A program made the position numbers and the translations under genes. The notes beneath the pieces are model-generated. The model made no database searches, had not been told where the DNA came from, and saw nothing but the letters and a program-made list of their open reading frames with translations. From assembly GCA_903874275.1 (NCBI GenBank), contig CAIQRS010000056.1:1-41021 (forward strand): a stretch of DNA of 41,021 nt, written 5' to 3'. This document shows positions 1 to 41,021 of the stretch, one piece after another; position 1 is the stretch's first letter; every line of letters begins with the position of its first letter. Source of the DNA: an uncultured Anaeromyxobacter sp. (lineage in GTDB: Bacteria; Myxococcota; Myxococcia; Myxococcales; Anaeromyxobacteraceae).

Positions 1-1
1 C

Positions 2-172
2 ATCGAGAACCTGGAACTCCTCGAGCGGCTCGAGCTCCTGCAGAACCTGGACGTGTTTTCAACGGCGGCGCCTCCAGCAGCGGCGCCTGACCAGGCGCCG
101 CAAGAACCACCGACGGAACCGCCTCCCGAACCACCACCCCCCGCACCCACGAAGACCCGCCCGAAACCCTGA
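2..172 (+). CDS. C-terminal end of an unrecognised protein (5' truncated)
   Basis: An open frame enters from the left edge and stops at TGA 170-172. It gives about 56 residues: a Leu/Glu-rich helical segment (ENLELLERLELLQNLDVF) followed by an Ala/Pro/Glu-rich low-complexity tail ending in KTRPKP. The Leu/Glu segment resembles the C-termini of small myxobacterial proteins encoded beside sigma/anti-sigma pairs; that is recollection of a pattern, not a domain assignment. It converges on the methyltransferase gene 11 bases further on. No function is proposed. Confidence 0.55.
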   Translation: MENLELLERLELLQNLDVFSTAAPPAAAPDQAPQEPPTEPPPEPPPPAPTKTRPKP

Positions 173-182
173 AGCCCCCCCC

Positions 183-1193
183 CTACCGCACCGTCCCCGC
201 CAGCATCCCGCAGGCCGCGTTCCGGTCCCCCCCACCCGAGTACCGCCTCACGATCGGCTGCCCGGGCAGGTGGCGCGCCAGCGCGTCGCGGAAGGCGTTC
301 CACTCCGCCTCCGTCGGAGGCCGGTAGCGGCCGGAGTCGTCGTTCACCGCGATGGGGTTGAGCCGCACCGGGATACCGGAGAGCAGCCGCCCCAGCGCCA
401 GGGCGTCCTCCTCCCCCACGTTCACGCCGGCCATCATCACGTACTCGAGCGTGACCCGTCCGCGCGCCGCCGCGTGCTCCCGCACCGCGTCCACCAGCTC
501 GTCGAGCGGCTGGCCCCGCTCCACCGGCATGAGGGCCGCCCGCTTCTCCGGGATGGCCGAGTTGAGCGACACGCAGAGCCGGAACTTGTGCCCCTCGGCG
601 GTGTAGCGCCGGATCATGGGAACGACACCGGCGGTGGAGATGGAGATGCGCTGGCCGTCCACGCGCCCGCCGGCCGGATCGCAGAGCACGTAGGCCGCGG
701 CGATCACCGCCTCGTAGTTGTGGAAGGGCTCGCCCTGCCCCATGAAGACCGCGCCGGTGATGGGGAGCTGGCTGTCCCGGCGGACCTCCATCCACTGACC
801 GACCATCTCCCAGGGCTCGAGGTTGCGGGTGAGCCCGAGCCGTCCGGTGGCGCAGAAGGAGCAGGCCAGCGCGCAGCCCACCTGGGACGACAGGCAGAGG
901 GTGTGGTGGGTGTCGAAGAGCGGGATGCGCACCGACTCGACGTGCGCTCCGTCCTTGAGCTCGAAGAGGTAGCGCCGGAAGCCGTCGGCGGCGTCCTCGC
1001 GGTGGGCGACCCGCAACCGTTCCTCGGAGAGGGTGGCGGCGGCGCGGTCGAGGATCTCGCGCCGGACGTTGCGGGCGTCGCGCAGCGTCTTGCCGCGGGC
1101 CACCGCCGCCCCGAGCAGCCGGCGCGCGTCGGCGAGCTCGACGCCGAGCAGCCGGGCGAGGCCGCGGGCGTCCTGGTTGGCGACGTGCTCCAC
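183..1193 (-). CDS. RlmN/Cfr-family radical SAM rRNA methyltransferase-like protein
   Basis: 336 residues from a GTG start with AGGAAGGAG just upstream. The family (RlmN, Cfr) methylates adenine 2503 of 23S rRNA using a [4Fe-4S] cluster and two redox-active cysteines. All expected marks are visible: cluster motif C107-x3-C111-x2-C114 followed by ATGRLG and RNL, the conserved Cys before it (C100, in [10 protein letters not shown]), a MGQGEP motif, and the C-terminal methyl-carrying Cys C328 in [10 protein letters not shown]. It is shorter than E. coli RlmN (384). It is the last gene of the tetR-adaptor-pump operon, 9 bases after the pump stop, which is an unusual setting for a housekeeping RlmN. 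Whether it makes the C2 (RlmN) or C8 (Cfr) product cannot be told from the sequence. Confidence 0.88.
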
Positions 1194-1202
1194 GGCTCCT
1201 TC

Positions 1203-4279
<3,077 letters not shown>

Positions 4280-4283
<4 letters not shown>

Positions 4284-5383
4284 TTGGCCCCCTCGGCGGC
4301 GATGGGCACCACCGCGTCGCCGGGCTGGAGCGCGCCCGGATCGAGGATCACCAGGGCGTCGGGGGCGAGCCCGCCCTTCACCAGGACCGTCCCGGGGTTG
4401 AGCGGCGCCACCTGCACGGCGCGAAGCTCCGCCTTGCCTCCGGCTGCCACGAGCACGTGGGCGCCCCTGGCGTCGGTGCGCACCGCCCCGGCCTGCAGGT
4501 AGAGCCCGTCCTTCTCGCCGAAGCCTCCGAAGTCCACGTTGGCGAGGCTGCCCGGGCGGATGGCCGGACCGGGTCCCTTCAGAACGTCGGCCAGCACCTC
4601 GATGGTGCGGGACTGCGGATCGACCACCGATCCCTTCATGCGGACCTTTGCCTGGAAGCGCTGGCCGGACGGGGTGAGCACGCCCTCGATCACCTGCCCG
4701 GCGCGCACGAAGCTCTCGATGGACTCCGGGGCGGCCAGGCGAACCTCCAGGTGATCCACGTCGGTGACCGTGACGATGGGGGTGACCGGCATGAGGGTCA
4801 CGGTGTCGCCGGCGTTGTGGAACTTGGCGGTGACCACCCCGGCGAAGGGTGCTGCGATGATCGTGTCGGCGACCATCTGCTTGGCGCCGGCCAGCGCGGC
4901 GCGGGCCTGGTCGAGCTGGGCGGCGGCCACGTCCCGGCCCGTCTTGACCCGGTCGTAACCGGCCTCGGGGAGGCTCTGCGCCTCGAAGAGCATCTTGGAG
5001 CGGGCCACCTCGCGGTCGGCCACGCCCAGGTTGGCGACGGCCAGGCGTTCGGCTGCCTGCGCGTTCTCCAGCCCGATGCGTGCGTTCACCGGGTCCATCT
5101 CCACGAGGGGCGCGCCGGTGCGGACCCGGTCGCCCACCTCGACCAGGACCCGCTTGATCTGGCCGCTGGCCCGGGCGGAGAGGACCGCCTCCTCCTTGGC
5201 GCGCACCATCCCGGTGGCCCGGGCCAGCCCGGTCTCCATGCGCGTGGCCGGCTTCGCCACCCGCACGGCACGCCCCTCCGGGCCGGCGGTGGGGAGGCTG
5301 GCCTTCCCGGCGCCCGATCCACAGGCGGAGAGGAGGAGGGCCGCGAGCGCGGCGGGGAGCTTCGAGACGGTGCGGTGGCTCAT
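4280..5383 (-). CDS. RND efflux periplasmic adaptor (membrane fusion) lipoprotein
   Basis: 367 residues. It begins with a lipoprotein signal peptide and lipobox LLSAC (lipidated Cys 21). A lipoyl/barrel-sandwich half (SARASGQIKRVLVEVGDRV) and an alpha-helical hairpin rich in Ala, Glu and Arg (about 105-165) follow. The second lipoyl half is IIAAPFAGVVTAKFHNAGDTV, and beta-barrel and membrane-proximal domains complete an AcrA/HlyD-type adaptor. It links the inner-membrane pump to an outer-membrane channel. ATG at 5381-5383 overlaps the tetR TGA, and its own TGA overlaps the pump GTG. Confidence 0.94.
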
Positions 5384-5952
5384 GCGGACACTCCGTGGAG
5401 GACGAGGTCGGCGGCGGCTCGGGCCATCTGGCCGGGATCGTTCCCGGTCCGGCCCGTGCCGTGTCGAAGGGCGAAGAGGATGCCGGCCATGGCGCGCGCG
5501 GCGAGCGGGAGGGGGACGCGCAGCTCGCGGCGCCCGACGTGGCGGCGCAGCCAGGACTCGAGGAGCCGCTCCAGGCGGGCCTGCCGCTCGACGGCGTCCA
5601 CCTGCGCGGCCAGCAGGTCCATGGTCTCGCCCCGCTCCTCGGCCACCCGGTGCAGGGCGACGAAGAGCGCGGCCAGGCGCCCGGGCAGGGGAACGGACCG
5701 GTCCACCGGGGCGTCGAAGACCTCCTGGATCTCCGCCGAGACCAGGGCCAGGAGGCTCTCGAAGATCTCCTCCTTGCTCCCGAAGTACCGGTAGAGCGAG
5801 GGGGCGGCGTAGCCGGCGGACCGGGCCAGCTCGGCCAGCGTGGCGGCGGCGTAGCCGCGCCGGGCGAAGACCCGGGCGGCCGACTCGAGGATGTCCCGGC
5901 GGGCGTGCGCGCGGGTGCGGGCGCGCCGGGCCGACGACGTGCGAATGGTCAT
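5380..5952 (-). CDS. TetR/AcrR-family transcriptional regulator of the efflux operon
   Basis: 190 residues. The N-terminal helix-turn-helix (about 18-64, RRDILESAARVFARRGYAAATLAELARSAG then SLYRYFGSKEEIF) is a textbook TetR DNA-binding domain, and the rest is a helical ligand/dimer domain. The ATG at 5950-5952 was chosen because the TetR domain begins shortly after it and it lies inside a palindrome typical of autoregulatory operators. The open frame continues far upstream without family similarity, across the divergent genes, and that part is rejected. It is the first gene of the operon and overlaps the adaptor start by four bases. By family habit it represses its own operon until a pump substrate binds. 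Confidence 0.95.
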   Translation of the reverse strand: MTIRTSSARRARTRAHARRDILESAARVFARRGYAAATLAELARSAGYAAPSLYRYFGSKEEIFESLLALVSAEIQEVFDAPVDRSVPLPGRLAALFVALHRVAEERGETMDLLAAQVDAVERQARLERLLESWLRRHVGRRELRVPLPLAARAMAGILFALRHGTGRTGNDPGQMARAAADLVLHGVSA

Positions 5953-5978
5953 TCGCGGGATGTAATGGTCCGTTCGCG
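5941..5978. promoter_or_regulatory. Putative TetR operator: perfect palindrome plus a related second copy
   Basis: 5941-5956 reads GCGAATG-GT-CATTCGC, a perfect 7-2-7 inverted repeat covering the tetR start codon. A similar half-degenerate copy, AATGGTCCGTTCGCG at 5964-5978, shares AATGGTC and TTCGCG with the first (AATGGTCATTCGCG at 5944-5957), 20 bases apart. The size and position fit an AcrR/TetR-type operator; binding is inferred. Confidence 0.55.
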
Positions 5979-6141
5979 TTACCGGCGCAAGTGAATTTTT
6001 CGTGAGGACTTCGCCGGGGATTCCGCCATCAGGAAGCGCCAGGGCCGGAGCGCCCAGGACCCGGCGTAGCCCACCCCGATCCGGGGTCGGAACGCGATCC
6101 GGGAGGCGCGGCGACCGCAAACGCGGTAGATCCACCGGATC

Positions 6142-7605
6142 GTGCGCCGCGCAAAGATCGTCTGCACCCTGGGTCCCGCCAGCGAATCCCCCGACGTCGT
6201 GCTGAAGCTCCTCGAGCTGGGCATGGACGTCGCCCGCCTCAACTTCTCCCACGGCACCCACGACGACCACGCCGCCGTCATCGAGCGCATCCGCGCCGCA
6301 TCGCGGCAGCTCGTGCGGCCCGTGGCCATCCTGCAGGACCTCCAGGGGCCGAAGATCCGCACCGGCCCGCTCCAGGCCGGCCGCGCCGGGGTGCCGCTCG
6401 TCACCGGCGCCACCATCGTCATCACCACCGAGAAGGAGATCCTGGGCGACGAGCACCTCATCTCCACCACCTACCCCTTCCTGGCCCAGGACGTCCGCAA
6501 GGGGGACCGGCTGCTCGTGGACGACGGCCTGCTCGAGTTCAAGGTGCTCGACACCGACGGCGTCCGCGTCACCGCCCAGGTGGTCGAGGGCGGGCGGCTG
6601 AAGGAGCACAAGGGCATCAACCTGCCCGGCGTGGCCCTGCGCGTCTCCGCCCTCTCCGAGAAGGACCGGGCCGACCTGGCCTTCGGCGCCAGGCACGGCG
6701 TGGACTACGTGGCCCTCTCCTTCGTGCGCACCGCCGGAGACGTCGAGGAGGCCCGCGCCGAGCTCCGGGCGCTGGGCCGGGTGGTCCCGCTCATCGCCAA
6801 GATCGAGAAGCCCGAGGCGCTCGAGAACATCGACGAGATCGCCGAGGCGGCCGACGGGCTCATGGTGGCGCGCGGCGACCTGGGCGTCGAGGTGCCCGCC
6901 GAGCGGGTTCCCATCCTCCAGAAGTCGATCGTCGACCGGGGCAACCAGCTGGGCAAGCCGGTCATCATCGCCACCCAGATGCTCGACTCGATGATGCAGC
7001 ACCCGCGCCCGACCCGCGCCGAGGCCAGCGACGTGGCCAACGCCGTCTGGGACGGCGCCGACGCGGTCATGCTCTCCGGGGAGACGGCCAGCGGCCGATT
7101 CCCGCTGCTGGCAGTCCAGACCATGGACCGCATCGTGCGCGAGGCCGAGCGGAACTACTTCCTCTCCCGCCTGCGCCCGGTCGAGCCCCCTCCCCCGCCG
7201 GTGCCCTTCAACGACGTGGTGGCCTCCGCGGCGGTTCGTGCCGCCCTGGAGGCCAGCGCCCGCCTCATCGCCTGCTTCACTGTGGGTGGAACGACGGCTC
7301 GCCTGCTCTCCCGCTACCGCCCTCACGTCCCCATCGTGGCCTTCTCGCCCGAGCAGCCCATCCGCCGGCGCATGGCCCTCTACTGGGGCGTCCACCCGCG
7401 CATCCTGGAGCCGGTCCGCGACCCCGACGCGATGGCGCGGATGGTCTCGGAGCGGCTGCTGGCCGACGGCCTGGCCGGCCCCGGCGACCGGGTCATCATC
7501 GTGTACGGGTCGCCGCTGGGCGAGCCCGGCGCCACCAACTCGATCCGGCTGCACCAGATCCCCCTCGAGCCGCCGCCGGGCAAGCGCTACCGGGTGCCCA
7601 TCTAG
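6142..7605 (+). CDS. pyk: Pyruvate kinase
   Basis: 487 residues. It catalyses the last glycolytic step, phosphoenolpyruvate plus ADP to pyruvate plus ATP, in the cytoplasm. The N-terminus RRAKIVCTLGPAS, the NFSHG motif, KGDRLLVDDGLLEF in the B domain, the active-site signature IAKIEKPEALENIDEI and the MVARGDLGVEVP motif are all present. The C-terminal allosteric domain is complete. The GTG start at 6142 matches the usual pyruvate kinase N-terminus. No clear Shine-Dalgarno precedes it; instead a small dyad GATCC-ACC-GGATC (6129-6141) abuts the start codon. It is transcribed divergently from tetR across 189 bases that also contain the hairpin ACCCCG-ATC-CGGGGT (6073-6087). Confidence 0.97.
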   Translation: MRRAKIVCTLGPASESPDVVLKLLELGMDVARLNFSHGTHDDHAAVIERIRAASRQLVRPVAILQDLQGPKIRTGPLQAGRAGVPLVTGATIVITTEKEILGDEHLISTTYPFLAQDVRKGDRLLVDDGLLEFKVLDTDGVRVTAQVVEGGRLKEHKGINLPGVALRVSALSEKDRADLAFGARHGVDYVALSFVRTAGDVEEARAELRALGRVVPLIAKIEKPEALENIDEIAEAADGLMVARGDLGVEVPAERVPILQKSIVDRGNQLGKPVIIATQMLDSMMQHPRPTRAEASDVANAVWDGADAVMLSGETASGRFPLLAVQTMDRIVREAERNYFLSRLRPVEPPPPPVPFNDVVASAAVRAALEASARLIACFTVGGTTARLLSRYRPHVPIVAFSPEQPIRRRMALYWGVHPRILEPVRDPDAMARMVSERLLADGLAGPGDRVIIVYGSPLGEPGATNSIRLHQIPLEPPPGKRYRVPI

Positions 7606-7629
7606 CCACCCGGTCCTGGAGGTCGAACC

Positions 7630-8817
7630 ATGGACATCCCGGCCCTGCAGCAGGCCCTCGCCGCCCAGGAGCTCGACGGCTGGCTCCTCTACGACTTCCA
7701 CGGCCAGAACCCCACCGCCATCGGCGCGCTGGGGCTCGGGGGCCACATGCTCACCCGGCGCTGGGCCTACCTCGTCCCGGCCCGCGGCGAGCCGCGCCTC
7801 CTCGTCCACGCCATCGAGCGGGGCTCCTTCCCGGCCCACGTCCCGGGCCGGCGCGAGAGCTACGCCTCCTGGCAGTCCTTCCGGGCCGGCCTGGAGCGCA
7901 TGCTCGAAGGGCTCCCCGGCCGGCGGCTCGCCATGGAGTACTTCCCCATGGCCGGCATCCCGTACCTCTCGCGGGTGGACGCCGGCACGCTGGAACTGGT
8001 CCGCTCGCTGGGCGCCGAGGTGGTCTCCTCGGGCGAGCTGGTGCAGCAGTTCCTCTACCGCCTCGACGACCGGCAGATCGAGAGCCACGCCCGCTCCTGC
8101 CGGGCCATCGACGAGGCCAAGGACGAGGCCTTCGCCCGGGTGGGCGAGGAGCACCGCCGCGGCCGCGAGCCCGCCGAGCACGAGATCCAGGACCTGCTCA
8201 TGGCCCGCTTCGCCGAGCGCGGCCTCGTCACCGACCACCCGCCCATCGTGGCGGTGAACGGCCACGCCGGCGATCCCCACTACGTGCCGTCTCGGGAGCG
8301 CCCCACGCCCATCCGCGGCGGGGACCTCCTGCTCATCGACCTGTGGGCCCGGGAGCCGCGCGCCGACGACCCCTACGCCGACATCACCTGGATGGCCTTC
8401 TGCGGCGATCGCCCTCCACCCAAGGTGCAGGAGATCTTCCGGGTCACCGCCGACGGGCGCGACGCCGGCTTCGGCCTGGTCGAGCGGGCCTTCCGGGCCA
8501 GGGAGCGGCTCGAGGGCTGGCAGGTGGACCGGGTGGTGCGCGACCACATCGCCTCGAAGGGCTACGGCGAGCGCTTCGTCCACCGCACCGGCCACTCCAT
8601 CGGCTTCGCGTCGCCGCACGGCGACGGGGCCAACATGGACGACCTCGAGACCCACGACACCCGGGTGCTGCTCGAGCGCACCGCCTTCTCCATCGAGCCG
8701 GGCATCTACCTCCCCGAGGAGGGCATGGGGGTGCGGCTGGAGATCGACGTCGTCCTCACTCCGGGTGGACCGCGCATCTACTCGAAGCTCCAGCAGGAGC
8801 TGGTGCGGATCGCATGA
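7630..8817 (+). CDS. M24-family metallopeptidase (Xaa-Pro aminopeptidase-like)
   Basis: 395 residues with a GGAGG ribosome site at 7618-7622. The creatinase-type N-terminal domain (about 1-150) is followed by the pita-bread catalytic domain. Expected metal ligands are visible: D237 (LLLIDLWA), D251 (DPYADITW), H322 (HRTGHSIG), E356 (FSIEPGIY) and E371 (VRLEIDV). The family cleaves N-terminal residues next to proline, although some members act on dipeptides or other amides, so the substrate is open. It follows pyk by 24 bases, and its TGA overlaps the start of the Nudix-MBL gene (ATGA), so the two are co-translated. Confidence 0.93.
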   Translation: MDIPALQQALAAQELDGWLLYDFHGQNPTAIGALGLGGHMLTRRWAYLVPARGEPRLLVHAIERGSFPAHVPGRRESYASWQSFRAGLERMLEGLPGRRLAMEYFPMAGIPYLSRVDAGTLELVRSLGAEVVSSGELVQQFLYRLDDRQIESHARSCRAIDEAKDEAFARVGEEHRRGREPAEHEIQDLLMARFAERGLVTDHPPIVAVNGHAGDPHYVPSRERPTPIRGGDLLLIDLWAREPRADDPYADITWMAFCGDRPPPKVQEIFRVTADGRDAGFGLVERAFRARERLEGWQVDRVVRDHIASKGYGERFVHRTGHSIGFASPHGDGANMDDLETHDTRVLLERTAFSIEPGIYLPEEGMGVRLEIDVVLTPGGPRIYSKLQQELVRIA

Positions 8818-10298
8818 GCGAGGCCCTCCCCGGCATGCCGGCCCCTCCCCCGCCGGCGCGGACCCGCCCGGCCTCCGCGGTGATCCTCTGGCGCGAGGGG
8901 CCGGAGGGGCGCGAGGTCTTCTGGGTCAGGCGCGGGGACGGCCTGCGCTTCGCCGGGGGGTTCCACGCCTTCCCGGGCGGGAGGATCGACGAGGAGGACT
9001 CCCGGGTGCCGGTGGCCGGGCTCGAGGGGGAGGAGGCGGCCCACGTGGCCGGGGCCTGCCGCGAGCTCTTCGAGGAGGCCGGCGTGCTGCTGGCCCGGGG
9101 CGCGGAGAGGCTGCCGCCTGCGGTCCGGGACGAGGCGCGCCGCGCGCTGCTCGAGGAGCGGGTCTCCTTCGCCGACCTGCTCTTCCAGGAGGCGCTGGCC
9201 ATCGACCCCTCGCTGCTCTCCCCGGCCGGACGCTGGGTGACGCCGGAGCCCTTCCCGGTGCGCTTCGACGCCCGCTTCTACCTGGCGCGCTTGCCGGCCG
9301 GGCAGGAGGCATCGGTCTGGCCCGGCGAGCTCTCCGGGGGCGAGTTCGTCTTCACCGGGCGCGCGCTCGCGTCCTGGGCACGGGGCGAGGCGCTCCTCCA
9401 CCCGCCCAACTGGTGGGGCATCACCGCCGTGGACCGCGTCGCGCCGCCGGAGGCGCTGGCGCTGCTCCGCGATCCGCCCGCCGACCTCCTCATCGAGTTC
9501 CAGGGCGGCGTGGTGCTGGCGTCGTTGCGCACCCCCACGCTCCTGCCGGCCATCCACACCAACTGCTGGGTGCTCGATCTCGAGCCCGGTGGCGGGGTGG
9601 CGGTCGTCGATCCCGGGGCTCCCGATCCGGCCGAGCAGGCCCGGCTCGACCGCATCCTCGCCATCATGGCCGCCGAGGGGCGGCCGGCCCGCGAGGTCTG
9701 GCTCACCCACCACCACGTGGATCACGTGGGCGGGCTGGCGCCGCTGGCCGCCCGGGGCCTCCCGGTCCGGGCCCACCCGGAGACGGCCCGGCGCCTCGCC
9801 GGCGGTGCGTCGTTCCTCCCGGTCGAGGACGGCGAGCTCCTGCACGGCCGCTGGCGCGCCCTGTTCACTCCGGGTCACGCGCCCGGTCACCTCTGCTTCC
9901 TCGACGAGCGCAGCGGGGCCCTGGTGGCCGGCGACATGGTGAGCACCCTCTCGACCGTGGTCATCGATCCGCCCGAGGGGGACATGGGGCTCTACGTCTC
10001 GTCGCTCGAGCGGCTGCGCGGGCTCCCGGCCCGCACCCTCTACCCGGCGCACGGGTCTCCGGCCCCCTCGGCGGCCGCCAAGCTCGACGAGTACCTGGAG
10101 CACCGCCGCCTGCGGACCGCCAAGGTCGAGGCGGCCCTCACCCCGGGAGGGACGCTCTCCGAGGTCACCCGGGTCGCCTACGACGACACTCCGCCCTTCC
10201 TCCTCCCGGTTGCGGAGCGGAGCTGCCTCGCCGCCCTCCTCTGGCTGGAGAAGCTGGGGCGGGCCCACCCTTCCGGGGGTATCTGGCGCGGCCCGTAA
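8814..10298 (+). CDS. Nudix hydrolase - metallo-beta-lactamase-fold fusion protein
   Basis: 494 residues with two enzymatic domains. Residues about 19-215 form a Nudix domain of the long NUDT19-like type: FPGGRIDEED, then an insertion, then the box end RELFEEAGV (83-91). Residues about 245-420 form a metallo-beta-lactamase-fold hydrolase resembling LACTB2/glyoxalase II, with THHHVDHVGG (298-307), H355, D374 (VAGDMV) and H413 (PAHG). A helical tail of about 75 residues follows. NUDT19-type enzymes hydrolyse CoA and acyl-CoA pyrophosphate bonds, and LACTB2-type proteins are nucleases or thioester hydrolases. A joint substrate is therefore possible but unproven. The gene overlaps the M24 peptidase stop by four bases. 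Confidence 0.92.
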   Translation: MSEALPGMPAPPPPARTRPASAVILWREGPEGREVFWVRRGDGLRFAGGFHAFPGGRIDEEDSRVPVAGLEGEEAAHVAGACRELFEEAGVLLARGAERLPPAVRDEARRALLEERVSFADLLFQEALAIDPSLLSPAGRWVTPEPFPVRFDARFYLARLPAGQEASVWPGELSGGEFVFTGRALASWARGEALLHPPNWWGITAVDRVAPPEALALLRDPPADLLIEFQGGVVLASLRTPTLLPAIHTNCWVLDLEPGGGVAVVDPGAPDPAEQARLDRILAIMAAEGRPAREVWLTHHHVDHVGGLAPLAARGLPVRAHPETARRLAGGASFLPVEDGELLHGRWRALFTPGHAPGHLCFLDERSGALVAGDMVSTLSTVVIDPPEGDMGLYVSSLERLRGLPARTLYPAHGSPAPSAAAKLDEYLEHRRLRTAKVEAALTPGGTLSEVTRVAYDDTPPFLLPVAERSCLAALLWLEKLGRAHPSGGIWRGP

Positions 10299-10407
10299 GC
10301 CCAAACGGGTCGTTTTCGGGAAGTTTTACCTGGCACTGTCTGTTTTCTTGGGCTCGGACCGAGACCTGGTGCCCGGTCCGGGTTATCTACACCCGACAGG
10401 AATCTCC

Positions 10408-10905
10408 GTGAGAACCCTCCGCGCCATCGCCATCCTCGCCGTTGCCTTCCTCGTGGGGGCGGCCTCCGCCGAGGGAATCGTGCGGGCCCAGACGGCCCGC
10501 GCCACCGGATCGACTGCGAAGGACGGGTCGGTCGGTGACCTGGTCTCCTTCGAGGTCCGCACCGAGGACGGGGCCACCGTCGCGAAGAGCCGGCTGGTCA
10601 GCCCCGAGGGCAAGCTCGCCTCGGTGGTGGTGCGCGACCCGGCCTCCCCCTCTGCGGTGCGCATGGTGCTCCGGGTCACCACCTCGCGCGAGATCTCCGG
10701 CAGCGTCTGCGTGAACTACGCGGTCCAGATCCCCGAGCTCTCGCTCTCCAGGTCGGGCCGGGTCTGGGTGAAGCCGGGCGTCGAGTCCACGCTCCCCATC
10801 GGCAACGACCTGGTGGCGGTCTTCACCGCGGTGCCGGTCCCGTCCAGGGCCTTCGACCAGCTCATCGGGTCGGAGCGTGCGCGCAAGGCGCCGCGGGCCT
10901 CGTAG
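10408..10905 (+). CDS. Small exported protein of unknown function
   Basis: 165 residues from GTG at 10408, with AGGAA 7-8 bases upstream. The N-terminus is a clear signal peptide (RTLRAIAILAVAFLVGAASA, likely cleaved near residue 21). The mature part is beta-rich, with alternating hydrophobic and polar residues, one Cys, and repeated VxVRD/FEVRTEDG-like strands; no catalytic motif was recognised. The frame is open further upstream, but that part lacks a ribosome site and would bury the signal peptide. The 109 bases before it contain no convincing promoter. It converges on the MORN-repeat gene 23 bases downstream. Confidence 0.75.
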   Translation: MRTLRAIAILAVAFLVGAASAEGIVRAQTARATGSTAKDGSVGDLVSFEVRTEDGATVAKSRLVSPEGKLASVVVRDPASPSAVRMVLRVTTSREISGSVCVNYAVQIPELSLSRSGRVWVKPGVESTLPIGNDLVAVFTAVPVPSRAFDQLIGSERARKAPRAS

Positions 10906-10928
10906 CGTCCCGATCGGCGTCGCGGCCT

Positions 10929-11435
10929 TCACGGCTTCCCGCGGATCTCCTCGTACTGGATCACCCCCAGCTCCTGGCCGTCCTCGTTCCAGGTGACCCA
11001 CCGGCCGCACTGCAGGCCGGAGCAGAACCTCCCCTCGGTGCGCTTCTTCCCGTTGCGCCAGCGCTGGAGGAACGGGCCGTGGCGCCGCCCCATGTCGAAG
11101 GAGACCTCTTCCTCGACCTTGCCGTCCTCGTACCACCAGGTCCACGCTCCGTGCTTCTCGCCCGCGCGGTAGCGCCCCTCCTGGGCCTTCCGCCCGTCGC
11201 GGTGGCGCTCCAGCCAGGGGCCGTCGAGCTGGCCGTCGCGCCATGTTGACTCCACGTGAATGAGGTCGGCCTCGTAGTAGTCGCGGGCCGGCCCCTGTCG
11301 CTTCATGGCCCCGGCGCGGTCGGGCCCCTCGCACCACTCGGCGCTGCCGGAGGGCGGCGGACTTCCGACCGGGTGGCTCCCGGGCGGGCAGACGAGCGGC
11401 GCCGCGAGCAGCGCGGCCAGCAGGATCGCGGTCAT
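10929..11435 (-). CDS. Exported MORN/YwqK-like repeat protein
   Basis: 168 residues. A short signal sequence (MTAILLAALLAAPLV) is followed by a Cys-containing linker (CPPGSHPVGS...EWCEGPD). Then come about four MORN-type repeats of the form W-x-DG-x-x-x-G-x-W-x-x-x-x-x-DG, for example WRDGQLDGPWLERHRDG, GEKHGAWTWWYEDGKV and MGRRHGPFLQRWRNGKK. Databases often label this family 'YwqK toxin-antitoxin antitoxin', but nothing here looks like a toxin partner, so that label should not be read as function. Its ATG overlaps the hydrolase stop (ATGA), so it is the second gene of a two-gene unit. Confidence 0.85.
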   Translation of the reverse strand: MTAILLAALLAAPLVCPPGSHPVGSPPPSGSAEWCEGPDRAGAMKRQGPARDYYEADLIHVESTWRDGQLDGPWLERHRDGRKAQEGRYRAGEKHGAWTWWYEDGKVEEEVSFDMGRRHGPFLQRWRNGKKRTEGRFCSGLQCGRWVTWNEDGQELGVIQYEEIRGKP

Positions 11436-12511
11436 TCGCCCCCCTCCCCGGCCGGACGGCTCCGGGCCTCGAGCCATGCCGAAACGACCGGGAAGACCTC
11501 GGCGGCGGCGTTGCGTCCGACGAGCAGGTCGGTGTGGCCGTAGTCGGCGGAGTGGCCGGCGTCGCGCCGGAACTCGACGTAGGTCCGGGGGCCGCCCCAT
11601 TTCTCGAAGCTGGTCCGCACCACCTCCGGGGGCGCGAGCGGATCGCGGGGCGCGGCCAGGAAGAGGGCCGGCTGGCGGCAGGAGGAGAGTCCGGCCCGGT
11701 AGTCGCGCTCCCCGTCCTCGGAGCGGCAGACGTCCTGGGTCACCCAGCCCGAGAGCTGCCGGAAGAGGGGGCCCGAGACGTCCTCGATCCCGTTGGCCAG
11801 CAGCCGCCGGAACACCGCCCGATCGACGTTGCGCCCGTTGATGGCGAGCTCGGCCGCGGGCGGGTAGGCGAACCCCGCCCAGGGCGCCACCATGGCGGCG
11901 AGCGTCCGGTTGAATCGGCCGTCCACCAGGGCCCCGCGCCGGAGGTAGCGGGCCACGCGTCCGTCCACGTCGAAGCTCATGGGGCCTGCGATGGAGACGA
12001 TGGCGGCGATCCGTTCCGGGTGGAGCTGGCAGGAGACCATCCCCGCCACCGCTCCCAGGCTGTGGCCGACCCAGAGAACCTGCTCCTCCCCGGTCTCCCG
12101 ACGGATGGCCTCGAGCGCGGCCGGGACGTCCTCGTTCACGTAGTGGTCGAAGCTCCAGGGGGGCGCGCCGTGGGGGGGGCGCCGGGAGTCGCCGTGGCCG
12201 CGCAGGTCGAGGGCGAAGGTCCGGAATCCCGCTTCCGCCAGGTGGGCGGCCAGCGAGACCGACGCCACGCCGGAGTCGAGCGCCCAGCGATTGGAGGCGA
12301 GGCCGTGGACGAGCAGCACGGGGGGGCGTCGCTCCGCCCCCCGTGGACGCCTTGTTCCCATCGCGAGCTGCCAGCCGTCGCGGGTCACGGCCCGGACGAT
12401 CCCGTCGTCCCGGATGGGCTCCCGGAGGCGGCGACTCCAGAATGCGTGGTGCCCGATCGCCAGCACCCCGAAGACCGCCGCGGCGGCAACGACGGCGAGC
12501 AGCCATTCCAT
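11432..12511 (-). CDS. Membrane-anchored alpha/beta hydrolase
   Basis: 359 residues. An N-terminal membrane segment (about 3-23) probably anchors the enzyme. The hydrolase fold shows the oxyanion loop LLVHGLASN (67-74), the RGHGDS motif (104-109), the nucleophile elbow GHSLG with S151, an acidic residue in APRDPLAPPE, and a late His in DAGHSADYGH. This is a complete catalytic triad for an esterase, lipase or acyltransferase; the substrate is unknown. It is transcribed divergently from glnB across 324 bases and translationally coupled to the MORN-repeat protein downstream. Confidence 0.9.
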   Translation of the reverse strand: MEWLLAVVAAAAVFGVLAIGHHAFWSRRLREPIRDDGIVRAVTRDGWQLAMGTRRPRGAERRPPVLLVHGLASNRWALDSGVASVSLAAHLAEAGFRTFALDLRGHGDSRRPPHGAPPWSFDHYVNEDVPAALEAIRRETGEEQVLWVGHSLGAVAGMVSCQLHPERIAAIVSIAGPMSFDVDGRVARYLRRGALVDGRFNRTLAAMVAPWAGFAYPPAAELAINGRNVDRAVFRRLLANGIEDVSGPLFRQLSGWVTQDVCRSEDGERDYRAGLSSCRQPALFLAAPRDPLAPPEVVRTSFEKWGGPRTYVEFRRDAGHSADYGHTDLLVGRNAAAEVFPVVSAWLEARSRPAGEGGE

Positions 12512-12570
12512 TGAGAGAAGGATCTACCGCAAGGACGGGCTGGGGCACCGTGAAATCCCCCGCTGCGCGG

Positions 12571-12586
12571 TGGCCCGCCGGTTGCA
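12571..12586 (+). promoter_or_regulatory. Sigma-54 promoter candidate upstream of glnB
   Basis: TGGCCC-GCCGG-TTGCA. This matches the -24/-12 consensus TGGCAC-N5-TTGCA at all positions but one, with the invariant GG and GC at the correct 12-base register. It would start transcription about 240 bases before the glnB GTG, leaving a long leader that carries the shared hairpin. An NtrC-type activator is encoded in the same cluster. Confidence 0.55.
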
Positions 12587-12712
12587 GCCATCCCTTCCCG
12601 TTGTCCGACGCCGGCGCAACCGAGGGGGGCTCCTCCTTGGTCGAAGACGGCGGGCATGCTTTCGATGCATGGTCGCGGGGCCGGGTGACTGTCCGGAAAG
12701 CGAGCAGATGCA

Positions 12713-12730
12713 AGCCCGGTTTCCGGGCAG
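12713..12730 (+). repeat. 18-bp hairpin element shared by glnB and glnA upstream regions, copy 1
   Basis: AGCCCGGTTTCCGGGCAG, with a perfect stem GCCCGG/CCGGGC around TTT. It differs by one base from the copy upstream of glnA (23608-23625). It lies 106 bases before the glnB start. It has no following T-run, so it is not an obvious intrinsic terminator; a protein-binding or RNA-leader role is inferred. Confidence 0.55.
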
Positions 12731-12774
12731 AAGCGGATGAGGGCATCAACGCCGAGCCGGGCGGTCCCCGGCGC

Positions 12775-13174
<400 letters not shown>

Positions 13175-13207
13175 CGCCGGCTTCCCGGCAACGAGAGGGG
13201 GGGCGCC

Positions 13208-14266
13208 GTGTCCCGAGCCGGAAAGGCCACGCCGCTCCCGGCGGCGCTGGCTCGCGGTGCGATCGATTCCATCGGTGACCCGGTCCTCCTGGTCGGGCCG
13301 GACGGTGGGCTCCTGCACCTCAATCCAGCCGCAGAGGAGCTCTTCGACCGCAGCCGCGATCGGTCGGTGGGGCTCCCCGTGCGAGCCCTTCCCGGGGGGG
13401 CGCCGCTCGAGGCGCTCGCCGAGCGGGTCCGGCGCGCCCAGGAGGCCACCGGGGCCGATTTCGTGAGCCCGCGCGACCCGTCGGCCCACCTTCAGCTGGA
13501 GGCCTCCCCGCTCTTCGACGGCGCGGCCTGCGCGGGCACGGTGCTCGTCGTCCGGGCCCGCAGGAACGGGGAGCGGCACCTCGACTTCGAGGCGCTCGCG
13601 GCCGGGCTCGCGCACGAGATCAAGAATCCCCTCGCCGGCCTGCAGGGCTCGGCAGAGCTGCTGGCCCGCGAGGCCGACGGCGCGGCCCGCGAGTACGCGC
13701 TCGTGATCGCGAAGGAGGCCCGCAGGGTGGACGGCCTCGTCCGCGAGCTGCTCGACCTGGCCCGCCCGGCCACGCTCCTGTCCGGCCCGGTGAACATCCA
13801 CACCGTGCTGCGCGACGTGATGCTGATCGCGAAGGGGCTCCCCGGCGGCGACCGGATCCTCTTCTCGCAGCGCTTCGACCCGTCCCTCCCGGCGATCCTG
13901 GGGGACCAGGAGAAGCTCACCCAGGTGGTGCTGAACCTGCTCCGCAACGCCGTGGAGGCGGTCCGCGAGACGCCGGGGGCGGAGGTGTCGATGGAGACGG
14001 GGGTCGCGCCGGTCCGGCTTCGCCAGTCGGGGGGGAGGACGGCCACGCTGGCCCGGATCGCCGTGGTCGACAACGGACCGGGCATCCCGGAGTCGATGCT
14101 GGGGCGGCTCTTCACGCCGTTCGCAACCTCCAAGGCGCAGGGAACGGGGCTCGGGCTGGCCGTTTCGCGCCGGATCGTCGAGGCCCACGGCGGGCGGATC
14201 GAGGTCCGCAACCGCCCCACTGGGGGCGCCGAGGCGGCGGTCTTCGTGCCCCTCGTCCAGGGTTGA
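13208..14266 (+). CDS. glnL: NtrB-like sensor histidine kinase (GlnL family)
   Basis: 352 residues, no membrane segments. An N-terminal PAS-like domain (about 15-115) is followed by a HisKA dimerisation domain with phospho-accepting H136 in [10 protein letters not shown]. The HATPase_c domain follows, with N box [11 protein letters not shown]1 box VDNGPGIP, and G2 motif [18 protein letters not shown]. This is the cytosolic NtrB architecture, and PII next door and the NtrC-like regulator downstream support the assignment. By family role it phosphorylates NtrC under nitrogen limitation and dephosphorylates it when PII is bound. The GTG start follows GAGAGGGGGGG. Confidence 0.9.
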
Positions 14267-14308
14267 AGCCGCTCCCGGGTGGGCCTGCCCCGGAACCGGT
14301 CATGCCAT

Positions 14309-14325
14309 CTGCCCACGGAACGGGC
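14309..14325 (-). repeat. Degenerate, inverted copy of the glnB/glnA hairpin element before ntrC
   Basis: On the minus strand it reads GCCCGTTCCGTGGGCAG. It has the same 17-base length and the same outer arms GCCCG...GGGCAG as the copies before glnB and glnA, but a different centre. GC-rich hairpins arise easily by chance, so relatedness is weak. It lies about 12 bases before the ntrC start, in a 70-base gap. Confidence 0.25.
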
Positions 14326-14336
14326 ATAAGGGGTGC

Positions 14337-15788
14337 ATGACCGAGGCGGAAATGCGCAAGGTACTCATCGTCGACGACGAGCCCTCGGTCCGCTTCGTCC
14401 TCGCCCGCACCTGCGAGCGGGCGGGCGCCCCCCACATCGAGGCGGGGAGCGCCGAACAGGCACGGGAGGAGCTGGCCCGCCACGGCACCGGTCGCCACGG
14501 GGGAATCGGGCTGGTGCTGCTCGACGTGCGCCTCCCCGGCGACGACGGCTTCACGCTCCTCAGCGAGCTCTCCGGCCACAGCGACTCGCCCTTCATCGTG
14601 GTCATGACGGCCGAGGACACGATGCGCTCGGCCGTCGAGGCCATGAAGCGGGGCGCGGCGGACTACCTGGGCAAGCCTTTCGACCTGGCCCGCGTCGAGC
14701 GCATCGTCCGGGACCTCGCCATCGGCCCGGAGCCCGACCACGACGAGCGCCCCGAGCAAGGAGCACGCCCCCCCGAGCCGGAGCGCAGGCGCGACGGCGC
14801 CCCGATCGAATCGCTCATCGGCCGCTCCCCGGCCATGGTCGATGTCTTCAAGGAGATCGGGCGGGTGGCCCGCACCGAGATGACGGTGACGCTGATGGGC
14901 GAGAGCGGAACGGGCAAGGAGCTCGTGGCCCGCGCCGTCCACTCCAACTCGGCGCGCGCCCGCGGCCCGTTCATCACCGTCAACATGGCCGCCATCCCGC
15001 GCGACCTCATGGAGAGCGAGCTCTACGGCCACGAGCGGGGCGCCTTCACCGGCGCCGCCGAGCGGCGTCCGGGCAAGTTCGAGCTTGCCGGCGGCGGCAC
15101 CCTCTTCCTCGACGAGATCGGCGAGATGCCGGTCGAGCTGCAGGCCAAGCTCCTCCGGGTGCTCCAGGAGCGGGAGATCGACCGGGTGGGCGGCTCCCGC
15201 CCGCTCCCGGTGGACGTCCGCATCGTGGCCGCCACCAACGCCGACCTTTCCCGGTCGGTGGAGGAGGGGCGCTTCCGCCGGGACCTCTTCTACCGGCTCG
15301 CGGTGGTGCCCATCCGGCTCCCGCCCCTGCGCGAGCGGGACCACGACGTCATCCTGCTGGCCCGCCACTTCGCCGCCAAGTACGGGGAGCAGCTGCGGGG
15401 AAAGGCGCTCACGCTGGCCCGCGACGCCGAGCCCCTGCTCCTCGCCCACTCCTGGCCCGGCAACGTCCGCGAGCTGCAGAACGTGATCCAGCGGGTGCTG
15501 CTCGCCCTGCCGGGTACCCGCATCACCGCCCGCGACCTCGGTCCGCTCCTGCCTGCCGGCGCCGTCCGGGAGAAGGGGCTGACCGGCTTCGTCGAGGGCT
15601 TCCTCGATGGTCCCGAGCCGGAAGGGGGGCGCTACCAGTCGGCGCTCGCCGCCCTGGAGGCCCCCCTCATCTCCGCGGCCATGGACCGCACCAAGGGCAA
15701 CCAGCTCAAGGCGGCGGAGCTGCTCGGCATGAACCGCAACACGCTGCGCGAGCGCATGCGGGCCCTCGGTCTGAAGCCCCGGGACTGA
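14337..15788 (+). CDS. glnG: NtrC-like sigma-54-dependent response regulator
   Basis: 483 residues. The receiver domain (about 7-125) has the phosphorylation site D63 in [10 protein letters not shown] and acidic pair VDDE. The AAA+ domain has the Walker A GESGTGKE, the sigma-54-contacting GAFTGA loop, the Walker [14 protein letters not shown] and an arginine-finger region FRRDLFYRL. The C-terminal Fis-type helix-turn-helix is [26 protein letters not shown] at 14337 follows AAGGGG. It should activate sigma-54 promoters such as those proposed before glnB and glnA. It converges on the DUF5666 gene, 19 bases away. Confidence 0.93.
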
Positions 15789-15807
15789 CCGCCCCGGGGC
15801 TGATCCC

Positions 15808-17280
15808 CTAAAGGCTTCCCTCGATCTCGATCTGCTCGGCCGTGAAGGTCGTTCCCGTCATCGGAACGCGGCTGCGGGCCTTCACGACCGTGCGCGGCAC
15901 CACCACCAGGTCGAAGAAGGCCGGGGCGGAGATGGCGGCGTCGGAGGAGTCGCGGTACTCGGTGCCGGCGCCCGCCTGCAGGGTGATCCCCAGGATGGTG
16001 AGCCGCCCGGCCGGAACGTCCTTCGAGGAGGCCGGTCCCTGGAGGACGAGCCGGTCGTCGTTGGTGGACTCGACCCGGGTCGCCACGATCTCGCCGGCCG
16101 TTCCGGGAACACCGCGGACCTCGACCGGGCCCGCACCGATGGTGGTCAGGTCGAGCGAGGCCCCGCCGCCCGAGGACTTCCACTCGGTCCAGGCGTCGGT
16201 GCGAACGGTGAGCCCGAGGAGCTGGAAGGACCCCTGGCGTGCGCTCGTGGAGGTGACGCCCGAGACCGGACCCTGGAGCCGCAGGCTGGCGCGGAAGGAG
16301 ACCTTGGCCGCCTGGAGCACGCCGGCGGCGTCGAGCCTTCCCTCCGCCTCGACCTTGACTCCGGGTGCGATGTCGCCGGGGACGCCGTTCTCCCAGCGGG
16401 TCGTGGCGGAGGTCGCGACGGCCTGCCCCTCGACGACGAACTGGACCGACGAGCCGCTGGTGACGATGCCTTCGACCTCGACCTCGGCCTGCGCTCCGCC
16501 CAGCTTCGCGTTCTCGAGCTGGACGGCGGTGGCGGCGAGCGCCCCGGCCACCGGGGCGGCGGCTGCCCGCACCTCGACGTAGGAACCGTCGACGACGCCG
16601 GCCGGGATGGAGGCGCCGACCCCGAGCGTCACCGCGTAGCTGGAGGCCGCGTCGGGCGTGACCTTGAGGGTGAACTTGCCGGCCGCGCGATCGAGGTCGG
16701 AGACGAACCCCTTCACCTCGAAGTCCTCGGCCGAGCCGGTCTCCTTCTCGACGCGGGTGGCCCGGAAATGACCGGTGGCGGTGGCGTGGCCGTGGACGCG
16801 AACCCGCTCGCCCACCGCGACCGACCCGAGCCGGTTCAGGCGATCCTCGAACTCGGTGGCGTGCTCCACCTCCACCTCGTGGCCGCCGACCCGGAGCACG
16901 CTTCCACCCTTGTCGTCCACCTTGCCGCGCAGCACGTGATGGGCCTCGACCTCGGTGGCCCGCCCCGTGCCGGCGGCGTCGTCCTTGGAGCCCTTCACGG
17001 TGACCACCATGCCGACCTTGAGCTCCGACTCGGGGCGCCCGGGGTTGTCGTCGATCCGGATCTGAGCCGTGGAGACGTCGAAGGCGATCCCGTTCACGGT
17101 CAGGCCGCCGCCCGCGGTGACGACCCCGCGGCTGGTGGCGGTGGAGCCCCCCCCGCCGCCACCCCCGTCGGGCGTGGCCGGGTCGGGAGAGGACCCGCCA
17201 CAGGCGGCGACGACGAGCGTGGCGGCGAGGAGGAGAGGAAACTCGAAGCCTGCGAGGTCACTGCGTCGGAGGGAGGTCAT
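15808..17280 (-). CDS. DUF5666-type repeat lipoprotein A
   Basis: 490 residues. The lipoprotein signal ends with lipobox VAAC (Cys 27), then a Gly-rich linker. The rest is a chain of small beta domains of the DUF5666 type, marked by recurring pieces such as GVVTAxxxLTVNGIxF, VRGxVxD, GERVRVHG and VKVEAEGRLDAAGVLxAxKV. I judge roughly five units. Function is unknown; such proteins are predicted surface or periplasmic lipoproteins. It is a full-length paralogue of the next gene. ATG 17278-17280 overlaps the stop of its paralogue (ATGA). It is the last gene of the sigma/caspase block and converges on ntrC. Confidence 0.85.
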   Translation of the reverse strand: MTSLRRSDLAGFEFPLLLAATLVVAACGGSSPDPATPDGGGGGGGSTATSRGVVTAGGGLTVNGIAFDVSTAQIRIDDNPGRPESELKVGMVVTVKGSKDDAAGTGRATEVEAHHVLRGKVDDKGGSVLRVGGHEVEVEHATEFEDRLNRLGSVAVGERVRVHGHATATGHFRATRVEKETGSAEDFEVKGFVSDLDRAAGKFTLKVTPDAASSYAVTLGVGASIPAGVVDGSYVEVRAAAAPVAGALAATAVQLENAKLGGAQAEVEVEGIVTSGSSVQFVVEGQAVATSATTRWENGVPGDIAPGVKVEAEGRLDAAGVLQAAKVSFRASLRLQGPVSGVTSTSARQGSFQLLGLTVRTDAWTEWKSSGGGASLDLTTIGAGPVEVRGVPGTAGEIVATRVESTNDDRLVLQGPASSKDVPAGRLTILGITLQAGAGTEYRDSSDAAISAPAFFDLVVVPRTVVKARSRVPMTGTTFTAEQIEIEGSL

Positions 17281-18803
17281 GGGGTGTTTCCCTCGATCTC
17301 CAGCTCCTCGGCGGTGAAGGTGGCGCCCGAGAGTGCCGCCGCGTCCCGGCCGCGGGCCTTCACCACGCTCTGGTCCGGGGTCACGGCGTCGAAGAAGGCC
17401 GCCGCGGTGAGCGAGCCGTCGTCCATCGCGCGGAACGAGGCCGCGCCGCCCGCCTGGACGGTGATCCCGAGGATGGTGATGGTCCGTGCCACGGTGTCCT
17501 CGGCCGAGACCGGCCCCTGGAGGATGATGCGATCGTCGTTGCGCGGCTCGACGCGGGTGGCGATCACGTCGATGCCGTTGCGGGCACGGTAGCCGCGGAC
17601 CTCCACCGGCGCGGTGCCGAGGTTGGAGAGCGAGATGCCGCTTCCCCTCCCCGACGACTTCCACTCGGTCAGTGCGTCCACGTGGACGGTGAGCCCGAGG
17701 ACCTGGAAGGTGCCCACGCCCGGGGCGATCTCCGAGGCGCTCGAAGGGGCTGCCTGGAGCCGGACGTTCCAGCGGAAGGAGACCTTGCGGGCGACGAGGA
17801 TTCCCCCTGCATCGAGGGTTCCCTCGGCCTCGACCTTCACTCCGGGGAGCAGGTCCGCGGGGAGGCCGTTCTCCCACGTGGTGGTCGCCGACGTGGTGAC
17901 CGCCTGGGCGCCGATGGAGAAGGCCGTCGCGCTTCCGCCCGTCACCAGCCCCTCCACCTCGACCTCGTCGTTCTCCGCGCCGATCCGGTCGTCCTCGAGC
18001 TCGACCGCGGTGGCGGTGATGGCGCCGGCGGCGGGCTTCGCGGCCGCGCGGACCTCGACGAAGGAGCCGTCCTTCATCCCGACGGGCAGCGAGGCGCCGG
18101 CGGCGAGCGCGACCTGGTAGAGGTCGGCGCCGTCCGGCGTCATCCGCAGCGCGAAGGTCGGAGGCACGGCGGTGGCGGCCAGGCCCGCGACGAACCCCTT
18201 CACCTCGAAGTCCTCGTGGCTGCCCGCCTCCTTCTCGATGCGGGTGGCCCGGATCGAGCCGGTCGCGGACCGATGCCCGGAGACGCGGACCCGTTCCCCG
18301 GGCTGGATCGAGTCCTCGCGGCGGGTCTCGTCCTCGAACTCGGTCTCGTCCTCGATCTCGACCTGGTGGCCGCCGACACGCATCCGGTTGCCGCCCTTGT
18401 CGTCCACGATGCCGCGCAGGTCGTCGTCGAAGGAGACGATCGCGGCGCGCCCGGCGCGACCGTGGATCTCGCCGCGGACCCGGACCACCTGCCCCTTGCG
18501 CAGCTCGGACTCGGTCCGCTTCTCCCCCTCGACCCTGACCTCGGCGGTGCCGGTGTCGAAGCGGACGCCATTCACGGTGAGTGGCGAGAGGGCGGTGACC
18601 ACCCCCCGCGATCCGGCGGTGAGAGCCGCCGTCCCGGTGGGGCCCGTCGCGCCTGTGGGTCCGGTCGTGCCCGTCGGCCCGGTCGTGCCCGTCGTTCCGG
18701 TGGTACCGCTGGATCCGCCGACGCCGGTGGACGTGCCACCGCAGGCCGTGAGGAGTGCCGCTGCCAGGAGACCGATCGAGTGATTCCACTTCGTGCCGTT
18801 CAT
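17277..18803 (-). CDS. DUF5666-type repeat lipoprotein B with collagen-like stretch
   Basis: 508 residues from ATG at 18801-18803, preceded by GGAG at good spacing; an in-frame upstream extension is rejected because it would bury the signal peptide. Lipobox LTAC gives lipidated Cys 21. Residues about 33-59 are nine G-x-x triplets (GTT, GPT, GAT types), a collagen-like stalk. Then come DUF5666-type beta domains that align with lipoprotein A throughout, including VKGFVxxL, SxVEVRAAA, WENGxPxDxxPGVKVEAEG and ILGITxQAG. The two probably arose by tandem duplication, with the collagen-like stalk only here. A candidate promoter and a perfect palindrome lie just upstream. Confidence 0.85.
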   Translation of the reverse strand: MNGTKWNHSIGLLAAALLTACGGTSTGVGGSSGTTGTTGTTGPTGTTGPTGATGPTGTAALTAGSRGVVTALSPLTVNGVRFDTGTAEVRVEGEKRTESELRKGQVVRVRGEIHGRAGRAAIVSFDDDLRGIVDDKGGNRMRVGGHQVEIEDETEFEDETRREDSIQPGERVRVSGHRSATGSIRATRIEKEAGSHEDFEVKGFVAGLAATAVPPTFALRMTPDGADLYQVALAAGASLPVGMKDGSFVEVRAAAKPAAGAITATAVELEDDRIGAENDEVEVEGLVTGGSATAFSIGAQAVTTSATTTWENGLPADLLPGVKVEAEGTLDAGGILVARKVSFRWNVRLQAAPSSASEIAPGVGTFQVLGLTVHVDALTEWKSSGRGSGISLSNLGTAPVEVRGYRARNGIDVIATRVEPRNDDRIILQGPVSAEDTVARTITILGITVQAGGAASFRAMDDGSLTAAAFFDAVTPDQSVVKARGRDAAALSGATFTAEELEIEGNTP

Positions 18804-18841
18804 GTCCGCTCCGTTCGGGGAGAATTGGGTGCCATCCTTCT

Positions 18842-18860
18842 GGGCAAGTGACACTTGCCC
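18842..18860. promoter_or_regulatory. Perfect 19-bp palindrome before the DUF5666 pair
   Basis: GGGCAAGTGACACTTGCCC, arms of nine with one central base. It overlaps the proposed -10 box of the ECF-type promoter. A one-base loop is sterically poor for a hairpin terminator and no T-run follows on either strand, so an operator is the better reading. Confidence 0.45.
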
Positions 18861-18876
18861 TGGACGGCACGGGACA
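18848..18876 (-). promoter_or_regulatory. Candidate ECF-sigma promoter for the DUF5666 lipoprotein pair
   Basis: On the minus strand TGTCCCGT (18876-18869), 15 bases, TGTCAC (18853-18848). The same two boxes, with 16 bases between them, precede the ECF sigma gene (23502-23473). The start codon is 45 bases further on. The match was found by comparing the two upstream regions of the same cluster. Confidence 0.5.
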
Positions 18877-18902
18877 TTTCTCTTGCGGCGGAGCCGGGCG
18901 AA

Positions 18903-20672
18903 TCAGCGCCCGGAGAGGAAGGTGGGCGTGTTCACGGTCGCGCCAGGCTGCCCGGTGCCGGTCTGGCCGCGGTCGTTCGCGCCCCAGCACTGCACGGACC
19001 CGTCGGTGAGGAGCGCGCAGGCGTGGTTGCCGCCGGCGGCGACCGTGTTCGCGGTCCCGACCAGGCCGGTGAGTGTCACGTCCACCTTGCCGGTCGCGGT
19101 GGGAGCACCGGTGAGCTGGCTCTGCCCGTTCGCGCCGAAGCACTTGATCGTGGCCGAACCCGGCTCCAGCGCGCAGGCGTGGGCGCGCCCCGTGGCGACG
19201 AGCCCCGGGGAGAACCCGCCGCCGAGCGAGGGGGCGACCGGCGCGAGCTGGATCACCGGAGGTGGGGGCGAGGTGGTCACCTGCCCCTCGCCGTTGTCCC
19301 CCCAGCAGAGGAGCTGCGGCGTCGCCCCTGCGATGGCGCAGGAGAAGGCCTGGCCTGCCGCGAGGAAGGCCGCCGTGGGGAGCCCGGAGACGGCACGCGG
19401 GAGGCTGCTCTGCGCGGTGCTCCCGTCGCCCAGCTGCCCGGATCCGTTCGCGCCCCAGCAGGCGAGCCCGCCCGGTCCGGCCGCGCAGGTGTGCCGCTCC
19501 CCGGCCGCCAGCGCCGAGGCGGTGGCCACGCCGGAGACCGCGCGCGGGATGCTGCTCTGGGCCGTGCTCCCGTCCCCGAGCTGGCCGGAACCGTTGGCTC
19601 CCCAGCAGACGAGCCCGCCCGAACCGACCGCGCAGGTGTGGCCGAAGGGGGCGGGGGGGGAACCGCCCACCCCGCCGCCGGCGGCGATGGGAAGCGGCGC
19701 CGACGCGGAGACCGGCGCGGCCACCCCGGCGACCCCGGGGACCAGGACCGGCGTGGTGGAGAACGGCCCGGCCACGCCGGAGCCCAGTTCACCAGTGGTG
19801 TTGTCGCCCCAGCACCAGACCTGGCCGCCGGGGGAGAGGACGGCGCAGGCATGGGCCCATCCGGTCGCGAGCGCGACCGCCCGGGCCGGGGCGGGGGGAA
19901 GCCCGATCACCCTCCCCGGAACGGGCCGGAAGGTGGTCGAGCCGTCGCCGAGCTGCCCGCGGTCGTTGGCGCCCCAGCAGCTCACGCGGCCGTCGTCGAG
20001 CAGCGCGCAGCCAAATTCGCCACCGGCAGCGACCGCCGCGCCCCTGCAGCACCCGCCGTCGCAGCGCAGGAAGCCCGGGTTGCAGGCGAAGGCGCAGGCG
20101 CTCCCCTCGCAGAGCGGCGAGGCGTTGGGTGGAGCGGCGCAGGCGAGGCAGGCCGCGCCGCAGTGGGCGGCGTCGCCGTCGGCGAAGCACGAACCGCCGC
20201 AGGCGTGGTTGCCGGCGTCGCAGGCGAGGGTGCACGTCCCGGCGCCGAGGGCCGGCCCGGGCTGGCATACCCCGCGACCGGGACCGGTGGTGGGCCCCAC
20301 GCACGGCTCGCAGGTGGTCCCGCAGGAGAGGTCGTTCTCCACCTGGCAGGAGGCGGCGCCTCCGGGCGGAGCCGCGCACAGGCGTGCCGGGCTGTTGCAG
20401 CTGAAGCCACAGGCCCCCTGCACGCAGGCCGGGCTCGCGCTGGCTGGCGGGACGCAGGTCACGCAACCGCCGCCGCACTTGAGGAGGTCTCCCTGGCAGA
20501 CGTAGTCGCAGGCGCCGCCGGGGTTGCACACCGGGCTGCCGCCCGCGGGTGCGGTGCAGGAGCAGGTGGACGGGACGAGGCTCGCCCCGTCCTCGTCGAC
20601 GAGCGTCCTCGTGCAGGCGGGGGTCGCGAGCGCCGCGGCGACGAGGAGGGAGAGGAGCGGGGCGTTTCGCAT
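18903..20672 (-). CDS. Cys-rich exported protein with seven RCC1-type beta-propeller repeats
   Basis: 589 residues. Signal peptide with a non-canonical lipobox ATPAC (possible lipidated Cys 20). Residues about 37-210 are Cys-rich (over 25 Cys) in C-x-x-GxC and CGGxCxxC patterns, probably disulfide-bonded. Residues about 213-589 hold seven RCC1-type units, each with a xxHxCAL...CWGANxxGQLGDGST pattern. Seven blades close a complete propeller. Such proteins are common on myxobacterial surfaces; partners are unknown. It starts one base after the caspase-gene stop. Its own stop is followed by 99 bases carrying a new promoter candidate. Confidence 0.88.
   Translation of the reverse strand: MRNAPLLSLLVAAALATPACTRTLVDEDGASLVPSTCSCTAPAGGSPVCNPGGACDYVCQGDLLKCGGGCVTCVPPASASPACVQGACGFSCNSPARLCAAPPGGAASCQVENDLSCGTTCEPCVGPTTGPGRGVCQPGPALGAGTCTLACDAGNHACGGSCFADGDAAHCGAACLACAAPPNASPLCEGSACAFACNPGFLRCDGGCCRGAAVAAGGEFGCALLDDGRVSCWGANDRGQLGDGSTTFRPVPGRVIGLPPAPARAVALATGWAHACAVLSPGGQVWCWGDNTTGELGSGVAGPFSTTPVLVPGVAGVAAPVSASAPLPIAAGGGVGGSPPAPFGHTCAVGSGGLVCWGANGSGQLGDGSTAQSSIPRAVSGVATASALAAGERHTCAAGPGGLACWGANGSGQLGDGSTAQSSLPRAVSGLPTAAFLAAGQAFSCAIAGATPQLLCWGDNGEGQVTTSPPPPVIQLAPVAPSLGGGFSPGLVATGRAHACALEPGSATIKCFGANGQSQLTGAPTATGKVDVTLTGLVGTANTVAAGGNHACALLTDGSVQCWGANDRGQTGTGQPGATVNTPTFLSGR
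19386..19641 (-). repeat. Near-identical adjacent RCC1 units (direct DNA repeat)
   Basis: Two stretches of about 109 bases, 19386-19494 and 19533-19641, are highly similar at DNA level with a period of 147 bases (49 residues). They encode the paired GLVCWGANGSGQLGDGST and GLACWGANGSGQLGDGST units. This suggests recent blade duplication or homogenisation inside the propeller. Confidence 0.6.
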
Positions 20673-20673
20673 C

Positions 20674-22188
20674 CTAGAACCCGAAGAGCAGGAGCAACCC
20701 GGCCGAGGCGCCTGGCCGGACGACCGTCGTGTCGTTGAGCCTGTAGATCTGGGCCGATGCGCTGGCGTCGAGCCCGAGGCGGAGCGGACCGATCGGGAAC
20801 GAGGCCATGACCGCCGCTCCGGCGCCGAGGATCCCCGACGAGAAGGCGGGGGCGGCGGGCAGGCTCTGGGCCGCGTATCCCCCGGTGAGCTGCGGTCCGA
20901 TCTCGAGGAAGAAGGCGCTCTCGGTGACGGGCCAGAGCAGCGCCACGGAGCCTCCGAAGTACTGGAACTGGTAGTCGATGGACCCGCCATTGACGTTCTT
21001 GCCGGCCCAGTCGAAGGCCACCCGGAGCCCCACCGGGCCGAATTCCTTGCGCACCCCGACCCGGACCGATGGTGCGACGCCCAGCCCCTTCAGGTCGAAC
21101 CAGGCGATCCCGCCCTGGGCGAAGGCCAGGTTGGGCTTGGGGCCTCCCTTGGCGCGCGCCACCTCGTAGCGCGTGGGCGAGAGGAGCGGCAGCTGCAGGG
21201 TCGCGCCCGCCGCGAGGACGACCTCGCCGGTGGCCCTCCCGTCGGGAGAGCGCCGCTCGACGGCGTAGCGGCCGGCGGGGAGCGCCAGCGAGAGCGGCGT
21301 GGCCTGGGCCGGCACCTCGGCGAGGACCCCCCGCGGCCCGCGCAGGAAGTAGGTGGAGCCCGGGTCGGCCGGGAAGACCAGCCGGGACTCCGCCTTCCGG
21401 AGGTCGGCCAGGACGACGTCGCCCCGCCCCGACATGCGGAACTCGTAGGTGGGGTGCTGGATGCCGGTCTGCGTGCCGGCGGTCTGGGCCACGGTGCGGG
21501 CCGAGGTGTAGCGGAAGGCCTCGGCGAGGGTGACCTGCCCGTCGCCGTCGGCGTCGGCCGCCCCTCGCAGCCCCACGTCGAGGTGGTGGGTGAAGAAGCT
21601 TCCCCCCAGCGCCGCCGACTCCTGGGCGGCTTCCCCCACCGCCGCCGAGGTGATGAAGGCCGTGCCGCGGGCGCTCTCGTCGCTGGGAAGCGGGAAGTCG
21701 ATGGCCGGCGCCGGCCGGGCTCCCTTCACCTGGGTGAGCCCTCCGGACTCGCAGGCGTCGAGGATCACGATCCGGGTGTCGGCCTGCGACGCCGCCGTGA
21801 GCGCGCGCAGCTCCTGGTACGAGAAGGTGTCGTTGCCGAGCTCGAGACCGACCGACCCGGCGTGGCCGGAGAAGTAGACGACCAGGAGCGCCCGCTCTCC
21901 GGAGCGGCGGGTGGTCTGGATGCGGGCCTCGGTGGCGGCGAAGGCCTCGCGCATCGCCGCGGCGCTCCTCCCCTTGAGGACGACGACCCGATCGTCGGTG
22001 AAGTCTCCGAGCTCGAGGAGCGCGGACCGGACGCGGTCGGCGTCCTTCTCGGCGAAGTAGAGGCGTGGCCGGCCGGCCGCGCCCGCGTCGTTCCCCACGA
22101 CGATGGCGAAGCGGGCCGCGGCGTGCGCGGCGCAGGGCACGATCGCGACGGCGATGGCCGCCGCCGCGATGACGGCCCGCAGGCTCAA
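20674..22188 (-). CDS. Exported caspase-family (peptidase C14-like) protein with C-terminal beta-barrel-like domain
   Basis: 504 residues from a TTG start (22186-22188) that overlaps the anti-sigma TGA as TTGA and has GAAGG upstream; a longer frame exists but would hide the signal peptide (MSLRAVIAAAAIAVAIVPCAAHA). Residues about 26-250 are a caspase-fold domain with catalytic His H109 (VVYFSGHAG) and Cys C146 (VILDACESGG). An EF-hand-like loop DADGDGQVTLAE (212-223) may bind calcium. Residues about 265-345 are beta-rich and PEGA-like. Residues about 350-504 have alternating amphipathic strands ending in LLLLFGF, with a terminal Phe as in outer-membrane beta-barrels. The predicted place is the periplasm, anchored in the outer membrane. 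Confidence 0.85.
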   Translation of the reverse strand: MSLRAVIAAAAIAVAIVPCAAHAAARFAIVVGNDAGAAGRPRLYFAEKDADRVRSALLELGDFTDDRVVVLKGRSAAAMREAFAATEARIQTTRRSGERALLVVYFSGHAGSVGLELGNDTFSYQELRALTAASQADTRIVILDACESGGLTQVKGARPAPAIDFPLPSDESARGTAFITSAAVGEAAQESAALGGSFFTHHLDVGLRGAADADGDGQVTLAEAFRYTSARTVAQTAGTQTGIQHPTYEFRMSGRGDVVLADLRKAESRLVFPADPGSTYFLRGPRGVLAEVPAQATPLSLALPAGRYAVERRSPDGRATGEVVLAAGATLQLPLLSPTRYEVARAKGGPKPNLAFAQGGIAWFDLKGLGVAPSVRVGVRKEFGPVGLRVAFDWAGKNVNGGSIDYQFQYFGGSVALLWPVTESAFFLEIGPQLTGGYAAQSLPAAPAFSSGILGAGAAVMASFPIGPLRLGLDASASAQIYRLNDTTVVRPGASAGLLLLFGF

Positions 22189-22922
22189 CGGACCTTCTCG
22201 AGGAGCATCGTGGCCTGCGCCGCCCCGTCCGGCAGCCCCGTGAGGCCCGCGCCGCGGCGCAGGGCGTCGGGATCCCCGGCCACCGCTCCCCGGATCGACC
22301 TCTCCACCTGGGCGAGCGGGACGGCGTCCACGCTGCACACCGCGTAGAGCCGCTCCGGGCCGGCCTCCCCGTCGAGGGCCACCCCTCCGGGAAGCGTCGT
22401 CGCCCCCGTCACCGGGGCGGGCCCGTCGCCCTGCGCGGGGAAGAGGCGCGAGACCTGGCCCCCGGCGTCGACCGAGAGAAGCCAGAGGCTACACGGGCGT
22501 CCGGACGACACCCGGAGGCGAAGCAGCGCGGCCGCAGGTACGCGGTCGCCGTCGGCGACCTCGCGGGCCCCTTCGACCGAGCCCGCCCAGACCTGCATGG
22601 AGAGCGCGGTGCCCTTCACGCCCAGGTAGTCGGCGGGCGGCCGGGGAGTGAGGACCAGCAACGCCGCCGCCACGGCGAGCCCACCCACCGGGACCAGCGC
22701 TCCGAGGAACCTGGCCCACCCGCTTCCCGGAGCCTCCCGCGCGGCGAGCAGCCGGTCGACCGTGCGCGGGTGGACGAAGCGGCGGAACTCCTCCCCTTCC
22801 CGCTCCATGCGGGCGAGCCTCGCCCGGCAGGCGGCGCAGCCCTCCACGTGGGACCCGAGCGTGGAGCGGCCCTGGTCGAAGAGGTGTGCCTCGAGCGCCA
22901 TCTCGGAGGCGCAGCGGGTCAT
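22185..22922 (-). CDS. Anti-sigma factor with membrane segment and DUF4384-like exported domain
   Basis: 245 residues. The cytoplasmic N-terminus has the anti-sigma zinc-finger pattern H25-x3-C29-x2-C32. One membrane helix (about 72-91) follows. The exported part (about 105-245) resembles DUF4384: SGRPCSLWLLSVDAGGQVSRLFP, a TTLPGG turn and PERLYAVCS, a module often linked with caspase-fold proteins. ATG 22920-22922 overlaps the sigma gene stop, and its own TGA overlaps the caspase TTG. By context it should hold the ECF sigma factor at the membrane and release it on an envelope signal; the signal is unknown. Confidence 0.87.
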   Translation of the reverse strand: MTRCASEMALEAHLFDQGRSTLGSHVEGCAACRARLARMEREGEEFRRFVHPRTVDRLLAAREAPGSGWARFLGALVPVGGLAVAAALLVLTPRPPADYLGVKGTALSMQVWAGSVEGAREVADGDRVPAAALLRLRVSSGRPCSLWLLSVDAGGQVSRLFPAQGDGPAPVTGATTLPGGVALDGEAGPERLYAVCSVDAVPLAQVERSIRGAVAGDPDALRRGAGLTGLPDGAAQATMLLEKVR

Positions 22923-23455
22923 GGGAGGGCACCCTCGTCCGATTCGGCAGTGCCGGTTCCCGTGCGGGCCAGGAACTTCCGGGCGTTCTCGAGGAAGCGG
23001 CCGAGCTTTCGCGAGACGGTCCGGCGGGAGATTCCCAGGACGGCCGCGATCTCCTCGTGCTCCATGCCATCGACGAGGACGCCCACCGCGATCGCCTGCG
23101 TCTCCCCGTCGAAGCGGGAGAGCACGGCCTGGGCGAGCTGCCGGTCGGGGTAGGCGTCGGGCCCGTCGGCGCGCACGTCCGGCACGACCTCGAGGTCCTG
23201 GGCCAGCCCGTCCTGGCCCCGCCTGCGCGAGTCCCGTCGGACGTTCAGGCAGTGGTTCATCGCCACCCGGTAGACCCACGGGAGGACGGTTTCCCTGTCC
23301 TTCAGCCGATCCATGTCCCGCAGCAGCTTCACGAAGACCTCCTGCGTGGCATCCTCGGCGGCTGCCCGGTCGCCGAGCAGGCGGAGGCACCGGCGGTAGA
23401 CCACCGGGCCGAGCTCCCTGTAGAGCCGGCTGACCTGGCTCCTCGGGTCTTCCAC
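22919..23455 (-). CDS. ECF-type RNA polymerase sigma factor
   Basis: 178 residues from GTG at 23453-23455, chosen because AGGAGG lies four bases upstream and the length fits the family; the open frame runs further upstream across the proposed promoter and lacks sigma similarity. Region 2 spans about 8-75 (YRRCLRLLGDRAAAEDATQEVFVKLL, LPWVYRVAMNHCLN) and region 4 about 110-162, with the helix-turn-helix HEEIAAVLGISRRTVSRKL. There is no extra C-terminal domain. First gene of the chain sigma, anti-sigma, caspase, RCC1 protein; the first three are linked by four-base overlaps. It carries the same upstream boxes as the DUF5666 pair, so autoregulation is likely. Confidence 0.93.
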   Translation of the reverse strand: MEDPRSQVSRLYRELGPVVYRRCLRLLGDRAAAEDATQEVFVKLLRDMDRLKDRETVLPWVYRVAMNHCLNVRRDSRRRGQDGLAQDLEVVPDVRADGPDAYPDRQLAQAVLSRFDGETQAIAVGVLVDGMEHEEIAAVLGISRRTVSRKLGRFLENARKFLARTGTGTAESDEGALP

Positions 23456-23472
23456 GCTGCCTCCTGACTTTC

Positions 23473-23502
23473 GTGACACGTGGGGGGTATCGGGACGGGA
23501 CA
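23473..23502 (-). promoter_or_regulatory. Candidate autoregulated ECF-sigma promoter before the sigma gene
   Basis: On the minus strand TGTCCCGT (23502-23495), 16 bases, TGTCAC (23478-23473). It matches the element before the DUF5666 pair (spacing 15). A start point about seven bases after the -10 box would leave a very short leader before the GTG at 23455, which is a caution. The inverted repeat GGGACA-N7-TGTCCC (23497-23515) overlaps the -35 box. Confidence 0.45.
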
Positions 23503-23607
23503 GATCGATTGTCCCCTCCCTCGATTTCTTGAGCTTTAGTCGGGGAGCCCTGGCGGGGCGAGCCCGCGATGGCGAGCACCGGCCGGAGGAGGGGGGGGAC
23601 CCTTCCG

Positions 23608-23625
23608 AGCCCGGTTTCTGGGCAG
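23608..23625 (+). repeat. 18-bp hairpin element shared by glnB and glnA upstream regions, copy 2
   Basis: AGCCCGGTTTCTGGGCAG, identical to the glnB copy (12713-12730) at 17 of 18 positions. The single difference, C to T, keeps stem pairing as a G-U pair in RNA. It lies 72 bases upstream of the glnA -24 box. Confidence 0.55.
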
Positions 23626-23628
23626 CAA

Positions 23629-23647
23629 GTGCCTGTTTCTTGGGCAC
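23629..23647. promoter_or_regulatory. Dyad GTGCC-N9-GGCAC, possible NtrC-type enhancer site for glnA
   Basis: A 5-9-5 inverted repeat centred near -86 relative to the sigma-54 start point predicted for glnA. The position suits an activator site, and the half-sites recall the TGCAC/GTGCA arms of enteric NtrC sites. Low confidence because short GC-rich dyads are common. Confidence 0.3.
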
Positions 23648-23696
23648 ACCCCACGAAAGGCATGCCCGATCACGGCTCGATCGGAGTAGATCCGGC

Positions 23697-23712
23697 TGGC
23701 ACGCACCGTGCT
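23697..23712 (+). promoter_or_regulatory. Sigma-54 promoter of glnA
   Basis: TGGCAC-GCACC-GTGCT. The -24 element is perfect and the -12 keeps the invariant GC in the right register, with one deviation (G for T) from TTGCW. It lies 48 bases before the glnA ATG. An NtrB/NtrC/PII set in the same window makes sigma-54 control of glnA likely. Confidence 0.65.
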
Positions 23713-23760
23713 AATCCGGAGCCTCGTCAACCCTCCGCCCCACCAGGAGACATCTCCGCA

Positions 23761-25185
<1,425 letters not shown>

Positions 25186-25212
25186 AGCCTCGCGCACGGC
25201 GCTTCACCATGG

Positions 25213-25234
25213 CGGCCGCCCTCCGGGGCGGCCG
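25213..25234 (+). terminator. Intrinsic terminator after glnA
   Basis: A perfect 9-bp stem CGGCCGCCC / GGGCGGCCG with loop TCCG, followed by TCCTCGTTT. It starts 28 bases after the glnA stop and ends 29 bases before the MFS start. The T-run is short, as is usual at this GC content. Confidence 0.6.
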
Positions 25235-25263
25235 TCCTCGTTTCGGGTTACAACGGGCGCGCC

Positions 25264-26547
25264 GTGATCCCCTCCCCGTCGTCCCTGCGCGCCACGACGC
25301 GCGAGCTCGTGGGCGGCCTGCCCCGCGCCTACTGGGCGCTCTGGGTGGGACTTCTCGTGAACCGGGTGGGCAGCTTCGTGGTCCCGTTCCTGGCGCTCTA
25401 CCTGACGCGGGAGCGCGGGCTCTCGGTGGCCGAGGCGGGGGGGCTGGTCTCGCTCTGGGGGCTCGGCGCCATCGGGGCCGGTCCGGTATCCGGCGTGGTC
25501 GCCGACCGGCTGGGGCGCCGGGCGGCGCTCTTCGTCTCGCTGCTCGGAGGCGCGGCGCTCACCATGGCGCTCGGCTTCGTCTCCGCCCCGGCGCTGCTCG
25601 GCCCGCTCGTCTTCGGGGTGGGGTTCATCGGGGAGATCTACCGGCCGGCCTCCCACGCCGTGGTCGCCGACGTGGTGCCGCCCGAGAACCGGGTGCGCGC
25701 CTTCGGCCTCCTCTACTGGGCGGTGAACCTGGGCGTGGCCGTCGGCCTCGCGCTGGCGGGGCTGATGGCGTCGGTGAGCTACGTGCTCCTCTTCGTGGGC
25801 GACGGGCTCACCTCGCTGGTCTTCGCCTGGGTGGTCTGGCGCTTCGTCCCCGAGACGCGCCCGGCCTCGAATCCCGAGACGGTGCGGGAGGTGCTGCGCG
25901 GCCTGGTGTTGCCGCTGCGCGACCGGGTCTACCTGCCCTTCCTGGTCCTCCACGTCGTCATCGCCACGGTCTTCTTCCAGTTCCAGCTCACGCTCCCGGT
26001 GGACATGACCGAGCACGGGATCTCCCCGACCGGTTACGGCCTCCTCATGGCGCTGAACGGCGCCATCATCGTGGTGCTGCAGCCGCTCGCGGCGCGCTGG
26101 ATCGCCTCCCGGGACCCGGGGCGCATCATGGCGGCGGGCTGCGCCCTCATCGGGCTCGGGTTCGGGATGAACGCGCTCCACCACACCGTGGGCTGGTACG
26201 CGCTGGCGATCGTGGTCTGGACGGTGGGCGAGATCGCCTACCTCCCGGTCATCTCCACGGTCCCGGCCGAGCTCGCGCCCGAGGCGGTGCGCGGCCGGTA
26301 CCAGGGGGCCTACTCGCTGGCCTGGTCGGTGGCGGCCTTCGTGGCGCCGGCCCTGGGGGCGTGGGGCCTGGCGCGCTTCGGGGCCGGGGGCGTGTGGGGA
26401 GCGTGCCTCGTCGCGGGGCTCGTGGTCGCGGCGGGGCAACTCGTCGCCGGGCCGGCGCGGCGCAGGCGGCTCGCGGAGATCCGGACCATGCGGGGTGGTG
26501 AACCACTCCCTGGAGCTGGAACGCTTTCGGGAACCGTAGCGCCGTAA
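25264..26547 (+). CDS. MFS transporter (drug/metabolite exporter-like)
   Basis: 427 residues, about twelve membrane helices in two halves with a cytosolic middle loop (FVPETRPASNPETVREVLRG). The A-motif between helices 2 and 3 is GVVADRLGRRAAL, a clear major-facilitator mark, and FFQFQLTLPVDMTEHGISPTGYGL begins the second half as in MdtH/YceL-like exporters. The GTG start at 25264 is the best available, though its Shine-Dalgarno is weak. The Arg-rich tail after the last helix is unusual only in length. Substrate unknown. Confidence 0.9.
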   Translation: MIPSPSSLRATTRELVGGLPRAYWALWVGLLVNRVGSFVVPFLALYLTRERGLSVAEAGGLVSLWGLGAIGAGPVSGVVADRLGRRAALFVSLLGGAALTMALGFVSAPALLGPLVFGVGFIGEIYRPASHAVVADVVPPENRVRAFGLLYWAVNLGVAVGLALAGLMASVSYVLLFVGDGLTSLVFAWVVWRFVPETRPASNPETVREVLRGLVLPLRDRVYLPFLVLHVVIATVFFQFQLTLPVDMTEHGISPTGYGLLMALNGAIIVVLQPLAARWIASRDPGRIMAAGCALIGLGFGMNALHHTVGWYALAIVVWTVGEIAYLPVISTVPAELAPEAVRGRYQGAYSLAWSVAAFVAPALGAWGLARFGAGGVWGACLVAGLVVAAGQLVAGPARRRRLAEIRTMRGGEPLPGAGTLSGTVAP

Positions 26548-26626
26548 CCTGGAACGCCCGGGAGCCCATCGACGTTTCTGGGCGATCTTCGAGGTACCTG
26601 GCGTGGATCGACATGACCTCGACGAC

Positions 26627-27493
26627 CTACCACCTCCTCGATCGGTCCTCGGGAACGATCCTGCGCAAGGTGTAGATGTCCGTTCCGGATAGCTCCTCCC
26701 GGTGCACGGGCAGGGATTCCCAGGGATCCCAGACCGCGCTGATCAGGCGTCCGGTGATCCCGTCGCTCGCACGCGAGGCGAGGAAGACGGCGAGTGCAGC
26801 TCCCCTCTCCGGCGAGGTGCCCCCGCTCTCCTTCTGCGCGACGGCCTTTCGGAAGAATTCCTCCCCCACGACGTCCGGGCCCGCCGCCAGCACCTCGTCG
26901 AGCATCCGGGTGTTGAGCGCGCCGGGCGCGATGCAGTTGACGTCGATCCGATCGGGGGCGAGCTCGACGGCCAGGGTCTCCATGTAGCGCACGACGGCCG
27001 CCTTGGAGGCGGCGTAGGCGGACAGGCGGGGCATGGGTGCCGTCGCCCCTCCGCCGGACAGCTGGATGATCTTCCCCTCACCGCGCTGCCGGAGGCGGGG
27101 AATCATCTCCCGGGTCAGGAGCACCGCCCCGAGCAGGTTCACCTGCAGGGCCTCGACCCATTCCTCCCAGTCATTCCGTTCCGCCGGCCCCTTGGGCCCG
27201 TAGATCCCGGCACAGTTCACGAGCACGTCGAGCCCAGGGATCTCCCCCGTGGCCCAGGCCGCAAGTTCCTCGACTTCCGCCGGCCTCGATACGTCGCAGG
27301 GCTTTCCGAGCACCTGCTGACCCGGGCCGGCGATCGAGGAGAGTTCGTGGCTCGTCGCAGCCAGCGCGACGGGGTCGCGAGCGCAGATGGCCACGCTCGC
27401 GCCCTGGCGAACGAATCCGCCTGCGATGGCTCGCCCCAGCCCCTGGCTTGCGCCGGCGATAAGTGCGCCTCGCCCCTCGAGAATCCTATTCAC
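26627..27493 (-). CDS. SDR-family oxidoreductase
   Basis: 288 residues. Rossmann NAD(P) motif GASQGLG (14-20), NCAG (93-96), and catalytic S146, Y160 and K164 (SAYAASK) are all present, so an active short-chain dehydrogenase/reductase is expected. The GTG start overlaps the stop of the nucleotide-sugar dehydrogenase gene by eight bases. It is the last gene of the glycan cluster and most simply reduces or oxidises a keto-sugar intermediate or the nucleotide sugar; the substrate is inferred only from context. Confidence 0.88.
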   Translation of the reverse strand: MNRILEGRGALIAGASQGLGRAIAGGFVRQGASVAICARDPVALAATSHELSSIAGPGQQVLGKPCDVSRPAEVEELAAWATGEIPGLDVLVNCAGIYGPKGPAERNDWEEWVEALQVNLLGAVLLTREMIPRLRQRGEGKIIQLSGGGATAPMPRLSAYAASKAAVVRYMETLAVELAPDRIDVNCIAPGALNTRMLDEVLAAGPDVVGEEFFRKAVAQKESGGTSPERGAALAVFLASRASDGITGRLISAVWDPWESLPVHREELSGTDIYTLRRIVPEDRSRRW

Positions 27494-28796
27494 GGTCGTC
27501 CCCTTCGGTTGACGGAACGCCCACCGCCACGTAGTCCACGTCCGAGCCGGCGAGTTCGTTCGCGAGGAACCGGTTCGGGTCCAGGACCAGCCGGCGCCGC
27601 ATGCCCGAAAGAACGCTCCGGAGATCGAGGCCCCGGAATTCTGGCCACTCCGTTGCGACCACGAGCGCCGACGCCCCTTCCACCGCAGCGGCAGGGCCGT
27701 TCCGGAGGACGATCAGGCGTGCCAGGTCGAGGGGCAACTCGCGGATCGCGGGGTCGTATGCCTGGACCCGCGTGCCCCCGTTGGCAAGGTGCGCGCAGAG
27801 TTCCACCGCGGCGGACCGCCTGAGCGTGTTGGTTCCGGGCTTGTAGGTGAGTCCCCACACGGCAACGGTCTGGTCCGCCAGGGAACCGATCCTGCGCTCG
27901 AGCTGCCTCCATGCCCAGTGCTTGTGCCATTCGTTCGAGGGCCGGACGGAGGAGAGAAGTCCGAGCTCGAGGCCATTTTCCCGCCCGATTCCGTCCAGGA
28001 ACGCCACGTCCCGCGCCAGGGTCCCCCCGGCGAAGGCCGCTCCAGGGGCCAGGTAGGCCCGTGGGCCGATGCGCACTTCGGACTTGAGTCCCCGCTCGAC
28101 CTCCTTCGCGTCGGCGCCGACGCGTTCGCACACCGCGGCGATCTCGTTCGCGAACGTGACGGAGACCGCCAGGAAGGCGTTGAGCGCGTGCTTGGTCATC
28201 TCCGCCGACTCCACCGACATCCACTCGATCCGGTCGGTGATGGGGGCGAGGAGCCGCGCCGCCACCTCCTGGGCCGCGCGGTCCCTCACTCCCACCACCA
28301 CCCGGTCGGGAGCCGTGAAGACCTCGATGGCCTTTCCGAGCCGCAGGTTCTCTGGGGAGCAGCCGAAGTGGGCCCGCACGGCCGGGCGACCGGCCTTGAA
28401 GGCTCTCTCCAGGCGCGCCACGCTGCCTACCGGCAGTTGGGAGGAGACCAGCACCAGGACGCCGTCGTCCAGGTGCGGGAACAGCTGCTGCGCTTGCCCC
28501 ATCACGCTCTCGACGTCCGCTCGGTCGGCGGCGTCCACGGGGGTGTCGTGGGCGATCCAGGCCACCTCTGCTCCCGCAACCGCGGCGGGGTCGGTCGTGA
28601 AGCACAGTCGCCCCGCGCCGAGGTTGCGGGCCACCATCTCGGCGAGCCCCGGCTCGCTCACCGGAGGGACACCGCGCAAGAGCCCCTCCACGAGGGAAGG
28701 ATCCCGGTCTACGCCGACGACCGTGTGACCGCGCTCGGCCAGGCAGGCTGCGGTCACGACTCCCAGGTGCCACAGTCCTTGGACGCAGACCTTCAT
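27486..28796 (-). CDS. UDP-glucose/GDP-mannose dehydrogenase-family protein lacking the catalytic Cys
   Basis: 436 residues with the three-domain layout of nucleotide-sugar 6-dehydrogenases: NAD-binding GLWHLGVVTAACLAERGH at the N-terminus, the central dimer helix with K202 and N206 (EMTKHALNAFLA), and a C-terminal sugar-nucleotide domain with VWGLTYKPGTNTLRRS. The nucleophilic Cys of the GGxCxPKD motif is replaced: the segment reads AFAGGTLARD, with T259 at the Cys position and D263 kept. Two-step oxidation to a uronic acid through a thiohemiacetal is therefore doubtful; one-step oxidation or another reaction on a heptose nucleotide is possible. It sits between the transaldolase and SDR genes. 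Confidence 0.88.
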   Translation of the reverse strand: MKVCVQGLWHLGVVTAACLAERGHTVVGVDRDPSLVEGLLRGVPPVSEPGLAEMVARNLGAGRLCFTTDPAAVAGAEVAWIAHDTPVDAADRADVESVMGQAQQLFPHLDDGVLVLVSSQLPVGSVARLERAFKAGRPAVRAHFGCSPENLRLGKAIEVFTAPDRVVVGVRDRAAQEVAARLLAPITDRIEWMSVESAEMTKHALNAFLAVSVTFANEIAAVCERVGADAKEVERGLKSEVRIGPRAYLAPGAAFAGGTLARDVAFLDGIGRENGLELGLLSSVRPSNEWHKHWAWRQLERRIGSLADQTVAVWGLTYKPGTNTLRRSAAVELCAHLANGGTRVQAYDPAIRELPLDLARLIVLRNGPAAAVEGASALVVATEWPEFRGLDLRSVLSGMRRRLVLDPNRFLANELAGSDVDYVAVGVPSTEGDDRE

Positions 28797-28805
28797 CCGG
28801 AGCGC

Positions 28806-29531
28806 TCAGAGCTGGAAGCCAGCCGACACCGCGTCGCCGCGGAACATCTTCACCGTCTCGAGGGAGTACTCCTCCAGGTCACGCCCGACCAGTTCCAGCT
28901 TCTTGAGGACGTCGTGGGTCACCGTGATCACGTGGCAACCCACCGCGTCGGCCTGGAAGACGTTGAGGAGTTCGCGCGGGCTTGCCCAGATCAGTTCCGC
29001 CGCGGGGGCAGGGCGGAGCAACTCGACGCACGCCGCCATCAGCGGGACCGGGTCGCGGCCCGTGTCGGCAATCCGGCCGGCGAAGACCGAGACGTAGCTT
29101 GGAACCGCTGGGTCGAGGGCCGCTACCACGTTGCCGACCTGGGCCGGCGTCATGATCGCCGTCACGTTGAGCTTCACTTTCCGGGCAGAGAGCCGCCTCA
29201 CCAGCGCACAGGCCGACTCCTTCCGCGTGTTCGTGACCGGGATCTTCACATAGACGTTCTGGCCCCAGCTGGCGATCTCAAGGGCCTGACGCTCCATCTC
29301 CACGAAGTCGTCGGAGAAGACCTCGAAGGAGATCGGCTTGTTCCGGATGTCCCGTAGGACCTGTGCCGCGAAGGCCCGGTAGTCTGTCACGCCGGCCTTC
29401 CTCATCAGGGTCGGGTTTGTGGTCAGACCTTGGATGAATGGCTTCCGTGCCATCTCCCGCATGCCGGCGAGGTCGGCACCGTCGGCGAAGATCTTCACCT
29501 TGAGGTCAGCGATGCGCTTGTCCATGGGCAT
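28806..29531 (-). CDS. Transaldolase-family protein (heptose-cluster type)
   Basis: 241 residues, a short TIM-barrel transaldolase related to the TalC/FSA group. Marks: FADGADLAGM, TTNPTLMRKAG, the Schiff-base lysine K96 in NVYVKIPVTN, and a late SPRELLN/ITVTHDVL segment. Within a GDP-heptose cluster the likely role is to make sedoheptulose 7-phosphate, the substrate of the GmhA-type isomerase encoded two genes upstream. Two in-frame ATGs (29529-29531 and 29523-29525) share one GAAGGG site, so the exact start is uncertain by two codons. The start overlaps the phosphatase gene by 26 bases. Confidence 0.87.
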   Translation of the reverse strand: MPMDKRIADLKVKIFADGADLAGMREMARKPFIQGLTTNPTLMRKAGVTDYRAFAAQVLRDIRNKPISFEVFSDDFVEMERQALEIASWGQNVYVKIPVTNTRKESACALVRRLSARKVKLNVTAIMTPAQVGNVVAALDPAVPSYVSVFAGRIADTGRDPVPLMAACVELLRPAPAAELIWASPRELLNVFQADAVGCHVITVTHDVLKKLELVGRDLEEYSLETVKMFRGDAVSAGFQL

Positions 29532-30051
29532 TTCCCTTCAGGATGAATTCGGCCGCCTCCTCCAGCGAGGCAACCTGGGCGTCCTGGCCGGTCGGCTTTC
29601 GCTCGTCGTACCCGTGGTCGACGAAGATCGTCCTGCATCCGGCCGCCAGGCCCGCCTCGATGTCGCGCCAGCGGTCTCCCACCATGTAACTCTCGGCCAG
29701 GTCGACGCCAAACACGCTCGCCCCTGCCAGGAGCATGCCGGGGCGCGGCTTGCGGCACTCGCACCCGTCGGCGTCGTCGTGGAAACAGACGAGGAACCGA
29801 TCGATGGGGAGCAGCAGGGCCAGCCTCTCGTGGATCTCCTCGATGGCCTCCCGCGTGGCCGTGCCGCGGGCGACGTCGGGCTGGTTGGTGACCACGATCA
29901 GGCGGAACCCCGCCGCCGACAGCGCCTCCAGCGCCCGTCCCACACCGGGAAGGATCTCGATCTCGGCCACCGTCGAGGGCGGAAATGGCTTCCCGCTTCG
30001 CACCGTCGCGCGGTTGATGACTCCGTCGCGGTCGAGGAACACGGCCCGCAC
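29506..30051 (-). CDS. gmhB: D,D-heptose bisphosphate phosphatase (GmhB-like, HAD-IIIA)
   Basis: 181 residues from GTG. The HAD nucleophile motif is FLDRDGVIN (D7, D9), motif II is VVTNQPDVARG, and the zinc loop reads CFHDDADGCECRKP, giving the C-x-H...C-x-C set typical of GmhB. The final motif is MVGDRWRDIEAG. GmhB removes the C7 phosphate from D-glycero-D-manno-heptose 1,7-bisphosphate. It lies between the isomerase and transaldolase genes, one base after the isomerase stop. Confidence 0.92.
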   Translation of the reverse strand: MRAVFLDRDGVINRATVRSGKPFPPSTVAEIEILPGVGRALEALSAAGFRLIVVTNQPDVARGTATREAIEEIHERLALLLPIDRFLVCFHDDADGCECRKPRPGMLLAGASVFGVDLAESYMVGDRWRDIEAGLAAGCRTIFVDHGYDERKPTGQDAQVASLEEAAEFILKGNAHGQAHR

Positions 30052-30052
30052 G

Positions 30053-30664
30053 CTAGCCCCCTGCCGGACCGGCGCTGGACTCCCACTTGGTCGGGTTCTG
30101 CTTCAGCCGGGGGTGCGAGACGAGCAGGTGCCAGATGACGGCCTGGAAGGCCTCTGAGTGGGGTGTCACCGTGTCGGGGTTCACCGTGGGAACCACCACG
30201 CAGGCGTCGGCGACCTGGGCCGTGTACCCGCCGTCGCGCCCCACCACCCCGGCCACCCGGGCACCCACCGATTTCGCGTACCGGAGGGCGGTCACGAGGT
30301 TGGGGCTGACGTTCCTCTCGAGGCTGCCCCCTCCGACGGAGAGCACGAAGACCGCGTCGCGGGCTGCGAGACGGCTCGTTCGCAGCCACTCCACGAAGAC
30401 GCTCGCCCACCCGTCGTCGTTGGTACGGGCCGTCAACTCGGACACGTTGTCGGTGGGGGCGTAAGACTCGATCCCGGCGATCTTCCGGAAATCGTTCACC
30501 GCGTGCGAGCAGTTCCCCGCGCTCCCGCCCACGCCCAGGAAGAAGAGGCGTCCGCCGTCCTCCCGGAGGCGCACGAGCAGGTCCGCGACCTTCTCGATGG
30601 CCACGTGATCGAGCTTCTCGATGATCTGGGAGGTTTCCCGGAGGTGCTGCCTTGCGTAGCTCAT
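30053..30664 (-). CDS. gmhA: Sedoheptulose 7-phosphate isomerase (GmhA-like SIS protein)
   Basis: 203 residues, SIS fold, with the phosphosugar loop FLGVGGSAGN (43-51), SVGGGSLERNVSPN (109-122) and a C-terminal helix with H169 and H179 (PHSEAFQAVIWHLL). GmhA converts sedoheptulose 7-phosphate to D-glycero-D-manno-heptose 7-phosphate. Compared with E. coli GmhA the HFAAE metal site appears as H54-x3-D58 (HAVND), so one acidic ligand is Asp instead of Glu; this is my own alignment by eye. ATG overlaps the guanylyltransferase stop (ATGA). Confidence 0.87.
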   Translation of the reverse strand: MSYARQHLRETSQIIEKLDHVAIEKVADLLVRLREDGGRLFFLGVGGSAGNCSHAVNDFRKIAGIESYAPTDNVSELTARTNDDGWASVFVEWLRTSRLAARDAVFVLSVGGGSLERNVSPNLVTALRYAKSVGARVAGVVGRDGGYTAQVADACVVVPTVNPDTVTPHSEAFQAVIWHLLVSHPRLKQNPTKWESSAGPAGG

Positions 30665-31365
30665 CGTGGATCCTTCGCCCGCAGGTGGTCTTCCGTCTCC
30701 CTCAGTCCCTGGTGGGATCCGATTTCGTAGAAACGCTCGTGCACCTCGTGACCCGCCAGGTCGCCGGACAGCGACAGCGCATGATACAGGTCCGACAGTT
30801 CGAACGGTGCCCTGGCGGGGCGGTGTCCGAGCAACTGGCCGGAGAGGACACCCAGGCCGTAGTCGATGTACTCCATCTCCGGGCGGTGGGTGCGCTTGTC
30901 GTACTCCAGCACCTGCCCGTCCCGGTAGACGACGTTGCTCCTGTCCCAGCGGTCACGATTGTGGAGGACGGTCATGAGTGCCGGGCGGCCCGACTTCTCG
31001 TAGCTGCGCTGGACCGCGCCGAGGTCGATGGGCAGGTAGGAGTCGCCATAGAGGACGAAGAATGGATCCCCGAGTTGCCCGAGAGCCTTCCGGAGCGCTC
31101 CCCCGGTCCCGAGCAACCGATCGCCGTCGTACGAGTACCGGGCCCGCAGTCCGAACCGAGAGCCGTCCCCGACCTCGGCCTCCACCTGCTCCCCGAGGTG
31201 GCCGAGGCAGAACGTGACGTCCCGCACGCCCCGGTCGCGGAGCAACGCCAGTTGCCAGTGGGCGAAGGGCCGGCCCGCCACCTCCACGAGGCATTTCGGA
31301 ATCGTCTCGGTGAGTGGCCGGAGCCGAGTCGCCAGCCCCCCCGCGAGGATTGCCACGCCAAGCAT
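30661..31365 (-). CDS. hddC: Heptose 1-phosphate guanylyltransferase (HddC-like nucleotidyltransferase)
   Basis: 234 residues from ATG 31363-31365, with GGAG just upstream. The nucleotidyltransferase signature LAGGLATRLRPLT and ETIPKCLVEVAGRPF opens the protein. The metal-binding YGDSYLP follows, and the remainder is a single left-handed-helix-free domain of the HddC size. It should activate heptose 1-phosphate with GTP. A general sugar-phosphate nucleotidyltransferase cannot be excluded from motifs alone; the neighbouring HddA-type kinase, GmhA and GmhB support the heptose call. Confidence 0.85.
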   Translation of the reverse strand: MLGVAILAGGLATRLRPLTETIPKCLVEVAGRPFAHWQLALLRDRGVRDVTFCLGHLGEQVEAEVGDGSRFGLRARYSYDGDRLLGTGGALRKALGQLGDPFFVLYGDSYLPIDLGAVQRSYEKSGRPALMTVLHNRDRWDRSNVVYRDGQVLEYDKRTHRPEMEYIDYGLGVLSGQLLGHRPARAPFELSDLYHALSLSGDLAGHEVHERFYEIGSHQGLRETEDHLRAKDPR

Positions 31366-31403
31366 GTCTCCAGATCCCTCCAGCGCAGGGGTCCCCTGAC
31401 CGG

Positions 31404-32387
31404 TCAAGCGGCCAGGACGATCTTCGTACCTTCGAAGTCGAACCGGAAGCGGACCTCCTCGAGCCCCGCGGACGCCATGGCGCGCCGAAGCCCGACCCGG
31501 TCCGCTGCGTAGAACATCAGGAAGCCTCCCCCTCCCGCGCCGACCAGCTTTCCTCCAACGGCCCCGCTCCGGAGCGCCAGATCGTACCAATCGTCGATCC
31601 TGGGGTTGCTCATCCCGCCGGATCGTAGCTTCTTGTGGCGCCAGTGCTCGTCCATGAGCACCCCGAAGTGGTGGGTGTTCCCTTGCTCCAGGGCCTGCTT
31701 GCACCGGTAGCCCAGCTCCTTCACGTAGTGGAGGTTCCGGAGCATTTCCGCGTCGCTCGCCCGGGTCCGCGTCTGCTGGTCCTGGAGGATGCTTCCGGCG
31801 CTCCGGGAGAAGCCCGTGAAGAAGAGCAGCAGGTTGTCCTCCAGGTCGAAGAGCGTGTCCGTCTCGATGCCGAGCGGGGCCGCGGTCACCTTGTCGTCCT
31901 TGTGGAAGGTGAAGCAGGTCACGCCCCCGACGGCTGCCGCATACTGGTCCTGCTTTCCCACCGGCTCGCCCAGCCGGTCGATCTCGATCTGGCAGGCCAG
32001 TTCGGCCAGCTCCTCCTGGTGAACGTGCCGCCTGCGATGGGCGTGGAGGCACTTGAGGAGCGCGGTGGTGAAGCTCCCGGAGGAACCGAGCCCGGTGCCG
32101 GAGGGGATGTCGGCGAGGGTCGTGATCTCCACCTGCGGAGTTCGGAAGCCCATCATCTGGATGGCCTCCCGGATGATGGGATGCCTCACCTCCGCTGCCT
32201 GGCTCACCTGCTCGAGCTGCGAGTACTTGAGGTAGATCCCCGGGGTGAAGGGGCGCATCACCGTCACGTATACGTACTTGTCGATGGCCGCCGCGATGAG
32301 AAACCCCTCGTGCTCCCGGTAGTAAGACGGAAGATCGGTCCCCCCTCCACCCAGCGTGATTCGCAGTGGGCTACGCGCGATGATCAT
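31404..32387 (-). CDS. hddA: D-glycero-alpha-D-manno-heptose 7-phosphate 1-kinase (HddA-like GHMP kinase)
   Basis: 327 residues. GHMP kinase marks: N-terminal ARSPLRITLGGGGTDLP (4-20), the ATP loop PSGTGLGSSGS (95-105), and the C-terminal KLVGAGGGGFLMFYA. The opening GGGGTDLP and the heptose context match HddA, which phosphorylates C1 of heptose 7-phosphate with alpha stereochemistry, leading to GDP- and not ADP-heptose. The start (ATG 32385-32387) overlaps the upstream oxidoreductase gene by 17 bases. Confidence 0.9.
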   Translation of the reverse strand: MIIARSPLRITLGGGGTDLPSYYREHEGFLIAAAIDKYVYVTVMRPFTPGIYLKYSQLEQVSQAAEVRHPIIREAIQMMGFRTPQVEITTLADIPSGTGLGSSGSFTTALLKCLHAHRRRHVHQEELAELACQIEIDRLGEPVGKQDQYAAAVGGVTCFTFHKDDKVTAAPLGIETDTLFDLEDNLLLFFTGFSRSAGSILQDQQTRTRASDAEMLRNLHYVKELGYRCKQALEQGNTHHFGVLMDEHWRHKKLRSGGMSNPRIDDWYDLALRSGAVGGKLVGAGGGGFLMFYAADRVGLRRAMASAGLEEVRFRFDFEGTKIVLAA

Positions 32388-33363
32388 GGCCGGCGTCCTC
32401 GTAGATCCGTTCGACGATTCGCAAGGCAGCAAGGGCGTCTTCCAGCCCCGGATCGGGCCTCCGGTCCTCCCGGATGTCCGACAGGAACTCCGCCATCTCC
32501 ACGCTCCATGAGTCATCTTCCATCGGGAACTCCCAGATCGTGGTCTCGGGAGGTCCCATCTCCGGGAGCATCCGGTAGTGGGCAAGCCGCTCCACCCCGT
32601 AGGTGCCGCCCAACCCGGAGACCTCGAGCTTCCCGTCGCGGCCGTAGATCTCCATCGAGAAGAGGTTCTTCCACTCCGTGCAGCTGACGTGGAGAGATGC
32701 CACCCGGTTCTCGTCGGTCCGCAGCAACAGGAAGGCGTTGTCGTCCACCGGCATCTTCCAGAAGTACGTGTGGGCGAAACCGGTGACGTGAGGAAAGTCA
32801 CCGAGGAACCACCGGGACAGGTCGATGAGATGGGGGCCCTGGTCGATCAGCTCACCCCCGCCTGAGAGCCGGGGGTCGGCGCGCCATTCCCTTTCGTAGC
32901 CCGGCCTGCCGCCATGGCCGTACCGGGCTCGCAGGAACATCAGGGGACCGATCGCTCCCGAGTCGACGATGCCCTTCGCCTTGCGAAGCGCGCGGTGGTA
33001 CCGGTGGTTGAACCCCACCCGCACCTTCACCCGGTGCTCCTCGGCCGCCTCCAGCAGGGGCAGGATCTCCGCTGCGCTCCGCGCTGCTGGCTTCTCCACC
33101 AGCACGTGCTTCCCCTCCGCGATCGCCGCCATGGTGACCCCGGCCAGCGCATCGTGCGTCGTGGCGACCACCACAGCGTCGACGTCGGGCGAGCGCACGA
33201 GTTCCCGCCAGTCCTCGTGGACCCGGGCCTTCCCTGCCGCCAGCGCCCGGGCCCGGGCCGGATCGAGGTCCGCGCAGCCGGCGAGCCGGCTTCCGGCCCC
33301 GAGCGTCCGGGCACGCTTCTGGCCGATCCCCCCGCACCCGATGATTCCCACGCGCAGGGTCAT
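32371..33363 (-). CDS. Gfo/Idh/MocA-family sugar oxidoreductase
   Basis: 330 residues from ATG 33361-33363. N-terminal Rossmann motif GIIGCGGIGQKRA (6-18), the family EKP motif at 90-92 (KHVLVEKPAARS), and the substrate-domain segment DQGPHLIDLSRWFLGD. The family oxidises or reduces sugars or nucleotide sugars with a tightly bound NAD(P). The target may be the heptose nucleotide or a precursor; nothing in the sequence fixes it. Overlaps the epimerase gene stop as ATGA. Confidence 0.9.
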   Translation of the reverse strand: MTLRVGIIGCGGIGQKRARTLGAGSRLAGCADLDPARARALAAGKARVHEDWRELVRSPDVDAVVVATTHDALAGVTMAAIAEGKHVLVEKPAARSAAEILPLLEAAEEHRVKVRVGFNHRYHRALRKAKGIVDSGAIGPLMFLRARYGHGGRPGYEREWRADPRLSGGGELIDQGPHLIDLSRWFLGDFPHVTGFAHTYFWKMPVDDNAFLLLRTDENRVASLHVSCTEWKNLFSMEIYGRDGKLEVSGLGGTYGVERLAHYRMLPEMGPPETTIWEFPMEDDSWSVEMAEFLSDIREDRRPDPGLEDALAALRIVERIYEDAGHDHRA

Positions 33364-34322
33364 GCGGTTCCTCGCTCCTCCAGCACCCATTCGTTCTCGC
33401 GAAGGTAGTCGACCGTCTTCACGACGCCTGCGCGAATTCCGTGCTTCGGGCTCCAGCCGAGGGCACGGATGCGCCTCGTATCCAGGTAGATGAAGGGATT
33501 GTCGCCGATCCAGCCCCGGTCGCCGCCCGTGTACTCGATCTTTGGGGACACTCCCATGGCCGCGCAGATCCACCCGATGGAGTCCCTCACCTCGCAGTAG
33601 CCGTCCACGCCCAGGTTGAAGAGGTTCACGTGTGCCGATGCCCGCTCCATGGCCAGCATCATCGCATCGAGGCAGTCCTGGACGTGGAGATACGACTTCC
33701 GCTGCCGTCCGTCGCCGAGGACCCTCAGCTTCGTCGGATCGGTCCGCAACTGCCGATAGAAGTCGACGACGTGGCCGTGCGTGTACCGCTCCCCCAGGAT
33801 CGAGACGAAACGGAAGATCCAGGACGTGAAGCCGAATCCCTCGCAGTAGGCAGCGATGAGCCCTTCCCCCGCCAGCTTGGACGCCCCGTAGAGCGAGGTC
33901 TGCACCGGGAACGGTCCGTCCTCCGGCGTGGGGATCACGGGCGCCTCCCCGTAGACCGATCCGGTGGAGGAGAAGGCGATGCGCTTCACTCCATTCACCC
34001 GCATCGCCTCCAGGACGTTGCAGGTGACGACGGTGTTCTGTTCCAGGTCCTTCCGAGGATGCTCCGTTCCGAACCGCACGTCAGCGTTGGCCGCCAGGTG
34101 GAACACCAGGTCCGCGCCGGCCATCGTGCCTGCGAGCCGCGCCTCGTCGAGCAAGTCTCCCTCGTGCAGGCGGAACCTGCTCGACCTCGTCGCGCCCTCC
34201 AGGAACCTTCGCTGCCCGGTCGAGAAGTTGTCGTAGCCGGCAACCTCGTGCCCATCTGCCAGCAGGCGATCCACCAGGTTGCTCCCGATGAACCCGGCGC
34301 ATCCCGTCACGAATGCTCGCAT
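33360..34322 (-). CDS. NAD-dependent nucleotide-sugar epimerase/dehydratase
   Basis: 320 residues, extended SDR. Glycine motif TGCAGFIG (6-13), HLAANADVR (75-83), SSTGSVYG (118-125) and the catalytic pair Y145/K149 (SLYGASK) are typical of the GalE/WbpP/RmlB superfamily. A C-terminal IEYTGGDRGWIGDNPF segment fits sugar-nucleotide binding. The exact reaction (4-epimerase or other) is not resolvable. The ATG 34320-34322 overlaps the methyltransferase gene by 16 bases. Confidence 0.9.
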   Translation of the reverse strand: MRAFVTGCAGFIGSNLVDRLLADGHEVAGYDNFSTGQRRFLEGATRSSRFRLHEGDLLDEARLAGTMAGADLVFHLAANADVRFGTEHPRKDLEQNTVVTCNVLEAMRVNGVKRIAFSSTGSVYGEAPVIPTPEDGPFPVQTSLYGASKLAGEGLIAAYCEGFGFTSWIFRFVSILGERYTHGHVVDFYRQLRTDPTKLRVLGDGRQRKSYLHVQDCLDAMMLAMERASAHVNLFNLGVDGYCEVRDSIGWICAAMGVSPKIEYTGGDRGWIGDNPFIYLDTRRIRALGWSPKHGIRAGVVKTVDYLRENEWVLEERGTA

Positions 34323-35275
34323 GCGCGCCCCTTCGCCGGAGCCGGTGGCTCCCCCTTGATACCGACCGCAAGCACCCGGATCCCGAACGGAAGGCGGATG
34401 CCGGAGACGTACCGGGCTTCCAGTTCCAGCGCCCACCGGACGAGCGTGCTGCCAGCCGTGCGGCCTGCGCGGGCCCCGACGACCGACGTGGACTGGCCGG
34501 GGGAGCCTCGCCTTCCCAGCCACTTGGTCAGGGCGAAGGCGGGAAACAGGAGGAAGCCGAGGTGCGACCTCCGGGCGATCCGGAAACCCGCCCCCGTCAG
34601 CTTCTCCTCCAGCTCCGATGACGCGTAGCGGCGAAAGTGGCGCAACTCGGCGTCATAAGCGTCGTACAGCGCCGGCCCAGCGGGGACCTCGAGGATCAGG
34701 GCCCCTCCGGGCTTCAGCAGGGCAAAGGCCTTCCGGAGGGCGCTTGCGTCGTCCTCGATGTGCTCCAGGACGTTGAGCATCAACAGCACGTCGATGCTCC
34801 CTTCGGGCAGCGGGCACTGCAGCAGGTCGAAGCGCATCAGAGGAACGCCCGGTAACGTCTTCGCCAGCCGCTGGAGCGGCTTCTTGACCACGTCGGCGCC
34901 CAGGACCACGGCCTCGGGGAAGGACGACACAAGCTCCCGCAGCAGGAAGCCGGAGGAGCAACCAATTTCAAGGATCACGGCACCGGCTGCAGGTCGGAGG
35001 TTTCTCACCTGTGCCAGGGCGTCGTTGCGCGATGCGATGTCGATCGGATGACTGTCCCCGACCGCCTCCTCGTGGAGATCGGTGAGGGCGTCCGACCATC
35101 CCTCGAGGTTCTCGCTGTACTCGAGAACGGCCGTCCTCGTCTCGCCGCACGCGAAGCTGCGACCGTCCCACGTCGGGGCGAGAGAGCTGCCACGGGGCGG
35201 AGGGAGCTCGAACGGTAGCCTCACATGCCCCCTCCCCGAGAATTCGCTCGACGATTCAGACCGCTCGGTCCTCAC
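34307..35275 (-). CDS. SAM-dependent methyltransferase (class I)
   Basis: 322 residues. The SAM-binding motif I is ILEIGCSSGFLL (101-112), motif II/III VLGADVV and FDLLQCPLPEGSIDVLLMLNVLEHIED, followed by ALLKPGGALILEVP, as in Methyltransf_11/23 proteins acting on sugars or lipid-linked glycans. A hydrophobic segment near 238-255 suggests membrane association. It probably adds an O-methyl group to the glycan; alternatively it acts on a small molecule. GTG start overlaps the glycosyltransferase stop (GTGA). Confidence 0.88.
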   Translation of the reverse strand: MRTERSESSSEFSGRGHVRLPFELPPPRGSSLAPTWDGRSFACGETRTAVLEYSENLEGWSDALTDLHEEAVGDSHPIDIASRNDALAQVRNLRPAAGAVILEIGCSSGFLLRELVSSFPEAVVLGADVVKKPLQRLAKTLPGVPLMRFDLLQCPLPEGSIDVLLMLNVLEHIEDDASALRKAFALLKPGGALILEVPAGPALYDAYDAELRHFRRYASSELEEKLTGAGFRIARRSHLGFLLFPAFALTKWLGRRGSPGQSTSVVGARAGRTAGSTLVRWALELEARYVSGIRLPFGIRVLAVGIKGEPPAPAKGRACEHS

Positions 35276-36282
35276 CGCTCTCGATGCGACAGGCCGTCAT
35301 GGGGAGGGCTGCGACCCTGGCCCGGAGCCTCCGGCCACGGCAGGTTCATGGTCCTGTCGATGATGTACATGGGGCGCCGCTTCACCTCGTCGTAGATGCG
35401 ACTCACGTACTCGCCCATGAGCCCCAGCGACAGGAGCTGGATCCCGGAAAAGAAGGTCACGACGAGAACCGTCGTCGACAGGCCAGGCGTCAGGTTCACT
35501 CCCACGAGCTTCTGGGCGACGTACCAGGCGCCGAGAGCGAAGCTGATTCCGGAGAAGAAGAGCCCCACCATGGACATCACCTGGAGCGGCCGGCCCCCGA
35601 AGCTGACGATCCCGTTGAAGCCGATCTTGAGGGAGCCGACGAAGCGGTTGTAGTTGCCACTTCCGGCGTGGCGCGGGTCGCGATCGTACTCGACGTGCGC
35701 CTGCGGGAACCCGACGTAGGCAACGAGCCCCCGCAGGAAGCCGTTCCCCTCCGGAAGTCTCCGGAGCTCGTCGACCACGCGCCGGGACATGATGCGGAAA
35801 TCTCCCGTGTCCCGGGGAATCTGGATGTCACCCAGGCGAGCGATGACCTTGTACCCGAGCCAGGAGACGACGCGCTTGACGAGCGTTTCACCCTGACGGG
35901 AGCGGCGCTTCGCGTACACCACGTCGAACCCTTCCGACATGCGCGCATGGAGATCCCGGATGAGCTCGGGGGGGTCCTGGAGGTCCACGTCAATGACGAC
36001 GCAGGAGGCGCCGCTGGAGATGCCGATGCCCGCCATGGTTGCGGCGGGTTGCCCGAAACGGCGGGAAAAGAGAACGAGCTTGATGCGCGGGTCCCGCTCC
36101 CCCTCCACCAAGATGACTTGCTCGGTGCGATCCGGCGAAGGGTCCAGGCAGAAGATGATCTCGTAACGAGCGGAGATCGATTCGAGAACGGGTTGGAGGC
36201 GCGCCAGGAAGGGGCGAATGCTCGCCTCCTCCCGGTACACTGGCACGACGACGGAGATGTCGATTGCCTCTTCCTTGCTCAT
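35272..36282 (-). CDS. Family 2 glycosyltransferase, polyprenyl-phosphate sugar synthase-like (GtrB/DPM1 type)
   Basis: 336 residues. GT-A fold with SVVVPVYREEASI (10-22), DVD at 98-100 in VIDVDLQDPPEL, and RDTGDFRIMSRRVVDEL. Two C-terminal membrane helices (MSMVGLFFSGISFALGAWYV and LVVTFFSGIQLLSLGLMGEY) are typical of GtrB/ArnC-like enzymes that transfer a sugar from a nucleotide to undecaprenyl phosphate. The likely product is a lipid-linked donor for the polytopic protein encoded just upstream. ATG at 36280-36282. Confidence 0.92.
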   Translation of the reverse strand: MSKEEAIDISVVVPVYREEASIRPFLARLQPVLESISARYEIIFCLDPSPDRTEQVILVEGERDPRIKLVLFSRRFGQPAATMAGIGISSGASCVVIDVDLQDPPELIRDLHARMSEGFDVVYAKRRSRQGETLVKRVVSWLGYKVIARLGDIQIPRDTGDFRIMSRRVVDELRRLPEGNGFLRGLVAYVGFPQAHVEYDRDPRHAGSGNYNRFVGSLKIGFNGIVSFGGRPLQVMSMVGLFFSGISFALGAWYVAQKLVGVNLTPGLSTTVLVVTFFSGIQLLSLGLMGEYVSRIYDEVKRRPMYIIDRTMNLPWPEAPGQGRSPPHDGLSHRER

Positions 36283-36323
36283 CGGGTCGCCGCCCCCATT
36301 GCCCTGCTCCGGGATCGAGGATG

Positions 36324-38285
36324 CTAGCGTACGGCTCGACGGGAAGCCACGATGACGGAGGGGGAACCGTCGGCGAACTGGATCCGTAGGGTGCTGTCTC
36401 CTACGTCGATCCGGGTGTCGGGCTGGAAGAACGGCTTCCCGTCCCCGAGCTTTCTCCCCTGACCGAAATAGGTGTCGCGGGGCCCCATCTGGAAGAACGG
36501 GATCCCCTGCGCATAGAGGAACACCTGGAGGTAGTTCTCGGACCACGGATTCGAGCGAGAGATCAGCACCCCCTTCGCCCGGGCAAGATGGGGCTTCAGT
36601 AGGTCTAACTCCCAGAGGAGCCGCCGCTTGAGTTGTTCGTCCTGGACGGACGGGTACGGCAATGCGTAGTGAATGCCATCCGGCGCCCGAGCCGCTTCGA
36701 TGCGCAGTGGCCCGGCACCGATCTGGACGAGGGCGAAGATGCCGACCGCAAAGTTGCCGGCAACGCCGTACCATTTCGACGCCCGGAACAGCAGCGGCAG
36801 CGTGAGCAGGGTGACGAAGACGGGAGCGGCAAAGCTGACTCCCTTCCCTGCCTGCCAGTAGAACTCACGGATCGCCAGCCAGGCCGCCGGAGCGAGAAGA
36901 GCCAGCGCACAGAGCGCGAAGACGGCGAGCCGCAGATGGATGCCGTCCCGGCCCGCCTTGAAGGGGGCGCGCCCGTCACGCCGCTGCAAACCGGCAGCGA
37001 GGGCGGCCAGCAGGCCGACGACGAGGAGACCGATCAGAAAGCGCTGCACCAGCGAGAACCAAACCTGAGCCACGGGTGCAGGCGTCACGAAGTAGAGTCC
37101 GAAGAAGGCTGCGACGAAGTCCACCGCGTTCCCGAGGGGGGCCACTCCCCAGCCGTCGCGGCCCTGGAAGAATCCCTGGAAGAAATGCCACCAGGGTACT
37201 CGTCCAAGCTGGGACTGCCCGTAGGCGAGTGCCAGCGTGCCGTCGAAGTAGAGGATCCCGCTCATCAGGCCGCCTAGCCCCAGGAGCGGAAGGAACGCGG
37301 TCGCCCATCCTCCCCGGGTGCCGCGCAGTCGCATTGCGATGACGACGAGCACGACGGGCACGAGCGTTACCAGGTGGTAGACCAGGCTCTCCGGGTAGAG
37401 GAAGAGCGAACCGGACACTGCAATTGCGATCGCGCCCGCCAATCGCAACTGGACGCGGCGATCGTAGGTCTGATTCGTCGCCGCCATGACGAGTAGCCCG
37501 AAAAGCAAGAACAGGACGGGGACGGACGAGATCTGGCTCCAGGCGTTGATGTCCAAGACGTACTGCCCCCAGAAGCCCAGGGGAAAGACCGAGGAGGCGA
37601 TCAGGAGAGCTGGGAGCCGGCCCTCCGGGAAGAGGTTCTTGAGCACGAACAGGCTCGCCGGAGCGAACTGCGCGAGGAAGAAGACGAGGAAAGAGTAGTA
37701 CGCCCCGTGCATCTCGTTGACCTCGATGCTGCCAAAGGCGGCATAGAGAAGGTGCACCGCCGGGCGGATGCCCAGGTTGTTCTGGGCGTAGGCGAGCAGC
37801 GGATTCCGCAGAAAGTCGTCCTCCGTCGCCGCCATGACGGCCTGGTACGGCTCCCGGGCGAACACCACCGCCGAGTTGAGGTAGCCGAACGTGTCCCACT
37901 GGTTTCCCTGGAACACCGTGAACTGATTTCCGCCGGTCCAGGCCGGCGCCAGCAGGACACCCGTGATCACGACTCCCCACACGGCGACGACCGCGGCGAG
38001 ACGGGCGCTCCGGGGGTCCCACGGTCCCGACCGCAGGCGGCGAAGGCCATCGAATCCGAAGACCGCGATCCCCGCCAGGGCCAGCACCAGCGCCACCGAG
38101 TAGGCCAGGAAGACCGGAACGCCATGTCGGTACGCGACGTTCACCGCCACGGCCAGGACGGACATGCCGAGGGTGGGAGCAGCCAGGATCCGCCACTGGC
38201 AGGAGGCGGGAAGGATTCGCGAGAGTGGGAGCCCGATTCCTCCACACACGATGAGCATGGCCATGAAGAGTCGGAGTCCGGGCAT
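36324..38285 (-). CDS. Large polytopic membrane protein, putative GT-C-type glycosyltransferase
   Basis: 653 residues with many membrane helices (about a dozen or more) over the first 500 and a soluble C-terminal domain of about 150 residues. A periplasmic loop after the third-fourth helix has GNQWDTFGYLNSAVV, and loops hold scattered acidic residues as in GT-C enzymes using polyprenyl-phosphate sugars. I did not recognise a named family. The pairing with a GtrB-like enzyme supports a transferase acting on the outer face of the inner membrane; an O-antigen ligase or flippase-like role is an alternative. The DNA is visibly lower in GC than the liv genes next to it, and the start lies 5 bases after the livF stop. 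Confidence 0.8.
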   Translation of the reverse strand: MPGLRLFMAMLIVCGGIGLPLSRILPASCQWRILAAPTLGMSVLAVAVNVAYRHGVPVFLAYSVALVLALAGIAVFGFDGLRRLRSGPWDPRSARLAAVVAVWGVVITGVLLAPAWTGGNQFTVFQGNQWDTFGYLNSAVVFAREPYQAVMAATEDDFLRNPLLAYAQNNLGIRPAVHLLYAAFGSIEVNEMHGAYYSFLVFFLAQFAPASLFVLKNLFPEGRLPALLIASSVFPLGFWGQYVLDINAWSQISSVPVLFLLFGLLVMAATNQTYDRRVQLRLAGAIAIAVSGSLFLYPESLVYHLVTLVPVVLVVIAMRLRGTRGGWATAFLPLLGLGGLMSGILYFDGTLALAYGQSQLGRVPWWHFFQGFFQGRDGWGVAPLGNAVDFVAAFFGLYFVTPAPVAQVWFSLVQRFLIGLLVVGLLAALAAGLQRRDGRAPFKAGRDGIHLRLAVFALCALALLAPAAWLAIREFYWQAGKGVSFAAPVFVTLLTLPLLFRASKWYGVAGNFAVGIFALVQIGAGPLRIEAARAPDGIHYALPYPSVQDEQLKRRLLWELDLLKPHLARAKGVLISRSNPWSENYLQVFLYAQGIPFFQMGPRDTYFGQGRKLGDGKPFFQPDTRIDVGDSTLRIQFADGSPSVIVASRRAVR

Positions 38286-38289
38286 CGCC

Positions 38290-39006
38290 TCACTCCCCGA
38301 GATAGGCCTTCCGCACGTCGGGGCTTGCGAGGAGCTCGGCGCCGCTGCCCTGCATCACGATCGCCCCGGTCTCCAGCACGTACGCGTGGTGCGCGACCTG
38401 CAAGGCCATGTTGGCGTTCTGCTCCACGAGGAGCAGCGACACCCCGGCCTCGTTGATCTCCTGGATGACCTGGAAGATCCGGTCCACGAACTGCGGCGCG
38501 AGACCGAGCGAGGGCTCGTCGAGGAGGAGCAGCGTGGGGCGGCTCATGAGCGCACGGCCCACGGCGAGCATCTGCTGCTCTCCTCCCGACAGCGTCCCGG
38601 ACACCTGCCCGCCGCGCTCCTTCAGGATGGGGAAGAGCGCGTGGGCCCGCTCTCGGTCGGCGTCGATGCCCTCCCGGTCGCGACGGAGGTAGGCCCCCAG
38701 CTCGAGGTTCTCCTTCACCGTGAGGTTGAGGAAGATCCCGCGCCCCTCGGGCGCCTGGGCCACGCCCCTGGCCACGATCTGGTGGGAGGGGAGCCCGGCG
38801 ATGGATCGCCCCTGGAACTCGACGGCTCCGGAGGTGGGGCGGACGAGGCCCGAGATGGCCCGGAGCGTGGTGCTCTTCCCGGCCCCGTTGGCGCCGATGA
38901 GGGCCACGATCTTGCCCTTCGGAACCTCCAGCGAGATCCCGGACAGCGCCTGGATGACGCCGTAGTGGACCACCAGGTCCCGGATGGAGAGGAGCGAACC
39001 GCTCAC
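38290..39006 (-). CDS. livF: Branched-chain amino acid ABC transporter ATP-binding protein LivF
   Basis: 238 residues. Walker A GANGAGKST, Q-loop region APEGRGIFLNLTVKENLELGAY, signature LSGGEQQMLAVGRAL, Walker B LLLLDEPSLGLAP and the LLVEQNANMAL switch-His region of the LivF subfamily are present. With LivG it powers uptake of branched-chain amino acids or related substrates. GTG start overlaps the livG stop (GTGA). Confidence 0.97.
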   Translation of the reverse strand: MSGSLLSIRDLVVHYGVIQALSGISLEVPKGKIVALIGANGAGKSTTLRAISGLVRPTSGAVEFQGRSIAGLPSHQIVARGVAQAPEGRGIFLNLTVKENLELGAYLRRDREGIDADRERAHALFPILKERGGQVSGTLSGGEQQMLAVGRALMSRPTLLLLDEPSLGLAPQFVDRIFQVIQEINEAGVSLLLVEQNANMALQVAHHAYVLETGAIVMQGSGAELLASPDVRKAYLGE

Positions 39007-39824
39007 GCTGGCTTGCCCTCCGCCCCGCTCGGCGGCCGCAGCCGGAGCTTGCCGTCGCCCAGGTAGGCCTCGATGACCGTGGGATCCCGCCGGACCTCCT
39101 CGGGACGCCCGTGGGCGATGGTCACGCCGTGGTCGAGCACCAGAACCCGCTCCGAGATCCCCATCACGAGCCGCATGTCGTGCTCGATCACCAGGATGGC
39201 CAGCGCGAACTGGTCGCGGATGCGCCGGATGAGCTCCATGAGCGCCACCTTCTCGGAGGCGTTCATGCCGGCGGCCGGCTCGTCGAGGCAGAGGACCTTT
39301 GGTCCCGTGGCGAGCGCGCGGGCGATCTCGAGCCTTCGCTGCTCCCCGTACGGGAGGTTTCGGGCCAGCTCATCCCGCCGGTGGGAGAGCTCCAGCACCG
39401 TGAGGAAGTCGCTGGCCCGGTGCCGGATCCGCTCCTCCTCGGCGTCGTGGGTGGGGGTGAGCATCCAGGCCGAGGTGAAGCCGCTCCGCGACCCGGCGTG
39501 GCAGGCGATGCGCACGTTGTCGAAGGCGGTGAGCTCCTTGAAGAGCCGCACGTTCTGGAAGGTGCGGGCCACGCCCAGCTCGCAGATCTGGTGGGGGCGC
39601 AGGCCATTCACCCTCCGTCCGGCCACCTCCACCTCCCCCTCGGTGGGGGCGTAGACGCCGGTGAGCGCGTTGAAGGCGGTGGTCTTGCCGGCGCCGTTCG
39701 GACCGATGAGGCCGACCAGCTCGCCGATGCGGAGCGACAGGTCGAAGCCGGAGAGCGCGGTGAGGCCGCCGAACCGCATGGCCACGCCGCGGGCCTCGAG
39801 GGCAACGCTCCCGGGCCCGCTCAC
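39003..39824 (-). CDS. livG: Branched-chain amino acid ABC transporter ATP-binding protein LivG
   Basis: 273 residues from GTG 39822-39824 overlapping the livM stop. Walker A GPNGAGKTT, the LivG-type ARTFQNVRLFKELTAFDNV, signature LPYGEQRRLEIARAL, Walker B VLCLDEPAAGMN and the long LivG insertion after the Q-loop. The tail (RLRPPSGAEGKPA) extends past the usual end by about ten residues. Confidence 0.97.
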   Translation of the reverse strand: MSGPGSVALEARGVAMRFGGLTALSGFDLSLRIGELVGLIGPNGAGKTTAFNALTGVYAPTEGEVEVAGRRVNGLRPHQICELGVARTFQNVRLFKELTAFDNVRIACHAGSRSGFTSAWMLTPTHDAEEERIRHRASDFLTVLELSHRRDELARNLPYGEQRRLEIARALATGPKVLCLDEPAAGMNASEKVALMELIRRIRDQFALAILVIEHDMRLVMGISERVLVLDHGVTIAHGRPEEVRRDPTVIEAYLGDGKLRLRPPSGAEGKPA

Positions 39825-40810
39825 GGCGTCCCCCCGTCGGCACGGCGGCGGAGCCAGCGCGGCACCGCGTCCCAGATCTCGCGGGTTCCGAAGAGGCCGC
39901 TCGGGCGGGTGAGCATGAGCACGATGAGCAGGAGGGAGAAGATCACCATCCGGTACTGGTCGGCGGCCTGCAGCGACTCGAGCGCCACGGTGAGCAGCGT
40001 GGCCGCCACGACCGACCCGGTGATGGATCCCATGCCGCCCAGCACCACCATCACCACCACCTCCATCGACTTCACGAAGGTGAACATGCGCGGCGTGACC
40101 AGCTGGATCTTGTGGACCAGCAGCGCGCCGGCCAGCCCCGCGAAGGCGGCCGAGATGACGAAGGCCCGGACCTTCCACCCCACGGTGTCCACGCCCATGG
40201 CCTCGGCGGCCACCTCGTCCTCGCGGATGGCGAGGAGCGCCCGCCCCTGCGTGGAGAGCAGGAGGCGGCGGGCCATGACCACGGTCGCCACGACCCCCAT
40301 GCCGGCCCAGACCACGTTGGTGTAGGCCGGGAGACCGGAGATGCCGGTGGCCTGGCCGAGCACCCGGGTGTTCTCGATGACCACCCGGATGATCTCGCCG
40401 AAGCCCAGCGTCACGATGGCCAGGTAGTCGCCCCGCAGCCGCAGCGAGGGGATCCCCACCAGCAAGCCGGCCAGCGATGCCATCGCCATCCCCGCGAGGA
40501 GGGCCACGAAGAAGATCAGCGCGTCGGAGGCGGCCGGCGGCAGGCCGACCACCTGGAAGGCCTCCATCCCGGTGGTGACGAGCGCGGCGGTGTAGGCCCC
40601 CACCGCCATGAAGGCGGCGTGGCCGATGGAGAACTGGCCGGTGAAGCCGTTCACCACGTTGAGCGAGACCGCCAGGATCACGTTCACCGCGATGTTGATG
40701 AAGACGAACGAGTAATAGCTGGGCAGCGCCCCCTGCACGAACCAGAGGACCGGCAGCGCCGCCAGGAACGGGGCCACGGAGCGCAGGACGAGCCGGGCGA
40801 GGCGCATCAT
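39821..40810 (-). CDS. livM: Branched-chain amino acid ABC transporter permease LivM
   Basis: 329 residues, about nine to ten membrane helices, with the LivM motif ISLNVVNGFTGQFSIGHAAFMAVGAYTAA near residue 55 and the cytosolic coupling segment LREDEVAAEAMGVDT contacting the ATPases. Two adjacent ATGs begin the frame (ATGATG). It follows livH by seven bases and overlaps livG by four. No substrate-binding protein gene lies in the window. Confidence 0.96.
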   Translation of the reverse strand: MMRLARLVLRSVAPFLAALPVLWFVQGALPSYYSFVFINIAVNVILAVSLNVVNGFTGQFSIGHAAFMAVGAYTAALVTTGMEAFQVVGLPPAASDALIFFVALLAGMAMASLAGLLVGIPSLRLRGDYLAIVTLGFGEIIRVVIENTRVLGQATGISGLPAYTNVVWAGMGVVATVVMARRLLLSTQGRALLAIREDEVAAEAMGVDTVGWKVRAFVISAAFAGLAGALLVHKIQLVTPRMFTFVKSMEVVVMVVLGGMGSITGSVVAATLLTVALESLQAADQYRMVIFSLLLIVLMLTRPSGLFGTREIWDAVPRWLRRRADGGTP

Positions 40811-40817
40811 GGCGGCC

Positions 40818-41021
40818 TCACACCTTCTCCACGGTGACCCGTCCGAGGAGCCCCTCGGGACGGAGGATCAGGACCAGGATGAGCATGGCGAAGGCGATGC
40901 CGTCGCGGAACGACGAGACCGTGTACCCGGCCACCATCTCCTCGGCGAGGCCGAGGGCGATGCCGCCCAGCATGGCGCCCGGCACGTTGCCGATCCCGCC
41001 GAAGACCGCGGCCACGAAGGC
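40818..41021 (-). CDS. livH: Branched-chain amino acid ABC transporter permease LivH (C-terminal part, cut by window edge)
   Basis: About 68 residues reach the right edge without a start. They include AVFGGIGNVPGAMLGGIALGLAE and the final membrane helix with ILRPEGLLG, the usual LivH C-terminus. The rest of the gene and any binding-protein gene lie outside the window. Confidence 0.93.
   Translation of the reverse strand, partial: AFVAAVFGGIGNVPGAMLGGIALGLAEEMVAGYTVSSFRDGIAFAMLILVLILRPEGLLGRVTVEKV

Follow-up and report, generated by a model that had tools for sequence, protein, structure and literature searches.

A conserved myxobacterial gene module that joins an ECF sigma factor and its membrane anti-sigma factor to a caspase on a predicted outer-membrane barrel

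Results

Six genes and two promoter-like motifs

The window – the whole stretch of 41,021 nucleotides that was analysed, from an uncultured Anaeromyxobacter sp. – contains six adjacent genes on the minus strand, together with two copies of a promoter-like motif:

23474..23502, minus strand: promoter-like motif 1, TGTCCCGT-N15-GTGTCA, 47 bases upstream of the sigma start codon
22919..23455, minus strand: ECF sigma factor (P0001); GTG start at 23455, AGGAGG ribosome-binding site upstream
22185..22922, minus strand: anti-sigma factor (P0002); ATG start at 22922
20674..22188, minus strand: exported caspase (P0003), from Pfam and predicted structure; TTG start at 22188
18903..20672, minus strand: fourth-gene RCC1 lipoprotein (P0004), from Pfam; ATG start at 20672
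18849..18876, minus strand: promoter-like motif 2, TGTCCCGT-N14-GTGTCA, 73 bases upstream of DUF5666a
17277..18803, minus strand: DUF5666 lipoprotein a (P0007), from Pfam; ATG start at 18803
15808..17280, minus strand: DUF5666 lipoprotein b (P0006), from Pfam; ATG start at 17280

The gene calls agree in essentials with the original prediction of six adjacent same-strand genes, in their positions, their order and their four-base overlaps, which join sigma to anti-sigma (22919-22922), anti-sigma to caspase (22185-22188) and DUF5666a to DUF5666b (17277-17280). The end of the block had been given as position 23502; the promoter motif begins at that base, whereas the sigma gene itself starts at 23455. 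A single base separates the caspase and RCC1 genes; the gap between the RCC1 and DUF5666a genes is 99 bases and contains motif 2. The six genes are two transcription units: genes 1–4, and the DUF5666 pair with its own copy of the promoter motif.

Comparison of the two upstream regions produced the motif TGTCCC-N-GTGTC. It has just two matches in the window, against 0.00 expected by chance. Motif 1 recurs upstream of sigma in related loci – the degenerate promoter consensus being tested on the same loci from which it was derived – and motif 2 is also present in locus L036. That the DUF5666 genes belong with the sigma factor had been predicted, and the common motif ties them to it. Beyond the modules, 31 of the 52 genome-wide matches to the promoter pattern lie inside genes: the regulon thus looks local, and we rejected a genome-wide regulon drawn from this pattern. 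A GAAC-type ECF -35 promoter upstream of sigma was likewise rejected, there being no consistent match.

Conservation of genes 1–4

Genes 1–4 – ECF sigma factor, membrane anti-sigma factor, exported caspase and lipoprotein – are a conserved module. Of 195 Myxococcota genomes, 156 encode the anti-sigma factor and 162, from 71 of 90 genera, encode the caspase, both often in several copies; plasmid carriage of the caspase was looked for and none was found. When loci were selected on the anti-sigma factor only, with no regard to the caspase, 69 of 75 anti-sigma factors had a caspase at the same locus. Sigma and anti-sigma directly precede 57 of 84 caspase genes (81 loci), and many of the remainder lie at contig ends or in the swapped order caspase–lipoprotein–sigma–anti-sigma. 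Failure to find the gene order in any related genome had been named beforehand as one way to refute the system; for genes 1–4 the order is kept. The two DUF5666 genes were added locally and are a feature of this genus, and the six-gene block as such is therefore not a conserved system: of the single system first proposed, genes 1–4 stand and genes 5–6 do not. That the DUF5666 genes are not conserved with the others is what might be expected of chance neighbours, or of loose co-regulation without a common mechanism; for genes 1–4 such a reading is scarcely credible, being contradicted by an order kept across the phylum, the rearranged order included.

Sigma and anti-sigma factors

P0001 matches Pfam sigma-70 region 2 (1.2e-15) and Sigma70_r4_2 (26.5 bits; cut-off 25.7), and scores 73.6 bits against TIGR02937 (cut-off 42.9). 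With sigma-70 regions 2 and 4 only, in about 180 amino acids, it is an ECF sigma factor. P0002, which adjoins it, has the make-up of a membrane anti-sigma factor: a cytoplasmic HxxxCxxC zinc-type helical domain (HVEGCAAC; helices 7-62), one transmembrane helix corresponding to its one hydrophobic stretch, a flexible linker with K103-G104, and a DUF4384-like domain. The zf-HC2 model is matched by 10 of 39 anti-sigma relatives, not by P0002. The DUF4384-like extracytoplasmic part anticipated by the original prediction is weak in P0002 (1.5e-4; 22.2 bits, under the Pfam cut-off of 27), yet 17 of the 39 relatives match. A Foldseek search with the anti-sigma model gave no match below E 0.001.

The linker carries a [Lys/Arg]-Gly pair just outside the membrane, and its Gly is the sole invariant column of the anti-sigma alignment; in the predicted structure K103-G104 sits in a low-confidence linker.

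The caspase

P0003 matches Peptidase_C14 (1.8e-8) and shows the features of that family: a caspase fold, catalytic His and Cys, and an acidic residue two before the Cys. Against the EACC1-associated caspase model NF047832 it scores 57.9 bits, below the required 140. Its predicted structure comprises a signal peptide, a caspase domain (25-262), a beta-sandwich (268-332) and an 8-stranded barrel (353-503), and resembles metacaspase 9 together with the NspA, OmpA and OmpX barrels; the barrel backs the earlier description of the caspase as an outer-membrane protein. Barrels of the NspA/OmpA/OmpX type start and finish in the periplasm, so the predicted barrel puts the protease domain there. K155-G156, which is invariant, stands at the start of a loop predicted to be disordered (pLDDT under 50).

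This arrangement – an outer-membrane barrel with a periplasmic domain, an anti-sigma factor and a sigma factor – mirrors the layout of FecIRA, and DUF4384 is found fused to cyanobacterial orthocaspases (PMC8283722). Both points would suit a caspase that signals by binding, its periplasmic domain docking on the DUF4384-like domain as the FecA signalling domain does on FecR, with the dyad used for self-processing only. Against this, the H109/C146 dyad of P0003 is intact, as it is in all members examined: both residues are invariant in 43 caspase sequences, and the odd-looking members that were checked all retain H and D-x-C. Moreover, the invariant residue of the anti-sigma factor is in the flexible linker, not in the DUF4384-like domain. 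Signalling by binding is, in our judgement, decidedly improbable.

A candidate cut site and its linkage to the caspase

Orthocaspases cleave after basic residues (PMC6426788), and the linker [KR]-G is present in 138 of 140 caspase-linked anti-sigma factors as against 4 of 11 unlinked ones. The linked exceptions, L087 and L088, have Met-Gly. Among relatives without a neighbouring caspase the basic residue is gone in 7 of 11; those that keep the site are L136, L146 and L202 (Lys-Gly) and L044 (Arg-Gly). A phylogeny-corrected test of whether caspase and Lys-Gly are lost together does not reach significance: there are too few independent losses, with 4 supported independent pairs, of which 0.9 go in the predicted direction and 0 oppose it. 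Alternatively, the Lys-Gly could play a structural part by starting the first strand.

The lipoproteins

P0004 has a lipobox, an LVD motif (CTRTLVDEDG), a Cys-rich region and seven RCC1 blades (RCC1-like Pfam, 1e-47); in other lineages the fourth-gene slot holds unrelated domains. A conserved N-terminal motif is found in 19 of 27 caspase-adjacent lipoproteins versus 6 of 51 other lipoproteins. The DUF5666 proteins each contain four stretches that match the Pfam model (1e-38 and 9.4e-41), are 56% identical, and in the case of DUF5666a include a collagen-like Gly-x-Thr stretch.

For the earlier suggestion that the neighbouring lipoproteins are processed by the caspase we found no specific support: inspection by eye of the N-termini compared revealed no shared basic-Gly site, the proteins differ completely between lineages, and it is the anti-sigma factor that carries the conserved candidate cut site. 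The lipoproteins were rejected as caspase substrates on these grounds. A broader version of the idea makes the caspase an output and not a sensor: another protease would act on the anti-sigma factor under envelope stress, and the caspase, as a regulated effector, would process the lipoproteins or else damaged proteins of the outer membrane. Autoregulated ECF operons often encode their own effectors, caspase and lipoprotein are here co-encoded with sigma, and the N-terminal motif could be a recognition tag. But while the lipoproteins lack a common basic-Gly site and vary by lineage in their main domains, the anti-sigma factor has such a site with an invariant Gly; and no single lipoprotein domain accompanies the sigma pair nearly as faithfully as the caspase does. 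We consider the effector role unlikely.

Discussion

To our knowledge, most bacterial caspase homologues have no known physiological role beyond phage defence and proposed cell death. Our analysis supports the earlier suggestion of an envelope module in a more specific form: with moderate confidence we propose a trans-envelope ECF switch in which site-1 cleavage of the anti-sigma factor is the work of the caspase encoded with it. The computed gene order, conservation, folds, catalytic dyad, conserved Lys-Gly sites and shared promoter motif are its foundation; from them we infer caspase activation, both cleavages, a lipoprotein role and sigma release. The anti-sigma factor would hold the sigma factor at the inner membrane, while the caspase, anchored in the outer membrane via its 8-stranded barrel, would face the periplasm. 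An event at the outer membrane or surface, probably involving the co-encoded lipoprotein, would activate the caspase, which would then cut its own inter-subunit loop at K155-G156 and the anti-sigma linker at K103-G104, just outside the inner membrane. Sigma would then be set free by a site-2 protease, for which the genome has four PF02163 matches above cut-off, and by cytoplasmic proteases. From TGTCCC-N15-17-GTGTC promoters it would transcribe its own operon as well as adjacent genes for exported lipoproteins, which at this locus are the two DUF5666 genes.

More tentatively, myxobacteria may possess many parallel channels of this kind. In each, the caspase in the outer membrane would read an interchangeable lipoprotein on the surface, with an RCC1 propeller or a ZU5-like, beta-helix or different head placed behind a shared LVD tag, and would free its own ECF sigma factor through a Lys-Gly cut in the anti-sigma factor. 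Such channels would be the counterpart, built on a caspase, of FecIRA and DegS combined. With DegS-RseA-RpoE of E. coli the module has in common an ECF sigma factor, a one-pass anti-sigma factor, an expected site-1 cut in the periplasm near the membrane and a site-2 protease in the genome; but DegS is an inner-membrane PDZ serine protease, whereas the candidate site-1 enzyme here is a same-operon caspase on an outer-membrane barrel. FecI-FecR-FecA likewise encodes sigma, anti-sigma and an outer-membrane barrel transducer together. Its transducer is a 22-stranded TonB-dependent transporter with an N-terminal signalling domain; the module has no such protein, and instead couples an 8-stranded barrel to a caspase domain and adds a lipoprotein.

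Caspases and ECF sigma factors do meet elsewhere. In Craspase/CASP-sigma (Cas7-11, Csx29, Csx30) the caspase-like Csx29 cuts Csx30, inhibitor of an ECF sigma factor (PMC10028731). The likeness is that a caspase-family cut of an inhibitor frees the sigma factor, a cut that in the module is our proposal; the inhibitors correspond in role, and Craspase, unlike the module, works in the cytoplasm as a CRISPR system activated by RNA, with a TPR-CHAT protease and no barrel (PMC10028731). General gene calls revealed no recognisable Cas7-11 or CRISPR gene in the window. Cyanobacterial orthocaspases share with the module the caspase fold and an association with DUF4384, but carry these domains on one protein, and excerpts of the two papers concerned mention neither an anti-sigma factor nor an outer-membrane barrel (PMC8283722, PMC7475262).

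No published combination of sigma factor, anti-sigma factor and caspase was found in the literature searched; the 2021 ECF reclassification and its supplements lie outside that search and may mention one. A sigma switch with an outer-membrane caspase thus appears to be undescribed so far. Here is a widespread, multi-copy caspase family with its own transcription switch, candidate substrate, candidate cut site and candidate regulon, so that its function is directly testable. If the proposal is true, caspases join the known routes of ECF sigma release across the envelope, a phylum whose surface behaviour is complex gains a link from the outer membrane to transcription, and bacterial caspases acquire a testable signalling role.

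A last parallel concerns the promoter. Those of ECF41 sigma factors (TGTCACA-n16-CGTC; PMC3426412) resemble the module's motif in -35/-10 layout and spacing, although ECF41 sigma factors carry a fused regulatory domain where the module has a separate anti-sigma factor (PMC3426412).

Gene order and genomic context

The contig belongs to a 5.07 Mb genome in 285 contigs, the nearest named relatives of which are Anaeromyxobacter. Six minus-strand genes – ECF sigma factor, anti-sigma factor, exported caspase, RCC1 lipoprotein and DUF5666 lipoproteins a and b – were borne out in the predicted order at 15808-23455, as were the four-base overlaps joining genes 1 and 2, 2 and 3, and 5 and 6; a single base separates genes 3 and 4. 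Position 23502, originally predicted as the block's end, is the start of a promoter-like motif, not of the sigma gene.

Features of the sigma gene and of the caspase
23455, minus strand: sigma gene start (GTG), AGGAGG upstream
Caspase residues 25-262: caspase domain (predicted structure)
Caspase residues 268-332: beta-sandwich (predicted structure)
Caspase residues 353-503: C-terminal barrel of exactly eight strands (predicted structure)

In relatives the row of sigma, anti-sigma and caspase is kept, usually with a lipoprotein directly downstream of the caspase gene, whereas the DUF5666 part of the predicted order is nearly absent elsewhere: beyond the window's pair, such genes were seen at two loci only, one copy in L036, which is from the same genus, and a short one in L042, upstream of sigma. 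An anti-sigma search found the protein in 100 of 145 genomes of the order, the three genes being consecutive in nearly all best loci. When 84,980 species genomes were scanned with a caspase alignment, 80 loci came up, Myxococcota accounting for nearly all; in these and the window, 60 of 84 caspase genes come after the anti-sigma gene and 57 after both sigma and anti-sigma, many of the remainder lying at contig ends or in the order caspase, lipoprotein, sigma, anti-sigma. Among 75 loci chosen on anti-sigma similarity only, 69 contain the caspase, adjacent in 66. Within Myxococcota the anti-sigma occurs in 156 of 195 genomes (68 of 90 genera) and the caspase in 162 (71 genera), often with at least seven copies per genome (seven caspase candidates being scored in each).

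The block is flanked by glnB-ntrB-ntrC and glnA, a place the module also occupies in loci L036, L040 and L043. A paralogous sigma and anti-sigma pair lacking the caspase (G000:C274:17614-18339, locus L044; also L039) lies next to genes for a PAS-type sensor and for another GlnB. A connection to nitrogen control is possible.

Promoter motif

The motif TGTCCCGT-N13-17-GTGTCA has two matches in the window (0.00 expected), before sigma and before DUF5666a; the motif's own layout resembles the published ECF41 promoter (PMC3426412). A looser form, TGTCCC-N14-17-GTGTCA, adds one match in the genome. In L036 the motif likewise stands upstream of both sigma and DUF5666, and L037 and L042 have it ahead of whichever gene follows RCC1. 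A degenerate version gave 20 matches across 15 related loci (514 kb, both strands counted), none within called genes; most stand ahead of sigma, and the rest chiefly ahead of genes for exported proteins or lipoproteins. This version lies 40-80 bases upstream of the sigma domain in 11 of 15 loci against 0.6 expected, the consensus having been drawn from these loci. Scanned genome-wide, it did not mark a large regulon. At L036:16074, several kb past the module, the motif precedes an exported protein of unknown function with a homologue at 10408-10905 in the window.

The caspase and its candidate cut sites

The caspase model (pLDDT 89.5) matched metacaspase 9 and caspases in its first part and NspA, OmpA and OmpX in its last (Foldseek). 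Barrels of the latter kind start and end in the periplasm; the modelled protease domain should therefore face the periplasm. H109 and C146, the catalytic dyad, are invariant in 43 sequences, and members with odd-looking motifs retain both; D144, two residues before the Cys, is the equivalent of the metacaspase S1 aspartate. In one subclass (L210, L178, L182, L204 and similar) the active-site motif reads DACRTP or DTCESG, SAHA mostly replaces SGHA, and the open frames are longer.

K155-G156, a candidate site also invariant in the 43 sequences, opens a stretch disordered in the model (155-168). In a wider set the loop's basic residue is Lys in 120 sequences and Arg in 10; the four lacking both are mostly misplaced hits of the search pattern. 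In its model (pLDDT 86.9) the anti-sigma runs from cytoplasmic helices through a membrane segment and a low-confidence linker (91-107) to a compact outer domain. In that linker lies Gly104, the sole invariant column among 39 sequences, preceded by Lys or Arg.

This [KR]-G pair occurs in 138 of 140 caspase-linked anti-sigmas against 4 of 11 without a caspase nearby (Fisher p 3.7e-8; the status of L039 corrected by alignment). Of the Anaeromyxobacter relatives whose anti-sigma lacks it, G032 has no caspase of this family, and G014 and G019 have only a distant one. A phylogeny-based test of the association was not significant (4 supported independent pairs, 0.9 as predicted, 0 against), because caspase loss is rare; we therefore regard the association as suggestive, and the invariance as such is the stronger evidence. 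The anti-sigmas of L087 and L088 have Met-Gly at this position; their caspase loops retain Lys-Gly.

The fourth gene

In Anaeromyxobacter and its neighbours the fourth gene encodes a Cys-rich RCC1 propeller; in other lineages the product is ZU5-like, forms a beta-helix or is unassigned. Common to these is a short motif after the lipid-bearing Cys (CGDTLVDH, CGEGLFDARG or CTRTLVDEDG, for example), carried by 19 of 27 fourth-gene products, compared with 6 of the 51 further lipoproteins encoded in the same loci (Fisher p 2.5e-7, uncorrected for kinship and with a pattern composed after the sequences had been seen). ZU5-like lipoproteins adjoin caspase genes at L042:8840-9373, L043:4621-5583, L053, L054 and L052, as fourth gene or downstream of the promoter motif; animal ZU5 is found in the caspase-activating PIDD.

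Proposed mechanism

The simplest reading, which we hold to be somewhat probable, has the caspase act as site-1 protease on its own anti-sigma. The outer-membrane barrel and lipoprotein would form the input side, and the caspase would cut the anti-sigma in its periplasmic part as the site-1 step; cut, trigger and lipoprotein role are all putative. Site-2 protease homologues are present in the genome. The reading agrees with earlier findings: orthocaspases cleave after basic residues (PMC6426788), an ECF sigma is freed when caspase-like Csx29 cleaves its inhibitor (PMC10028731), and cyanobacteria have DUF4384 fused to orthocaspases (PMC8283722). Each part of the module is already known. The literature searched, which did not extend to the main ECF classification paper, held no description of the combination, the outer-membrane caspase architecture or the paired Lys-Gly sites. 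We see in the module a probable case of ECF signalling through regulated proteolysis in which both the protease and the layout are new.

Other features of the window

Directly behind its lipobox, DUF5666a has a collagen-like Gly-x-Thr/Pro run (18620-18720). Judged by eye, 8814-10298 encodes a protein with a NUDIX-like N-terminal and a metallo-beta-lactamase-like C-terminal part, and 26627-38285 holds an apparent heptose/sugar-nucleotide and glycan synthesis cluster (phosphoheptose isomerase, nucleotidyltransferase, kinase, epimerase).
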